NCBI RefSeq assembly: GCF_001584725.1
Contig: NZ_CP014606.1
Location: 1,054,001 to 1,118,000 of the forward strand
Direction: 5' to 3'
Length of the DNA stretch: 64,000 bases
From: an endosymbiont 'TC1' of Trimyema compressum
Lineage (GTDB): Bacteria > Bacillota > TC1
A program made the position numbers and the translations under genes. Below, piece after piece: positions 1 to 64,000 of the stretch. The notes under the pieces were generated by a model. That model did no database searches. It saw only the letters and a program-made list of their open reading frames with translations, and was not told the origin of the DNA. Every line of letters starts with the position of its first letter. Position 1 is the first letter of the stretch.

Positions 1-550
1 GGCCTGCTTTAATTAAATCTTTTACTTCATCTAATTCAACAACTTCTGTTGGCTTAGGAGAAGCAACAACTTTTCTCCATCCACGACCAGAATCTTCTAC
101 CCAGTTTTCACCGTTAGCAATTCCAGCTTTAGCTTCTTCTTCAGTATAGAAGGCCCCAACTGGTTTTGTTGGATTTTTAAATGCAGGGTCATTTTTATCT
201 ACAATAACTTGTGTTAATACTGTAGCTACTTCTTTCTCTACCCCTTGTCTAGCTAATTCATTTTTAATATTTTGCTGAATCATAAAACCAATTTGACCTT
301 GGCTTTCTGCTCCACAAACATAAAGTGGCATTGCTGGCACCTGATCTCTAGCTGCAGCATTCTGCAATAGAATGTTACCTACTTGAGGACCATTGCCATG
401 GGCTACAACCACTTTGTAACCTGCCTTTACTAATTTCACAATGTTTCGGCTAGCGTCAAGAACGTTTGCCATTTGCTCTTCAATAGTTCCTTTTTGCTTT
501 GGCTTTAAAATAGCATTCCCGCCTAGTGCAACTACTACTGTTTTACTCAT
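1..550 (-). CDS. arcC: Carbamate kinase, amino-terminal part (partial at left edge)
   Basis: About 183 of the roughly 310 residues of carbamate kinase are present; the gene runs off the left edge. The enzyme transfers phosphate from carbamoyl phosphate to ADP in the cytoplasm, releasing ammonia and CO2. The ATG at 550 follows GGAGGAGAAGGAG. Family signatures seen are VVALGGNAI near residues 6-14, AHGNGPQVGNIL near 50 and NWVEDSGRGWRKVVASP near 130. The visible part has no interruption. It closes a minus-strand block with the hydantoinase and purine-type genes, so its carbamoyl phosphate would be expected from the YgeW-type carbamoyltransferase at 10.5-11.5 kb, which is broken here. It could equally serve an arginine or ureido route encoded elsewhere. 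Confidence 0.93.
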   Translation of the reverse strand, partial: MSKTVVVALGGNAILKPKQKGTIEEQMANVLDASRNIVKLVKAGYKVVVAHGNGPQVGNILLQNAAARDQVPAMPLYVCGAESQGQIGFMIQQNIKNELARQGVEKEVATVLTQVIVDKNDPAFKNPTKPVGAFYTEEEAKAGIANGENWVEDSGRGWRKVVASPKPTEVVELDEVKDLIKAG

Positions 551-586
551 GTACTCCTTCTCCTCCAATTAAAATTTACTTATAAA

Positions 587-630
587 AAAGCATATATCCG
601 ATTTTAAAAACAAAGCCGGCTACATGCTTT
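587..630 (-). terminator. Hairpin with U-run between hyuA and arcC (attenuator or terminator)
   Basis: On the minus strand AAAGCATGTAGCCG pairs imperfectly (11 of 14) with CGGATATATGCTTT around a 16-base loop and is followed by a T-run. It lies in the 216-bp gap ahead of arcC, so it could end the upstream transcript or attenuate arcC. Confidence 0.5.
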
Positions 631-765
631 TAATCCTAAACAATTTGATTCCAGTTCCCGGTGCCTGGATCTAGGATACTATTATCACATTCTCTAATTT
701 CATTATACACAGTTTTCAGAATTTTGCAATATGTTTTCACAGATTTCAATTCAATTCTTTTTATC

Positions 766-2118
766 TTAAAGTATTTTTACAAATTGCCCTTCTGGATCAC
801 CTAAGCAGAATTTTCCTTTATTAAAGGCGATTTTACCTCTCAAGATTGTCAATACTGGATAGCCTTTTAAAGACAAACCTTCAAAGGTTGAATAATCTGC
901 TGCAGTGTGGATTAAGTCTTTAGAAATAGTAACCTCTCTTAGGGGATCAATAACCACAATATCGCCATCAGACCCTACTTTTAAAGTTCCTTTTTTAGGG
1001 TAGAGACCATATGTTTTCGCTGGGTTTTCAGAAAGCATCTTCATCAAATGTTCTGGGGTAATTTTCCCTTTAGAAACACCTTCACTCCACATAACTGGCA
1101 ATAAAGTCTCTGTTCCTGGAATACCACCATTAGTTTCATAAAAAGTATGACTAAAAAACTTTTGATGATGATCATAGGCACAGTGGTCTGTTGTAATAAA
1201 GTCAAAAGTTCCACTAATTAGTTTCTCCCATAATAGTTGACGTTCTGCTTCTGTTCTTAAAGGAGGTTGCATTACAAATAATGGTGCGTCTTCACCCTCA
1301 TACACCTCACTATTTAACATTAAATAGTGAGGGCAGGTTTCCGCTGTTATCTTGACCCCTCTTTTTTTAGCAACTTCAATTAGTTCAGCTGTGTAGCCAG
1401 AAGACACATGAACAATGTGAACGCCTACATTATTTTTTTCACAAATATCAACAAGGTCTTCTACTGCTTTTGTTTCAGAAACAGATGGTCTACTAACAGC
1501 ATGGTAAGAAATTGCTGTTTTCCCTTCTGCTTTAAGTTCCTCTATTTTTTCTTGAATAATAGCATTATCTTCTGAATGAATTGTCACAACCATATCTAAT
1601 TCAGCTGCTTTAATTAAAATAGCCTCAATAGATTTATAATCTAAAATAAAATCATAAGTTGTATACAGTTTAATACTATTAACGCCATATTCTTTAAATT
1701 TCTCAATATCATCTAAAGAATACGGAGTATCACCCGATAAAGTCATGTGCATAGAATAATCTACAAAGTTATGCCCTGACGCTTCCTTCACTCGATGGTC
1801 TAAGGAACCTAACATATCACAACCTTCTACTGGTTCTGCGTAATCAATAACAGTTGTTACACCACCGCACAATGCAGCTCTTGAACCCGTATCAAAATTA
1901 TCTATTGTGTAAACTTTACCAATTGGCATTTTATAGTGAACATGAGCATCAATAATTCCAGGCAATACATATTGGCCAGCTACGTCAATAACTTCGTCAC
2001 CAGAAACAGGAGTAATTGAAGCGCCAATTGCCTCAATTGTCTCGCCTTCAATTCTTAAATCACCCACGAAAGTTTTATCTTCAGTTATTATGGTACCGCC
2101 TTTTAGTAAGATTCCCAT
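766..2118 (-). CDS. hyuA: Dihydropyrimidinase/hydantoinase-type cyclic amidohydrolase
   Basis: An intact 450-residue cytoplasmic cyclic amidohydrolase that opens hydantoin- or dihydropyrimidine-like rings. Metal ligands are visible: the HxH pair in DAHVHYKMP (about residues 57-65), the lysine normally carboxylated in SIKLYTTYD (about 150), the histidines in TIHSEDN and HIVHVSSGY, and the aspartate in TTDHCAYD (about 315). Length fits the family. The ATG at 2118 sits behind AGGAGGTATAAC. It begins 11 bases after the threonine-synthase-like gene, so the two are probably co-transcribed. Homologues (HyuA/YgeZ) belong to the anaerobic purine/uric acid clusters with ssnA, ygeW, ygeY and xdh, all of which have remnants upstream. 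The exact substrate cannot be read from sequence. Confidence 0.9.
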   Translation of the reverse strand: MGILLKGGTIITEDKTFVGDLRIEGETIEAIGASITPVSGDEVIDVAGQYVLPGIIDAHVHYKMPIGKVYTIDNFDTGSRAALCGGVTTVIDYAEPVEGCDMLGSLDHRVKEASGHNFVDYSMHMTLSGDTPYSLDDIEKFKEYGVNSIKLYTTYDFILDYKSIEAILIKAAELDMVVTIHSEDNAIIQEKIEELKAEGKTAISYHAVSRPSVSETKAVEDLVDICEKNNVGVHIVHVSSGYTAELIEVAKKRGVKITAETCPHYLMLNSEVYEGEDAPLFVMQPPLRTEAERQLLWEKLISGTFDFITTDHCAYDHHQKFFSHTFYETNGGIPGTETLLPVMWSEGVSKGKITPEHLMKMLSENPAKTYGLYPKKGTLKVGSDGDIVVIDPLREVTISKDLIHTAADYSTFEGLSLKGYPVLTILRGKIAFNKGKFCLGDPEGQFVKIL

Positions 2119-2128
2119 GTTATACCTC

Positions 2129-3373
2129 CTAGTAGCCGATTTCTTTTAATGCTTTTTTCAATCCTTCAGCAGTTGGTTCAACTTTCATTGGTTCACCAGC
2201 TGCCTTAATAGCATTAGCAGTATCTTTTAAACCATTCCCTGTTACAGCGCAGGCAACTGTTTCATCTTTTTTAATAACACCATTGGCTACTAATTTTCTT
2301 AATCCAGCCATTCCAGCACAACCTGCAGGTTCTCCAAACACACCAGCATTTTTACCCATAAAACGCATTGCATCTAAAATTTCATCGTCTGTAACAGTTT
2401 CCCATACGCCATCAGATTCACTTACTGCACGTAAGGCTTTAATAGCATTTCTTGGAACACCAACTGCAATACTATCTGCAATTGTATTTTCTGCTTCTTG
2501 ATGCCACTCTCTTTTTTCTTGCCAAGCATGAGCAAGAGGGGCACACCCTTCAGCTTGAATGCCAGCTACTTTAGGCATCTTACTAATAAAACCAGCATTA
2601 TATAAATCTAAGAAACCTTTGTAAGCACCTGCAATTGAACATCCATCTCCAACAGAGAAAACAATCCAATCTGGAACTTCCCAGTTCATTTGCTCACATA
2701 TTTCTAAACTAATTGTTTTCTTACCTTCTACTAAGTAAGGATTAATTGCAGCATTTCTATTGTACCAGCCATTTTGCTCAATTGCATCTGCTGATAATTT
2801 AAAGGTTTCTTCATAGGATCCCTGAACGCTCATTACATTAGCACCGAAGATTTTAAGTTGAGATACTTTTCCTAATGGCGCTCTACCTGGTACAAAAATA
2901 ACTGTTTTAATACCAACACTTGCAGCATTACCTGCACAAGAAGAAGCAGCATTTCCTGTTGATGAGCAACAGATTACATCAGCATTTTCTTCCATTGCTT
3001 TAGCAACAGCTACGCAAGATGCCCTGTCTTTCATAGAACCTGTTGGATTAATTCCATCATCCTTAACATATAGGTTATTTAAGCCAACCTCTTTTGCTAA
3101 CTTTTCAGGTTTATATAAAGGAGACCAACCCACTCTTAATTTAGGTTTTGGTCCATTTTCCTCAATTGGTAAAAATGGCTCATAGCGCCATATTGAATAG
3201 TCTGCATTATTAGCAAAAGTCTCCTTAGAAGCTTTTGATTTAATATACTCATAATCGTATATTACATCGAGAATGCCTAATTTTGGGCCACAAACGTCGC
3301 AAATATAACGACCAGGCTCAGGCTTAAAGGTTTTGCCACACTCAATACATTGTAAGTATTTTACATTTTTCAT
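2129..3373 (-). CDS. Threonine-synthase-like PLP enzyme with zinc ribbon
   Basis: A fold-type II PLP enzyme of about 414 residues. A zinc-ribbon-like start (CIECG, then CDVCG) is followed by the PLP lysine in GSMKDRAS (about 115) and a phosphate-binding SSTGNAA region, as in threonine synthase. The ATG at 3373 is preferred because the ATG 18 bases upstream overlaps the AGGAG ribosome binding site. It reads through cleanly and sits 11 bases before hyuA. In known purine clusters this position is often held by the related diaminopropionate ammonia-lyase YgeX. A catabolic alpha,beta-elimination role is therefore an alternative to threonine synthesis, as no thrB or hom gene is nearby. The family is certain; the reaction is not. 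Confidence 0.8.
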   Translation of the reverse strand: MKNVKYLQCIECGKTFKPEPGRYICDVCGPKLGILDVIYDYEYIKSKASKETFANNADYSIWRYEPFLPIEENGPKPKLRVGWSPLYKPEKLAKEVGLNNLYVKDDGINPTGSMKDRASCVAVAKAMEENADVICCSSTGNAASSCAGNAASVGIKTVIFVPGRAPLGKVSQLKIFGANVMSVQGSYEETFKLSADAIEQNGWYNRNAAINPYLVEGKKTISLEICEQMNWEVPDWIVFSVGDGCSIAGAYKGFLDLYNAGFISKMPKVAGIQAEGCAPLAHAWQEKREWHQEAENTIADSIAVGVPRNAIKALRAVSESDGVWETVTDDEILDAMRFMGKNAGVFGEPAGCAGMAGLRKLVANGVIKKDETVACAVTGNGLKDTANAIKAAGEPMKVEPTAEGLKKALKEIGY

Positions 3374-3453
3374 ATACACGTCACTCCTCATATTTTTCTA
3401 TAAATATAGTACTCATATTATATCATAATTCCAACGGTTTTTGCTATAGAATA

Positions 3454-3487
3454 AAAGTGGTATCCCCGATGTAAGGGATACCACTTT
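3454..3487 (-). terminator. Intrinsic terminator downstream of the adhesin remnant
   Basis: A perfect 13-bp stem AAAGTGGTATCCC / GGGATACCACTTT with an 8-base loop, followed on the minus strand by TTTTATT. It separates the adhesin pseudogene (ends 3526) from the PLP-enzyme gene. Confidence 0.85.
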
Positions 3488-4701
3488 AAGATGAATACTC
3501 TTTTATTCCCTTACTTCAAAATAAATTAGTATTTTTTTAATATCAAAGCAATTAATATTAGACATAGCCAAACTGAAATTAAACCTAATAACATAAATTG
3601 CCCATTACCTGTTGAAGGTAATTTTTCTTTTTTAAGTTGCCCTGCAAATGAATAAGAATCCCACTCATCACCATTGCTCACTATTTCCCCATTATATTCC
3701 CCAGAAACAAAGACTAGATTGGGAAAAATAACGCTTTATAGTTCTCCCTTAAAATATTTATTAGCTAAAAACTCTAAATTCTTAACCCTTCCCTCTATTA
3801 AAGGTTTTTCAATATTTTTAAAACCAGGTAAAACCGTATCATCAAAACGCACCTTTATAGCCTTAATAGTTTCTTCTTTTCCTAATCCTAATTCTAAAAA
3901 TTAAATATCATAGTTCTGTTCTGATGATAACCCTTGTTTCCATAAAAATAAAGGCTTTTCATCAGTTTCCAGATATAAATTATAGGTCTTTGGCTGGCGA
4001 TTTTTTTCATTGTATTATAAATAACCACTGGTAAAAGAGCCAGGGGAGGCTGGTATTTTAAAGATAACTCTATATTTTTTAATGAATTCGTCTTCCGCTA
4101 AAGACAGAACGGCTGAGCTAAAAATATGAGAAATGGAGGAATCAAGATTTTCTGCCACCTTAATATTCTTTCTTTTATTTGTTTCAACTACTAAATCATA
4201 CAGTCCAGCATTATTATATACACCTGTTGTAAAATTAGTTACCCTAGATGTCTCTAGCAAAGCATATTCAATAGCTTCTATATTGCTATAGGAACTGCCA
4301 TCAAACCCATAGTCAATATCTCCATCTAAACAATCCTGGATATCTTCTGTTAAGTTACCAATATTTAAATCAGTAAAATGCTGATCATATTCAAATCCAT
4401 TATTGCCTATTGATAATTGGTCATCCTTATCATCTAAAGAATTTTTAATCTGTATCTTTCCTTCGTCCTGTGATAAGAGAAACAACTCATAACCTTCAGG
4501 CTCAAAATATGTTCCTGTTTTCATTTTTTCTACTGAAATATATTCATGAGGCAATTTTTCTTGCCAAGTAAAAGAACCTAAAGGTACATTGCTAGCATTT
4601 CTGATTGTATTAAACTCATAAGAAAAAGGACCATTAGTCTCAATAATTTTGTCCCCTGTCTTTTGGACAAATGTTCCCAGCTCTATTTTTCTATTAGTAA
4701 T

Positions 4702-4731
4702 AATATGGTCTTTTTCAATATGGTCTTTTTC
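4702..4731. repeat. 15-bp tandem duplication inside the adhesin remnant
   Basis: Two identical adjacent 15-bp copies (4702-4716 and 4717-4731) give the in-frame duplicated peptide KDHIEKDHI. Unlike the other duplications, it keeps the frame. Confidence 0.85.
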
Positions 4732-4927
4732 AAAATCCATATTACAATTCCAATTTAAAGCATAAGGTTCCTCATTGGGTAAATAGCCTTTCGGTGCTTT
4801 TGTTTCGATTAACTGGTAATTGCCAAACTTCAACCCAGATGGTAAAGCAAGCTGGCCTTTTCCATTGCTGATAATAGTGGCTGCCGCTTCCTCAATTAAT
4901 CCTCCATTCTTAAATACAGATGCAATA

Positions 4928-5009
4928 GTGTTATCTTCATTATAAATTTTAAATTCAGCCCCTGCTAAGTGTTATCTTCATTATAAATTTTAAATTCAGC
5001 CCCTGCTAA
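4928..5009. repeat. 41-bp perfect tandem duplication breaking the adhesin frame
   Basis: Bases 4928-4968 and 4969-5009 are identical. The unit length is not a multiple of three, so the second copy shifts the Cna-B reading frame right after AGAEFKIYNEDNT. Confidence 0.92.
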
Positions 5010-6181
5010 AAGTTGGCTTTCAGCTAAATCTTTTTTAACAAACTTAGGAACTTTTTTCTTATTATTATAAACTATCTCATACACCTGATTATAATCTTCA
5101 ATATTTACTTCTTCTACAGATGAGTCACTGGATAATTCATATCCTGCTGGTGCTTCAAGCTCCTTGTAATAAATTATTGGATCTTTTTCAGGCAATAATT
5201 CTGCTACAATAATTTCACCTTTAGCATCGGTGCTAAAAACACCTAATGAATTATTTTCACAACCATGTTCTTTAGGATTTTTGTACCAAAACTGAAAACG
5301 TGCCCCTTCTAAAACTTCTCCTGTATCTTCATCTTGTTTTAATAACTTAAGCTCTGAATAGGCTGGTTCATAAGTAACACCAATCTTATTTGAGGCCTCA
5401 ACCATAGGGCTAGTTGATGTTACAGTATTCTGTTTACCATAGGTCGTTTCCAAAAAGACAACATCCCAAACCCGTGATATTGCTTTTTAAGGTATCCTCA
5501 TCATCAACGCTTAATTGAATATTAGGTTTTGTAAAGCTAATTAAATTATCTGTTTGAGAAACATAATCTAAAATATGATGATAGCCATAGTATACTGCTG
5601 CATCGCTATGATTCCCCACACTTTTTCTACAGCTTCCTATAGTTTGGCATCCATTTTTGATGTAGGCTCTAATTGCCATCTGAACTACATACCATTTTTG
5701 AAAATCACTTCTACAACCTTTTTCTTCCACCAATCTAAAGCCTTCCATGACCATAGTCCTCAAGGTCTTTCTAGTGTCCTTCATTGGCAAAAGCTTTTTC
5801 TAAAGCTTCTACACGAGCATTATAGCTCCCTGATTCAGGACCTAAAGCACCAGGGTTGACGCAATATGCCCAACCTTCATTACCCATCCTTATTGGAAAT
5901 AAGTGCAAACGACCTTTACTATCTTTTAAATATGTAAGCTCATCTGATAGCTTTGTCCATATAGGTTGTACTTCTCCATAATCAGCTCCTAATAACTTGA
6001 AAAAACCAAAAATCCCACCCATTATAAAAAGTATCAGTGTTAGAATAACACCGCCTTTTGACCATCCTCTTTTTACCTCCTTTTATTTTAGAGAAACAGA
6101 AAGACCTTCTAGTTCTCATTAAAAAGTCTTTCTAAAAAAGAGGTAGCATTCCTTAATATTAGCTTCATTTTTACAGCTAAT

Positions 6182-8432
6182 TTACAATTCTGCAAGTTTC
6201 TCTTTAATCATTTCAGCTGTAACAGGAAACTTTACAAATTCACTTCCAAGGCAATTGTTAATACCATTAACAATTGCTGGAGCAACAGGATTAACAGCAG
6301 CCTCACCAATACTTTTAGCCCCAAAAGGCCCCTATGGCTCTCCTTCTTCAATAAAAAGCACCTTCATATTTTCAGGCATATCCTTTGCTCTAGATATCTT
6401 ATATTTCTTAAAATTAGCATTAACAACCTTTCCTTTATCATTAAAAATAAATTCTTCTGCCAAATCCATTCCAAGACCCATTTAAATACCTCCGTGAATC
6501 TGCCCTTCTAGCAGAGTAGGATTGATTGCAGTTCCTACATCACAAGCTGCTACATAGTCTGTTAATGTTAATCACCTGTTTGTTTGTGACTCTTAAGTGC
6601 TACAAAATAAGCTCCATATGAACCAGCATTGGACTCTGAACTGTATCTTTCTGTAATTGAAAATTTCTTTTTCATTTTAAAACAACCATAGTAAATAACT
6701 TCCTTTCGAGAAGCTTTTTTACTGCCGTCAGCCGTTACAAAAAGCCATTTTCCATGATAATAGTATTTTGCGGAACCTCTAACAACATACTAGCAGTTTC
6801 TAAAAGTTCATTTTTTATATGCTCACATAATTTAATAGCACAATTACCACCAACCCAAGTATTTCTACTTGCTCCTGCAATAAAATCATAAGGGGTGCAA
6901 TAGGTATCTGTTGTAATTAGCTTAATTAAATCTCTATCAATGTCTACAATTTCCGAAACTATTTTTTTGAGAAGTGTATTAGTTCCACCACCATGATCAC
7001 ATAGTCTTGTGGAATAAATAGCAATACCATCTTCATTTAATGCTAATGTCATAACGCTTAAATCAGGTGCAAATGGCGCAATACCATTGCCATGTAAGGA
7101 TACTGCTACTCCATGTCCATAATAATATTCACTATCTTCTTTAGGTCTTTTCTTCAATCTATTCCAATCAATTGCTTCAGCACCCTTTATTAAACACTTA
7201 TTAATGGCTGCATTTCCTAAACTTAAATTAGATATAGGATCTATATCATATGGATCAACTATATTTTTTGCCCGAAGCTCACAAGAATCAACGCCTGTAA
7301 CTTTTGCTGCTTTATCTACTAGTAGCTCCAAAGAGGCAAATAATTGAGGAGAGCCAAAACCTCTCATTGCACCAGCTACAGGTAAGTTCTTATAGGTTGG
7401 ATAGCCATTAAACTCAATATTGGGCATTTTATAGAGTTTAAATAATTTACCACACATGGCACCTAAAATATTCAAAGTACAGCCACAGTAGGGACCACTA
7501 TTTAAATAAACATCTGTAGAAAAAGCAGTTAAAGTACCATCCTTTTTCACACCTAATTTGGAATAAAGAACTTAGCCATGTCTTGTAGTCGTTGAAACAA
7601 TAGAAGCCTCCCTATCTAAACGTATTTGTACAGGTCTCCTAGTTTTTTTTGATAATAAAGCAGCAATAGGCTCCAAAGTCATACCTTCTTTGCCACTAAA
7701 TGTACCACCAATAAACGTGTTGATTACTCTGATTTTATTAAAAGGCAAATTAAATATTTTACTCAACATAATTTGAGCCGAATAGACTCCTTGTTGTGGA
7801 CCTCTAGCAACCAATTAGTCATTAGTCCAATTCGCTACAGTCAGATAAGGCTCAATAGCACCATGATGCAAAATCGGTGTCTCAACTCTATGTTCTAAAA
7901 CAAAGTCGGCTTCTTCAAAACCTTTTGCAGTATCACCACATAATTGATGAAGTTCCTCAATTATATTACTCCCATCATAAATAGGGTAAGCTTTTTCTGA
8001 AGCAGCTTCTTCTACATCAAAGACTGCTGGTAACGCCTCATACTTTACCTTTATTAAAGCTAGCGCTTTTTTGGCAATTTCCCTAGTCTCAGCTGCTACT
8101 GCTGCTACTGCTGCTACTCGATCACTAACAAAGCGAACTCTCGGTTATCAAAGACTTTTTCTGTTGCTGGTAAATCATCATCTACAAACCGCATAATTCT
8201 ATTGTAAAATACATCAGGGCTATCTTTATAAGTTACGCGCGACACCATGAACCCCTGGGAGGTCTTCTGCTTCACTGATATCAATGCTTTTAATAATGCC
8301 ATGGGCAATTGGGCTAAATAAAATTTGCCCATAAAGCATACCTGGAACAACAATATCCTCAGTATATTTTTTCCTGCCAGTTACTTTAGCAAAGCCGTCT
8401 TCAACTCCTTCTCCAATACCAATAGATTTCAT
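6182..8432 (-). pseudogene. Xanthine-dehydrogenase-type molybdopterin subunit, decayed
   Basis: Remnant of a 750-codon molybdenum hydroxylase large subunit (xanthine dehydrogenase/XdhA type), which would oxidise purines such as hypoxanthine or xanthine. Recognisable parts in order: start MKSIGIGEGVEDGFAKVTGR, the GPQQGVYSAQ region, the GGTFSGKEG Moco motif, PVAGAMRGFGSPQ (AMRGFG loop), and near the end GPFGAKSIGEAAVNP, which holds the catalytic Glu of the family. The frame is broken by TAA at about 7815 and 7574, by TAA and TAG within the last 600 bases, and by frameshifts near 8235, 8115, 6735 and 6560. Several stops look like CAA to TAA changes. The small subunit gene overlaps it upstream; no FAD subunit is present. 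Clostridial relatives include selenium-dependent purine hydroxylases, but selenium use cannot be read from sequence. Confidence 0.88.
8092..8118. repeat. Three copies of a 9-bp unit in the xdh large-subunit remnant
   Basis: GCTGCTACT occurs three times head to tail, encoding VAAVAAVAA on the minus strand. The family normally has a single DRVAAVAAET-like stretch here, so this looks like a slippage expansion. Confidence 0.8.
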
Positions 8433-8913
8433 TATGAAAGCACCTCCATTTTTTGCCAGCTAAAATAACAGCATCAATAATTTTTTCATAACCTGTGCAA
8501 CACCTGTCCAACGGCATAGATTCCCATCTAAAGCCTGAATAACTTCTTTCCGACTTGGACATTTGTTTTTATTTAATAATTGCAATTGTTGTAATAACCA
8601 TTCCAGGTGTGCAATAACCGCATTGAATAGCTCCTGCTTCTAAAAAAGCTTTCTTGTACAGGGTGTAGCGAATCCCCACTAGAAAAAACTCAATAGTATA
8701 GATTGGCTTGCCAACCATATTTTTAGCCAATAAAACACATGAATTTTTCGCATCTTCATTCACCAGTACCTTACAAGCGCCACAATCATTTGTGCCACAT
8801 CCAAACTTACTGCCTGTTAAACCTAACTGTTCTCTTAATACTTGAAGCAATGTTGTATTGCTTTCAACCTCCACAGAAACTGGATTTTCGTTGACCATTA
8901 ATGAAACAATCAT
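8432..8913 (-). pseudogene. Xanthine-dehydrogenase-type [2Fe-2S] small subunit, decayed
   Basis: Remnant of the iron-sulfur subunit that passes electrons from the molybdenum site. The plant-type cluster motif GSKFGCGTNDCGACKVLV is intact near residues 35-52, followed by AIQCGYCTPGMV. The second cluster should end in NLCRCTGY. Here the frame shifts after TTIAIIK, and the CRCTGY region is scrambled by a small insertion (8500-8530). ATG at 8913 follows GAGGTAAAAAA. The last codon overlaps the start of the large subunit (TAATG), the usual translational coupling of this pair. Confidence 0.85.
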
Positions 8914-8944
8914 TTTTTTACCTCCTCAAAATATTAAATAAAAA

Positions 8945-8974
8945 AACGGAGCTGGAATCAAATCCATCTCCGTT
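8945..8974 (-). terminator. Intrinsic terminator downstream of ssnA
   Basis: AACGGAGATGGA pairs with TCCAGCTCCGTT (one mismatch) around a short loop and runs into seven Ts on the minus strand, between ssnA (ends 9013) and the xdh small subunit. Confidence 0.85.
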
Positions 8975-9012
8975 AATATCCCTGGAATAGTAGTCTATAT
9001 TCAATTACATTT

Positions 9013-10429
9013 CTATTTTTCTATTTCATTAAACCCCCATGGACGCTTCTTTAAGTAGTCCGTGCCTGCATTAATACTAAACTCATCAGCTACTCTTTGG
9101 CATTCCATAGCAATTTTATCTTCATTGTACACTTTTAGTTTACTATCTTCAAGAATAAAGTTACCATCAATTATTACAGTTTCAATATTTTTGTTCCCAG
9201 AACTATAAACTAAAGTGGAAACTGGATTATGTGTTGGGATTGCTTTCAAATCAAGCTGAGGATTAAAAACAAATAAATCGGCTTTCTTTCCAATTTCCAA
9301 AGAACCAATTTCTTTATCCATTTTAAGGCATTTAGTACCTTTAATGGTAGCCATCTCTAAAACTTTATCAGCCGTCATAATAGTAGGATTGCGATGGGTT
9401 ACTTTTTGTAATAATGCAGCGGCTTTTAATAGCTCAATCATATCATTACTATTATTACTAGCTGCCCCATCTAACCCTAAACCAACTGGTACATCTTTTC
9501 TATTTAATTCCGGAATTGGCGCGACACCAGAGGATAAATACATATTAATCATAGGATTATGTGATACGGTTGCACCATAAGCCTTAATATCGTCCATATC
9601 TTCCTTAGAAAGGTAAACACAGTGAACCCATAATCAAATTTATCATTTAACAGTTTTAAATCCTTTAGAAGTGGTAATTCCCACTTACCATGTTCAGTTA
9701 ATGTAGCTTATTTATCAAATGGGGTCTCAGAGACATGAATAGAAACCAAAATATCTAAATCCTCACTAACTTTTTGAGTCATTTTTAAAGAAGCATCAGA
9801 ATTTGACCAAAGTTCTGCAGGTACCATACCAATTGTAATTCTACCGCTCTCGCTACCATGGTAATCTCTATAAAGTCTACGAACAGAGGCTTTAATATCA
9901 TCTGGCTTTTCAATCATAGAAGGATGAACACCAAATTCAATGCCAGTATCCATATATCTTCTACCTAATACTCCTCTGATTTTCAAATCCTTCATTGCTG
10001 CTAAAACACCCTCATCTAAATCATGTATGCCCTTAGCATGAGGATACATATAGTCAAAAGTAAGTAGAGTTACACCACTATGAACACCTTCAGCTAATCC
10101 ATTTAAAGCAGCATAATAGCAATTTTCCTCAGTTAAAAATGGCGAACTAGGAAAAGTCATAAATTCTAACCAATCCTTAAGTACCATATCATCCCCAAGT
10201 CCTTTTAAGAGAACTTGGTAAAGGTGATTATGGGTATTAATAAGACCCGGAAAAACAATTTTACCTTTGCCATCAACAACTTTATTGCAGCGGGACCAAC
10301 GTTCTTCAAGAAGTTCACTTGGTCCAATATCTACAATTCTATCAGCTTCTATGTAGATTGCACCATCGTAAAGAATGTCCCTTTTTTATTCATTGTTACA
10401 ATACAAGTGTTTTTAATTAATATATTCAT
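9013..10429 (-). pseudogene. ssnA: SsnA-type amidohydrolase (aminohydrolase), decayed
   Basis: Remnant of a metal-dependent aminohydrolase of the SsnA/guanine deaminase/chlorohydrolase family, a member of the anaerobic purine-degradation clusters. The HxH metal motif is in FPGLINTHNHLYQ, the next histidine in SIHVSETPFDK, another in AHCVYLS-like sequence at about 9610, and the aspartate in GLGLDGAASNNSND. Breaks: a frameshift soon after the start (10390), a TAA following TPFDK (about 9708) and a one-base loss near 9620. The start is ATG 10429 behind GGTGGAG. Restoring the frame gives about 470 residues, close to the family length. It lies between terminators at 8945 and 10461, so it is a single-gene unit. 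Confidence 0.87.
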
Positions 10430-10460
10430 TTTTCTCCACCTTTACAATTGGATTAACAAG

Positions 10461-10495
10461 AAACGGGAAATGAATATATAATCCATTCCCCGTTT
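10461..10495 (-). terminator. Hairpin terminator after the ygeW remnant
   Basis: AAACGGGGAATGGA pairs imperfectly with TCATTTCCCGTTT around an A/T loop. On the minus strand it is followed by TTTCTTGTT, 34 bases after the ygeW stop. Confidence 0.65.
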
Positions 10496-10528
10496 TATAT
10501 CTTTGGATAAACATAAGCCAAATAATAA

Positions 10529-11531
10529 CTATCTTATTCCGCCTACGTTACCGAATGTTAAAGCCATTAAAGCTTTAATTGTATGTAATCTATTTTCTGC
10601 TTCGTCAAATAAAACGGATTGAGGTCCATCCATAAACTTCTGATGTTACTTCAATGTCTCTGTCTGCAGGCATACAGTGCATGTAAATAGCATTTTTCTT
10701 GCCTAGTTCCATTCTTCTTCGGTCAACAATCCAGCCTGGATTTTCGTCAATTAACTTTAAACCAGCTTCTTCGTCGTTACCAGTAAACATGATTGGACCC
10801 CAGCCTTTAGCATAAATAACGTCAGCATCTTTGCAAACCTCGTCCATATCGTGAACAATTTCAAATTTAGAACCGTGTGCTTCAGCGTTATCTTTAGCCA
10901 TTTGAATAGCTTCAGGCATTAAGTCGAATTTCTCCGGGTGAGTTAAAGTAACATCCATACCTGTACGAGTCATTAACTCAACTAGGTTATTAGCCATTGA
11001 TAATGGACGGATGTAGTTTGGCGCTGATGTTCAAGAAATAACGAATTTTTCTTTCTTAAGTCTCTGCCAAATTTTTCACGAATTGTGAATAAGTCAGCTA
11101 AAGCTTGAGTTGGGTGCCAGATATCACATTGCATGTTGTAAACAGGAATTTGGCTGTATTTTGCAAGAGCCGCCATCCAGTCATGTCCGCCAACTAATGT
11201 ATGACGTACGCCGGATACCATGTCACATTCTACCTAATACTTCAATAGTATCTTTAGGCGTTTCACCGTGGTCGATTTGAGTAGCTTTAGGAGTTAAGTA
11301 GTTACCGTGTCCTCCTAATTGTGTAATACCACACTCAAATGCGTTGCGAGTTCTTGTAGATTCTTCAAAGAATAACATAAATAGAGATTTAGCTCTACAA
11401 ATGTCATCATGTTGAATACCTAAAGTGTATTCTAGTTTCAACTTTTCAGTTGTAAGCATTAGCGTTTCAATTTCTTCATCAGACCAGTCTGCTGTTGATA
11501 ATAAATGTTTTCCTTTTAATAAAGATTTCAT
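10529..11531 (-). pseudogene. ygeW: YgeW-type carbamoyltransferase, decayed
   Basis: Remnant of a knotted-fold carbamoyltransferase (aspartate/ornithine transcarbamylase superfamily). The carbamoyl phosphate motif is EESTRTRNAFE (about residue 55) and the second substrate motif is [13 protein letters not shown], followed by MHCMPADRD near the end. These match YgeW, which acts with SsnA, YgeY and carbamate kinase in anaerobic purine breakdown. One-base losses at about 11222 and 10625 and a shift near 11040 break the frame. An in-frame TGA stands where relatives have Trp (the TWAYSPSY region of E. coli YgeW). Restored length is about 334 codons, shorter than E. coli YgeW (near 400). The intact ATG at 11531 follows GGAAGATTG. 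Confidence 0.87.
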
Positions 11532-11565
11532 TGTTGTTCAATCTTCCTTTCTAAATTAAATTATT

Positions 11566-12777
11566 CTATTTTCCACTAGCAGTTATTGCTAACATGGCGT
11601 AAACTTTAGCTGCGTCAACATACTCATCTACAGATATTTTTTCTTCTGTTGAATGGCATAACTCCTCTACAGATGGCCCAAATCCAACTGCTGGAATACC
11701 TTATCTTCCGCAAAGGGCTGTAAGCATTTGTACAAAAAGCCCAAACACTTAAATCGCATTTTTGATTGAATGTTGCTTCAAAAGCTTCAACTCCAGCTTG
11801 AATAAGTGGGTGTTCTTCTGGCAAAATCCATGAAGGGAAATAATCTTCCGCTTCAACATGATATCCTGTATATGTATCATAGTATTCCATATCGATAACT
11901 GCCTTTGAACCAGGAACCTTGTCAAGAAGCGGTTGTACTTCCGCAATTAATTGTTCTCTAGTTTCCCCACAAGATATTCTTCTATCAGCATAGATAACCG
12001 CCTCCCCTGGAATCGTATTCAGTGAAGGAGTTTTGCAATCCACTTTAGTCACTTCAATTGTGCCTTTTCCAAGAACAGAATCCTCGCCTAAATCTGTCAT
12101 TTTATCAATGCCTTCAATAATTGGCAATGCCTTAATTAATGCATTATCGCCTACATGTGCAGCACTTGCATGTGCAGCTTTACCAGGCACAGTAATTTTG
12201 ATTAAGGCTCTGCCTTTGTGACCTCTCATTATGTGCATTTCGCTGGCTTCAGCAACTACAACAAAATCAGGCTTAATGTCACTATTAACTTTCATCATTT
12301 CTTCTACACAAGATCCTTCAACATCTTCTTCTGAAAGAGATCCTGAAACCCACATAGTGAAATCTTTATCCAATCCTAAGTCTTTAAGCCCCTTTGCCTG
12401 CCCATGTAATAGCGGCTAATGGTCCTTTATTATCTACTGTACCAGACCCCAAATGTAGCCGTCAACTAAATCTGCACAGATAGAGGATTATATTTCCACT
12501 CAGCTAGGTCTCCCATTTCAGCTGTGTCGATATGAGCGTCATGCATAATAACTTTAGGCCTATTACCTACACGTCCTAATACGTTACCAACTGCATCGAC
12601 TCTAACCTCATCATAACCGTATTCTTTCATCTTCTTTGCTAAAAACTCTACAGCTTTCTTTTCATTGTAAGTAACACTTTCAATGCGAATGAACTCTTGC
12701 AGAAATGCTATCATCTCATCTTTATGTTCTTCTAAATATCCGCTGATTTTAGCCATTAAATCTTTGTAATCTGACAC
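11566..12777 (-). pseudogene. ygeY: YgeY-type M20 metallopeptidase/deacylase, decayed
   Basis: Remnant of an M20-family dinuclear zinc amidohydrolase of the YgeY type, which in purine clusters acts on an acyclic nitrogenous intermediate. Metal and catalytic residues are visible: HDAHIDTAEMGD (His, then catalytic Asp), GTVDNKGPLAA (bridging Asp), SGSLSEEDVEG (Glu-Glu) and VVAEASEMHI. The start is GTG 12777 behind AAAGGAGATGAG; length (about 404 codons) equals E. coli YgeY. The frame is lost between 12470 and 12370 (at least three small indels, one in a G-run) and near 11705. It ends 35 bases before ygeW, so the two formed one operon. Confidence 0.87.
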
Positions 12778-12881
12778 TATCTCATCTCCTTTACACATAC
12801 TTACCAATTTGATTATAGCATAACCATTTTCATTAATCCAGCCAAAAATGAAAATGTTTTCAAATTTTCCCATAGAGCTAA

Positions 12882-13307
12882 TCAAAAATGATTTTTGCTA
12901 TTATATACACATAAAAACCCTGCTATCATCAGCATGGGTCCTGCAGTCCACCCAATAATACTTGTCCCTAAAAGAATCATTTCAGCAAGCCCAGATAGGA
13001 GAAAAATAACCCCTGAAAATTTAAGCATTTTCGAGGAATTTCTTCGAGCAAAAACAAGTCCAACCAAGACAGAAAATGAAATAATAATACCATAAATTGT
13101 TCGCATCTGCGTCTCATTTGTCCACATGTCAAATTGCTCAATCGTCATCATATTTGTAAGCATATGTTGTAAGTTCGCATTCTTAACTACAAACATATTA
13201 TCAATTGTATTTACTACATTATTCAATCCGAAATATATGGTGCAGGTCATTATGATTATCATAATCAATCCTAATGTTGCCAGCACTCTTTCTTCTCTAA
13301 TTTTCAT
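12882..13307 (-). CDS. Small four-span membrane protein (DUF4064-like)
   Basis: An intact 141-residue integral membrane protein with spans at about 8-28, 71-87, 97-114 and 121-134. It starts MKIREERVLATLGLIMI, similar in layout to the two genes upstream (13322 and 13614), which share a charged start followed by a glycine-rich first span. I do not recognise a function; the pattern resembles DUF4064-type proteins. It is the last of three tandem relatives reading on the minus strand, 104 bases before ygeY. Confidence 0.65.
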   Translation of the reverse strand: MKIREERVLATLGLIMIIIMTCTIYFGLNNVVNTIDNMFVVKNANLQHMLTNMMTIEQFDMWTNETQMRTIYGIIISFSVLVGLVFARRNSSKMLKFSGVIFLLSGLAEMILLGTSIIGWTAGPMLMIAGFLCVYNSKNHF

Positions 13308-13321
13308 CTATCCTGCCATTC

Positions 13322-13600
13322 CTATTTTTTAATAAACAACATAACACCCGCTACTGTAAACAGAGCAGAAGTTAGTATATTTCCCAAAACAATGAAATCA
13401 ATAATTGCTGCTACCAATAAAAGAGTTCCTGCTAATTTTCGTTTCTTATTTAAACCTAGTAAGATTGTTCCCCCTAAAGCAATGGCGCTAACTATTCCTG
13501 TCAACGCACCTTCTGTAGAAAAACCCAAAACTATTACAGCGTATAAGAAAGATATAATAACACCTATTAATGCTAAAATAAACTCAGTTTTTCTTTTCAT
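13322..13600 (-). CDS. Small four-span membrane protein, tandem relative
   Basis: A 92-residue protein, almost all membrane: four spans at about 7-27, 30-49, 55-72 and 76-90, with a KKRK positive loop after the second. The start MKRKTEFILALIGVIISF is closely like MKRTGEFVLGIIGILITL of the broken gene upstream, so they arose by duplication. ATG 13600 follows AAAGGAGAG. Function unknown. Confidence 0.65.
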   Translation of the reverse strand: MKRKTEFILALIGVIISFLYAVIVLGFSTEGALTGIVSAIALGGTILLGLNKKRKLAGTLLLVAAIIDFIVLGNILTSALFTVAGVMLFIKK

Positions 13601-13613
13601 GAAAGACTCTCCT

Positions 13614-13998
13614 TTACTCCTCAGAATAATGATACTCTTGCTTCTTTTCTATTCTTAATAATGATAATAATCCAGCAATAATAAATAAAGCACCACCAAT
13701 CCACTGACTAAAAGGAATGCTAATCGCGCCAACTGCTAAAATAGAATACCTGCAACTATTGGTTTTCTATTTCTAAATATTAAAATCGTTGGTACTAATG
13801 CAGCAACACTTAATACAACTCCGATAATTGTTGAAATTAAAGCACTATGTTTTAAGGCTTCAACATCAACTGCCCCCCCATCATAGATACAAGATTTGGA
13901 TCATCAAAAACACCCATGCCTAAAAATGACAAACCAGCTAAACCTAATGTAATTAAAATTCCAATAATCCCTAGTACAAATTCTCCCGTTCTCTTCAT
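13614..13998 (-). pseudogene. DUF4064-like membrane protein broken by two homopolymer indels
   Basis: First of three tandem small membrane proteins. It starts MKRTGEFVLGIIGILI and, with frame restored, ends near EEKKQEYHYSEE-like residues at 13614 (about 128 residues, four spans). One frame change falls in a run of seven G (minus strand, about 13875) and another in a T-run near 13745. Both are the kind of lesion long-homopolymer sequencing produces, so this gene may be intact in the organism. ATG 13998 follows GGGAGGTATTTT. Confidence 0.65.
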
Positions 13999-14054
13999 AA
14001 AATACCTCCCATTCATATTTGAATTATACCATATACACCAAATTCATTCCACAA

Positions 14055-14084
14055 AAAAGCTGGACTTCTAAAAGTCCAGCTTTT
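14055..14084 (-). terminator. Intrinsic terminator of glyA
   Basis: A perfect 13-bp stem AAAAGCTGGACTT / AAGTCCAGCTTTT with a four-base loop, flanked by A- and T-runs, 14 bases beyond the glyA stop. Confidence 0.92.
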
Positions 14085-14097
14085 AATTAAAAAAGGC

Positions 14098-15438
14098 TTA
14101 TTTTACCCATTTTTCTTGGCTTGGATCTTGTGTTTTAGCATATAGATCAGCATCTGCTGGTCCACCTGCCATTACTTTTTCTACAAGCTCATTGTAAGCT
14201 TTATAGTCTAAGTATAATGGTACTTCTTTACATAAAGCATCGACTTCTTTAGAAAGTCCTGCTTTATTTGTGTTGTACTCATCACTTAATGCTCTTGCAA
14301 TTAAGTCAGCAATTTTAACCATATGCTCCTCTTTAAATCCTCTTGTTGTAGCAGCAGGTGTTCCTAAACGGATACCGCTTGTTACAAACGGGCTCTGCGT
14401 TTCAAATGGAATTGTATTTTTATTACAAGTAATAGAAATCTCATCTAAACGAGCTTCGGCTTCCTTACCTGTTAATCCTTTACCGGAAACGTCTGCAAGC
14501 ATCATATGGTTATCAGTTCCATTAGATACAATACGAACACCTGCTTTTTGTAATTCAGCTGCCAATACTGTAGCATTCTTTTTAACTTGGTCTTGGTAAT
14601 CTTTAAATGAAGGTTCTAAAGCTTCTTTTAATGCAACTGCTTTAGCCGCAATAACGTGCATTAATGGTCCGCCTTGTAAGCCAGGGAATACTGCTTTATC
14701 AATCATCTTAGCATATTCCGCTTTACAAAGAATCATACCACCACGAGGTCCTCTTAATGTTTTATGAGTAGTAGTTGTAACAAAATCACCGTAAGGAATT
14801 GGTGATGGGTGTAATCCAGCAGCCACTAGACCTGCAATGTGCGCCATATCTACAAATAAATATGCACCAACTTTGTCAGCAATTTCTCTAAAGCGTACAA
14901 AATCAATTTGTCTAGAGTAAGCACTTGCACCAGCAATAATCATTTTCGGTTTATGTTCAACTGCTAAACGCTCGATTTCATCATAGTCTAAAACTTCTTT
15001 ATCTTTAGTCACACCATAATGAATAAAGTTAAAGTATAAACCAGATAAGTTAACTGGGCTACCATGAGTTAAGTGTCCACCATGAGTTAAATCCATTCCT
15101 AATACAGTATCACCAGGTTTTAAAGCTGCTAAGAAAACAGCCTCATTAGCGTTAGCTCCTGAGTGAGGTTGAACGTTGGCATGATCTGCACCAAAAAGCT
15201 TTTTAGCTCTATCTCTTGCTGCATCCTCTGCAATATCAACATATTCACAACCACCATAGTAGCGTTTTCTTGGGTATCCTTCAGCATATTTATTAGTTAA
15301 AACAGAGCCTAATGCCTCTAATACTGCAGGGCTTACAAAGTTTTCAGATGCAATTAATTCAATTTTATCTGTCTGTCTAGCTCTTTCCTTATCTAATACG
15401 CTGGATATTTCAGGGTCATAGTTTTTTAAACGTCTCAT
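14098..15438 (-). CDS. glyA: Serine hydroxymethyltransferase
   Basis: An intact 446-residue PLP enzyme that interconverts serine and glycine with tetrahydrofolate one-carbon units. Visible signatures are [10 protein letters not shown] (28-37), [13 protein letters not shown] (51-63), [12 protein letters not shown] (about 200) and the PLP lysine in [14 protein letters not shown] (about 230). It is some 30 residues longer than E. coli GlyA, with a carboxy-terminal extension ending QEKWVK. It has its own sigma-A promoter at 15479-15507 and its own terminator, and is undamaged although the grd operon directly upstream is wrecked. Next to glycine reductase it would feed serine into, or drain, the glycine pool. 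ATG 15438 follows AAAGGCGG. Confidence 0.97.
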
Positions 15439-15478
15439 ATCTGCACCGCCTTTAATAAATTAATTTTTTACTTCCTTC

Positions 15479-15507
15479 ATTATATATAATTTAAATTTTT
15501 ATTTCAA
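15479..15507 (-). promoter_or_regulatory. Sigma-A promoter of glyA
   Basis: On the minus strand TTGAAA (15507-15502), a 17-base spacer and TATAAT (15484-15479) lie 41 bases before the glyA start codon. Confidence 0.8.
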
Positions 15508-15576
15508 TAAAACAAGGGGTTTTTGAAGAAAAGAGAAGTCTGAAACCATTTTCTTTTGGTTTTTTCATAAATAAAA

Positions 15577-15606
15577 GAGAAAGTCTATTATATAATAGAC
15601 TTTCTC
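15577..15606 (-). terminator. Intrinsic terminator of the grd operon
   Basis: A perfect 14-bp stem GAGAAAGTCTATTA / TAATAGACTTTCTC with two-base loop, followed on the minus strand by TTTTATTT, 24 bases after grdD. Confidence 0.92.
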
Positions 15607-15629
15607 AATTTATCCGAATGCTAAATATA

Positions 15630-16790
15630 TCATTTTTCTTTTAAAACAGCTCTGGCTTGGTCTAAATCTTCATCAGCAACCATTACAATTGGTCCAGTAC
15701 ATCCCATTCCGCTAGAAGCATAAATATTTTCCTTCCATAATGCATGAACTGCATCTTCTAAATCTAAAATTTCAATGCCAGGAATATCAGAAGCAGTTGG
15801 TTTTGAAGGTGGTTCAACAATTGGTTCTTCCTCTTTGCTTTCCTCAACTTTTGATTCAAGACCTTGAAGTATTTTATCCAATCCAGCAATTTTTGCTTTA
15901 GCAAACTCTTCATCAACAGTAGCAGTTAGATTACCTTCAGCACATAAAGCAGCATAACCAATTGCTCCAGCTGCTACATTGGCGCCACTGGCTCTTGATA
16001 GAATACAGATAATTCGATCACAAAACCTTCTCCGACGCCTGGTCCATAGCCGTATCCTAACGCTTCATAGTCTCCACCACTGGAAAAAGCACTAAAAATT
16101 TTCATCAATACATTTCCTGTTAAACTATCCACAGTCATTACAATAGGCACGCCCAATAATAAATCATTGCCTCTCATTACAAAGCCCCCATCGCTTCTTG
16201 CTGATTCAGCAAAATCCAGTGGATAACCATTTTCTTCTAATTGCTTTAAGACCCTTTCGACTTGTCTTACTCCTTCAATATTTAAAATACCTACTGGAGG
16301 ATTTTTAATACCACAAGTTTTTGCTACTCCAATTCCAGCAATTATATTTTTAACCATTGCTGCTACACGGTTAATGGATGATGTACCAGTAGTATTGGCC
16401 ACAAACATCTTTTTACCTTTACCAGGAGTAATAACACGACCTACTGTAGACACGCCGATAGGAAAATTATAGTGCATTGTTACTGCACCATCTAAGGTTC
16501 CTTCTTCAAGCATACGATCCATAGTCTCATGAGCTTCTTCCTCTGAACGAACACGAACAACTTCTAGCTCAGTATTCACATTATTGCCAATGACAAATAT
16601 TTCAATGTGACTGTTTCTCCTGCTAGCAAGTTCCGCACCTCTGACAATTTCACTCTCACCATGTTCGCTGCCTAAAGTAGTAATACCTATACGAACCTTT
16701 TTACCGAGATGGGCTGTTTCTAGGGCACTGGCGACCTATTCTAAGGTTTCTTTCAAATAGGAGACTTTACTGCATTTTCCAACAAAGCCA
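15630..16790 (-). pseudogene. grdD: Glycine reductase protein C, smaller subunit GrdD, decayed
   Basis: Remnant of GrdD, which with GrdC forms the protein C complex releasing acetyl phosphate from the selenoprotein-bound carboxymethyl group (PlsX-like fold). Conserved stretches include VRIGITTLGSEHGE (16700), AVTMHYNFPIGVSTVGRV, VMRGNDLL, VDSLTGNV and GYGYGPGVGEG. The carboxy end carries an acidic-proline linker and a GIEILDLEDAVHALW tail. Lesions: no start codon remains in frame behind AAAGGAGGTG, TAG interrupts LE-VASALE at about 16737 (CAG to TAG is the simplest reading), and a frameshift falls near 15985. It begins 7 bases after grdC. Confidence 0.88.
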
Positions 16791-16796
16791 CCTCCT

Positions 16797-18318
16797 TTAT
16801 ATATTATCAGCTAACTTGCGAATTGCATCAGCAACCATGCTGCGCACTTCCTCTTTATCAATAACCTTTCCTTTGTATCTTTAATTTCACCAGGATTACT
16901 TTCAATTAAGAAAGAAACGCCATCAAATAAATTGGTAAGACGACCAAGGAAAAGACTACCCTTACCAATGATCATTACTTTTTCCATCCGCAAATCCAAT
17001 ATAGGGAACACCATATGGAATATGTCCTTGTGTCGGTGCATAACCAACTAGGCCTTTTTCCATAACTACTTTTTCTATTTCAGAACGCTCAAAATCCCCT
17101 CTTTTAACGCCTAGTGCCGCAATCATTTTAAAGTTCGCTAATGGCACATCTCAAGCACCAGCAGGCACTGTAATCTCAGGATTTTGCATTTCTGGTGAAA
17201 ATTTATCAATGTCCTTTAAAGAAATACCTACTTTATCTAACGGGTCAATTACAATTGCTGTCATTACTGCCTGTGGAGCAGATCCTGCTCCTATAGTGTG
17301 GCGACCTACAACATCCGTTCTAATAATTGGGCTAGCACCATCATTTTCTGAGATATGAATAGCAAATGTACTTAAGCAATCCTCTAAAACAGGCATATTT
17401 TTTTCAATATGTGATTTTGAGTTCATACCTAATTTAGCTGTTGAGCCACCTGCAACAACAACAACATTTTTATAAACTCCCCGCTTTAACTAAAGCAGCA
17501 GCTTCAACTAGAGCATGAGCTGGTCCAGCACAGAAACTTCTTGTGTCGTTACCTGTAGCATTATTACAGCCACAAATTTCACCAATAGCTTTAGCAATAT
17601 TACCGCCACCTCTTTGGTTCATATCACCGCAAGCTTCTTCAGAACACTCAATAATATAATCAACTTGCTCAGGTCTTAAGTCAGTCTTATTAAATAACTG
17701 TAATAAATTAGCTGCACAAGATGCTTTACTAGCAAGGTTTTGAAACATTACATGACTTGTTAAAACAGCATCAAACTCATGAGCTTTTTTAACACAACCA
17801 ACTAAACGACCAGCATAATAAATGCCTTCAGCATCTTCTTCTTTAACTAAACGTTCGATTTCTTCAAATTTTAGACCTTCGCCATCTAATTTTTCAAGAT
17901 GTTTTTCCATTACATTAAATTCTTCTTTTTTCGAAAGCTTAGCTTTTGTTGACGCTTGGAAACCATCCTCTAGGAGAACTAAACCAAATACATCGACAGC
18001 CTTCATTAAACCTATTAACTCATTTTCATAGTAAATAGCACCAAAACGGCCTTCTCTTGAAGAAGTTGATAACGAATTACCATACCAAGGTTGTTTATGA
18101 CATCTTAATTGTTATGGTGTTCCATTTCCTATATAAACCTGATTTGGCACATATTTAACAAATTCGTCGTAGTTTCTCAAACACTTCTTCAAATTTTTAA
18201 CATGCTCAGAATCAGGATGTTTTAGCAACTCTGTTGTTTGTGTTGTACCCTGATGAATTGTCATAGTTGGTGCATTAAACAAACTATATGATGCACTTTT
18301 GATTACTGGAAAACTCAT
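16797..18318 (-). pseudogene. grdC: Glycine reductase protein C, larger subunit GrdC, decayed
   Basis: Remnant of GrdC, the thiolase/FabH-like subunit of protein C. Segments in order: NAPTMTIHQGTTQTTELLK, YVPNQVYIGNGTP, LEDGFQASTKAKLSKK, SHVMFQNLASKASCAANLL, CSEEACGDMNQRGGGNIAKA, NATGNDTRSFCAGPAHAL, VVVVAGGSTAKLGMN and MIIGKGSLFLGRLTNLFDG. Restored length is about 507 codons, as in functional GrdC. Lesions: TAA after IGNGTP (18113), an extra G in a G-run (17475), TGA after VPAGA where relatives have Gly or Asn (17150), and shifts near 16985 and 16875. The TGA is not a plausible selenocysteine since this position is not catalytic. Confidence 0.9.
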
Positions 18319-18347
18319 TATAAGATTCCTCCTTTATTCTTAAAAAT

Positions 18348-18382
18348 AAGGGGATACCAATCATTTGAATTGGTTTCCCCTT
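18348..18382 (-). terminator. Hairpin between grdB and grdC
   Basis: AAGGGGAAACCAAT pairs with ATTGGTATCCCCTT (one mismatch) around CAAATGA on the minus strand, followed by ATTTTTAAG. It sits between grdB and grdC and looks like an intercistronic terminator or processing hairpin that would lower grdC/grdD relative to grdEAB. Confidence 0.7.
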
Positions 18383-18395
18383 TAAACATCACGTA

Positions 18396-19448
18396 TTAAT
18401 CTTCAAATACTGTTTGTTCTGTCACTTCAGTTTGAAGTGCTTTTAGTGCTTCTCTGACTAACTTTCTTCTCAATTCCTTTTCTTCTTTTTCACCTAAAGC
18501 TGGATTGCCTAATGGGTAAGGAATAGCTACAGTAGAAACAATTCTATTAGCTCCAACTGTCATTGAAATTGGTACTACTGGAATAACTCTATCTAAGCCA
18601 TCGTTTGCATAAACTGGATCAAAACCACCATGAGCAGTTTCACCATTTGAAGGATTTAAATCATCAATACCTTCAATGCTATATTTACCATATTTAGATG
18701 CACTAGACGCCTCAATACGATCTGGATTCCCTTTCGGAACTGGTCCCCCAGATGAAACGATTGCTATTTTTGCTTTTGTAATATCTTTAATTGGCGGTGC
18801 TGGATCAACTCTATCAAAAACAGGTATTTCATACTCTGTTTCAAAAACTTCACCTTTTAATTTCTTCACCAATAAATCTACAGCTCTTTTAGCACCTTTT
18901 TTCACAGAATAAATTTTTACGCAAACCTCGTGGTAATTAACCTTCTTCTGCTGGAGTGCCAAGAGTTTCACCTACTACTAGTTTCAAAACAATAGCAGAC
19001 ATAATTTTAAGTGCATCTTTCATTGTTGCAGCTGAGTTACCAGTTGCTACAATTAGTGCATCTTTCTTATACATATCAGCACCAGGGTTTTCTTCATACA
19101 TACCACTGATTACCGGAATGTTTAAGGTCTCTGATACTGCTTTGCAAACAGCACCACAAGCTACGCCATAACGACCAGCGTTAAAGGCAGGGCCTGCAAT
19201 AAAAATATCTGGATTTTCTTCTTTAATCATTCCCAATATTTTTCTGTAGCTTCTTCAATATTTTCATTGAAGTAAGTATCACCACAGATAATGGTAGATG
19301 TAATGGTTGCTTTATCTCCAAAAGCAGCTTGAAGTCCCATTCCTGGTCCTTTTACACCTGCTATTTTTTCCGGAGCATAATCTGTTTTATCTTCACCACC
19401 AATACCACCATAAAACTGGTTAATGTAATGGACTATTTTCACTCCCAA
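18396..19448 (-). pseudogene. grdB: Glycine reductase substrate subunit GrdB, decayed and lacking its selenocysteine region
   Basis: Remnant of GrdB, the glycine-binding subunit of protein B whose selenocysteine takes up the activated substrate. Present are KIVHYINQFYGGIGGEDK, VKGPGMGLQAAFGDKA, FIAGPAFNAGRYGVACGA, SGMYEENPGADMYKKD, GGPVPKGNPDRIEASSASKY, ETAHGGFDPVYAND, and finally MTVGANRIVSTVAIPYPLGN to the end. Functional GrdB has about 80 more residues between VYAN-x-x-DRV and VPIS-x-TVGANR, including the Sec motif STUGTCTRCG. Here the two sides are joined directly and in frame (about 18575). A homopolymer loss at 19236, a TAA at about 18935 and a shift near 18915 add to this. The gene cannot make an active GrdB. 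Confidence 0.9.
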
Positions 19449-19477
19449 GGTTCTCCCTCCTTTTATTTTTGGATTAC

Positions 19478-19918
19478 CTATTTTCTAAATGATTTTACTG
19501 CTTCGCATAATGTATCCACATCAAGTACCATTTCCATCATACCTGCTTGCTCATCATATACTTCGGCATCAACTCCATCTTTTAATTCAAAAATGTGATA
19601 TACTTCAAGTCCCAACTGAACTCCTGCTAATGGACCTGCATAAGAGGGGTCACCTTCTGTTACTGTTTCAGCAGCTAGAGCAGCAGCTTCTGCCTCTCCT
19701 GCACCTAATACAACAACTAAGTCTTTACCATACTCTTCAGCTAAATCTTTGATTCTAGCTTGATTTTCTAAGTCCATAGCACCTGCGCTTGTTCAAACAA
19801 AGCATTCTGTTGTAGCTAGTACTACGTCAGCGCCGGCTGTTTTAACAATTTCAGCAATAGCATCTCCTGGAACACCATCACGGTCTCCAAGGATAGCCAC
19901 TTTTTTACCTTTTAACAC
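19478..19918 (-). CDS. grdA: Glycine reductase selenoprotein A (Sec at residue 42)
   Basis: Intact 146-residue GrdA, the small selenoprotein that carries the carboxymethyl group from protein B to protein C and is reduced by thioredoxin. It starts at GTG 19918 behind AGGAGGAAAAGG. The frame contains TGA at 19793-19795 in the motif [15 protein letters not shown], which is the known selenocysteine site of GrdA, so translation continues to 19478. [15 protein letters not shown] near residues 8-22 and [15 protein letters not shown] are also typical. It is the only grd gene here without another lesion. GrdE lies 46 bases upstream and GrdB 29 bases downstream. Decoding needs SelA-D functions encoded elsewhere. 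Confidence 0.94.
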
Positions 19919-19963
19919 GGCCTTTTCCTCCTTTGATTTCCTCTTCTATAATATTTATTCTGG

Positions 19964-21260
19964 TTAGTATGTTCTTGCAGAAAGATATCCGTAGCCTACT
20001 TCACTTGTTGCTCCAGTGATTACCTGGATTTCAGCAGTAATACTACCATCTTTACTTAGACTTCCTTGGAAGCCACCTGCAATTACTTCTGGCTACTTCT
20101 GGATATCCAATTACAGTATCCATTGCAGGCAAGTGAACAATCTCGTTGGCATTTCCACCAGTCACAATTGCATCGCCTACAGGTGTAGAGTCAGCAAGTG
20201 ATTGAGAACCACCATCTTGACCAGCATATTCATCAGTAATTAATACTGTCTTAACACCTTTTTTAGTGATTTTATTACAGTTCATTACTAAATCAGCATC
20301 TGGATTACCAAAGCCTTCTTCAGAAATAATTACTGCATCAGCTCCTAAAAATTCAACTAATTTAGCCGTCATATTTGAAGAACGTTCTTTATCCATAAGT
20401 GTAAAATTTAAATTTGTAATGATACATCCTAAGAAATTATAGTCCTTACCATGACGCTTATACAGTTCTTCAATTATAGGATGATTCATATGCACATAGC
20501 TAGGATTTTTATCACAAGCAGAAACACAGTTACCACTAACGATAGCGCCATCAAACACTTCTGTTGGATATAGGAAAGTAGGCATAATCTTCTTTCCATC
20601 TACACCATACACATAAGTATCGTGTAATAATCCTTGAGTTTGTAGCATATACACATAAAGTACCTTTGGTAAATCTGGGTACATTTGCGCTTGCTCCAAA
20701 ATCGGTTTTGTCTCATAGGTTTTAATTTCATCAGGCTTGACGTCTTTACCTGCTTTACCTACATAAATGTTTGCTCTGAAACCAGCTAGTCGAACAATCT
20801 CTTCACGCTCGTGTTGTTTTACGCCATCAATAGGCTCTATTTTTAACACAATGTTGTTTGTTTTAGAAAATGGTGTATATTCAGCTCCTGGGCCACTCAT
20901 ATCGACAATACCTTCTTGGAATCCAACGATGCGACCGGTAGTCACAATGGCTGCTCCCTTAAGAACGTGAGTCGTTCCATTCCCTACTTGTTCAACGCCA
21001 CTCATAAATCCTGGGAAAATGCCTCCGTCGCCTTCCACTTTTATGCGGGGCTCCATAACATCTTTAACAGGAATAATGCGTATCTTTTCGCCTGGTTTTG
21101 CTAGGTAAACTTCCACAGAAGCTACTCTCTCATCTTCTTTAGCTACTTGGATTAACTCTTCCTCATTAATAAAAAGAATGCCATCCTTCACTTCTGTAGA
21201 CTTTCCAAACTGAACATCCTTAATCATAATATTTCCTACATTCAGTTGCAAAACCTTCAC
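19964..21260 (-). pseudogene. grdE: Glycine reductase proprotein GrdE with frameshifted carboxy end
   Basis: GrdE is the proprotein of protein B that is cleaved at a cysteine to give the alpha and beta subunits and a carbonyl group for glycine binding. About 400 residues read cleanly from MKVLQLNVGNIMIKDVQFG, including GAAIVTTGRIVGFQEGIVDM, the cleavage region GAIVSGNCVSACDKNPS (about 242) and ITDEYAGQDGGSQSLAD. Near 20095 a 10-bp near-tandem duplication shifts the frame. The normal end, EVIAGGFQGSLSKDGS through GYGYLSARTY, continues in another frame to the stop at 19964. ATG 21260 follows AAAGGAGGTGAAG. If the duplication is an artefact this gene is fully functional. Confidence 0.9.
20085..20106. 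repeat. 10-bp near-tandem duplication at the end of grdE
   Basis: The motif TACTTCTGG is repeated after a 10-base step (20087 and 20097). Removing one step restores the conserved reading GYPEVIAGGFQGS. Confidence 0.75.
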
Positions 21261-21365
21261 CTCCTTTAGATTTAATATATACTCAGCTTTTTCAAGTATT
21301 GTAAACCTTTACATTTAGTAATATACTAAACGGTACAGACCGTTCTTCAGACCCTCTAGTCCAGT

Positions 21366-21756
21366 CTAAAGCAATCCCAAATCAATGGTTTGAAAATCAT
21401 AATCAATTTTCTCCAATTCAGCCTCAGACCAATGGCGAATAGGCTTCTTGAATTTTGCTGCTGTACCAATGGCGAATAGGCTTCTTGAATTTTGCTGCTG
21501 TACCAATGGCATTCTCTATTAGTTTTAGAGAATTAAAGTTAACTGGCCCTGTACTTATATCTAAAATAATTGACTTGTACTCTGTTTCATGGGGCTTAAC
21601 GCTCCCTGTCAAAGGATGACTGATTAAAGCATGTCCTTCATGAACAAAATCTCGAACTCTGTTTAAAACACTATCGAAATCTCCTTCTACAAAGTAGGCT
21701 GGATATGCCTCTTTAACTAATTTATTATTCGTTACAATAAAAACTTTTTTAATCAT
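21366..21756 (-). pseudogene. grdX: GrdX family protein, carboxy end altered by tandem duplication
   Basis: GrdX is the small protein of unknown function that opens many grd operons. It starts MIKKVFIVTNNKLVKEAYP at ATG 21756 and contains the family segment HPLTGSVKPHETEYKSIILD. A perfect 37-bp tandem duplication (21431-21504) shifts the frame: the present reading ends early at 21424 with YSSKIQEAYSPLV. With one copy removed it continues SEAELEKIDYDFQ and so on to a stop at 21366, the likely ancestral end. The protein may still fold, as only the last 20 or so residues change. It is first in the grd order, with grdE about 105 bases downstream. Confidence 0.85.
21431..21504. repeat. 37-bp perfect tandem duplication in grdX
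   Basis: Bases 21431-21467 and 21468-21504 are identical. The unit is not a multiple of three and creates the premature end of GrdX. Confidence 0.94.
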
Positions 21757-21880
21757 AATCAAACCCTTGTGAATTATTTTACAACCTAATTCAAAAATAA
21801 AACTCCCTTTCCATAGGCAAAAATGACTTGAAAGAAAGTTCATTGTTAATAATAGAATCGTAATTTTTTCTTCAATTGCA

Positions 21881-21897
21881 ATTGTAACATTTACAAT
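21881..21897. promoter_or_regulatory. Palindrome upstream of grdX, possible operator
   Basis: ATTGTAACATTTACAAT is a perfect 7-3-7 inverted repeat 125 bases before the grdX start. It resembles the TGTAACAATT elements upstream of perR and rubrerythrin but differs by one base. The regulator is unknown. Confidence 0.4.
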
Positions 21898-21952
21898 AAA
21901 AAGTAAATGCTTTCTTAGGGATTTACATAAAGTTTTTCTATGTTCATTATCC

Positions 21953-22576
21953 TTATTTCTTATTCTTTTTATGGGTGATTTTATTCTCTTCACCCTTTAA
22001 CAGCTTCTTAATATTACTCCTATGTTTGATAATGATAAATAAAGCAACGCCAATACCTGCTAAGCGCACTATAAAGTTAATATGAAGTCCAGAAATCCAC
22101 TCAGGAATAATTAAAATAATAATCCCTACAACAGCAGCTGTCATCGAGGCTAAAGAAACATACTTAAATAACAACAGACATATCGCAAAAACCACTAACA
22201 CAATAGCAATTTGTATAGGCGCTAAAAACATAAAAATACCTGCACCTGTAGCAACCCCTTTACCTCCTTTAAACTTAGCAAAAAGAGGATAACCATGACC
22301 TACAACAGCAAAAAGACCTGCAACTAAAGCTACAATCTCTCCACCAATATAGAAGCCCATTAATGTAGCAAAAAAGCCTTTAAACATATCACATGCAATA
22401 ACGCAAACGCCCCATTTAGTGCCCAAGACACGACCTACATTTGTGCCCCCTAAATTACCGCTACCATGCTCTCTTACGTCAATACCTTTGACAGCCTTGC
22501 CAATTATTAATGCAAATGGGATTGAACCTAATAAATAACCTATTAGCGCTCCAATTATATAGCCAATTACAGTCAT
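21953..22576 (-). CDS. plsY: Glycerol-3-phosphate acyltransferase PlsY
   Basis: Intact 207-residue membrane acyltransferase that uses acyl phosphate to make lysophosphatidic acid. Diagnostic motifs are GYLLGSIPFALIIGK (14-28), HGSGNLGGTNVGRVLG (36-51), and the glycine-rich GHGYPLFAKFKGGKGVATG (about 95-113). Several transmembrane spans alternate with these. The end is lysine-rich and cytoplasmic (ENKITHKKNKK). ATG 22576 follows ATAGGAGGAATAA. It lies about 200 bases upstream of grdX on the same strand and is a housekeeping gene unrelated to glycine reductase. Confidence 0.96.
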   Translation of the reverse strand: MTVIGYIIGALIGYLLGSIPFALIIGKAVKGIDVREHGSGNLGGTNVGRVLGTKWGVCVIACDMFKGFFATLMGFYIGGEIVALVAGLFAVVGHGYPLFAKFKGGKGVATGAGIFMFLAPIQIAIVLVVFAICLLLFKYVSLASMTAAVVGIIILIIPEWISGLHINFIVRLAGIGVALFIIIKHRSNIKKLLKGEENKITHKKNKK

Positions 22577-22600
22577 TTTTTATTCCTCCTATTTATACAA

Positions 22601-22630
22601 AAAACAGGACCAGGGTTCTGATCCTGTTTT
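22601..22630 (-). terminator. Intrinsic terminator after the DUF4914 remnant
   Basis: AAAACAGGA / TCCTGTTTT stem with a 12-base loop and a T-run on the minus strand, in the 60-bp gap before plsY. Confidence 0.85.
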
Positions 22631-22636
22631 AGTTTT

Positions 22637-24580
22637 TTAGCCCACTATTTTAATTTTACTTTTTTCAACAATATATGTTGCAGGCATTAATTGATTTAGC
22701 ACCTCAATTGATTCATCTCTAATAAAAGCTTCTATAATCTCTTTTCCAAGAGGATCTAAATCTTCAGTTAAAAACGGTCTTAACTCTTCTTTAAAGAAAT
22801 TAGTCAAGATGCTGGCACCTTTTTCAAAACCATCTTCGCCAATATACTTATACTTCTGCTCTTCAACATTTAACAATCTTGTTGGAATTTCTTTACTGTC
22901 AAGTTTCACACGCTTCATACTATATCCTAATACAGGATGACCCTGATCATGAAGCTAACTTCTTTTGAAAGGTGCTTGACCTCTTCGAGATAAATATTCT
23001 CTTGAAGGCCATTCAGCTTTAAAGCCAACTTTATAGCTACCAATATGTTGATTTGGAATTAAAACATAACGGGTTTCTGGTGTGCTTACCATTTGATGAA
23101 GCAAAATATTAGCCTAATCTAAACGTTTGCCTTTGGCAAATGGCCAACCAATAGGAACCGACCCCTCGCTACCCATAGAAGTAGTTTCAATAATACTAGG
23201 GTTTCCGTAACCTCTTGGTGCAACTAAACGCCAGAGCCATGCAATAGCTGGTGGTAAAACATGAAATAGTCCAACAACTCCATAGCCTACTCTATCTTTA
23301 GTTGTAGGTGGTGTACGCAAACCAAAACTTCTTAAGTCAACCTCCACTATATCATCTTTAGTCGCTCCAAAATATTCTCTTGGAACTACTACTCGAGGAT
23401 TGGAACATGGTTTGCCAGGCTCATACATAATATGCTCCCAAATTAATGCAGTAGACTTTGGAGCTGCATCAATATTCAGAAAAATCATGGGGCCTTTTGG
23501 ATGAATTGTTAAGCGCTCTAAATCAGGCTCAGAGCCATACTCTTTTATATGGTCCACTCTTTAAAAACCAACCGGATTCAGCATCAGTAACTACCATTTT
23601 TTTGCCATTTTGAATAGCAGGTGGTGTAAGTGCCATATCATCCAGTTACAGGTTTTAATTTTGAGTTGTCATTTAAATCAATATATATACGATCATGATT
23701 TATAAGATCTTCTCCTAAAAGAACGCTACCATCAATCTCCCTAGTTATTTGCTCAAGCATTTCACCTTTTACCACCAATTTCACTTTTACCACCACCAGA
23801 TGCACCTTCATGCATAATAGTATAGGTATTTTCATAAGGTGTTGTAACTTGAACCGTAGAAGCATGAAGAGTATTCCACCCTTCCTTCTCAGCAAAATCC
23901 AAAAGAATACTGTAAACACCTTTTTTGGCACTAGGACCTGGGTAAAGATTATAAGAAAACACTTCATGCAAGCCCTCTTCTCTATTGTGGACAACAACCT
24001 GCTTACCATGGCAATAAGTATGTCTAAATGGTGGAGCGACATACATAATCCCTTTAGGTTCAAAATTATCTTCTAATTCATCTGCTGGAATAAAATCTTG
24101 GATGTCGGCTAATGCCCCAGCAAAAAATGCAGCATTAGCAAGTACTAGAGGAATTGAAGGATAACCAAATTTCTTCCCACCAGATATAAATGGCATTGCA
24201 ATCACACTATCTAATGTTTTAAACCACTCAATAGTATCTTGCCTTAATTGATCAAAAGACTCACCAAAACGATGTTCAAAAGTTTCTTTATCGGTAGGCC
24301 TGTCCATCTGCAATCACCATACAATTAGGATCTCTCCGTCTCATGTAACGATCTGTATAATTAATAGCCAATCCATTTTTACACTGCGCAACTGTACATT
24401 CCACTACTTTGCCAATACCTGGAATTGTATAGTAAACTTCAAAAAAATCATTGGATTTACAATCATTTCCCAAAGCTAAATTAAAAAGCTCTTCTCTGCT
24501 TTTAGGGAAAATAATCTCTGTTGACTCAAATATAGATTGAGTTTCTTCAGGTAATGTTATTTTTTCATTATATCTTTCAT
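22637..24580 (-). pseudogene. DUF4914 family P-loop protein, decayed
   Basis: Remnant of a protein of about 640 residues that I match to the DUF4914 family, whose role is not established. It carries a kinase-like phosphate-binding loop, HEGASGGGKSE, in the middle, reminiscent of phosphoenolpyruvate carboxykinase P-loops. Other clear parts: ETQSIFESTEIIFPKSREEL, FMYVAPPFRHTY-like sequence near 24030, DLRSFGLRTPPTTKDRVGYG and MKRVKLDSKEIPTRLL near the end. Lesions: an A-run loss near the start (24555), a frame change at 24300, an 18-bp near-tandem duplication directly after the P-loop (23759-23794), and stops or shifts near 23640, 23560, 23113 and 22960. It is among the most damaged genes in the window. 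Confidence 0.72.
23759..23794. repeat. Near-tandem 18-bp duplication at the DUF4914 P-loop
   Basis: 23759-23776 and 23778-23794 are nearly identical copies of the P-loop sequence (GGGKSE, then a second GGK-E). The insertion shifts the frame from GGGKSE into a stop, while the expected EMLEQITREIDGS resumes in another frame. Confidence 0.75.
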
Positions 24581-24617
24581 TTAAACTATCTCCTTCTCCT
24601 CAGCCTTAATATAAAGG

Positions 24618-25694
24618 CTAAGTGTTATTTGCCTTGCTGGTACTGTTCAAACGATTATACCTAAGTATAAATTCTTCAAAGTCCAGTTTGAAATTATTAT
24701 TACCAGCATCTATGAAAATTAGAGATTCAAAAACTTTAGCTGACAAACTTTCCCCAGTTACTTCATAAGTTACTACTGCTCTTGAAGCTCCTTTTGCCTC
24801 AATTTTCTTGACACTTTTAATCTCATAATCTTTGCCATTAACCAAGTCAAACAAAGCTTTTAAATAGGCTTGATTAGTACTGTTCATTATATCCATGTCA
24901 CTTGAAATATATAAACCTTGAGGACTCTTCAAAAAACTGGCCTCATCTGTATTTTTTATTTCGCTGAATAAAGACATGGCTACTGCTTCTGTAGGCAACG
25001 GTGCTTCAACATCATTTACATTTACAATATTATTAATCAAAGTAAACATTATAACTAAAAGCAAAGCAAGTAAAGCAATTAATCCAAAAATCATCTTCCA
25101 GAGTTTTTTACTAGTTTTTTTATTTTTCTTTGTTCTTGCTGTCATTTCCATTGTTGCATCATCTAAGACATTATAGTCATCTTTTTTGCGACTCCTAGAC
25201 CCCTTTCCCCTCTGGCTTTTCATCTTCCTATTTGAAATTCCTCTTCCTTTTTTTTCTTTGCTCTTAAAAAAAGTGTTTTCAATGGTATCTTCTTTATCAA
25301 AGATACCATTGAATGTTGTTTCTTCTGTTGAATGAAGAGGATCTTCCAATACATCTTCTAAAGCACTGTAATATTCGTCTTTACTTCTGCTATTTAAAGG
25401 CTCATTGCCTAACTTCTTTTTTAAGAAAGAATAATACTCATCATCTGATTCCTTTTTTATTTGATTTAATTCATCTCTAGGGATTGCCCATTTATCGTTT
25501 TTAGTATGTTCATCTCCCAAAAATTCCTTAACCAGATCATCATAATTTTCAATCTTCTTGCTTTCTTTACTATATTTACTAGTAACTTTATCTGTTTTTC
25601 GAATAAGAAAATCATCACTTGCACCACAGCGAACACAATAAACTGGTGTTGATTCAAATTCTTTTCCACAATACTTACATTTTTTCACTGACAT
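24618..25694 (-). CDS. Zinc-ribbon single-span membrane protein
   Basis: Intact 358-residue protein of unknown function. A zinc ribbon at residues 5-24 (CKYCGKEF then YCVRCGAS) is followed by a long charged, low-complexity cytoplasmic region rich in Lys, Ser, Asp and Glu. A basic stretch (about 160-200) precedes one membrane span near 203-225 (IFGLIALLALLLVIMFTLI). The outer carboxy domain of some 130 residues has a beta-rich look (ASRAVVTYEVTGESLSAKV). This layout, an inner zinc ribbon with an outer domain, is common in Firmicute envelope proteins. The start ATG 25694 follows AAAGGGGCATG. It is divergently oriented from the ATPase at 25886. Confidence 0.75.
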   Translation of the reverse strand: MSVKKCKYCGKEFESTPVYCVRCGASDDFLIRKTDKVTSKYSKESKKIENYDDLVKEFLGDEHTKNDKWAIPRDELNQIKKESDDEYYSFLKKKLGNEPLNSRSKDEYYSALEDVLEDPLHSTEETTFNGIFDKEDTIENTFFKSKEKKGRGISNRKMKSQRGKGSRSRKKDDYNVLDDATMEMTARTKKNKKTSKKLWKMIFGLIALLALLLVIMFTLINNIVNVNDVEAPLPTEAVAMSLFSEIKNTDEASFLKSPQGLYISSDMDIMNSTNQAYLKALFDLVNGKDYEIKSVKKIEAKGASRAVVTYEVTGESLSAKVFESLIFIDAGNNNFKLDFEEFILRYNRLNSTSKANNT

Positions 25695-25826
25695 GCCCCT
25701 TTATGTAAAATAAATAACTTTTTATATTAGATTAGTTTAATTACTTTACAATTATAATATTTTTTTTCTAATTTATCAAATACTCCCTTTACATTGCTTA
25801 ATATATTCGCTATAATCACTAATATA

Positions 25827-25853
25827 ATCTTGATTATACTTATCTTGATTATA
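25827..25853. repeat. 12-bp direct repeats upstream of the ATPase gene
   Basis: ATCTTGATTATA occurs at 25827-25838 and again at 25842-25853, a 15-base period, in the gap between two divergent genes. Spacing suggests a possible protein-binding site or simple slippage. Confidence 0.5.
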
Positions 25854-25885
25854 TTAATAAAAATTAAGGTAATTTAGGTTATAAT

Positions 25886-27265
25886 ATGTTTATTGGAAGA
25901 AAAAATGCTCTACAATCACTAGAAGATAAATATGATGAAAACAAAGGCCACTTAATTGTTGTCTATGGAAAAAGAAGGCTGGGTAAAACTGCCTTTCTCA
26001 AAGAGTTTTCTAAAGATAAAGAACACTTTTTCTACATGTGTCGTGAGACTATTGATTCTGAGCAGATAAAATTATTTTCAGAAGAAATACTCGAAGATCA
26101 TCCCATACGTTCTTTTATTTCAACATTTGATGATTGGGAAAAGGCTTTCATGTTTTTAGTCAATGAAGCCAAAGAGAAAAGAATATTGATTGTAATCGAT
26201 GAATTTCCTTATTTAGCCCAAAGCAATAAAAGTGTGCTTTCAACACTTCAAAGCGTCTGGGATAATCACGGAGATAACACAAAACTAATGTGTATCTTAA
26301 CGGGTTCTTCCCTTTCCTATATTGAAGATGAAATATTAAGTGAAAAAAGTCCTCTTTTCGGTCGGACTACTGGCGCAATTAAAATAGATGCTCTTACTTT
26401 CAAGGAAAGTCAAGGCATTTTAAATCAATTTAATATTGAAGAGCAGATAGCCTATTTTAGCTTTCTAGGGGGAGTTCCCCGCTATTTGAAAGGAATGAAT
26501 CCAGAGAAATCAATCAGCGAAAATATCGACGATCAATTTCTCAATAAGTTCTCATTCCTATATCAAGAAATTGATTTTCTTATCCGAGAAGAACTGAGAG
26601 AGCCATCTACCTACTACGCCATCCTAGGTGCTGTAGCAAATGGCGCAAGTAAAATTAGAGATATTGCCGAAACAACCCAACTGGATAAAACTAAAATAAA
26701 TGTCTATATAAAAAATCTAATTCAATTAAACATCCTCTATAAAAAAGTTCCCCTTCTACTTCCAGAAGAGAAGGTCAATCAACATAGAAGTCTGTACTTA
26801 TTTAAGGAACCCTATTTTAAATTCTACTTTAGATTTATTGTTCCAAACTTATCCTTACTAGAAAATGACACAACCCACGAAGTTTTAAATAAGCGGATCA
26901 TGCCTTATATAGACAATTACATTGAAGAGGATTTTCAACAAATAGCTATTGAACATTTAAAAGAATTAAATGGGAATAATAAACTCCCTCATGTCTATCA
27001 ACAAATTGGTGATACTTGGAATGACAAAGTTAAAATACCAATATTTGGTTTCACCAATGATGATTGGGTTTTAGCTGGCAAAGCTTTTTATAAGCGACTA
27101 CCAACAATGAAAGACATTGACATCATCAAACAAGACTTAGCAATTTATACAAAAGATTCTCAGAAAAAAACTGACTACTTCTTTTTCATCAACATGATAT
27201 TGTCAGATGAATTAGAAACAATCAGTAAATTAGATGAACATATACACTTTATAAAAATTAATTAG
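25886..27265 (+). CDS. Archaeal-type AAA ATPase (PF01637/DUF234 type)
   Basis: Intact 459-residue P-loop ATPase. It begins MFIGRKNALQSLEDKY, with Walker A YGKRRLGKTAFL at about 26-37, Walker B RILIVIDEFPYL at about 108-119 and a sensor-like LTGSSLSYIE (about 148). A winged-helix-like segment follows (IRDIAETTQLDKTKINVYIKNL read in part, about 268-290), then a nuclease-like DUF234 carboxy half. Such proteins occur in archaea and scattered anaerobic bacteria, often near mobile DNA; the function is unknown. TATAAT lies one base before the ATG (25879-25884) and the only Shine-Dalgarno-like bases are weak. The next gene starts 21 bases later. Confidence 0.85.
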   Translation: MFIGRKNALQSLEDKYDENKGHLIVVYGKRRLGKTAFLKEFSKDKEHFFYMCRETIDSEQIKLFSEEILEDHPIRSFISTFDDWEKAFMFLVNEAKEKRILIVIDEFPYLAQSNKSVLSTLQSVWDNHGDNTKLMCILTGSSLSYIEDEILSEKSPLFGRTTGAIKIDALTFKESQGILNQFNIEEQIAYFSFLGGVPRYLKGMNPEKSISENIDDQFLNKFSFLYQEIDFLIREELREPSTYYAILGAVANGASKIRDIAETTQLDKTKINVYIKNLIQLNILYKKVPLLLPEEKVNQHRSLYLFKEPYFKFYFRFIVPNLSLLENDTTHEVLNKRIMPYIDNYIEEDFQQIAIEHLKELNGNNKLPHVYQQIGDTWNDKVKIPIFGFTNDDWVLAGKAFYKRLPTMKDIDIIKQDLAIYTKDSQKKTDYFFFINMILSDELETISKLDEHIHFIKIN

Positions 27266-27286
27266 AATTGAAAGGGGTGGAGACCT

Positions 27287-28060
27287 GTGACTGTCTATAG
27301 TAAACCATTATCCAACCATATTGTCGAAGAGAAACATAGGGGTGTGTTTCAGAATAATGATACGTTAACTGAATTTTATGATGCTCTGAGTGTTCCTAAA
27401 TTAATCCAGGAAGCAGAGCGACTAAAATTCAGTAAACATTTTACTATGGCAGCTCAGGTGCTTCAAATTGCCCAAAAAAAAATGTATAAAAACAAAGAGA
27501 AGCGTTTAGATTATCTTCTGAAATATCCTATGTACTTACAACTTTGTGGTAAAGAGTACAGTGGATGGATGGAATTTTTTTTCATCAAAAAGCTTCTCTT
27601 CTCTTACGAGAAAGACAATGAAATCACATTGAGTGAATTACTCTTTTATGAGTCAAAAATTTCAAATGTAATGTCAATCTTTCAAGAGAGAAAAAAAGAA
27701 TATGCAAGCACTATTTTTTACACACTACGTTCCTATATAGAAACACTGCTTTCCTTGCACCACAATATTATTCAACAAAAGGAGCAAGAGTTTTTAACTA
27801 CAGACGAAAATTTAAAAAAATCATTTCGTGGCTTAAGTACTCAAGGAGAACATTATTTGAAACTAAAGCAAGCATCTTTTCAAATTGTTTCAATGTTGGC
27901 AACCCCCTTACATAGAATCGGTTATTTGCCACTGCTTGAATCCTACTTTGATTTAACAAAAGAAACCTTAAAAGATATTCCGAATATTGATTACTTAACT
28001 TTGGAAGAACAAGTACAAGAAATATTTAATAATTATAAAAGAATGGATGAAGTATTTTAA
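27287..28060 (+). CDS. Unknown soluble protein following the ATPase
   Basis: A 257-residue, mostly helical and charged protein without signal peptide or membrane span. I do not recognise a family. It contains TMAAQVLQIAQKKMYKNKEK (about 54-73), suggestive of a TPR-like helical hairpin, and FYTLRSYIETLLSLHH in the middle. The start is GTG 27287 behind AAAGGGGTGGAG. It follows the ATPase by 21 bases and ends inside its own terminator, so the two form a two-gene unit on the plus strand. A partner role is an inference from position only. Confidence 0.6.
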   Translation: MTVYSKPLSNHIVEEKHRGVFQNNDTLTEFYDALSVPKLIQEAERLKFSKHFTMAAQVLQIAQKKMYKNKEKRLDYLLKYPMYLQLCGKEYSGWMEFFFIKKLLFSYEKDNEITLSELLFYESKISNVMSIFQERKKEYASTIFYTLRSYIETLLSLHHNIIQQKEQEFLTTDENLKKSFRGLSTQGEHYLKLKQASFQIVSMLATPLHRIGYLPLLESYFDLTKETLKDIPNIDYLTLEEQVQEIFNNYKRMDEVF

Positions 28061-28077
28061 ATACTTCATCCATTCTT
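28039..28077. terminator. Terminator stem overlapping the end of the unknown gene, convergent with the XRE gene
   Basis: A perfect 17-bp stem (AAGAATGGATGAAGTAT / ATACTTCATCCATTCTT) has a five-base loop containing the TAA stop codon at 28058-28060. The left arm therefore encodes the last residues RMDEV. It could end transcription from either side. Confidence 0.85.
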
Positions 28078-28113
28078 ATCTTTACTTTATTGACATAAAT
28101 GTTTGCGCAGTAA

Positions 28114-28305
28114 TTACTCTCCAAATAATTCGTCTAATGTAGCATTTAACTCTTTCGAAATACCTTTGCAAATTCTTAAACTAGGATTGTACTTTCCTGC
28201 TTCAATTAAATTAATGGTCTGTCTAGTAACACCAATTCTGCCTGCCAAGTCTTTTTGGGAATATCCAAAGCGTATTCTGGCTTCACGAATTTTTTCTCTT
28301 TTCAT
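28114..28305 (-). CDS. XRE-family helix-turn-helix regulator
   Basis: A 63-residue, single-domain repressor-like protein. The helix-turn-helix is FGYSQKDLAGRIGVTRQTIN (about 13-32) followed by LIEAGKYNPSL, the standard XRE recognition and dimer region. Length and sequence fit the YozG/YgzD-type small regulators common in Firmicutes. The start ATG 28305 follows AGGAGAGAAG. It faces the unknown gene at 27287 and is divergent from the gene at 28517. A nearby membrane partner often found with such regulators was not seen. Confidence 0.88.
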   Translation of the reverse strand: MKREKIREARIRFGYSQKDLAGRIGVTRQTINLIEAGKYNPSLRICKGISKELNATLDELFGE

Positions 28306-28468
28306 CGCTCTCTTCTCTCCTCGCTATAATAATAATGATAAATTCATTCCCTAAAAATATTATATATTATTCTTTTTTTATTTTCAAGTTGTTTCGGCAA
28401 AAATATGAAGATAATTATTCTTTTATTGGCTTTTTCCTTGTTCAAACTTTAATCCCCTTAACTTTAAT

Positions 28469-28476
28469 GCTATAAT
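28469..28476 (+). promoter_or_regulatory. Extended -10 promoter of the 167-residue gene
   Basis: TGCTATAATA has the TG extended element and a perfect TATAAT (28471-28476), 41 bases before the start. The same TGCTATAAT core precedes the aconitase and DUF2148 genes. Confidence 0.65.
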
Positions 28477-28516
28477 AATAAGTGAAAAAAATAACAATAT
28501 GAAAGGGGATTAACCA

Positions 28517-29020
28517 ATGAATCCTATGTTACAAAAATTGATTGACCAAGAATTTATGACAGAAAATGAAGCCAACTATCTTGCAGATGCAATTAAAGAT
28601 GGCGATACTATCATTATCTCTGGTCACAGAGGACATGGTATTTTACCTTTATTGGCGTCTCTAGGTGCCACAGCTAAAGAATTTTATTCTGTAAAACCTG
28701 TACGCAATATTGACACAGATCTTCAAGATGAAAATGCAGATGTTTTTTTAATTGGAGATTTGAAAGATGTAAACTATAGTGAAGCCCTTGTAAAAGCCTT
28801 CTCTATTAAAGATAAATCTGTTATTACAATTAAGGATGCGGAGCACAGCTTTTCAGTTATGAAAGTTTTAATATATGTATTTAAAGCAACTGGAGATAAT
28901 TCTAAAATTTACCAACTGGCTGAGTGCACTAAAGTTGATGATATTAAGAAACTAAAAAAACTCGTAAAAGTAACCCTAAATGAAAAAGGACGTCCAGTTA
29001 GAACAACTTTTGAAGGTTAG
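28517..29020 (+). CDS. Unknown 167-residue protein with P-loop-like motif lacking the lysine
   Basis: A small cytoplasmic protein of alpha/beta character. TIIISGHRGHGILPLLASLG (about 31-50) looks like the strand and glycine loop of a P-loop NTPase of the PilT/VirB11 kind, but the Walker lysine is replaced (GHGILP). DVFLIGDLKDVNYSEAL could be a Walker-B-like strand. I do not know the family. It may be a regulatory, non-hydrolysing relative. It is a single-gene unit: promoter at 28469, AAAGGGG ribosome binding site, terminator at 29045. Confidence 0.6.
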   Translation: MNPMLQKLIDQEFMTENEANYLADAIKDGDTIIISGHRGHGILPLLASLGATAKEFYSVKPVRNIDTDLQDENADVFLIGDLKDVNYSEALVKAFSIKDKSVITIKDAEHSFSVMKVLIYVFKATGDNSKIYQLAECTKVDDIKKLKKLVKVTLNEKGRPVRTTFEG

Positions 29021-29044
29021 AGAATATAAATAAAATTAAAGAGA

Positions 29045-29078
29045 TAGCTTTTCAACCCAAAAATAGGTTAAAAAGCTA
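29045..29078 (+). terminator. Intrinsic terminator after the 167-residue gene
   Basis: TAGCTTTT-C-AACC pairs with GGTT-A-AAAAGCTA around a loop of eight bases, 25 bases after the stop. Confidence 0.7.
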
Positions 29079-29193
29079 ATAAAAAAGCACAAATTTAATT
29101 GATTAGGTATCCGTCTCTAACGCAGATAATAAAAAATACACCTGCTCCTAAAACTATAAAAAGTATCAAGAAGACAATCATTGTTATCCCTTC

Positions 29194-30621
29194 TTACAAT
29201 ACTGGAGAAATCAAACGACTAATAGGCTCCTTTATACGAACCATGATAGACCTGTTATTATACATTTCCATGGTAATCTGAGTGCAGTGTTTTAAGTCTT
29301 CTTCAAATATATCCTTAAATGCTTTCCCCACCTTATTTCCATATAAAAATACATTTGTTTCAAAACTCAAATTAAAGCTTCTTTCATCAAAATTAGCACT
29401 ACCAACACTACCAACTTTGCCATCAGCCATGATTGTTTTAGAGTGCAGAAAGCCATTATTATAAGTATAGGCCTTTAGTCCTAATGGTAATAAATCTCCA
29501 ATAAATGAATAGGTAGCCCAATAAACAAAAATATGATCCTGCTTGTTGGGAATCATAATATGAATATCTACACCCTTTAATAAAGCAATTTTCATAGCTT
29601 CTAAAAATGGAGCATCTGGTACAAAGTATGGGCTTTGAATATAAATGTACTCTTTTGCGTGACTAATAATCTCCATATATGCTAATTTGATTTGAGCCAG
29701 TTTAGAATCTGGACCACTTGATAATACTTGGGCACCTATTTCCCCTTGATTTTCAGGGTCTCTAAAAACATCGTAATCAATTGCCATATCGTTGTTGCCA
29801 GCATGCCTCCAATCCAGTATAAAGCGTACTAAAAGAGCTTGAACACTAGTTCCTTGAATTCTCACATGAGTATCTCTCCAGTATCCCATTTTCTTTTTCA
29901 TCCCTAAATATTCATCGCCAATATTGTAGCCACCTATATAAGCATACTTTCTATCAATAATAGCAATTTTTCTATGGTTTCTATTATTAACTCTAATATA
30001 AATTGATGTTACAGGAAAAGAAAAGGATACTTTGCCTCCTGTAGCAATTAGTTCTTTAAAATAGTTTCCTTTTACTTTTCTTGCTCCCAGATCATCTAAC
30101 AGCAAACGAACTTTTACGCCTTCTTTTGCTTTTTTAATTAATAAGTCCCTAAAGCTTTCTCCTAGAATACCCCTTTTATAAATGAAGTACATTACATTGA
30201 CCTCTTCTTTGGCATTCTCTATATCTTCCATAAATGCTTTAAATTTATCATGACCATTCATATAGAAATCGACTTCGTTATCATATGAAATAGGCAACTT
30301 ATCTAGCTGACCAATTAAACGAATAATTTCCCGCTGGTCTTCAATTTCGCATCTAATTTTACATTTTTTCTCAGTTCTTTTTTGATTAGCTATTTTTATT
30401 ATTAACTTTTTTTCACTATCTTCAAAATGAAATACTTTCTTTTTACTTAAGTCTCTTCCAAAAAAATAATAAACAATAAAGCCTATACCTGGTAAAGCTA
30501 CAAAAATAAGTAGCCAAGCTGTTGTGCTTGCAGGATCCCTCCTCTGTAAAAATACAAAAGCAGCAATCCATAAACCATATAATAGTATTAATATTCCACT
30601 CACTGTTAATATTACACCCAT
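29194..30621 (-). CDS. cls: Cardiolipin synthase
   Basis: Intact 475-residue phospholipase-D-family enzyme joining two phosphatidylglycerols. Two amino-terminal membrane spans (about 4-24 and 36-53) precede a conserved FFGRDLSKKK. The two HKD catalytic motifs are NHRKIAIIDRKYAYIGGYN (about 215) and LHSKTIMADGKVGSVGSANF (about 400), each with the HxKx4D residues. Length is typical of ClsA-type bacterial enzymes. The gene starts 7 bases after the stop of the gene upstream (30629), suggesting co-transcription. ATG 30621 has AGGATTAATT upstream, a weak ribosome binding site. Confidence 0.96.
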   Translation of the reverse strand: MGVILTVSGILILLYGLWIAAFVFLQRRDPASTTAWLLIFVALPGIGFIVYYFFGRDLSKKKVFHFEDSEKKLIIKIANQKRTEKKCKIRCEIEDQREIIRLIGQLDKLPISYDNEVDFYMNGHDKFKAFMEDIENAKEEVNVMYFIYKRGILGESFRDLLIKKAKEGVKVRLLLDDLGARKVKGNYFKELIATGGKVSFSFPVTSIYIRVNNRNHRKIAIIDRKYAYIGGYNIGDEYLGMKKKMGYWRDTHVRIQGTSVQALLVRFILDWRHAGNNDMAIDYDVFRDPENQGEIGAQVLSSGPDSKLAQIKLAYMEIISHAKEYIYIQSPYFVPDAPFLEAMKIALLKGVDIHIMIPNKQDHIFVYWATYSFIGDLLPLGLKAYTYNNGFLHSKTIMADGKVGSVGSANFDERSFNLSFETNVFLYGNKVGKAFKDIFEEDLKHCTQITMEMYNNRSIMVRIKEPISRLISPVL

Positions 30622-30628
30622 TGAATAA

Positions 30629-31437
30629 TTAATCCTCCAAAATTTTGTTAAATAAATAATTTAATCTATCTGCATCAATGCTCTTATTACACCTACTACA
30701 TAAATAAATAATTTTATGTCTGTCTTCAATTAAAGCTACTTTATCTAGTAATTCAGGCTTATTCTGATTATCAAATTGCTGTAAAATATTCATAACTTGA
30801 GGGTTTGCTTCATAGTTGAATATTTCAGTAATAAAAAATTGATACCAATCATAATAAGAATTTTTGCCATAAGGCATTAAAAAAGAAATAAATTCAGAAA
30901 TCCAACTAGTTTTCAAATAATAATTTCTATCAACTTTTGCTAAAAGTTTTTCAAAAGCTTTATATTGTCCTTCAATATATTGTTTCCCTAATTCCAAGCT
31001 TTCATCGTCTTTAGCAAAAATGTCATTTTCAATTGCCTCCAAAAAATAAAGTATTCTCCGATTTTTATTTTCCTCCATTATATAATAGCTTTCTTTGGCA
31101 ATTTTAGGTATGCTTTTATAGGCTTCATCAACAATCTTTTTAATATCCATATCACAATAATCCATAACAGCTATAGTATCTCTATTTAAAAAGCCTAAAA
31201 ATCCACTGGATAATAAGTTACCGGAACTAGGTTTTGCGCAACAGATTCATCAAATAACAGACGACTCCAAGAAGTACTATTGCCACAAAGGAGAGCTGTA
31301 ACTGTAGCAAAGTCCAGCAACCATTTATTACCAATAGCAACAATACCTTGGCAATTATTTTGAAGATAAGTTAATGTTGCGCTTCTAACTTCATATAGAC
31401 TATAAGGATAGTGTGCAGCTTTATAAAAACATCATTT
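30629..31437 (-). pseudogene. Unknown protein, frame broken near 31200
   Basis: A gene of some 268 codons that I do not recognise. The lower part reads cleanly for 178 residues and has a possible metal site near the end (LCSRCNKS). The upper part continues in another frame through SATLTYLQNNCQGIVAIGN, STSWSRLLFDESVAQNLVP and VTYYPVDF. Adding one T to the run at about 31198 joins PVDF to LGFLNRDTIAVMDYCDM. The upstream start (ATGATG at 31432-31437) also needs a one-base change in a T-run and lacks a good ribosome binding site. Because both lesions are in homopolymers, the gene may be intact in the organism. It precedes cls on the same strand. Confidence 0.55.
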
Positions 31438-31541
31438 TTGTTAACGCAATTTTCTGATATATTAAGCAAATTCAACCTTCAGTATCCTTTCCACAACTAC
31501 TACTATTATACCTTTTTTTATTGATTATTTAAAGCAATAAA

Positions 31542-31567
31542 AAGCCTACGCTATTTTGCGTAGGCTT
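31542..31567 (-). terminator. Intrinsic terminator of the perR-dfx operon
   Basis: A perfect 10-bp stem AAGCCTACGC / GCGTAGGCTT with TATTTT loop, A/T-rich flanks, 15 bases after the desulfoferrodoxin stop. Confidence 0.9.
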
Positions 31568-31581
31568 AATCTATACTTTTT

Positions 31582-31944
31582 TTATTCTGCTATCCATAAA
31601 CCATGTAGATTACAGTATTCACGAGCAGATACTTTTTTAGCATTAGTCTTAAATGTAGCAATTGGCTCTTCACCAGGATTTAAAAACTGAATTTGACACT
31701 TATTACCTTCATTTAATTCAATCCACTGAATATAATGCTCAGGTAACATTGGGTGTAAAACACTTCCAATAGTTACTTTATAACCACCATCAATAGTCTC
31801 AATAACAGGAACATGTTTCTCAACTGCTGCATCTACTGAGTTTGCTTCTACTAAAGTAAGCCCTTCACAGTCGCCAGCTTCTACAGGGTTTGTTAGCCCT
31901 TCAACAATCGCACCATTTTTACAGACATAAATATTTCTTTGTAC
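31582..31944 (-). CDS. dfx: Desulfoferrodoxin/superoxide reductase with degenerate amino domain
   Basis: About 120 residues. The superoxide-reductase iron centre is complete: EKHVPVIE, LHPMLPEHYIQWIEL, and CNLHGLW provide the four histidines and one cysteine that bind Fe. The amino part starts like desulforedoxin (YVCKNGAIVEGL) but keeps only one cysteine, so the FeCys4 centre of classic desulfoferrodoxin is absent. It detoxifies superoxide in the cytoplasm, with rubredoxin-type electron donors. The start ATG 31944 (VQRNIYVCK) is preferred over the ATG 12 bases upstream. It follows the PerR-like gene by about 30 bases and should be under its control. Confidence 0.92.
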   Translation of the reverse strand, partial: VQRNIYVCKNGAIVEGLTNPVEAGDCEGLTLVEANSVDAAVEKHVPVIETIDGGYKVTIGSVLHPMLPEHYIQWIELNEGNKCQIQFLNPGEEPIATFKTNAKKVSAREYCNLHGLWIAE

Positions 31945-31973
31945 CATGTAAATCACTCCTTAAAATTAATATA

Positions 31974-32402
31974 TTATTTATTAGCAAGACATTTTTTACA
32001 GATTCCTCTATAGTAAACTTCTCTTGCAATAATTTTATTCTCATTTAGCTTATCAACTTCTGTCTCAATTCGATTAATATTAAAATCAGTTACTAATCCA
32101 CAATCTACACATTTAAAATGTCCATGGACAGCAGCATCTATATCATATCTTATTTCATTTTCCTCGATAAATAGCTTCTGAACTAAATTATGCTCTGTAA
32201 ATAAATCCAGAGTATTATATACTGTTGTTTTTGATAATGTTGGAATGTCTGTATATAAAGCTCGGTAAATCATATCCACTGTAGGATGAGTATGATTCTT
32301 AACTAGGTAGTCTAGAATCATTATTCTTTGTACAGAGGGCTTTATACCAGCATCCTTCAAAAGAACTACTAATTCTTCTTGTTTCATTTTATTCTTAGCC
32401 AC
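31974..32402 (-). CDS. perR: Fur-family peroxide/metal regulator (PerR-like)
   Basis: Intact 142-residue Fur-family repressor. The winged helix is SVQRIMILDYLVKNHTHPTV (about 23-42) with DIPTLSKTTVYNTLDLF recognition helix. Metal residues HGHFKCVDCG and GICKKCL give the structural zinc CxxC pairs. Co-transcription with superoxide reductase, and similar promoter architecture at the rubrerythrin gene, support a PerR rather than iron or zinc role. It starts at GTG 32402 behind GAAAGAGGTGG; promoter at 32459-32487. An ATG four codons later is a possible alternative start. Confidence 0.9.
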   Translation of the reverse strand: MAKNKMKQEELVVLLKDAGIKPSVQRIMILDYLVKNHTHPTVDMIYRALYTDIPTLSKTTVYNTLDLFTEHNLVQKLFIEENEIRYDIDAAVHGHFKCVDCGLVTDFNINRIETEVDKLNENKIIAREVYYRGICKKCLANK

Positions 32403-32422
32403 AAAACCACCTCTTTCATATT

Positions 32423-32432
32423 TGTAACAATT
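32423..32432. promoter_or_regulatory. TGTAACAATT element in the perR leader
   Basis: TGTAACAATT lies between the perR -10 box and the start codon. The same ten bases, reverse-complemented, lie just upstream of the rubrerythrin -35 box (57440-57449). A shared operator is possible. Confidence 0.4.
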
Positions 32433-32458
32433 ACATATCTACTATCATTAATAAGCTA

Positions 32459-32487
32459 ATAATAACCTTTTAAAGCTATCTTGTCAA
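32459..32487 (-). promoter_or_regulatory. Sigma-A promoter of perR-dfx
   Basis: TTGACA (32487-32482), 17-base spacer, TATTAT (32464-32459) on the minus strand, 57 bases before the GTG start. Both hexamers and the spacing are identical to those of the rubrerythrin promoter. Confidence 0.8.
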
Positions 32488-32530
32488 TAAAATACTATAA
32501 ATTCATTTTTGAGAAATGATTCTGTAAAAA

Positions 32531-32560
32531 AGAAGACTCTAATAAATATTAGAGTCTTCT
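32531..32560 (-). terminator. Intrinsic terminator of the serine operon
   Basis: A perfect 14-bp stem AGAAGACTCTAATA / TATTAGAGTCTTCT with a two-base loop and T-run on the minus strand, directly after the DUF1015 gene. Confidence 0.92.
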
Positions 32561-32569
32561 ACTAAAAAC

Positions 32570-33817
32570 TTAACTTAATGTGTGAATAAATAATCCACTT
32601 CTTAATTTAGGCTCAAACCAAGTGCATTTTGGTGGCATAACTCTGTCTGCATCAGAAACTGCCATTAAATCCTTAATAGTCACCGGGAATAATGAGAATG
32701 CAACTTTCATATCTTCATTTACACGTCTCTCAAGCTCTCCTAGTCCTCTAATTCCACCAACAAAATCAATACGATTATTTGTTCGTGGATCTTCAATTCC
32801 TAAAATTGGATCGAGTAAGTTACTTTGTAAAATTGCTGCATCTAAACTCTCAACAGGATCCTGCTCAGGACAAGTACCCGGTTTTGCTGACATTACATAC
32901 CATTTACCATCTAAAAACATACCAAATTCATTTTTCTTTCCTGGCTTAAATGGTGCCGTTTTGCTTTCAGTAATTGTAAACTTTTCGCCCACTTTATTTA
33001 AGAATTCTTCTGAAGAAAGTCCATTTAAATCTTTGACTACTCTGTTATAGTCCATTACATATAAATCTTCATCAGGGAAAATAACCGTTAAGAAACGATT
33101 AAACTCTTCCTCGTCAGTATAGTCAGGATTATCTTCTCTTCTCTTAATTCCTGTAGCTGCTGCTGAAGCAGAACGGTGGTGTCCATCTGCAATGTATAGA
33201 TAATCAATAGATGCAAATAATTCTGTTAACTTAGCAACTAAAGCTTCGTCATCTAATACCCAAACAGTATGTGTAATGTCATCTTCAGTAGTTACGTCAT
33301 AGGTAGCTGCATGGCTCTCTACCCAGTCATTGATAATTTTGCTAATTTCTTCTTTTTTTCTATATGTAAAGAACACAGGTTCTGTATTAGCATCACACAC
33401 ATCAAAATGGTTAATTCTATCTAATTCTTTTTCTTTTCTTGTGAATTCATGTTTCTTAATAACATTATTCATATAGTCATCAATAGAAGCACATGCAACT
33501 AAACCAGTTTGCACTCTACCTTCCATTTTTTGACGATAAATGTAAAAACAAGATTTCTCATCAGTAATCAGAATACCCTCTTGACGCCATTTATCTAAAA
33601 CGTCTTTTGCTTTTAAGTATACTTCTTTAGAATAAGCATCTACAGACTCAGGCAATTCAATTTCAGAACGAACAATTCTTAAAAATGAATGTGGTTTCCC
33701 TTCTGCCATTTCTTTTGCTTCTTTTCTATTCATTACGTCATAAGGAAGAGAAATCATCTCTTCAGCCATTTTTTGATCTTTAGGACGTACACCTTTAAAA
33801 GGTCTTACTGCTGCCAT
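32570..33817 (-). CDS. DUF1015 family protein of the serine operon
   Basis: Intact 415-residue soluble protein of the DUF1015 family. It has the family start AAVRPFKGVRP with SLPYDVMNRKEA, the central YIADGHHRSASAAA (about 210) that looks like an active-site loop, and LDAAILQSNLLDPILGIEDP (about 330). It is last in a four-gene operon with RidA, a class V aminotransferase and SerA; no classical SerB phosphatase lies nearby. DUF1015 genes often neighbour serA and serC, and a role in serine synthesis, possibly the missing phosphatase step, has been suggested. That role is inferred here from context only. Confidence 0.88.
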   Translation of the reverse strand: MAAVRPFKGVRPKDQKMAEEMISLPYDVMNRKEAKEMAEGKPHSFLRIVRSEIELPESVDAYSKEVYLKAKDVLDKWRQEGILITDEKSCFYIYRQKMEGRVQTGLVACASIDDYMNNVIKKHEFTRKEKELDRINHFDVCDANTEPVFFTYRKKEEISKIINDWVESHAATYDVTTEDDITHTVWVLDDEALVAKLTELFASIDYLYIADGHHRSASAAATGIKRREDNPDYTDEEEFNRFLTVIFPDEDLYVMDYNRVVKDLNGLSSEEFLNKVGEKFTITESKTAPFKPGKKNEFGMFLDGKWYVMSAKPGTCPEQDPVESLDAAILQSNLLDPILGIEDPRTNNRIDFVGGIRGLGELERRVNEDMKVAFSLFPVTIKDLMAVSDADRVMPPKCTWFEPKLRSGLFIHTLS

Positions 33818-33849
33818 AAAAAAATTCCTCCTCGTATTTTTATCTAAAT

Positions 33850-34758
33850 TTAAAATGAAAAATTTGTAATTAAATCAACAACTTCTGCTCCAATTCTCTT
33901 TTGAGCTTCACCAGTTGAAGCTCCAATGTGAGGGGTTACAGAAACTTTAGGATGGTTTATTAAAACTGTATTATCAGTTGGTTCTTTTTCAAATACATCA
34001 ATACCAGCTGCAGCTACTTTACCATTGTCTAAAGCTGTAATTAAAGCTGCTTCATCAACAACGCCACCTCTAGCACAGTTAATTAAATAAACGCCATCTT
34101 TCATTTGAGCAAACTCTTTTGAGCCAATTGTTGCACCAGCTTGTTTGTCAAAAGGAATGTGTAAAGAAACAAAATCTGCATCCTTAAGGACATCATCTTT
34201 GGCACAATGCTTAAATTGATCATAACCTGCAACTTTACCCAATAAATCTGTATAAATAACTTTCATACCAAGTGCCTCTGCTTTTTTTGCAAGAGAACGA
34301 GCAATTCTACCAAAGCCAATTAAACCTAATGTTTTACCATCAAGTTCAACTCCTTTATAGTTTTTCTTTTCCCATTTTCCTTCTCTCATTGTTACATTGG
34401 TGATTCCAATGTGACGCGCTACAGAAAACATATGTCCTAAGGCTAATTCAGCTACGGAATCACTGCTTGCTGAAGGTGTATTAGTAACTGTTACACCAGC
34501 TTTTTCACCTGCTGGAATATCAATATTATCAATACCTACTCCAGCTCTAATAGCTAATTTTAAGTTACCACCATTTATACCTTCAAAAATTTCCGCTGTC
34601 AATTTAGTTGCCGAACGAATAACAACAGCATTTACTTCTTTTAACTTGGCAATTAATTCAGCACCATCATAGTGATTTGTATCTACTTCACAGCCTGCTG
34701 CTTTTAATGCTTCTTCAGCACTTTTATCAATACCATCATTTGCTAAAACTTTAATCAT
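33850..34758 (-). CDS. serA: D-3-phosphoglycerate dehydrogenase, short form
   Basis: Intact 302-residue NAD-dependent D-2-hydroxyacid dehydrogenase. The nucleotide-binding motif is GLIGFGRIARSLAKKAEALG (about 143-162). Catalytic residues sit in RAGVGIDNID (about 76), INCARGGVVDEAAL (Arg, about 228), EKEPTD (Glu) and TPHIGAS (His, about 278). It lacks the carboxy ACT and intervening domains of E. coli SerA, like other short clostridial forms, so serine feedback by ACT is not expected. It is co-oriented with an aminotransferase and a DUF1015 gene, which supports the serine pathway over other hydroxyacid substrates. Confidence 0.9.
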   Translation of the reverse strand: MIKVLANDGIDKSAEEALKAAGCEVDTNHYDGAELIAKLKEVNAVVIRSATKLTAEIFEGINGGNLKLAIRAGVGIDNIDIPAGEKAGVTVTNTPSASSDSVAELALGHMFSVARHIGITNVTMREGKWEKKNYKGVELDGKTLGLIGFGRIARSLAKKAEALGMKVIYTDLLGKVAGYDQFKHCAKDDVLKDADFVSLHIPFDKQAGATIGSKEFAQMKDGVYLINCARGGVVDEAALITALDNGKVAAAGIDVFEKEPTDNTVLINHPKVSVTPHIGASTGEAQKRIGAEVVDLITNFSF

Positions 34759-34794
34759 TATAAATCTCCTCCTAAACTTTTATTCTTAAAAACA

Positions 34795-34824
34795 ATAGAA
34801 CCAGAAAATAATTCCTGGTTCTAT
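34795..34824 (-). terminator. Hairpin between the aminotransferase gene and serA
   Basis: ATAGAACCAG / CTGGTTCTAT stem followed by TGTTTTTAAG on the minus strand. It lies within the operon and could act as an attenuator or RNA-processing site. Confidence 0.6.
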
Positions 34825-34851
34825 ATTGCATTTCTATTTCAATGTAAAACC

Positions 34852-35928
34852 TTATAGACCTAAAATATCTTCTATCTCAACCAATAAAGCCTTAACTTGT
34901 TGAATAGTTGTATCAGCCATGTGAGCAATTCTAAATGTCTTCTCTTTTAAAGAACCATAGCCATTAGATATTGCATAGCCTCTCATAGCTAAACGTTTGT
35001 TTAAGTCTTTTACACTAATGTCTCTAGTATTCTTAATAGTAGTTAGTGTATTTGAACAGTATTTTTCATCTGCAAGTAATTCAAAATGTTTCTTAGCCCA
35101 AGCACGGACAAATTTAGCCATTTCTGTATGGCGAGCAAATCTGTTTTCAATACCCTCAAGCATGATTTGGTCTAATTGGTAATCTAATGCATACATTAAT
35201 GATAATGCTGGTGTTGAAGGATACTGATGATTTTTCTTTTCAATAGTTTCATAAATTTCAACCATATCAAAATATAAGCCTCTGTTTTCAACAGTTTTAG
35301 CTCTTTCATACGCTTTCTCCGAAAAAGAACAAATCGCTAATCCTGGAGGTAAACCTAAAGCTTTTTGAGTTGAAGTAATTAGAACATCAATCCCTAATTT
35401 ATCCACTTCAATTTTAGCGCCTGCTGCAGAACTTACTGCATCAACTAACCAAATTACGTCAGTATACTTTTTGACAACCTCAGCAATTTCCTCTACAGGG
35501 TTTTGAATGCCGACAGAAGTTTCATTATGAGTTACTGTAACAACGTCATAATCCCCAGTTGCCAATGCTTTTTCAACATCAGCAGCCAATGTTGGTTGGC
35601 CAGGCTCAACTGAAAACTTATCTGCTGGAATATTGTTTGCTACAGCCATTTTATACCATCTATCGCCAAATGCGCCAATTGAAAATACAGCAGCTTTCTT
35701 TTTTGCACAAGAGCGAATAGCCCCTTCCATAAAACCACTTCCTGAAGAAGTAGATAGCATTATTCTGTTTTCTGTATAAAATAGCTTTTGCATTTTATCA
35801 TGAATACCTTTTTGTAGTACACTTGAATCATTAGTTCTGTGACCAATCATAGGTGTAACCATTTTTTGTAAAACTTCCGGCGATACATCAACAGGACCTG
35901 GAATAAATAAACGTGTACGCATTGACAT
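34852..35928 (-). CDS. Class V aminotransferase (serine-pyruvate / phosphoserine type)
   Basis: Intact 358-residue PLP aminotransferase of the AGXT/SerC-like class V group. It starts with the family segment RLFIPGPVDVSPEVL, and holds TSSGSGFMEGAIRSC (cofactor phosphate), WLVDAVSSAAGA (Asp, about 165) and the Schiff-base lysine in ITSTQKALGLPPGLA (about 190). Placed directly before serA, it would transfer an amino group to phosphohydroxypyruvate. The family also covers serine-glyoxylate and alanine-glyoxylate exchange, so with glycine-linked metabolism nearby a glyoxylate role is possible. ATG 35928 or the internal ATG two codons later may be used. Confidence 0.88.
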   Translation of the reverse strand: MSMRTRLFIPGPVDVSPEVLQKMVTPMIGHRTNDSSVLQKGIHDKMQKLFYTENRIMLSTSSGSGFMEGAIRSCAKKKAAVFSIGAFGDRWYKMAVANNIPADKFSVEPGQPTLAADVEKALATGDYDVVTVTHNETSVGIQNPVEEIAEVVKKYTDVIWLVDAVSSAAGAKIEVDKLGIDVLITSTQKALGLPPGLAICSFSEKAYERAKTVENRGLYFDMVEIYETIEKKNHQYPSTPALSLMYALDYQLDQIMLEGIENRFARHTEMAKFVRAWAKKHFELLADEKYCSNTLTTIKNTRDISVKDLNKRLAMRGYAISNGYGSLKEKTFRIAHMADTTIQQVKALLVEIEDILGL

Positions 35929-35954
35929 ATTGAATGTTCCTCCTTAAATCAAAT

Positions 35955-36416
35955 TTATTTTTTTATTTTAACGATCATACCAACTTCTACTGAAGCGCCT
36001 AATGGTAAACCGCTGTTACCAATAGCAAAACGAGCATGTTTACCTGCATCGCCAAAAATAGTGCCTAGAATATCTGATGCACCATTGATTACTTGTGGTT
36101 GCCCTGTAAAGTCATTTGTTGAATTTACAAAACCTTGAACTTGAACAATTTTTTCTACGTTATCTAAAGATCCAGCAATCTTCTTAACAACACCTAAAGC
36201 ATTGATAGCACAAATTTTTGCTGCTTCATAACCTTCCTCAACTGATACATCTTTATTAACGATTCCCTTATATTTCACGTCGCCTTCCATAACTGGTAAT
36301 TGACCTGAAACATAAATAAGACCATCCACAAGTACACCTGGCTCATATGCTGCTGTTGGCACTCCTGGTGTAGGGATGGTTATACCTAATTCTTTTACTT
36401 TTTCTTCAAAAGACAT
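35955..36416 (-). CDS. RidA/YjgF family deaminase
   Basis: Intact 153-residue member of the RidA family, which hydrolyses reactive enamine/imine intermediates made by PLP enzymes. Typical stretches are LIYVSGQLPVMEGDVKY (about 33), NALGVVKKIAGSLDNVEKIV (about 75) and a carboxy end with GASVEVGMIVKI. The longer loop QPQVINGASDILGTIFGDAGKHARFAIG and the missing arginine of the core RidA motif place it in a divergent YjgF subgroup. It opens the serine operon, 26 bases before the aminotransferase, where it may protect against aminoacrylate from serine. Confidence 0.85.
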   Translation of the reverse strand: MSFEEKVKELGITIPTPGVPTAAYEPGVLVDGLIYVSGQLPVMEGDVKYKGIVNKDVSVEEGYEAAKICAINALGVVKKIAGSLDNVEKIVQVQGFVNSTNDFTGQPQVINGASDILGTIFGDAGKHARFAIGNSGLPLGASVEVGMIVKIKK

Positions 36417-36531
36417 TATAATTCTCTACCTCCTTAAATTAAATATATCTACAAACAAGTATACCATCTTTCTCCCTATAAATAAAGAGGCAGAGCCTAT
36501 AGTTTTCCTCCCTCGCCCTTAATTATTGGTT

Positions 36532-38949
36532 TTAATAATCTTTACTTATTTTTTTAAACTTTGTTCGGATTCTTCTTATCCCCAATAGGTAAATGCCACT
36601 CACAATAAGAGCACCACCACTTATCAATAGTCCAACCTTTAATCCTGGGGGAAAATAACTAAATGATATCTCATTAATGCCAGCCTCTCCCTTTACTGCC
36701 ATTAAACCGATTTGCACCTGTTCAATTGGGGCAGGGCGTCCATTAACTGTTGCTGTCCAACCAGCATCATAAGGAACACTAAGAAAAACTAAATTTTCTT
36801 TTGGTAAATTAATTTTCAAACTAAAACCTTTATTATTTCTTTCAAATGCAGTTCCTGTTACGGTTCTTCTATTTTCTACATCTTTTACAAAAGCGCTGTA
36901 AGAACTATCCTTCATAGTTTCAAGAGGTAGTGGCTTTAATATGGAATCATACTTGTTAATCTGCTCTTTAGTTAATACTAAACCTTTTAATAACGCCTTA
37001 TCTCTTTGTTGAGGCATTAATTCATTAAAATAAGCTTCTTCATCAATATAATTATCATAAACAAACCCAAATGGAACATAATTATCATTAATGAATATAT
37101 TGTAATCCAATTGTTTTTCGTAAAATGAAAAACCTGGCAAAGGTGGCACTTTATTAACTATTTTTTGATTTCTTTTTAGCATCATTTTTTCTGTCATATG
37201 AACATTAGGTTCTTCTGTACTATTAAAGTACCACTTAACAGACAAAAAAGCTGGAAAAGCATACTGTTTTCCACTGAGATTAGAAACCATAGCTCTCTTA
37301 GCGCCAATACTCTCATACAAAGGATGAACACTATTAGATATAATACTATGAAAAGTAGTTATACTTGATTTATCCCAATAAAAAGCTAAATTAAAATGCT
37401 TATTTTCTGAATCAATCCTCTCTAGCTGTCCATTACTATCTGGCAATTGGATTTTATGCTCTAACAAATTAGGCACAATAAAGCCAGCTGCATCTAAACT
37501 GTTTGTGTATTTTTTCCCCACGAAAATAAAATATATACCATGAAGGCCAATAACTAAAGACAATATACTCAAGGTAAATTGGTAAAAATATTTTTGCCAT
37601 TTTTTACTTGCCCTTATTTTAAATAAAAACCAAAGTAAAAAGAGACAAATTAAAGCGATAACCACCATACTAATAAAGCGATCCTGCTTTAAATAATCAT
37701 AAAACCCAAACTGCCATCCTGCAAGGGTTTGACTTGGTATAAAAGCCGTAACTAAAGCAATAATTGCTGTTAAGCCTAGAATTACCTTAATACTATATCG
37801 CCACCTACGACTACGCTCTAAAGCAATTGCAGTTCCTAGGCACATAATAAGAATAGGCATATAAAACCATCTAGCATAATATTCACTTCTGAATAAATAA
37901 AACATACTATTTAAAAACGGAATAAATGCAATAATTGTTGATATTATTAATAGCCACTTAATAAATTGAAAACGCTTTTCCTTAATTGTCCAAAATGCAA
38001 CGATACCTGTTAAACCAAATAACGGAAGCCACCCACCAATTGATGCCCAAGGTGAAGAACCCTTAAAAAATACCATTTGCCCCTGAATTTCTGGCGGAAA
38101 GAAAAAACCACTAACAATACTTAAATAATTGCCTGGTGTTTTCAAATAAATCAAGCCACTAAGAAGGCCAATTCCCTCTTCTGTTCTATCATTGCCTAAC
38201 AGAACTAATGCCGATGGAATCAGCAAAAAAGCACTTAATAAGCATCCTAATAATACTTCTATACTACCTGTCCAAAATTTAGTCCATGTCATTTTGTAAC
38301 CACCAGTCTTACAGCGAACAATTAAATAAATTAAAGTGAAAATCATAGAGCCAATAAAGAAGAAATAATTAACAATAGCATTTACAAAAACAGCACCCAT
38401 AAACCAACCTTTTTTACCTTCAATCATCAGCTTATCTAAAGCAATTAAAAGAAGAGGAAAAAAAATTACTGCTTCTTGAAAATGGTTAAAAAACATACTG
38501 GTAATGCAAAATCCTGAAAAAGTATAGAGTAACCCGCCGATTACTGCATTATACTTATTTCTTACAAAACGTCGTATAAACAAATATCCTGTAAGACCAC
38601 CACAAGAAAACTTAAGAATCAATAATGGTCCCATTAAATATGAAATCCACTCAACAGGAAAAGGAACTGTTAGCCAAAAAAATGGACTTCCCAATAAGTA
38701 GAAACTATAAGAACCAATAAAATTAGCCCCTAAATCAGTTGTCCGACTCCATAAAAAACTACCGCTTCGCACTGCTTCATGAGCCGTTATATAAAAAGGA
38801 ATCTGTTGGTGATTAAAATCATTCCATAAAAATAAATGCCCCCCATCTCTAATAATGAAAGGTAATAAAAAGATTACTGCTATTAGTAACCCCAATAGAA
38901 AAACTAACAGTTTTTTATCTCGATAAGGTGACTGCATTACTATTTTCAA
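36532..38949 (-). CDS. YfhO-type multi-spanning membrane protein (GT-C-like)
   Basis: Intact 805-residue polytopic membrane protein with a dozen or more hydrophobic spans up to about residue 485, then a large extracytoplasmic domain and one final span (about 775-795). It has the signature of bacterial YfhO proteins: acidic-aromatic FLWNDFNHQQIPFY near 38-51 and VPYDAGWTATVNGRPAPIEQ close to the end. In Bacillus and Listeria YfhO works with a CsbB/GtrB-type glycosyltransferase in glycosylating cell-wall polymers. A GtrB-like enzyme is found 4 kb upstream at 43080, on the other side of the fdh genes. A lone terminator hairpin precedes it. ATG 38949 follows AAAGGGGAATT. Confidence 0.85.
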   Translation of the reverse strand: MKIVMQSPYRDKKLLVFLLGLLIAVIFLLPFIIRDGGHLFLWNDFNHQQIPFYITAHEAVRSGSFLWSRTTDLGANFIGSYSFYLLGSPFFWLTVPFPVEWISYLMGPLLILKFSCGGLTGYLFIRRFVRNKYNAVIGGLLYTFSGFCITSMFFNHFQEAVIFFPLLLIALDKLMIEGKKGWFMGAVFVNAIVNYFFFIGSMIFTLIYLIVRCKTGGYKMTWTKFWTGSIEVLLGCLLSAFLLIPSALVLLGNDRTEEGIGLLSGLIYLKTPGNYLSIVSGFFFPPEIQGQMVFFKGSSPWASIGGWLPLFGLTGIVAFWTIKEKRFQFIKWLLIISTIIAFIPFLNSMFYLFRSEYYARWFYMPILIMCLGTAIALERSRRWRYSIKVILGLTAIIALVTAFIPSQTLAGWQFGFYDYLKQDRFISMVVIALICLFLLWFLFKIRASKKWQKYFYQFTLSILSLVIGLHGIYFIFVGKKYTNSLDAAGFIVPNLLEHKIQLPDSNGQLERIDSENKHFNLAFYWDKSSITTFHSIISNSVHPLYESIGAKRAMVSNLSGKQYAFPAFLSVKWYFNSTEEPNVHMTEKMMLKRNQKIVNKVPPLPGFSFYEKQLDYNIFINDNYVPFGFVYDNYIDEEAYFNELMPQQRDKALLKGLVLTKEQINKYDSILKPLPLETMKDSSYSAFVKDVENRRTVTGTAFERNNKGFSLKINLPKENLVFLSVPYDAGWTATVNGRPAPIEQVQIGLMAVKGEAGINEISFSYFPPGLKVGLLISGGALIVSGIYLLGIRRIRTKFKKISKDY

Positions 38950-38970
38950 TTAAATTCCCCTTTCTATAAC

Positions 38971-39006
38971 AAAAACACCTCTGATGTATATATCAGAGAA
39001 GTTTTT
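38971..39006. terminator. Hairpin upstream of the yfhO gene
   Basis: AAAAC-CTCTGAT and ATCAGAG-GTTTT arms with two mismatched bases and a short A/T loop; stands between the fdh terminator and yfhO. Leader hairpin or second terminator. Confidence 0.5.
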
Positions 39007-39034
39007 CAATCTTCTATTTTCTTATTATAACATA

Positions 39035-39066
39035 AAAGAAAGCTCTCATAATAGAGAACTTTCTTT
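39035..39066 (-). terminator. Terminator after the formate dehydrogenase partner gene
   Basis: AAAGAAAGTTCTC pairs with GAGAGCTTTCTTT (one mismatch) and is followed by TTATGTTATAAT on the minus strand, 20 bases beyond the stop at 39086. Confidence 0.75.
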
Positions 39067-39085
39067 TTATTTTAAAATATTAATA

Positions 39086-41023
39086 TCAATATTCTGGTGG
39101 TAATTGTAACATTTGAGTATAGTTAAATACTGGTCCATCTACACACATATAGTGTGAACCGACTTTACAGTGACCGCACTTGCCTGCACCGCAACGCATA
39201 TGGGTTTCTAAGGTTACAAGAATATCGTCAGAATCTAGTCCTAATTTAAGCAAATCTTTTGCTACCTTTTTAATTCGGCTTGGAGAAGCACAGAGAACAC
39301 TTGTTGTCTTTTCCCAATTCAACCCCAAATCTGGAAGCAAATCATTAATATAGCCTACATAAGCATCTACTTCATCTGTTGGTTTTGCTAAGGCATATAA
39401 CACTCTCACATTAGGTAACTGGCTCCATTTCTTTAAATCCTCTTTATAAATTACACCATCATAGCTTACGCCACTGGCAATAATGACCACCTGTCCAAAA
39501 GCTTCTGGATGATCTAGAATTTGAGCAATCATAGTTCTCACAGGAGCTAAACCAACACCTGAACCAATAACTAAAATATCTCGACCTTTAATCTCCTCAT
39601 AAGGGAAAGCACTACCAAAAGGTCCTCTTAATCCAACTTTATCCCCTGGCTTTAAATCATGAATAGCCCTTGTAACTTTACCCACTTTTTTAATAGCAAA
39701 GTCGAGAATATTTGTTTCACTTGGTCCAAAAGGAATAGAAATAGCTATTTCCCCTACTCCAAAAACTGTAATTTCAAAAAACTGACCCTTAAAGTCATAG
39801 CTATGATGCAGTGTTTCATCATCATACTTAAATGAAAAACGCTTCATATCTTTACCTTCATCCATTACAGATACAATAGTAGCTAATTCAGGAGTATACA
39901 TACCTTTTGTGTTTTGTATTTCTCTTTCATATATTTCATAACGAACGTCATTAACTTGACGTGGATCCACTTCTAATTCAGGATTCTCTTCCATTTCTTT
40001 GGCCAACCTCTGAACAATATCAATAATGCTAATATAAGTTGGACAAACATCAACACAACGGCCACAACCCGTACAACCTTTATAGCCAAAACGCTCTTCA
40101 ATATATTTTAATTTATCATAAATACGAAAACGTGTCTTTGCAACAACATCTCTAGTATTGTGATTACCTGCATTTAATGTAAATGCTAAACTTTGACAGC
40201 TGTCCCAATAACGAACACGGGTGCCTTCATCTGCACTTTTATTCTCTTCAACAACATTAAAACAAGTACAAGTTGGACAAACATTAGTACACCCTGTACA
40301 AGCAATACAACCTTTTGCTGCGTCATCCCAGATTGGTGAAGAAAATGTTTTAGTTAAAATTGACTGTATTTTATCAAGTGGTAAGTGAACCTTAAATGTT
40401 TCTTCAGCTTTTTTCTTAAGTTGTTCTTTTGTCTCTAAGTATGATTTAGAATCTTCAACTTTCTCAAGTAAAGGCTTAGCTACATTAATAAGGGAATCCC
40501 CTTTTTCTGAGTATACTTCAAATAAATAGCCGTCAGCAACTGGAGTAACTTCTATATCTTGTCCATTTGTAGCAAAAGGTCCTCCTAAATCGAAAGAAGA
40601 ACAATAGCAAGAATTGCCAGCTTTCAGACAATTCATTTGAACTAAAAAAGTATCCTCACGTCTAACCTTGTAGTTAATATCTTCAAACTCTCCTAGGTAA
40701 AAGCGGTCCATATAGAGCATGCCATAAGTATCACAAGAACGAATCCCAAAAAAGACTCTTTTCCCTCTGTTTATTTCATTTTCAGGTGTGCTAATAGAAA
40801 CATTACCATCTGTTTGCTTTTCCCAGCGAAATAGCTCTTCTTTGGGATTAAAAACATATTCTTTTACAGGCAATGAGAAATTAATAAAATCCTCAGTATA
40901 TTTTTCTTTATTATAAGGAAGAAGTTCAACATCTCCTAAGTTTTTAGTTGGTGCATAAACAGTCATTGTCTCATTCCATTTTGACAATAAGTCATGCAAC
41001 TTTTCTTTTTTTAAAAAATACAT
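39086..41023 (-). CDS. Fused iron-sulfur / flavin reductase partner of formate dehydrogenase (AsrA-AsrB or HydB-HydG type fusion)
   Basis: Intact 645-residue fusion. The first half (1-360) resembles the 4Fe-4S subunit of sulfite reductase AsrA or sulfhydrogenase beta, with GIRSCDTYGM, CLKAGNSCYCSS, and two ferredoxin clusters, CIACTGCTNVCPTC and CTGCGRCVDVCPTY. The second half is a ferredoxin-NAD reductase like AsrB/PyrK. FAD binding is around VGLRGPFGSAFP, NAD binding around ILVIGSGVGLAPVRTM (about 480), and the final [2Fe-2S] site is MRCGAGKCGHCKVGSHYMC (about 607-625). These halves are normally separate proteins. It starts at the base after the fdhA stop (41023/41024), so it almost certainly carries electrons between formate and NAD(P) or ferredoxin. 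Confidence 0.86.
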   Translation of the reverse strand: MYFLKKEKLHDLLSKWNETMTVYAPTKNLGDVELLPYNKEKYTEDFINFSLPVKEYVFNPKEELFRWEKQTDGNVSISTPENEINRGKRVFFGIRSCDTYGMLYMDRFYLGEFEDINYKVRREDTFLVQMNCLKAGNSCYCSSFDLGGPFATNGQDIEVTPVADGYLFEVYSEKGDSLINVAKPLLEKVEDSKSYLETKEQLKKKAEETFKVHLPLDKIQSILTKTFSSPIWDDAAKGCIACTGCTNVCPTCTCFNVVEENKSADEGTRVRYWDSCQSLAFTLNAGNHNTRDVVAKTRFRIYDKLKYIEERFGYKGCTGCGRCVDVCPTYISIIDIVQRLAKEMEENPELEVDPRQVNDVRYEIYEREIQNTKGMYTPELATIVSVMDEGKDMKRFSFKYDDETLHHSYDFKGQFFEITVFGVGEIAISIPFGPSETNILDFAIKKVGKVTRAIHDLKPGDKVGLRGPFGSAFPYEEIKGRDILVIGSGVGLAPVRTMIAQILDHPEAFGQVVIIASGVSYDGVIYKEDLKKWSQLPNVRVLYALAKPTDEVDAYVGYINDLLPDLGLNWEKTTSVLCASPSRIKKVAKDLLKLGLDSDDILVTLETHMRCGAGKCGHCKVGSHYMCVDGPVFNYTQMLQLPPEY

Positions 41024-43057
41024 CTATAGCACCTCTATTCTAACTGCGAAAGATTTTAATTGGGGAATTTTTGCTAATGGATCAAGTTCTTTATCATTAG
41101 TCAATGCATTAACTAAACTTTCTTTAAAGTGGAAAGGCATAAAGACAATTCCTCTACCAATTCTATTCGTAATACGGACTTCTGTTTCCAAGCTTCCTCT
41201 TTTATTAGCTACTCGTACTTTTCTAAAATCCCAAAGCCCCATTTCCTTTGCATCATGTTCATTAATTTCAATAAAACTCTTGCTGGCTTCCCTTTCAAGA
41301 TTCCATACTCGACGAGTCATTGTACCTGTATGGTAATGATGATGAATTCGTCCAGTTGTCATTAAGAAAGGATATTCCTCTGTCGGCAACTCAGATGGCG
41401 AAATATACGGGTTAATGGTTAATAAGCCTTTGCCTCTAGAAAATGTATCTTTATGCATATAAGGTGTTCCTGGATGATCAATTGAAGGACAGGGCCATTG
41501 AATCCCAATATCTTCAATTCTATCATAAGTAATACCCCTATATATTGTAGTCATTTCATTTATTTCTTCCATAATATCTTTAGGGTGCTCATAAGCTGCA
41601 TCCACATTAAACAAGCTGATAACATCTCTTAGAATTTCCCAATCTGCTTTTGCATTACCAACTGGGTCAATTACTTTTCTGACCCGTTGAACTCTTCTTT
41701 CAGTATTAGCAAATGTACCATCTTTTTCAACAAAACTTGCTCCTGGTAAGACAACATCAGCGTACTCAGCAGTCTCAGTCATAAAAATATCCTGAACAAC
41801 TAAGAAGTCAGCTGCTTCAAGAGCCTCAACAACATGAGCCTGGTTTGGGTCAGACATTACAGGATTCTCACCAATAACATAAAGACCTTTCATTTCACCA
41901 TTAAGTACCTGCCCAAAAATCTCAGTTAATTTATAGCCGATTTTACATGAGGTCTGTTGTCCCCACTTCTGTTTAAATTTATCATGAACTTTCTTATCAG
42001 ATGCTTTTTGATAACCTGGAAATTCAGCTGGAACAGCCCCCATATCACAGGAACCCTGAACATTATTCTGTCCACGTAGTGGGTTAACACCAGCCCCTTC
42101 TTTTCCTACATTACCTGTAATCATAGCTAAATTAGCTAATGCAGCAACAGTTGATGAGCCAGTAATATGCTGCGTTACACCCATGGTATAAGCAATAGAG
42201 CCATTCTTAGCTGTTGCATATCCTCTGGCCATTTCACGAATTATTGCTTCAGATAATCCAGTAACTTCAACAGCTAACTGAAGATCTTCTTCATCAATTG
42301 AATCCATTAGCTCTTCATAACCTTCAGTTCTTTCAAGAATAAACTTTTCATCAGCCAATCCCTCAGAAAATATCACATAAATCATAGCATTAATTAAGGC
42401 TAAGTTAGTACCAGGTTGAATTAGTGCGTAAACATCAGCATAATCTGCTAGTTGAATTCTCCTTGGATCAATTACATAAAGCTTGCCGCCTTTTAGTTTA
42501 GCTTCAATTATACGAGTAGCAACTAAAGGGTGCTGTTCTGTTGTATTAGATCCTATGACAATAGTGCAATCTGCTTTACTAAAATCATCAATGCTATTGG
42601 TCATGGCTCCACTGCCAAATACAGTTGCTAAACTAGCAACAGTGGGACTGTGTCAAAGACGTGCACAATGATCAATAGTAGCCGTTCGCAATGCTGCTCT
42701 ACCAAGTTTTGAAGTTAAAAAGTTTTCTTCATTAGTACAGCGAGCACTTGCTAAAATACCAATATGTTCAGTGTTATCACCTTCTGCCATGATTTTACTA
42801 AAACCTTCTTTAATTTTATCATATGCTTCTTCATAAGTAGCTTCCCTAAAAACACCATTTTCTTTTATTAATGGAGACTTTAGTCTATCTTTATTATGAA
42901 CAAAGTTAAATCCATGCCACCCTTTTGCACAAATTTTACCTCTATTCACTATATGGTTTCTAGGTGGTTTAGCACTGACAACTTTACCATTTTCTTCTGT
43001 CAGAATTAAGCCACAACCACAACCACAATATCCACAGGTTGTTAATGTTTCACTCAT
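41024..43057 (-). CDS. fdhA: Formate dehydrogenase catalytic subunit, selenocysteine at residue 135
   Basis: A 677-residue molybdenum/tungsten bis-MGD enzyme of the compact FdhH type. The [4Fe-4S] domain is CGYCGCGCGLIL with KICAKGWHG near residues 8-55. At 42653-42655 an in-frame TGA stands in DHCARL-U-HSPTVASL, exactly where FdhH has selenocysteine followed by His. The same frame continues to 41024 without break through IGSNTTEQHP, NPLRGQNNVQGSCDMG, VLPGASFVEKDGTFANTERR and MTTGRIHHHYHTGTMTRR. A perfect hairpin sits where a bacterial SECIS is expected. It oxidises formate (or reduces CO2). The electron-transfer partner is encoded immediately downstream. Confidence 0.96.
42624..42655 (-). 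promoter_or_regulatory. UGA codon and probable bacterial SECIS hairpin of fdhA
   Basis: After the TGA (42655-42653) and 12 further bases, GTTGCTA-GTT-TAGCAAC forms a perfect 7-bp hairpin (42640-42624) with a G/U-containing loop about 20 bases beyond the UGA. Distance and shape match SelB-binding SECIS elements of bacterial formate dehydrogenases. Confidence 0.75.
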
Positions 43058-43079
43058 TGTTTTCCTCCGTTTTGAACAA

Positions 43080-44039
43080 TTATTTCTTTAAAAAAGTTTC
43101 TCCCAAATACCTTGGTCGCCCTTTAACCTCGTTATAGATTTTGCCAATATACTCACCACAAATACCTAAGGCAAATAACTGAATACCGCCTAATAACCAA
43201 ATAGAGGATATTAAACCAGTCCATCCAGCTACTGGATTTCCAAGAATTTTATTAATCAAAGCCACAATTAGAATAATAAAGCTAATAATAAATATAAGAA
43301 TACCAATACTAGCAATCATTCTCAATGGCTTTACACTAAAAGAAGTTACCCCTTCCCAAGCAAATTTCAACATTTTACTTAATGGGTACTTACTCTCTCC
43401 AGCAAAACGCTCATTACGGTCGTAATAAACAGTATCATTTTTATAGCCAATTAAAGGCACTAGTCCTCTTAAAAAAAGATTGATCTCTTTATACTCGGCT
43501 AATGCTTCTAGTGCTTGATTACTCATAAGACGACAATCAGCATGGTTATATACTATATCTACGCCAAGCTTTGCCATAAACTTATAAAAGCCTATTGCAG
43601 TCATTTTTTTGAACTTAGTATCGGTTTCTCTGCTATTTCGAACTCCATAAACAATATGACATCCTTCATTGTATTTCTCAATAAAACCATCTATAACACC
43701 AATATCATCCTGAAGATCTGCATCCATAGATACACTGTAATCACAAATATTTTTAGCATACATTAGCCCAGCCAACAAAGCATTCTGATGTCCTTTATTA
43801 TGAGCTAATTTCAATCCGCAAACATACGGATTTTCCTTATGAAGGTATTCAATTAATATCCACGTTCTATCTTTACTACCATCATCTACATAAAGAATTC
43901 TACTGGTAGTAGCAATTCTATCCTCGGCTATTAGCTGATCTAATTTTTTAGTTAATCGGCGCGTAGTTTCCTCAATAACAGGTTCTTCATTATAGCAAGG
44001 AATAACAAGATAAAGCGTTTTCTTCATTTCAATCTCCAC
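43080..44039 (-). CDS. GT2 glycosyltransferase, GtrB/CsbB-like
   Basis: Intact 319-residue membrane-anchored family 2 glycosyltransferase. The amino half has YLVIPCYNEEPVIEET, VDDGSKDRTW, AHNKGHQNALLAGLMYA and the metal motif SMDADLQDD (about 105). Two carboxy spans follow (about 230-255 and 268-290), then the charged end IYNEVKGRPRYLGETFLKK typical of GtrB/CsbB. Such enzymes load a sugar on undecaprenyl phosphate for outer glycosylation by GT-C enzymes such as YfhO, present at 36532. The start may be the ATG five codons in (KKTLYLVIP). It follows the cysE remnant by 5 bases. Confidence 0.93.
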   Translation of the reverse strand: MEIEMKKTLYLVIPCYNEEPVIEETTRRLTKKLDQLIAEDRIATTSRILYVDDGSKDRTWILIEYLHKENPYVCGLKLAHNKGHQNALLAGLMYAKNICDYSVSMDADLQDDIGVIDGFIEKYNEGCHIVYGVRNSRETDTKFKKMTAIGFYKFMAKLGVDIVYNHADCRLMSNQALEALAEYKEINLFLRGLVPLIGYKNDTVYYDRNERFAGESKYPLSKMLKFAWEGVTSFSVKPLRMIASIGILIFIISFIILIVALINKILGNPVAGWTGLISSIWLLGGIQLFALGICGEYIGKIYNEVKGRPRYLGETFLKK

Positions 44040-44044
44040 ATTTT

Positions 44045-44601
44045 TTATTTTTCTTTCTGATCATTTTCTTTGACTTTTGTATATCTATTAAATGTCTTAT
44101 TTCCAATTTTAACAGTTCTTGCTGCATGTCCAACAGTTGTTGAATTTTCCTCTGTATCCTTTATTACAATAGCGCCCGCTCCAATTTTACTACCTTTAGA
44201 AATAACGATAGGCCCTAAAACTTTAGCGCCAGCCCCAACAATTACACCATCTTCTATAGTCGGATGTCTTTTTCCTACATCTTTACCAGTTCCTCCTAAT
44301 GTTACACCTTGATAAATAGTAACATTATTACCAATAATTGTAGTTTCACCAATTACAACACCCATACCATGGTCAATAAAAAAATTTTTCCCAATTGTTT
44401 CCCCTGGATGTATTTCAATTCCAGTAAAAACCGTCCCAACTGAGATAGTAATCTTGGAATAAAACGCAACCCATTTCTATACATAAAATTTGACGGTCTA
44501 AAGAACCACATTATATGAACTGATGGATATAATAAAATCATTTCAATTACCGATCTTGCAGCTGGATCCATTTCCCTAATGTGATCAAAGTAAGCCTTCA
44601 T
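44045..44601 (-). pseudogene. cysE: Serine O-acetyltransferase (EpsC/CysE type), single frameshift
   Basis: Left-handed beta-helix acetyltransferase that makes O-acetylserine for cysteine synthesis. The amino part (REMDPAARSVIEMILLYPSV, about 10-29, then [14 protein letters not shown]) and the hexapeptide part ([49 protein letters not shown]) are in different frames. One missing base at about 44447 joins GRFL to [18 protein letters not shown], restoring a 185-residue protein. The rest is sound, so this may be a sequencing error or a very young pseudogene. It stands 5 bases before the glycosyltransferase gene. ATG 44601 follows AGGAGAGAG. Confidence 0.85.
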
Positions 44602-44679
44602 CTTCTCTCTCCTTTTTAAACTGCTCCTTCCAATAATTATATAACACTATATTTATAAGAGCAATCATATAAAAGGCGA

Positions 44680-46828
44680 TTAAAAGGGAAAAATGATTTT
44701 TTCAAGAACTTTAGAATCTAAAGTTTTCGTTTCTGTTCCATAAACTATTTCTTTATCTGATTTTAAGAAATCTTCCTTCTTATTTTTTAAAATAATTGAC
44801 TGTAATTGCTCTCCATAACTCCTATCTTTTTCATACAAAATTCTACAATATTCTTCTGCTTCTTCCCATCAATTATACTTCATAGCTATATCAAGCATTA
44901 TAGATTCCATATTAATAATATTTTTAAAAACTTTAGTCTCTACTTGCCATTCCCAGCTCCCTTCCTTCCCAACAGGTGAAAAAGGAGTCTTAATCCAAGC
45001 CAAAAGAGTTTTAAAGTACTTTTGACATAAAACAAATTCTTCATTTTGATAACACTGTCCCCCCCTTTTATAAAGTAAATTAAATTCCTTGATATCTGTT
45101 AAAATCTTATAGCCACTTTTCAAGTATATATAACCATTGCGAGATTCGTAAAAAGACTCTATTCCAGCTTCATTCAATAGTTTATTTAGTTTACTTAAAG
45201 CTACTCTTAAATTTGCATCTCGTCCGTCTGAATCAACGCCATTCCAAAAAGTTCTTTTAATTTCCTCTCTGTTAATGGGTTCAGGAAATTCATAAAGAAG
45301 AAAAAATAGAATGCGCCTTATCTTTTTTCTATTTAAAGAAAAATCAGAATAATCCTGTCCTTCAATTTTAAAGCTTGTCGCATTCAAGAAACTAGCTTTT
45401 ATTGCTTTTATTGCTTTTATTTTAAAATATTGCTGGTGTAATAAACTTGTGTGCTTAAACACAAGGAAAGAGTTTTCATCTAGAATAAACTCTAATTGCT
45501 TATTCAAAGTCTTAAACTGGAATTGATTTTCCTTTTTACCCCAAGCTAAGATTAATAAATAACATTCCAGTGTACCTAAATTATCCTTAATGGATAAATA
45601 GTAATTGAAGGCCTTCTCTAGTTTTGATTGTCCCTTAGACCCATCTCCTTTAAAATAAAAAAGCAGACCTTCAACTTTTCTTAGAAAGCCCACATAAGGT
45701 ATCTCTTTAGGGCAATATTTCTTCAATCTTCTTATAATGCCTTGAAGACCTCTTTCATTTTTTCTTGATAATATACTCTTAAAAAAGAGAGAATATTTTC
45801 AATAAAAATATAGGTTCATTATTTTCTTTAACAATTAAAAACACTGTTCTAGATACCATAAACATTTTTCATATTTTTCTTTTTGAAAGAAGTAGTGGCT
45901 TAGCAAAAAGAAATAATAATCAAGATTTCTGGTTAATAATCTTTCCTTGTATTTCTTTAACAATTTATAAAAATACTGGTCAGATTCCGTAGCACTACTT
46001 TTCAAATAGCTATGGTAAACTAAGCTCAATAAACTATAGTAGGATAATGAATCCTCTGAATAATTTAATCTAATCCAAAACAAACTAGGTACATGAAAAA
46101 CACCATAAGTTCTATAAAAACTCATAGGAATATACTTATTAATTTTTTTGCCTTTCAACCAGCATTTAATACAATCAAAATATATTTTTTCAGCACATTG
46201 ATTGCCAATAGACTCAATTAATTGACAACTACCTTTACCTAATATAAAGTTTAACCGCTGTGTCATTAATTTATAAAGAGGATGTTTGGCAAAAGAACTA
46301 ACAAGATAATTAAGAGATGGCTTGAAATGAAAATTTTTTTCATATAAAATCCTCCGTATTAAAATAGTTACTAAACCACTTATTTGTTTATTTGAAAAAA
46401 CTGATTCCTTTGTTTTTTAGAAATTCTCTGAAAAAAGGCGCCAAGTAATAATAGCCTTCCGACTCCCTTGAAACACCCTGTTTTATAAATTCCTCCCGAA
46501 CAGCATAGTGTGATAATTTAAAATAATAACTTAAATTGGCAAATAATGTATAAGAAATTTTAGATAGATAACTTAGAATTATCAAGAGTTGATATATTGA
46601 ATCATTTGTAAAGATGTAATGTTTTTCATATATTTCAAGTAACCAGTCCTTTAATTTCTGAAATGAGTTTTTGTCTTCCTTAAAATGAAAAAGAAAATAA
46701 TATATAAAACAATCAATAGTATCTGTATAGTTCATTATTGGTTCAATATAGTTTGAGGGAATATTAAATTTTTTAAAGAGAAGCATTAGATGTCTTCTTT
46801 TTAATCGTTCAAAATCCCCTCTAATCAT
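44680..46828 (-). pseudogene. SARP/BTAD-like transcriptional regulator, decayed
   Basis: Remnant of about 716 codons. The carboxy half (44680-45726) holds an OmpR/SARP-type winged helix: SLNRKKIRRILFFLLYEFPE, INREEIKRTFWNGVD, then DANLRVALSKLNKLLNEAGI, followed by an all-helical BTAD-like tail. The upstream part (45835-46828) is helical and rich in Tyr, Phe and Lys without recognised motif, probably the sensor or TPR half of a large activator. Frames break near 46380, 46270-45835 and 45730. A TGA at 44869 (MKYN-stop-WEEAEEY) interrupts the last 62 codons in the same frame. A 9-bp slippage repeat gives KAIKAIKA near 45420. The target genes are unknown. Confidence 0.62.
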
Positions 46829-46905
46829 AATAGAATAAATATGCTTCGAATTAAAATAACGATTTTTTCAATCTCATAGGAATCTAAATATTCCCTTTTT
46901 AGCAA

Positions 46906-48336
46906 CTACAGTTCACCGCCTTCGCCTAACTCCAAAACACGTATCATATTAGTTGTACCAGGAACTTTTAGGGGAATTCCTGCAGTAAATACAACCTTAT
47001 CTTTTAATTTGTATCCCTTTTGCTTCAGCAGAGTTAATTCCCCTTCATGTATTAGATCATCCGTACTTTTATAAGATGAGCTAATCAAAAGAGACTCTAC
47101 ACCCCAAACCAATTTTAAACTATACTTAATCTCAGGCTTTTCAATAAGAGCAAGAATAGGAATATTAGGTCTATATCTAGCAATTCTCCTAGCAGTAGAA
47201 CCACCATGAGTTGGAACTACTAAAGCTTTTGCTCCAATTTTTTTACCAATATCCACTGTAGAATAAGCAACCATATCAACAAGTTTCGGTGATTTTTTTA
47301 AACCCTTAAAATGCATTGGTTCTAGTAAATGAAGATCTTTTTCTGTTTCTTTTGCAATATCATTCATCATTTTTAAAGCCTCTATTGGATAACGCCCCCC
47401 AGCCGTTTCACCAGATAGCATAATCGCATCAGTGCCATCTAAAATACTATTGGCCACATCACTCACTTCTGCTCGTGTTGGTCTCGGATTTCTCATCATT
47501 GAGTCAAGCATTTGAGTTGCCACAATAACAGGTTTCCCTACTAATCGCGCTTTTTGAATAATCATTTTTTGGACGATAGGCACTTCCATAGCAGGTATTT
47601 CAACACCTAAATCACCTCTGGCTATCATAACACCATCTGAAGCTTCAAGAATATCATCTAAATTCTTGAGAGCAACAGCAGCCTCTATTTTAGCTATAAT
47701 TTGGACATGCTTTCCAGCTTCCCCTAATATTTTTCGAGCCTCCTCAATATCTTTTTTTTCTCTTACAAAAGAAAGCGCCAAAAAATGAATATTCTTTTCT
47801 AAGCCAAAAAGAATGTCTTCTCTGTCCTTTTCACTAATACCAGGTAATTTAATATGAACATGTGGCAAATTAACGCCTTTGCGGCTGCCTAATTCTCCAC
47901 TGTTTTTAATAATACAGGAAATTTCATTTTTATTAATAGATACTACTTCCAATTCAATTAAACCATCATCTAGAAGAATTCGGTCTTGGGGTTTTACCTC
48001 TTTTGGCAAATCTTTATAGGTGATAGAAATTTTTTCAGTAGAGCCTTTAATTATTTTTGTAGTTAAAATAATTAAATTACCTTTTTTAAGAAATATTTTC
48101 CCATCTACTTCTCCTGTTCTTATTTCAGGACCTTTTGTATCTAGTAGTATAGCAATATCTTTATTTTGATTTCTACTCACTCTTTTTAATAAATCCATTC
48201 TCTCTCCATGTTCCTCATAAGAACCATGAGAAAAATTGAAGCGAGCTACATCAAATCCTGCTTTTATAAGTCTTTCTAATTTTTTCTCATTATCAACTGC
48301 AGGGCCTAGTGTACAAATAATTTTTGTTCTTCTCAT
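46906..48336 (-). CDS. pyk: Pyruvate kinase
   Basis: Intact 476-residue glycolytic enzyme making pyruvate and ATP from phosphoenolpyruvate. It opens MRRTKIICTLGPAVDNEKKL, and has ARFNFSHGSYEEH (about 35), LLDTKGPEIRTG (about 63), the catalytic Lys in IIAKIEAAVALKNLD (about 213), MIARGDLGVEIPAMEVPIVQ (about 240) and LSGETAGGRYPIEAL (about 315). It lacks the extra PEP-utiliser domain found in Bacillus Pyk. The start ATG 48336 behind GGGAGAAAGCG is preferred over one 21 bases upstream that overlaps coaD. It is part of the dnaE-coaD-pyk operon. Confidence 0.97.
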   Translation of the reverse strand: MRRTKIICTLGPAVDNEKKLERLIKAGFDVARFNFSHGSYEEHGERMDLLKRVSRNQNKDIAILLDTKGPEIRTGEVDGKIFLKKGNLIILTTKIIKGSTEKISITYKDLPKEVKPQDRILLDDGLIELEVVSINKNEISCIIKNSGELGSRKGVNLPHVHIKLPGISEKDREDILFGLEKNIHFLALSFVREKKDIEEARKILGEAGKHVQIIAKIEAAVALKNLDDILEASDGVMIARGDLGVEIPAMEVPIVQKMIIQKARLVGKPVIVATQMLDSMMRNPRPTRAEVSDVANSILDGTDAIMLSGETAGGRYPIEALKMMNDIAKETEKDLHLLEPMHFKGLKKSPKLVDMVAYSTVDIGKKIGAKALVVPTHGGSTARRIARYRPNIPILALIEKPEIKYSLKLVWGVESLLISSSYKSTDDLIHEGELTLLKQKGYKLKDKVVFTAGIPLKVPGTTNMIRVLELGEGGEL

Positions 48337-48341
48337 TATTA

Positions 48342-48830
48342 TCACGCTTTCTCCCAATTAAACTTTTTCTTCAAAGCAATCTCCACAATCTCTGGAACCA
48401 ATCCATTAATATTGCCATTGAGACTTACTACTTGTTTAATAATAGTTGAGCTTAAAAAAGCATACTCTGAAGAGGTCATTAAAAAAATAGTTTCTACATT
48501 TTTTTCAAGTTTTTTATTCATTAAGGCTAACTGGAATTCATATTCAAAATCTGACACAGCTCGTAATCCCCTAATAATAGCATGGGCTTTTTTCTTTTGC
48601 ACAAAATGCATTAACAAACCATCAAAACTTTCAACTTCAACATTAGGAATATCCTTTACAACAGCTTCCATGAATTTTTTTCTTTCCTCAATTTTAAACA
48701 AAGACTCTTTTTCATTATCTATAGCAATGGCTACAATAACTTTATTAAATAGTAGGCTGGCTCTTTTTAAAATATCTAAATGTCCATTGGTTACAGGATC
48801 AAATGTTCCTGGATATATTGCTACTCTCAT
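48342..48830 (-). CDS. coaD: Phosphopantetheine adenylyltransferase
   Basis: Intact 162-residue enzyme of coenzyme A synthesis, transferring AMP to 4-phosphopantetheine. The nucleotidyltransferase motif is YPGTFDPVTNGHLDI (6-20) with the TxGH-type histidine. Others are FDGLLMHFV (about 69), HAIIRGLRAVSDFEYEFQLA (about 84) and MTSSEYAFLSSTIIKQV, the second ATP loop (about 118). It overlaps the dnaE stop by four bases (ATGA), indicating translational coupling. Confidence 0.97.
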   Translation of the reverse strand: MRVAIYPGTFDPVTNGHLDILKRASLLFNKVIVAIAIDNEKESLFKIEERKKFMEAVVKDIPNVEVESFDGLLMHFVQKKKAHAIIRGLRAVSDFEYEFQLALMNKKLEKNVETIFLMTSSEYAFLSSTIIKQVVSLNGNINGLVPEIVEIALKKKFNWEKA

Positions 48831-51800
48831 TTTACTATTACCTCTCCAAATTGAGACAGCGCCTCAATAGCTCTTTCATCATTTTTAATTGCATATTGAT
48901 TGCCAAGAGGAATAACTTTATTGTTAATTTTTAAAATAACTGGCACATCCCCCTTATTGAAAACCAGACACCTTTTTAAAGCATCCAAACCAGTAACACT
49001 CTTATCTTCAATGGATACTGTCACAGTTTCCTGTACAGCACCTTCATTCTTTCTAGTCTGCATTTTTTTATTATAAGTTCCATAGCTTTTAATAGTTAAA
49101 TAATTTTCTGGTTTAACAACCTTTTCAATAATACACTTATCTTCCCTCTCAGTTATTTGCAAACGCCCCCCTGCGGCTACTACAGCACCTTCTTTAATTA
49201 AATCTTTTACTTCAGCATAAAAAGAAGGAAATATTAAGCACTCTATTGAATCCGTCTCATCTTCTAGGCTAAAAGTAACCATTAGTTCATTATTTCTAGT
49301 TTTCTTTTCTTTAATATTATTTAAAACCCCTCTGATAATTACTTTTCTTTTATCATCATTTTCTTCAATATCTCCAAGACTATAAAAATCTGGATCCTCC
49401 ATTAAATCTGGGTATTCTTCTAAAGGATGGGCTGAAACATAAAATCCTAAAACTTCTTTTTCTTTTTGTAGTAGTTCCTGTAGAGGGAATTCCTCCTGTG
49501 TTGTCACTATAGTGGGTTCTTCTTCTTCCAAAGTATCGTCAATATCAAATAAGGAAATCTGATTGCTATCTTTTTCTTTTTGAAAACGCTGTCCTAAGTC
49601 TACAGCATCTTCAACAATAGCCATTAATGCTTTTCTGGGAATATGAAAAGAAGAAAAGGCACCTGATAAGGATAAATATTCCATAATCTTCTTGCCTACA
49701 GTTCTTAAATCAACGCGCCTACAAAAATCATCAATATCCAGAAAAGGACCTTCTCGACGTGCCTCTAAAATAGATTCTATTGCTGAAATACCCACACTTT
49801 TAATAGCGCCTAAACCAAAACGTATTGTATTTTCTTTAACAATAAAACCTTCCTTACTTTCGTTAACATCTGGAGGTAAAACACAAATACCCATTTTTTT
49901 ACACTCAAGAATATACTGAGTAACTTTTGTTGAAGACATAATTACACTTGATAAAAGAGACGCCATAAATTCTACTGGATAACGGGCTTTTAAGTAAGTA
50001 GTTTCATAAGCTAGCATTGCATAGGCAGCACTGTGGGATTTATTAAATCCATAGCCTGCAAAATACTCCATTAAACGAAATATTTCCTCTGCTGTTTTCT
50101 CCTCAATTTCATTTTTTCTACAGCCTTCAATAAAACCTTGTCTGCTTTTTTCAAGCATTTCAGGTATTTTTTTACCCATAGCTTTCCTTAAATTATCTGC
50201 TTCTGCCAATGTAAAGCCACCTAATTGGCTAGCAATACGCATAACTTGTTCCTGATATAGGATAACACCATATGTATCGTTTAGAATTGGCTCTAACATT
50301 GGATGGAGATACTCAATTTCGATTTGCTTGTGCTTTCTTTTAATAAAATCATCAATCATGCCACTGCCAATTGGTCCGGGTCTATAGAGAGCTACTAAAG
50401 CGATTATTTCTTCAAAGGCATCAGGTTTTAATTGTTTAATAATTGCCTGCATCCCTTTTGATTCCAATTGAAATAAACCACTGGTATTCCCTGTAGCTAA
50501 AAGTTGAAAAGTTTTTTTATCATCTAGAGGAATTTTTTCAATATCAATTGCTATCCCTCTATTTTCCTTGATTTTTTCCACTGTCTCTCCTATGACAGTT
50601 AATGTTCGAAGCCCCAGTAAGTCCATTTTTAAAAGACCAATATCTTCTACTGTATTCATTGGAAACTGGGTTGTTAAATATTCCTCACCTTCCATTTTAA
50701 TAGGTAGATATTCCTTCAGGGGTTCTGGAGTAATAACAACTGCAGCAGCATGAGTAGAAGTGTGCCTTGGCATGCCTTCTAAACGTCTTGCAATTTTGAT
50801 TAATTCTTCAATATCATTTCGTTCTTTACAAAAAGCCTGTAATTCAAGACTGGTGTCCATTGCTTTTTCAAGTGTTATTTTCAACTCATTGGGTACCATT
50901 TTAGCTACTTTATCCACATCTTTTAATGGAATATCCATCGCTCTTCCTACATCTCTAATAACAGCTCTTGCGGCCATTGTTCCAAAAGTTACAATTTGAG
51001 CAACATGATCCTCTCCATATTTTTCTATTAAATATTCAATGACCTCTTCTCGTCGAACATAGCAGAAATCTGTATCAATATCAGGTAAACTAATACGCTC
51101 AGGATTTAAAAATCGTTCAAAAATCAAATCATATTTCAAAGGATCAATTGTAGTAATGTCTAACACATAAGCAACCATACTACCAGCAGCAGATCCTCTT
51201 CCTGGTCCAACATAAATCCCCTTTTCCTTAGCAAAAGCAATCGTATCCCAGACAATTAAGAAATAGCCAGGATAGTCCATTTCATTTATAACGCCTAGTT
51301 CATAATAAAGTCTTTCTCTAATTTCCTCTGTCATTGCCCCATATTTTTTTATAACGCCTTCAAGACAAAGCTTTTCTAAATAGCTTTCTAATGTTTCTCC
51401 ATCCGGCACCTTATAATCAGGCAAATGGCTTTCACCAAATTCAATATTAACATTGCAGCGATCTTTAATTTTCACTGTATTTTCAATAGCTTCTGGAACA
51501 TTTTTAAAAAGCTCAATCATCTCAGTAGCAGATTTCACATAAAACTCTTTATTGGGAAACTCCATTTTATGTTCATCATTAATCGTTTTCCCCATTTGAA
51601 TACACATAAGTATTTCATGAGCGTAAGAATCTCCCCTTTCTAAATAATGAGAATCGTTAGCTGCAACCAAAGGTATATCCAACTCCTTGGCTAAACGAAT
51701 TAATCCCAAATTTAAAGTTTTTTCATACTCGAGTAAATGATCTTGTATTTCAATAAAAAAATTACCTTTACCAAAAACAGCTTCATATTCAAGAGCAGCT

Positions 51801-52273
51801 TTTTTTGCCCCTTCGTAATTATCTTCACGGATTCTTCTAGCTACTTCTCCAGCCATACAAGCACCGGTTGCTATTATACCCTCGCTGTATTTTTCTAATA
51901 GCTCTTTATCTACTCTAGGTTTATAATAAAATCCTTCAGTAAAACTTTGAGAAACAATTTTCATTAAGTTATGATAACCAACATTGTTTTCTGCTAATAA
52001 AATTAAATGATAACGACCGTCATCTACACCTGGCTCTTTTCTGAAACGACTATCTTTTGCAACATAAACTTCGCAGCCTATAATAGGCTTTACGCCGACC
52101 TTGATGCAAGCCCTGTAAAAATCTACAATACCATACATAGAACCATGGTCTGTAATAGCCACAGCATCCATGCCTTTAGATTTTATATTTTCCGCTAACT
52201 CATCTATCTTAATAGCACCGTCAAGCAAACTATATTCAGTGTGTAAATGCAAATGTACAAATTGGTTATTCAT
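48827..52273 (-). CDS. dnaE: DNA polymerase III alpha subunit
   Basis: Intact 1148-residue C-family replicative polymerase, the longest gene in the window. The amino PHP domain has FVHLHLHTEYSLLDGAI and AITDHGSMYG. The palm holds GPGRGSAAGSMVAY (about 355) and the catalytic pair in SLPDIDTDFCYVRR (about 398). YRPGPIGSGMIDDFIKRKHK and FNKSHSAAYAML follow (fingers and helix-hairpin-helix). The carboxy part bears an OB-fold (VIIRGVLNNIKEKKT) and a short tail. Absence of exonuclease motifs places it as DnaE rather than PolC. It has no lesion over 3.4 kb, which matters for judging assembly quality. A likely -10 box TATAAT (minus strand, 52316-52321) precedes it. Confidence 0.98.
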   Translation of the reverse strand: MNNQFVHLHLHTEYSLLDGAIKIDELAENIKSKGMDAVAITDHGSMYGIVDFYRACIKVGVKPIIGCEVYVAKDSRFRKEPGVDDGRYHLILLAENNVGYHNLMKIVSQSFTEGFYYKPRVDKELLEKYSEGIIATGACMAGEVARRIREDNYEGAKKAALEYEAVFGKGNFFIEIQDHLLEYEKTLNLGLIRLAKELDIPLVAANDSHYLERGDSYAHEILMCIQMGKTINDEHKMEFPNKEFYVKSATEMIELFKNVPEAIENTVKIKDRCNVNIEFGESHLPDYKVPDGETLESYLEKLCLEGVIKKYGAMTEEIRERLYYELGVINEMDYPGYFLIVWDTIAFAKEKGIYVGPGRGSAAGSMVAYVLDITTIDPLKYDLIFERFLNPERISLPDIDTDFCYVRREEVIEYLIEKYGEDHVAQIVTFGTMAARAVIRDVGRAMDIPLKDVDKVAKMVPNELKITLEKAMDTSLELQAFCKERNDIEELIKIARRLEGMPRHTSTHAAAVVITPEPLKEYLPIKMEGEEYLTTQFPMNTVEDIGLLKMDLLGLRTLTVIGETVEKIKENRGIAIDIEKIPLDDKKTFQLLATGNTSGLFQLESKGMQAIIKQLKPDAFEEIIALVALYRPGPIGSGMIDDFIKRKHKQIEIEYLHPMLEPILNDTYGVILYQEQVMRIASQLGGFTLAEADNLRKAMGKKIPEMLEKSRQGFIEGCRKNEIEEKTAEEIFRLMEYFAGYGFNKSHSAAYAMLAYETTYLKARYPVEFMASLLSSVIMSSTKVTQYILECKKMGICVLPPDVNESKEGFIVKENTIRFGLGAIKSVGISAIESILEARREGPFLDIDDFCRRVDLRTVGKKIMEYLSLSGAFSSFHIPRKALMAIVEDAVDLGQRFQKEKDSNQISLFDIDDTLEEEEPTIVTTQEEFPLQELLQKEKEVLGFYVSAHPLEEYPDLMEDPDFYSLGDIEENDDKRKVIIRGVLNNIKEKKTRNNELMVTFSLEDETDSIECLIFPSFYAEVKDLIKEGAVVAAGGRLQITEREDKCIIEKVVKPENYLTIKSYGTYNKKMQTRKNEGAVQETVTVSIEDKSVTGLDALKRCLVFNKGDVPVILKINNKVIPLGNQYAIKNDERAIEALSQFGEVIVK

Positions 52274-52418
52274 CTTATTTTATCTCTCCAATTATTTAAA
52301 AGTATTTCCTACTCAATTATACCATCTTCTAGAATAAAGAAAAAGAATATAGTTATACTATATACTATCCCATATTCTCTGTCAGTATTTATTCTATTCC
52401 AACTATGTTATGTTCCTG

Positions 52419-52911
52419 TTACAAACTGATTAATTCTCCATTAATAATTCCATTTTCTTTGGAAAGTTTTAGAAATCCTGCAGTTTGTTTTCCTGTTCTT
52501 GCACCACTGGCTGTTCCAGGATTAAAATATAAGATAGAATCTTGTTGCTCATTTAAAGGTTCATGACTATGACCAAAACAAATACAATGACAGTCGCAAT
52601 CCCCTAATCCCATTCTGCATTAAGTCTTGCACTTTTACTATATTTATAGCCAAAGCCATGAATAATTCCAATTTTAAAACCTTCAATTATTATAATTCTT
52701 TTTCTGGTATTGAGCCACTTAAAATTTGATCGTTATTACCATAAACGCTATAGACATTTTCATTTACTAATTTTAAATCCTCAAGTAATTCCGAGGCAGT
52801 AAAGTCACCACAATGAATAACAGCATCTGCCTCCTTAACTAATGACCATAACTTACTAGGTAATTCATATTTTGGATAATGAGTATCTGAAATAACTAAA
52901 GTTTTCTTCAT
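52419..52911 (-). pseudogene. YfcE/MJ0936-type phosphodiesterase, frameshifted
   Basis: Small calcineurin-like metallophosphodiesterase of the YfcE/MJ0936 family. Metal motifs remain: VISDTHYPKY (D-x-H, 6-15), VIHCGDFTASE (GD, about 31), VYGNNDQI (GNND, about 55) and CFGHSHEPL (GHxH, near the end). Between them the frame changes twice: an A-run at 52694 is one base short (PEKRIIIIEG should follow), and another shift occurs near 52620. With these repaired the protein is about 160 residues. The start codon directly follows the TAG of the trmL remnant, so both shared a transcript. Confidence 0.85.
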
Positions 52912-53375
52912 CTATTTTAATCCTTTAAAGCTATTTTGTCGTAAGCTTTCATAAAGCACAATAGCAACCGCATTACTGATATTTAAAGATCTTAATTAAA
53001 TTCTCCCCTCCATAGGAATCTTCACAACTCTGTCTTTATATTGTTCTAAAAGGGATTCTGGTAGACCTCTAGTTTCAGGTCCAAAGATCAAAAAATCATC
53101 CTCTGTATAGGTTACATCTGAATAGAAATCTTCACCTTTAGTTGAAAGAAAATAGCAATTAGCATAAGGATTTTTTTCATAAAATCTTCAAAATTATCAT
53201 AGTAATAGACATTAATATATTTCCAATAATCTAAACCTGCTCTTTTCAATGATTTATCATCTGTCTTAAATCCCAATGGTTTTATTAAATGAAGATAACT
53301 GCCTGTAACAGCACAGCTTCTCCCAATATCCCCCGTATTGCTAGGAATTTCTGGTTCATACAAAACAATATGCAT
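52912..53375 (-). pseudogene. trmL: tRNA (cytidine34-2-O)-methyltransferase TrmL, frameshifted
   Basis: SPOUT-family tRNA wobble methyltransferase. The start HIVLYEPEIPSNTGDIGRSC is typical, with VTGSYLHLIKPLGF and RAGLDYWKY. After about residue 72 the frame changes and continues KGEDFYSDVTYTEDDFLIFG, PETRGLPESLL and IPMEGRI. Then a TAA-containing six-base excess interrupts before LRSLNISNAVAIVLYE, the SAM-binding knot. Lesions are therefore a one-base shift (about 53165) and an insertion (about 52996). The gene ends one base before yfcE. It is divergent from aconitase. Confidence 0.85.
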
Positions 53376-53445
53376 TTTTCGACCCCTTTTTATATAATTA
53401 AATTATTATACACTAGCAGAAACCTTTAATCAAGAGGCGTTTTTT

Positions 53446-53453
53446 GCTATAAT
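53446..53453 (+). promoter_or_regulatory. Extended -10 promoter of aconitase
   Basis: TGCTATAATA with TATAAT at 53448-53453, 32 bases before the aconitase ATG. Preceded by a T-run like the promoter at 55449. Confidence 0.65.
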
Positions 53454-53484
53454 ACTAAGATAAGAAAAAATTCGAGGTGAGGAA

Positions 53485-55413
53485 ATGACAAAAACACTAA
53501 CAGAAAAAATCCTATCAAATCATCTAATAACTGGTGAAATGATTCAAGGACAAGAAATTGGTATTAAAATAGATCAAACATTAACACAGGATGCAACAGG
53601 CACAATGGCTTATCTTCAATTTGAAGCCATTGGTGTTCCTAAAGTTAAAACAGAATTATCTGTGAGTTATATTGATCACAACACACTACAAACTGGTTTT
53701 GAAAATGCAGATGACCACTTATTTCTCCAATCTATTGCAGCAAAATATGGTCTCTATTTCTCAAGACCCGGCAATGGTATTTGTCATCAAGTTCATTTAG
53801 AACGTTTTGGAATTCCTGGTAAAACATTACTTGGTTCAGACAGTCATACACCAACAGGTGGTGGCATTGGTATGTTAGCTATGGGTGCTGGTGGTCTTGA
53901 TGTGGCCGTTGCAATGGCTGGAGGACCCTTTTATTTAACGGTTCCAAAAGTCATTAATGTTGAATTAAAAGGTAAATTAAAACCCTATGTATCAGCAAAA
54001 GATATTATTTTAAAAGTATTGGAAATCCTCAGCGTTAAAGGTGGCGTTGGTAAAGTTATTGAATATACTGGTGAAGGCCTTAAAACTCTTTCAGTCCCTG
54101 AACGTTCAACCATTACAAATATGGGTGCAGAACTAGGAGCTACTACTTCAATTTTCCCAAGTGATGAAACAACTAAAGCATTCCTTGAAGCTCAGGATAG
54201 AGGCTCTGACTATAAGGAGTTAAAAGCGGATGAAGGGGCTGTTTATGATGAACGTATCATCATAGATTTAGATGCTCTTGAACCTTTAACAGCTGCGCCT
54301 CATAGCCCAGATAATATTCAAACAGTAAGGGAATTAAACCATTTAAAAGTTAATCAAGTAGCTATTGGTAGTTGTACTAACTCCTCCTTTACTGATTTAA
54401 CTAAAGTAGCCCATATACTAGAGGGTAAAACAGTTAATCCTAGTGTAAGCTTAGTTATATCTCCAGGATCTAAACAAGTATTTGAAATGCTAGCAGAAAA
54501 TGGCGCCCTTAAAAAATTAATAGCTTCTGGTGCTAGAATTTTAGAGTCAGCCTGTGGTCCTTGTATTGGTATGGGACAATCTCCGAGTTCAGGTGCTATT
54601 TCACTTAGAACTTTTAATAGAAACTTTTATGGCAGAAGTGGTACAAAAGATGCATCAATCTACTTAGTCAGTCCAGAAACAGCAGCAGCAAGCGCCTTAA
54701 CAGGATACATGACTGATCCAACAACTATTACTGATGGTTATGCTGTAGAAACACCTACGCATTTTCTCATTGATGATAATATGATTTTAAAGCCATCAGA
54801 TAGTCCTGAAACAGCAGAAATAATTAAAGGTCCAAATATTAAGCCACTACCTGTTAACCAACCGTTAGAAAATAATTTAGTAGGCAATTTACTACTAAAA
54901 GTTGAAGATAACATCACAACAGATCATATTATGCCTGCTGGCGCAAAAGTGCTACCACTAAGATCAAATATTCCCGAAATATCTAAGTATGCATTTTCTC
55001 AAATAGACCCTTCTTTTAGCGAGAGAGCCATTGCAGAAAATGGTGGTTTCATCGTAGGTGGACACAACTACGGACAAGGATCCAGCAGAGAACATGCAGC
55101 CCTAGCCCCTATGTATTTAGGTATTAAAGGGGTCATTACACAATCCTTTGCTAGAATTTACAAAGCAAATCTAGTAAATTTTGGATTATTACCACTTACC
55201 TTTAAAAATGAAGAAGACTATAACAAGATACAACAAGGTGATAATCTTGAAATAGAAAACGTTAAAGATCTTTTAATAAAAAAAGGAGAGTTAATACTCT
55301 TTAATGCAACTAAAGATGAATCTTATCCATTGGTATATGACTTGTCCAATCGAGCAATTGAAATAATTTTAGCAGGTGGATTACTCAACTACACAAAACA
55401 AAATAACAACTAA
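53485..55413 (+). CDS. acnA: Aconitate hydratase
   Basis: Intact 642-residue [4Fe-4S] enzyme that isomerises citrate to isocitrate. Cluster cysteines are in IGSCTNSSFTDL (about 305) and ESACGPCIGMGQSP (about 358-371). Substrate motifs include LGSDSHTPTGGGIGMLAMGAGG (read in part, about 113-134) and HNYGQGSSREHAALAP with the catalytic Ser loop (about 530). Size matches the shorter, mitochondrial-like bacterial type. With citrate synthase at 61.7 kb it supplies the oxidative branch towards 2-oxoglutarate and glutamate. Promoter at 53446, ribosome binding site GAGGTGAGG, terminator at 55415. Single-gene unit on the plus strand. Confidence 0.97.
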   Translation: MTKTLTEKILSNHLITGEMIQGQEIGIKIDQTLTQDATGTMAYLQFEAIGVPKVKTELSVSYIDHNTLQTGFENADDHLFLQSIAAKYGLYFSRPGNGICHQVHLERFGIPGKTLLGSDSHTPTGGGIGMLAMGAGGLDVAVAMAGGPFYLTVPKVINVELKGKLKPYVSAKDIILKVLEILSVKGGVGKVIEYTGEGLKTLSVPERSTITNMGAELGATTSIFPSDETTKAFLEAQDRGSDYKELKADEGAVYDERIIIDLDALEPLTAAPHSPDNIQTVRELNHLKVNQVAIGSCTNSSFTDLTKVAHILEGKTVNPSVSLVISPGSKQVFEMLAENGALKKLIASGARILESACGPCIGMGQSPSSGAISLRTFNRNFYGRSGTKDASIYLVSPETAAASALTGYMTDPTTITDGYAVETPTHFLIDDNMILKPSDSPETAEIIKGPNIKPLPVNQPLENNLVGNLLLKVEDNITTDHIMPAGAKVLPLRSNIPEISKYAFSQIDPSFSERAIAENGGFIVGGHNYGQGSSREHAALAPMYLGIKGVITQSFARIYKANLVNFGLLPLTFKNEEDYNKIQQGDNLEIENVKDLLIKKGELILFNATKDESYPLVYDLSNRAIEIILAGGLLNYTKQNNN

Positions 55414-55414
55414 G

Positions 55415-55448
55415 AAAAAAGGCTTTCTTACATAAGAAAGCCTTTTTT
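55415..55448 (+). terminator. Intrinsic terminator of aconitase
   Basis: A perfect 16-bp stem, AAAAAAGGCTTTCTTA and its complement with a two-base loop, directly after the stop; its T-run leads straight into the next promoter. Confidence 0.92.
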
Positions 55449-55456
55449 GCTATAAT
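55449..55456 (+). promoter_or_regulatory. Extended -10 promoter of the DUF2148 gene
   Basis: GCTATAATGATACT with TATAAT at 55451-55456 immediately after the aconitase terminator. Confidence 0.6.
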
Positions 55457-55483
55457 GATACTATAAATAAAAAGGAGGCATTA

Positions 55484-56057
55484 ATGATGAAAATTACAAG
55501 CTATGATGCTGAACAAGCATCCGTATTACAAATCGTTAATATGATGGCCAGTGCAGCAAAAACTGCTCCAAAAGGCTTAGGCATCAATCGTATTGATACA
55601 TTGGTTTTAACTGAAGATGACATGATGCCAATTATTGAAGAAATGAAAAAAACCGCTTATGATTATAAAATGGCCTACTTCCTTAGAGATGCGGAGTCTC
55701 TGGAAAAATCCCAAGCTCTAGTTTTAATAGGTACAACTTATGGCTGTGGGGCTATAGAGGTGTTGTCCCTTGTTGGTCTATGTGGCAATATAGATTGTGC
55801 TACAAACAGCAAAAAAGGTCATCTGCACCTTTGATACAGTTGACCTAGGCAATTGCGCCCCCCCGGGCGCAATAGGTGCAGCCTATAGTGTTGCCTCAAC
55901 TAACCAATTAGATCACAGAGTCTTCTTTAGCGTAGCAAAAGCAGCTCTAAAACTAGGTGATTACTTACCTGACTGTAAATTAATGATGGCAATCCCAGTT
56001 TCCGCATATAGCAAAAATATTTACTATGATAGAAAGATACCAGAACTCCATGATTAA
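55484..56057 (+). pseudogene. DUF2148 ferredoxin-domain protein, frameshifted
   Basis: Remnant of a DUF2148 protein (about 180 residues), a small cysteine-containing protein with a ferredoxin-like label and no known reaction. It starts MKITSYDAEQASVLQIVNMM and includes KTAPKGLGINRIDTLVLTED and GTTYGCGAI. After CGNIDC the frame is lost near 55805 and resumes as CTFDTVDLG. Just after that, an odd GC-rich stretch encodes NCAPPG where relatives read directly into an AIG-type segment. It overlaps the nitrilase start (ATGATTAA). Ribosome binding site AAGGAGG. Confidence 0.75.
55852..55870. repeat. GC-rich inverted repeat/insert in an AT-rich gene
   Basis: GCGCCC-CCCC-GGGCGC is a perfect hairpin with a run of seven or more C, in a gene otherwise about one third GC. 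It seems to add about 15 bases to the DUF2148 frame. Confidence 0.6.
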
Positions 56058-56827
56058 TTTAGCATTATGTCAATTTCAAACAGCAGGTGATAAACAACTC
56101 AACTTACAAAAAGCAAAGGCATTTATACAAATGGCCAAAGATAAGGAAGCCAATATAATTGCTTTACCAGAAATGTTTAATTGCCCCTATGAGGGAATCT
56201 CTTTTAGAAAATTTGCGGAACTTGAAGGAGAAGAAACATTTAAACTTTTAGAAGAAATGAGTAAAGATATTGTTTTAATAGGAGGTTATATACCTGAAAA
56301 AGACAAAGAAGGCTTCTGTTACAATACTTCCTATATTTTTGAAAATGGAAAGCTAATTGGAAAACATAGAAAAATCCATCTTTTTAATATTGATTTTAAT
56401 AATATTAAAATGCACGAGTCAGATTATTTAAAACCAGGACAAGAAACAACTGTAGTCAATACGTCTTTTGGTCCAATAGGAATTGCAATCTGTTTTGATA
56501 TCCGTTTTCCAGAAATTTTTTTGGAAATGAATAAAAAAGAACCTTTTCTCTATGTTATCCCTTCAACATTTAATAAAGTAACGGGGCCAGCTCACTTTAA
56601 ACTCTTAGGAAGAAGCCGTGCTGTTGATTTTCAAAGCTTTTGTAGCTTTAATCTCCACAGCTTCTAATATTGAAGCCAACTATGACCCTTATGGACATAC
56701 AATGCTTATTGACGCATGGGGTAATGTAATGGGAGAATTAGAAAGCGGAGAAGGCATTCTCTTACATAAGTTGAAATTAAAACAACTGGAAATAATTAAA
56801 GAACAGCTACCAATAAAAAGAGACTAG
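56050..56827 (+). pseudogene. Nit2-like carbon-nitrogen hydrolase, single frameshift
   Basis: Nitrilase-superfamily omega-amidase-like enzyme. The catalytic triad is present: Glu in IIALPEMFNCP (about 40), Lys in GKHRKIHLFNID (about 111) and Cys in IGIAICFDIRFPEIF (about 148). At about 56638 one extra T in a T-run changes RAVDFQSF-VALIS into a short wrong end. The right frame continues STASNIEANYDPYGHTMLID to 56827, giving about 258 residues. As a single homopolymer indel it may be a sequencing error. It overlaps the end of the DUF2148 gene. The family hydrolyses 2-oxoglutaramate or similar amides. Confidence 0.85.
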
Positions 56828-56846
56828 CGTATGCTAGTCTCTTTTT
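56815..56846 (+). terminator. Intrinsic terminator after the nitrilase gene
   Basis: A perfect 14-bp stem AAAAAGAGACTAGC / GCTAGTCTCTTTTT with GTAT loop, overlapping the last codons. Confidence 0.92.
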
Positions 56847-56878
56847 ATATTATAATATATAGGTTGATTAGGTTGGGA

Positions 56879-57370
56879 TTAATCTATTTTAATAAATTTG
56901 CTTCCAGCTGTTGAACAGATCGGGCAGGCATTAGGTGTTCCATTCTTATGAACATAGCCACAGACTGGACATAGATAAAACTCTGTAGTGTCATCTTTAC
57001 TTAAATTAGATAAAACTTCCTGGAATAAATCAGCATGCACTTTCTCAGCTGCCATAGCATATGTAAATGAAAGTGTTGCTTTTTTATTGCCTTCTTTTTT
57101 AGCTTCTTCTAAAAATGGTGGATACATTTTTTCAAATTCAAAAGTTTCACCACTTACTGCTGCTTTTAGGTTTTCTTCTGTTGACTTAACGCCCTCAGCA
57201 GCATTTAAGTGAGTGTGAGCATGAATAGTTTCAGCCTCTGCTGCTGCTTTAAACATTTTAGCTGCTGCATGATATCCTTCCGCTTCCGCTTTCTTAGCAA
57301 ATGCTAGATACTTTCTATTAGCTTGTGATTCGCCTGCAAAGGCACTCATTAGATTGTCTAGTGTACTCAT
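56879..57370 (-). CDS. rbr: Rubrerythrin
   Basis: Intact 163-residue non-haem iron peroxidase. The ferritin-like di-iron domain has the Glu motifs FAGESQANRKYLAFAKKAE (11-29), AAEAETIHAHTHL (about 42-54) and YAMAAEKVHADLFQ (about 104). The carboxy rubredoxin domain has CPVCGYVHKNGTPNACPIC (about 134-152). It reduces hydrogen peroxide in the cytoplasm of anaerobes. ATG 57370 follows AGGAGGTATTATAC. The promoter at 57407-57435 and a PerR-like box at 57453-57467 indicate peroxide control. Confidence 0.97.
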   Translation of the reverse strand: MSTLDNLMSAFAGESQANRKYLAFAKKAEAEGYHAAAKMFKAAAEAETIHAHTHLNAAEGVKSTEENLKAAVSGETFEFEKMYPPFLEEAKKEGNKKATLSFTYAMAAEKVHADLFQEVLSNLSKDDTTEFYLCPVCGYVHKNGTPNACPICSTAGSKFIKID

Positions 57371-57406
57371 GTATAATACCTCCTAAATAATTTCTTTGAT
57401 GTTTTA

Positions 57407-57435
57407 ATAATAATACAAATAAAGATCTTTGTCAA
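57407..57435 (-). promoter_or_regulatory. Sigma-A promoter of rubrerythrin
   Basis: TTGACA (57435-57430), 17-base spacer, TATTAT (57412-57407), 36 bases before the start codon. Identical hexamers and spacing to the perR-dfx promoter. Confidence 0.82.
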
Positions 57436-57439
57436 TAGC

Positions 57440-57467
57440 AATTGTTACATTTTTATAATAATTACAA
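57440..57467. promoter_or_regulatory. PerR-like operator region upstream of rubrerythrin
   Basis: TTATAATAATTACAA (57453-57467) matches the Bacillus PerR consensus TTATAATNATTATAA at 14 of 15 positions. AATTGTTACA (57440-57449) beside it is the reverse complement of the element in the perR leader. Confidence 0.55.
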
Positions 57468-57515
57468 TAATATTATAATAAAAAAGATAAGGACTAGCCT
57501 TCTCTTTAATAAATC

Positions 57516-57829
57516 CTATAAAGTTGCTTGACCTTCTTCCCAATTAGCTGGCATTAGTCCACCATTTTTAAGTGCCAATAAAATTCTAATTAATTCTCTT
57601 ATATTTCTACCAACAGCCAATATTTTTCCATCCAGGCCTTATGAACAAATGTACTATCAGTACTTACAGCGAGTTCAGTAGATCAAACGAAAGTAAAGTC
57701 TCTTGGATAAAAAAATAAAATAAGCCACTTTCCATTATAGTCTTTAAGTGAGACTTTATGAAAATCTTCGCCTTCTCCAAAAACAGTGTATACATTAAAA
57801 TCCGGTGCATTTCTATTAATTCCTAACAT
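57516..57829 (-). pseudogene. Selenocysteine-type peroxiredoxin remnant with internal deletions
   Basis: Remnant of a 2-Cys peroxiredoxin of the AhpC/Prx group. The start LGINRNAPDFNVYTVFGEGE and DYNGKWLILFFYP-like sequence are typical. The active-site motif reads DFTFV-stop-STELA with TGA (57683-57685) at the catalytic position, where clostridial PrxU proteins carry selenocysteine. Directly after ELA the sequence jumps to VSTDSTFVHKAW, losing some 20 residues. It then jumps from KAWMEK to the conserved end AVGRNIRELIRILLALKNGG. A frameshift lies near 57710. About 105 codons remain of a usual 180-210, so it is not functional as read. Confidence 0.8.
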
Positions 57830-57924
57830 ATTAAACACTCCTTTCATTAAGAATTTTTATATTCTTCATTTTAGTATAAACTTAATCCTGAAAGAAGTCA
57901 ACGCAGTTAAACATTTTTATAAAA

Positions 57925-57950
57925 AAGAACAGAGGCAAAGCTCTGTTCTT
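57925..57950 (-). terminator. Intrinsic terminator of the PspC gene
   Basis: AAGAACAGAG / CTCTGTTCTT perfect stem, six-base loop, followed by a T-run on the minus strand, 15 bases after the stop. Confidence 0.9.
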
Positions 57951-57964
57951 CAAAAACCAATAAA

Positions 57965-58369
57965 TTATTTTCGTCTGTAAGTAATGAGAAAATAGATACC
58001 TATTCCAATAAATATAAGGGGAATAAAAATTTTGTATATAATATCAAAGGGAAAGATAAAGACAAACAAAACAAAGATACCTAATACTATACATAAACCA
58101 CCTAAAAATAAAGGCTTACTTACACTATTTGCACCTAAGTTTAGCTCTTGAACCTTATCCACTAATTCCTCTTTAATAGTAGTATCACTATCTGATGCAG
58201 GTAATACAGCCCATAGAACTAAATAAACTGCACCAAGTAATCCGCCTGTAAAAAATAGTAGAATTAAAGCAGCAATTCGAATTAGTAAAGAATCAATACT
58301 ATACTTATCTGAAATGCCTATACAAACGCCACCGATTACTGCACCTTCTCTTTTTCTATAGAGTCCCAT
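57965..58369 (-). CDS. PspC-domain membrane protein
   Basis: Intact 134-residue protein. The PspC domain opens the protein, GLYRKREGAVIGGVCIGISD (2-21), followed by SLLIRIAALILLFFTGGLLG and a span to LWAVLP. A charged linker (residues 60-80) leads to two more spans (about 86-106 and 111-129). PspC proteins respond to membrane stress in other bacteria; this short form has no partner nearby. ATG 58369 follows AGGAGGAATAAAA, 17 bases after the antiporter gene on the same strand, so both may be co-transcribed. Confidence 0.9.
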   Translation of the reverse strand: MGLYRKREGAVIGGVCIGISDKYSIDSLLIRIAALILLFFTGGLLGAVYLVLWAVLPASDSDTTIKEELVDKVQELNLGANSVSKPLFLGGLCIVLGIFVLFVFIFPFDIIYKIFIPLIFIGIGIYFLITYRRK

Positions 58370-58386
58370 TTTTATTCCTCCTGTTT

Positions 58387-59598
58387 TTACAACTTATTAA
58401 AAGCTGTTTTTAATAGAATAGGAGTAGCAACTGCTGTAATTACTACAATCAAAACACCAACTGCCACATTGGCTCCGCTTAAAATGCCCATCTGAACACC
58501 TAAGCCTGCAATAATTAAAGTTACTTCACCTCTAGGTACCATCCCAGTTCCTATTTTAATTGAATCTCTAGTTTTAAATCCTGAAAGTTTAGCACCTAAC
58601 CCACAACCAACAATCTTACCAACAACAGCAATGATACCAATGAATATACCAAATACTAAAACGCCCTCAATACTTGTTAAATCTAAAGTTAATCCGATAG
58701 ATGTAAAGAAAATTGGTGCAAAGAATATCTGCGTTATAAATGATATTTTAGATGCTACAATATGTCTAAAGTTAGTCATAGAAATAATTAAGCCAGCAAA
58801 ATAGCCTCCGATGATAGTTGCAACACCCAGTGAATCTGCAATAAATGCCAACAAGAAACATAATATTAGTGCTGCAATAATAAATTCATAGGATAAGCCT
58901 AACATGCTTCTCCTAACAGCTTTATTTTTAGAAAGTTTAATCACAACAAAACCAATAGCAATTGTGATTATGAAAAATAATACAATTCTTAATAATACCA
59001 TATAAATTGGATCACCTGCTGCTGCTGCTGGAGCCAATACAGCTCCTAAAACAGTCACAAGCATAATGCCGATTATATCATCAATAATAGCCGCTCCTGT
59101 AATGGTTACCCCATTAGTGCTTTTAAGCTGTCCCATTTCTCTTAAGGTTTGAACAGAAATGCTCACACTAGTAGCCGTTCCCATTACAGCCATAAATAAA
59201 GCTTCTGCAGCATTGCCATTTAAGATGAAGTAAATACCACCAATAAAAAATCCTGAAACAATAACACCGCCTATGGCAGTAGCCCCAGCTCTAATCCCAG
59301 TCTTTTTCAGCTCTCTTACATTGGTCTCAAGTCCTGCAGAGAATAATAATAGTATTACCCCAAGTTGGGATAAACCATAAAGAATTTCTGAATCTCCATT
59401 AATTTGAAACCCACCTAAAGCATCTGAAAAAAATGATAGCGGTGTTTGGTCTCCCAAGAATAACCCTAAAACAAGACCCCCTATAATGTACCCTAGTACG
59501 ATTGGTTGCTTGAATTTTTTTGCTAATAATGCAAATAAAAAACTACCGATGTAAATGATGGATAGTTCTAATAGGAACGTAAATGAATGTTCCATCAA
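58387..59598 (-). CDS. Kef/NapA-type monovalent cation:proton antiporter (CPA2)
   Basis: Intact 403-residue integral membrane protein with about twelve spans. Family landmarks are PIVLGYIIGGLVLGLFLGDQ (about 32-51), QLGVILLLFSAGLETNVREL (about 76-95), the unwound-helix region ITGAAIIDDIIGIML with the paired aspartates (about 163-177) and ADSLGVATIIGGYFAGL. It has no carboxy TrkA-N domain, so gating by nucleotide is not expected. It exchanges Na+ or K+ for protons across the membrane. The starting ATG may be the second codon (MEHSFTF). Confidence 0.93.
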   Translation of the reverse strand: MMEHSFTFLLELSIIYIGSFLFALLAKKFKQPIVLGYIIGGLVLGLFLGDQTPLSFFSDALGGFQINGDSEILYGLSQLGVILLLFSAGLETNVRELKKTGIRAGATAIGGVIVSGFFIGGIYFILNGNAAEALFMAVMGTATSVSISVQTLREMGQLKSTNGVTITGAAIIDDIIGIMLVTVLGAVLAPAAAAGDPIYMVLLRIVLFFIITIAIGFVVIKLSKNKAVRRSMLGLSYEFIIAALILCFLLAFIADSLGVATIIGGYFAGLIISMTNFRHIVASKISFITQIFFAPIFFTSIGLTLDLTSIEGVLVFGIFIGIIAVVGKIVGCGLGAKLSGFKTRDSIKIGTGMVPRGEVTLIIAGLGVQMGILSGANVAVGVLIVVITAVATPILLKTAFNKL

Positions 59599-59621
59599 TT
59601 GTACCTCCTAAAATTATTTTT

Positions 59622-60722
59622 CTACAGTTCTTCAAGTTTGTTGATAACTTTTTCCATAGAAAAATTCTCAGATAGTTGCGCCATATTCCTTTTCATTTTT
59701 TCAAGAATTTCCGGTTTTGCTAATAATTCCTCAACAATGCTAGGAATATTTTTAGTATTACCTACCCACAAAGCAACTTCTTCTTCCACTAAATAATCCA
59801 AATTTTCTTTTTCTTGACCTCCGATTAAATAGGGAATAATCATGGGAATTCCTCTTAGAAGTGCCTCTGTTACCGAGGCGCCACCTGGCTTACTAACCAA
59901 TAAATCGGCTCCATCCATAAGTGAATACACTTGGTCTGTAAAGCCATAGGCTACCACTTCCTTACTTTTATCAGCATTAACAAATTTCTCCATTCTAGCT
60001 TTCAATTCCTCATCTCGTCCACATACAATGTTTAATTTAAGAGGTTCCTTTACAGAAAATAAAGCTTTAATAACTCGGTCCATATGCTTCGAACCTAAGC
60101 TACCACCCATTACTAGAATAGTGAATATTTTATTATTATTGGCGCTCTTTGCTCTTGGAGAATAAAACTCTTTTCTAATAGGAATGCCATAGGCATAAAT
60201 TTTATCAGGGCAAACGCCTTTTCTTAAAAGATCTTTTTCAGTAACCTCACTGCCTACAATATAAGCATCAATAAACTGATTTTTTCTAATGTAAACATAA
60301 TGAGATAAATAGTCTGTAATTACAGAAACTATTTTTTCTTTTCCTAAATAACTTTTTTCCTTCATTCCTCCAAGAATATCTGTAACAATAGGGTGAACCG
60401 CAATAATAATATCAGGATTGTATATAGAAATTAGCTCTCTAATTTTTTTCTGACAAATTCGTCTTGTTAAATCAAAAGAACTTTTTGCAAATGTAGGTCT
60501 ATTTCCAGTTCTATAAACAGTTCCATAGACTTTGGGGATTTTTGTAGCAATTAAGTTATAGCCGCCACAAATAATTCTATCTAAACCTTTAGCATCAATT
60601 TTTTTAAATAAATCAATGACTAAAACCTCATGTCCTTTTTCCTTTAGTCTCTCAGCCAATGAACCTGCAACTGAAGCATGACCACCTCCAGTTGATAAAG
60701 ATATTAGTAAATACTTCTTCAT
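59622..60722 (-). CDS. GT28-family diacylglycerol glycosyltransferase-like protein
   Basis: Intact 366-residue GT-B glycosyltransferase like UgtP and monogalactosyldiacylglycerol synthase. The acceptor side has LLISLSTGGGHASVAGSLAE (4-23) and DIIIAVHPIVTDILGG (about 105). The donor side has ILVMGGSLGSKHMDRVIKAL (about 205-224), VVAYGFTDQV and LVSKPGGASVTEALLRGIP (about 278-296), the UDP-sugar motif. It would glycosylate diacylglycerol for membrane glycolipids or lipoteichoic acid anchors. It sits 3 bases downstream of the CPBP protease gene. Confidence 0.92.
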   Translation of the reverse strand: MKKYLLISLSTGGGHASVAGSLAERLKEKGHEVLVIDLFKKIDAKGLDRIICGGYNLIATKIPKVYGTVYRTGNRPTFAKSSFDLTRRICQKKIRELISIYNPDIIIAVHPIVTDILGGMKEKSYLGKEKIVSVITDYLSHYVYIRKNQFIDAYIVGSEVTEKDLLRKGVCPDKIYAYGIPIRKEFYSPRAKSANNNKIFTILVMGGSLGSKHMDRVIKALFSVKEPLKLNIVCGRDEELKARMEKFVNADKSKEVVAYGFTDQVYSLMDGADLLVSKPGGASVTEALLRGIPMIIPYLIGGQEKENLDYLVEEEVALWVGNTKNIPSIVEELLAKPEILEKMKRNMAQLSENFSMEKVINKLEEL

Positions 60723-60725
60723 TAA

Positions 60726-61406
60726 TTAGCTACCTCCTTTTATCCAAATCATGATAGTTATAATTAAGTTGCATACCATATGACTTACTATACTTGTAAA
60801 AATCGATCCAGTTTTTTCATAAGCAACAGCAAAAACAATTCCCATTAATATTAAAAAGACAAAGTTAATATTGCCAACAAGAAAAACACTAGAAAATAAT
60901 GCTGTAATTAAAGCAGCAATAACCCAATGGAATTTATTTTTCAAGGCACTGAACATCCAACCTCTAAAAAACAATTCTTCCGATATAGGTATAAGTAAAA
61001 TAAAAGCAATTAAAAAAAACACATGATCCATAAAAGTCCCATGACCATAGTTGGCTTCCAGGCCTTCTAGGGAAAATAATGAGAAAATAGAGGTACCATT
61101 AACTAAAATGCTTATTGAGCTTATTAAACCAATGACTCCCCCTATTACAATCCCAATAAATAGGTTATGAGATAATTCTTTACTATCCCAACTCATTTTA
61201 TCTTGATTTCTATTGCTATTTAAAAATAATGTGAGAATAACTACTAATGCTAATCCACCAATAAGTGATATTAATACAAAAAAAGTATTGCCAGTAATAT
61301 TAAGTTTTGTTAAAAGCATATCCCATAAGGTAATAACAAGATAGTATAATGCCAACCCGAAGAAAACATCTACAAAATGCCATGATGGTTTTTTATTGCT
61401 TTCCAT
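60726..61406 (-). CDS. CPBP-family intramembrane metalloprotease
   Basis: Intact 226-residue membrane protein with six or so spans and the Rce1/CPBP motifs EELFFRGWMFSAL (about 143-155, the E-E-x-x-x-R site), FSSVFLVGNINFVFLILMGI (second motif, here with Asn in place of His), and SHMVCNLI with His near residue 208. In other bacteria such proteases process peptides or membrane proteins. The first motif is good; the substitution in the second leaves activity uncertain. Its stop is one base from the thioredoxin gene, in the same operon. Confidence 0.9.
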   Translation of the reverse strand: MESNKKPSWHFVDVFFGLALYYLVITLWDMLLTKLNITGNTFFVLISLIGGLALVVILTLFLNSNRNQDKMSWDSKELSHNLFIGIVIGGVIGLISSISILVNGTSIFSLFSLEGLEANYGHGTFMDHVFFLIAFILLIPISEELFFRGWMFSALKNKFHWVIAALITALFSSVFLVGNINFVFLILMGIVFAVAYEKTGSIFTSIVSHMVCNLIITIMIWIKGGS

Positions 61407-61407
61407 T

Positions 61408-61725
61408 CTATTTTACCGCTAATAGCCTATTTTTAATTTGGTCCTTTCCAACAAAACCAACAATAGTATCTACAATATTGCCACCATTAAAAATAAGCAT
61501 CGTAGGAATACTCATTATTTCATACTTATCTCTTGTAATAGGGTTTTCATCTACATTTAGTTTCATAATTGAAACATCATTTTCCATTTCTGCTGATAAA
61601 TCTTCTAAAACAGGACCTAGCATTTGACAAGGACCACACCAAGTTGCCCAAAAATCTACAAGCACTAGTCCTTTAGCCTCTAATACTTTTGTTCGAAAAT
61701 CATTATCTGTAATATGTTCTACCAT
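61408..61725 (-). CDS. trxA: Thioredoxin
   Basis: Intact thioredoxin of 105 residues. The start ATG 61725 behind AGGAAGGAAT gives MVEHITDNDFRTKVLEAKG; upstream in-frame ATGs would overlap citrate synthase. The redox site is DFWATWCGPCQMLGP (about 24-38), with the cis-proline in IMSIPTMLIFNGG (about 73). It reduces disulfides and, in glycine reducers, would regenerate GrdA. No thioredoxin reductase gene is in the window and this copy is far from the grd operon. It lies between citrate synthase and the CPBP protease. Confidence 0.96.
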   Translation of the reverse strand: MVEHITDNDFRTKVLEAKGLVLVDFWATWCGPCQMLGPVLEDLSAEMENDVSIMKLNVDENPITRDKYEIMSIPTMLIFNGGNIVDTIVGFVGKDQIKNRLLAVK

Positions 61726-61738
61726 GTTTAATTCCTTC

Positions 61739-63082
61739 CTATCTATCATAAATAGATGTATATTGTTTGTCACCATAAATTGACTTATAAGCTGGTCTAA
61801 TAATTCTTGGGTCATTAACAATTTGTTCTAAACGGTGTGCACACCAGCCAACCATTCTGGAAACAGCAAATAAAGGCGTAAATAAATCCTTTGGAATATC
61901 TAACATGGTATATACAAAACCAGAATAGAAATCTACATTAGCGCAAATAGCAAAGTCATCACCTTTTAATTCTTTGAAAACCTCTTTCGAAATTAACTCA
62001 ATGCGATGTAGTAAGTTATAGGCCTCAAGAACGCCTTTTTCTTCTGCTAATTCTAAAGCTTTTTCTTTAAATAAAATAGCTCTTGGATCAGATAAAGAAT
62101 AGACAGCGTGTCCCATGCCATAAATAAGTCCTCTCTTATCAAAACCTTCTTTTTTCAAGATGGAAACTAAACAATCTCTAATGGCTCCATCAGTTGGATT
62201 TTCTCCAATGGCTTCAACAATATAAGCAATCATCTCTAATACTTTTTTATTAGCACCACCATGCAGGGGGCCCTTTAATGAACCTACTGAAGAAGCCATA
62301 GCTGAATAGGTATCTGTTCCACTAGACGAAATAACATAATTTGTAAATGATGAATTATTACCACCACCATGCTCGGCATGAAGGACTAAAGCTAAATCTA
62401 AAATTTCAGCTTCCTTATGTGTAAATTGACCATCAGAACGCATCATATACAATAAATTTTCAGCTGCACTGTATTCCACTTTTGGTGGATACAAATGAAA
62501 ACTTCTTTTCTCATAATGATGCTTTTTAGCTTGGTAAGCATAAGCCATTAAAATAGGCATTTTAGCGATTAAATCCAGGGACTGAAATAAAACGTTATCA
62601 AGAGTTGTTACATCAGCTTCTGAATCAAATACATATAAATTTAAAATAGCTCTTTGAAGAGCATTCATAATATTATGACTGGCATTTTTAAGAATATAAT
62701 CTTCAGTAAAACCTTTTCTTAAAAAACGTTTTTCTGCTTGATAACGTTGAAACCACTCTAGTTCTTCTCTTTTTGGCAAATTACCAAATAAAATTAAATA
62801 AGCAACTTCTTCAAAGCCAAAACGACCGTCCTTTTGAAAGCCTCTTACAATATCAAAAATATCAATTCCTCTATACAATAGTCTACCCTCGTCAGAAACT
62901 CGTTCTACCTCATCTACTAAATATCCATGTACCTCTGAGATTCGAGTCAATCCAACTAAAACACCTTTCCCGTGAACGTCTCTGAGACCTCTCTTTACAT
63001 TATATTTTTTATATGTTTCTGCGGGGATAAAATTTTCCTCTTTTAATGTGCTTACTAATTTCTCTAACTTTGTCTGCAACAT
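61739..63082 (-). CDS. gltA: Citrate synthase
   Basis: Intact 447-residue enzyme condensing acetyl-CoA and oxaloacetate. Catalytic residues are in LVLHAEHGGGNNSSFTNYV (His, about 233-251), GSLKGPLHGGANKKVLEM (His, about 265) and ICANVDFYSGFVYTMLDIP (Asp, about 373). The long amino extension (residues 1-60, including ETYKKYNVKRGLRDVHGKGV) is usual in Firmicute and Bacteroidetes type I forms. With aconitase at 53.5 kb it gives the oxidative route to glutamate. ATG 63082 follows GGTGGTGAGTG. First gene of a five-gene minus-strand group with trxA, CPBP protease, GT28 and possibly the antiporter. Confidence 0.97.
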   Translation of the reverse strand: MLQTKLEKLVSTLKEENFIPAETYKKYNVKRGLRDVHGKGVLVGLTRISEVHGYLVDEVERVSDEGRLLYRGIDIFDIVRGFQKDGRFGFEEVAYLILFGNLPKREELEWFQRYQAEKRFLRKGFTEDYILKNASHNIMNALQRAILNLYVFDSEADVTTLDNVLFQSLDLIAKMPILMAYAYQAKKHHYEKRSFHLYPPKVEYSAAENLLYMMRSDGQFTHKEAEILDLALVLHAEHGGGNNSSFTNYVISSSGTDTYSAMASSVGSLKGPLHGGANKKVLEMIAYIVEAIGENPTDGAIRDCLVSILKKEGFDKRGLIYGMGHAVYSLSDPRAILFKEKALELAEEKGVLEAYNLLHRIELISKEVFKELKGDDFAICANVDFYSGFVYTMLDIPKDLFTPLFAVSRMVGWCAHRLEQIVNDPRIIRPAYKSIYGDKQYTSIYDR

Positions 63083-63151
63083 ACACTCACCACCCTTTTT
63101 AATCTAGTCTTAATTATAACCTATTTTTATTATTTTAACCAGCCACAAAAG

Positions 63152-63194
63152 ATGTTGCCCCTATACACATATGAATCATGTATAAGAGCAACAT
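63152..63194 (-). terminator. Intrinsic terminator of the hibernation factor gene
   Basis: ATGTTGCTCTTATACA and TGTATAGGGGCAACAT pair with two mismatches around an 11-base loop, with a T-run nearby, between hpf (ends 63221) and citrate synthase. Confidence 0.7.
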
Positions 63195-63220
63195 TTTTTA
63201 CTGAATATAGATTCAGATTT

Positions 63221-63772
63221 TTATCTTTCAGTTTCTATGATACCATAATGACCTTCTTTTCTTTTATACACTACATGAATATTACTAGTTTTATCGTCAA
63301 GATATACATAGAAATTATGTCCTAAAAGATCCATCTGTAAAATAGCTTCTTCTTCAAGCATTGGTTTTAGCATAAATGTTTTACGTCTTAAAACCTCCAA
63401 TGGCATTTCATTTTCATTTTCATTTTCAATAAAGCTACTTTCCATTGTCAGTTCTTTTAGTCCAGATTTTCTTGCGTTCTTTTTACTTAAACGAGTTTTA
63501 TGTCTTCTGTATTGATTATCTATTTTGTGAAAAGCCTCATCAATAGAACTATACATATCATCTGAGCTTGATTCTCCTCTTAAAATATAGCTATGAAAAG
63601 AAATACTAACTTCTGCTACATGCATGCCATTTTCTAATTTGAGTCTACCTTGAACCTCAATATTATCATTATTAGGAAAATACTTGTTTACAAATGATTC
63701 TGCCTTACTTTCTAGATAATTTTCAAGAGCCTGTGTCATATCCATTCCTTTAGTTCTAGTCAACACTTTCAT
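63221..63772 (-). CDS. hpf: Ribosome hibernation promoting factor, long form
   Basis: Intact 183-residue protein. The amino RaiA/HPF domain (1-100) has the family start KVLTRTKGMDMTQALENYLE and the basic segment HKIDNQYRRHKTRLSKK. A short linker with NENENE leads to the carboxy dimerisation domain: EVLRRKTFMLKPMLEEEAIL, LGHNFYVYLDD and NIHVVYKRKEGHYGIIE. The long form dimerises ribosomes into 100S particles in stationary phase. ATG 63772 is nine bases after TAGGAG and is preferred over the TTG just upstream. Confidence 0.96.
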   Translation of the reverse strand: MKVLTRTKGMDMTQALENYLESKAESFVNKYFPNNDNIEVQGRLKLENGMHVAEVSISFHSYILRGESSSDDMYSSIDEAFHKIDNQYRRHKTRLSKKNARKSGLKELTMESSFIENENENEMPLEVLRRKTFMLKPMLEEEAILQMDLLGHNFYVYLDDKTSNIHVVYKRKEGHYGIIETER

Positions 63773-63786
63773 TACTCTCAACTCCT

Positions 63787-63859
63787 ATTCCACATTATTA
63801 TTATATTTTCAAGATTTTTCCACAGTATCCACAGCAAATATAGTATTTTCTTGTGGATT
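63787..63859. promoter_or_regulatory. Cluster of TCCACA motifs resembling DnaA boxes upstream of hpf
   Basis: ATTCCACA (63787), TTTTCCACA (63816), GTATCCACA (63825) and the inverted TGTGGATT (63852) lie within 73 bases; TTTTCCACA and GTATCCACA each match TTATCCACA at 8 of 9. They overlap the region where the hpf promoter should lie (TATAAT-like bases at about 63800). Confidence 0.4.
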
Positions 63860-63887
63860 CTGCGGAAAAGCCCTCTTTTTCCTTTGT

Positions 63888-64000
63888 TTATAGGCTTTTA
63901 TTTAATAAATCTTCTTCAAACCACTTTTTCATATTTTCCTGACTTTCATATTTTGCAAATATTAGCCCATTCATTGTTTTAGGTTCAGCCTTTTCCAATA
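63888..64000 (-). CDS. Carboxy end of an unknown protein (partial at right edge)
   Basis: The last 37 codons of a minus-strand gene entering from the right edge, ending FEEDLLNKSL before TAA at 63888. The visible piece is charged and helical (NGLIFAKYESQENMKKWFEE). It is too short to assign. It is the gene directly upstream of hpf, separated by about 115 bases. Confidence 0.6.
   Translation of the reverse strand, partial: LEKAEPKTMNGLIFAKYESQENMKKWFEEDLLNKSL

Follow-up and report, generated by a model that had tools for sequence, protein, structure and literature searches.

The glycine reductase operon of the anaerobic endosymbiont TC1 of Trimyema compressum is very probably in decay as a grdX-E-A-B-C-D cluster whose grdB gene has lost its selenocysteine (Sec) segment by deletion, within an eroding catabolic island and in a genome that retains the use of selenium. 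The window that we analysed spans 64,000 nucleotides (positions 1,054,001-1,118,000 of NZ_CP014606.1) and lies within a 1.62-Mb genome assembled in two contigs and 96.9% complete. Coordinates are those of the window unless another stretch of the genome (L138, L139) is named.

A deletion at the selenocysteine codon of grdB

The remnant of grdB, the gene of glycine reductase selenoprotein B, occupies positions 18399..19439 of the minus strand, where it is spread over more than one frame. It was recognised with PF07355 and TIGR01917/TIGR01918 and by a frameshift-aware alignment with L034, the nearest relative and one of four from the same family (L033-L036), with 79% identity (278/354) over the remaining residues. 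Measured against the full-length GrdB of these relatives, 84 codons (252 nt) are missing in frame. The lost segment, VDILKEMEK...TSTUGTCTRCG...VVHMCT, includes the UGA (Sec) codon 346 and 81 nt beyond it, and the flanks, which meet at about 18578-18590, now read DRVIPV-VPISMTVGANR. Alignment with the four relatives and 76 further homologues places the join, where GTTATTCCAGTA meets GTACCAATTTC, at 18575..18592 (minus strand). In this set of 80 full-length homologues from public genomes, TGA stands at the Sec position in every case (80/80), Cys in none and the same gap in none (0/80 each), while the 84 missing columns include 41 of the 158 near-invariant columns of GrdB. No copy of the segment exists elsewhere in the 1.62-Mb assembly, and a second grdB and a second grdE-type gene are likewise absent from it.

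A preliminary description of the locus had proposed an in-frame loss of the Sec region between conserved flanks, in a segment where functional homologues carry Sec, and the alignments bear it out on both points. Its figure of about 80 missing residues was of the right order, the actual number being 84. Its claim that the deletion had removed exactly the active-site region was overstated: if 84 codons were deleted in frame at a random place in a 430-codon grdB, the Sec codon would be covered with a probability of 0.24, so the coincidence of deletion and active site does not call for a particular explanation.

The deletion has no long repeats at its flanks. The short GTA-containing ends to which the same description drew attention fit, since the join is compatible with a deletion at a repeat of three to four bases (GTA/GTAG), and slippage or illegitimate recombination at such very short repeats was probably the mechanism. 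In a relative such as L034, the right-hand end contains CCAGTAGTAC and CTGTAGT follows 18 nt further; given this end, an origin of the join in two steps would also be compatible.

Three further lesions, the number first reported, were placed on the minus strand by alignment and sequence context. They are a frameshift (-1) near codon 76 at 19241..19246 (~19244), an in-frame TAA replacing a Tyr codon at 18937..18939 and a frameshift (-2, equivalent to +1) near codon 191 at 18896..18904 (~18900). An open frame of 191 codons is left. The RNA downstream of the UGA in the relatives' grdB did not give a distinctive fold (z = -1.33), and we make no claim of a SECIS element.

By descent, the remnant belongs to the GrdB lineage (PF07355), as indicated by homology along its length and by its place in a grd operon; its three fragments match PF07355 with 161, 147 and 90 bits. 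As a functional GrdB it fails: the best of the three fragments, which lie in different frames, reaches 252.3 bits with TIGR01917 (cut-off 602.2), and the UGA of the UGTCTRCG motif went with the deleted segment. The relatives' intact GrdB proteins score 685-699 bits with the glycine reductase model, above the same cut-off, and fall below the cut-offs for the sarcosine enzyme GrdF (681-684 against 800) and the betaine enzyme GrdH (549-556 against 775). The lost enzyme was therefore most likely a glycine reductase.

Lesions in the other grd genes

On the same strand, grdX, grdE, grdC and grdD carry about ten further lesions. The grdX pseudogene (21332..21774, match to NF038093) shows a tandem duplication and a frameshift at ~21430-21500 and a TAG at 21368. 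Alignment reveals a +1 frameshift at 20093 in the grdE pseudogene (19967..21278), which has retained the motif NCVSACDKNP, in what we take to be the putative pyruvoyl-Cys region. The pseudogene of grdC (component C beta; 16800..18333, alignment and fragment match to NF040746) is interrupted by TAA at 18114, a +1 shift at 17484, TGA at 17153 and a loss of frame near 16991, probably with one more near 16873. That of grdD (component C alpha; 15624..16780, fragment match to NF040747) has frameshifts at ~16764 and 16024 and a TAG at 16738. The operon thus holds roughly 12-16 disabling lesions, the grdB deletion among them, and most would be sufficient alone.

The only intact grd gene is grdA (19481..19921, minus strand; NF040748, PF04723), with an open frame and a UGA for Sec in ECFVUTSAG. 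Its product passes the NF040748 model (reduct_selen_A) with 229.9 bits against a cut-off of 130 and has the Sec in a CxxU motif. Its conserved columns resemble those of the relatives in a constraint test of low power. As a sole escapee it is not significant, because a gene of 0.44 kb would stay clean in about 30% of cases at 2.6 lesions/kb. It is very improbable that selection has kept grdA as a free-standing selenoprotein in another role after the loss of glycine reductase, and an intact grdA alone is no ground for annotating the strain as a glycine reducer. A search for D-proline reductase gave no match here, nor did it in its control genomes.

That glycine reductase is dead is well supported. 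Besides the 252-nt deletion, which took the Sec codon and the region downstream of it, grdB, grdC, grdD, grdE and grdX were disrupted by separate frameshift and stop mutations and by a tandem duplication, and the reduction of glycine to acetyl phosphate would have been lost with them.

Erosion of the surrounding catabolic island

The operon lies in an island (~6-24.6 kb) with 2.59 lesions/kb. In a sample of 147 genes from the window and from other stretches of the genome, each aligned to a relative, the density was 0.29/kb for the window outside the island and 0.30/kb for 107 genes sampled elsewhere, some of the lesions in the latter being probably alignment noise at low identity. On one side of the operon, purine-degradation genes (6042..12925, minus strand) each carry at least two frameshifts or stops; judged by a reading of their frames, they are presumably xdh-, ssnA-, ygeW- and ygeY-like. 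On the other side, a DUF4914 gene (22640..24599, minus strand; alignment and Pfam), presumably PEP-carboxykinase-like, is a pseudogene with at least five lesions; it shows four frameshifts, at least one stop and a short tandem duplication in a P-loop-like region. As an internal control, glyA (14098..15438, minus strand), which adjoins the broken operon, is intact and free of lesions at 78% identity; plsY, inside the island, is lesion-free as well. At 3529-6082, the gene of a surface protein that has CnaB-like repeats and an LPSTG sorting signal is also broken.

Outside the island, a TrmL-like gene (52693-53402) and a CysE-like gene (43904-44722) have one frameshift each, so decay is not limited to the catabolic island. 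A purL-like gene (L139:5020-7518) is divided among several frames, which hints at a broken de novo synthesis of purines.

The loss of grd would then belong to a wider erosion of adjoining catabolic genes in a small genome, probably through loss of selection, and this erosion may have followed a change in lifestyle.

Selenium use is retained

The machinery for Sec is complete: selA and selB are adjacent, intact open frames, the tRNA-Sec is intact, scoring 65.5 where the cut-off is 47, and SelD (L138:6035-7072) is complete and itself a UGA-containing selenoprotein (AAGUAAKVGPG). Within the window, the gene of formate dehydrogenase alpha (FdhF, 41027..43060, minus strand) is intact and encodes Sec in CARLUHSPTV, with 801 bits against the TIGR01591 cut-off of 666. 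Beside it, a large open frame at 39083-41023 resembles fused iron-sulfur and flavin reductase modules. With the machinery and further Sec proteins in working order at the sequence level, the organism is not giving up selenium. One gene after another, an energy-conserving Sec enzyme complex is being taken apart in a genome that still decodes Sec, presumably to supply formate dehydrogenase and SelD.

Age of the decay and alternative explanations

Few conserved positions are altered, with 5 of 125 in grdB and three to six in each of grdE, grdC and grdD, numbers close to those of the relatives. A test for relaxed constraint at conserved columns gave a weak signal, a slight excess of changes. These few substitutions point to a recent decay. 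Nonsense and frameshift lesions are somewhat numerous beside so few missense changes, and this imbalance, together with the fact that several lesions are single-base indels, is what could be expected if the assembly had collapsed the Sec segment and base-calling errors had produced the frameshifts. Such an artefact is nevertheless very unlikely. The lesions follow genes rather than position, leaving glyA and plsY clean inside an island whose lesion density is nine times that of the genome sample, and 118 of the 147 genes are intact where uniform error predicts 90, with a maximum of 111 in 20,000 simulations, which disfavours uniform sequencing error. The kinds of lesion are also mixed: many are stop substitutions or tandem duplications, the small indels fall mostly outside long homopolymers, and the 252-nt deletion has no long flanking repeat able to cause a collapse.

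If the decay is real, its order may be asked. The preliminary description held that the grdB deletion came first and alone switched off glycine reductase, the other lesions following without selection. The loss of the enzyme stands, with all grd genes but grdA broken; the priority of one event is not supported. The deletion is in frame, its size and place would abolish catalysis and its flanks are well conserved, features that suit an early event, but about a dozen other lesions of the operon compete with it, most of them sufficient alone, a random deletion of this length within the frame has a 24% chance of covering the Sec codon, in-frame deletions bear no sign of earliness and a single genome cannot date lesions. 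We regard a deletion-led inactivation as unlikely. Far less plausible is that the shortened gene still yields a functional GrdB-like scaffold or regulator without Sec, perhaps akin to the NCBIfam family GrdB_like_no_Se. An in-frame deletion that leaves 191 open codons and the existence of a Sec-less GrdB-related family (NF041545) make the idea conceivable; against it, lesions at 19244, 18939 and 18900 interrupt the frame, the matches to NF041545 are weak (41.5 and 29.6 bits, cut-off 175) and lie on two separate frames, and grdE, grdC and grdD, which encode the partner proteins, are pseudogenes as well. The choice of a pseudogene over a non-catalytic protein in the preliminary description was therefore sound, the more so with grdX also disrupted. 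That description took no account of the decay far outside grd, in the purine cluster and the DUF4914 gene, nor of the intact state of grdA and of the entire Sec machinery. Related bacteria show a link to selenium for the grd operon and for the purine cluster near it, and their joint decay could on that ground have been a consequence of lost Sec decoding; with selA, selB, tRNA-Sec and selD intact and UGA codons in selD and fdhF, this cause is refuted and has practically no chance of being right.

Comparison with known GrdB families and selenoprotein losses

The decay of an operon under lost selection remains the preferred reading. The grdB event is an ordinary case of selenoprotein loss, observed while still under way, and has not produced a novel type of protein. 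The remnant resembles GrdB (TIGR01917/PF07355) in its homology over all remaining residues and in its neighbours grdX, grdE, grdA, grdC and grdD. It differs in lacking the Sec segment and in its two frameshifts and in-frame stop, with which a full protein is impossible. GrdB_like_no_Se (NF041545) likewise spans an N-terminal part of GrdB without Sec; however, it is a family of 171 residues, and the grdB match to it lies far under the cut-off and spans a frameshift.

In the literature on grd pseudogenes, we found nothing closer than surveys of selenoprotein loss. Zhang et al. 2006 counted six GrdB and four GrdA losses in sister species and described the Sec trait as maintained by FdhA or SelD, with the remaining selenoproteins being gained and lost (PMC1794560). 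The persistence of FdhF and of a Sec-containing SelD in TC1 follows the same pattern. Those losses were inferred from presence and absence, the form in which such events are usually visible, whereas here the remnant and its lesions can still be read and the locus offers a snapshot of selenoprotein loss.
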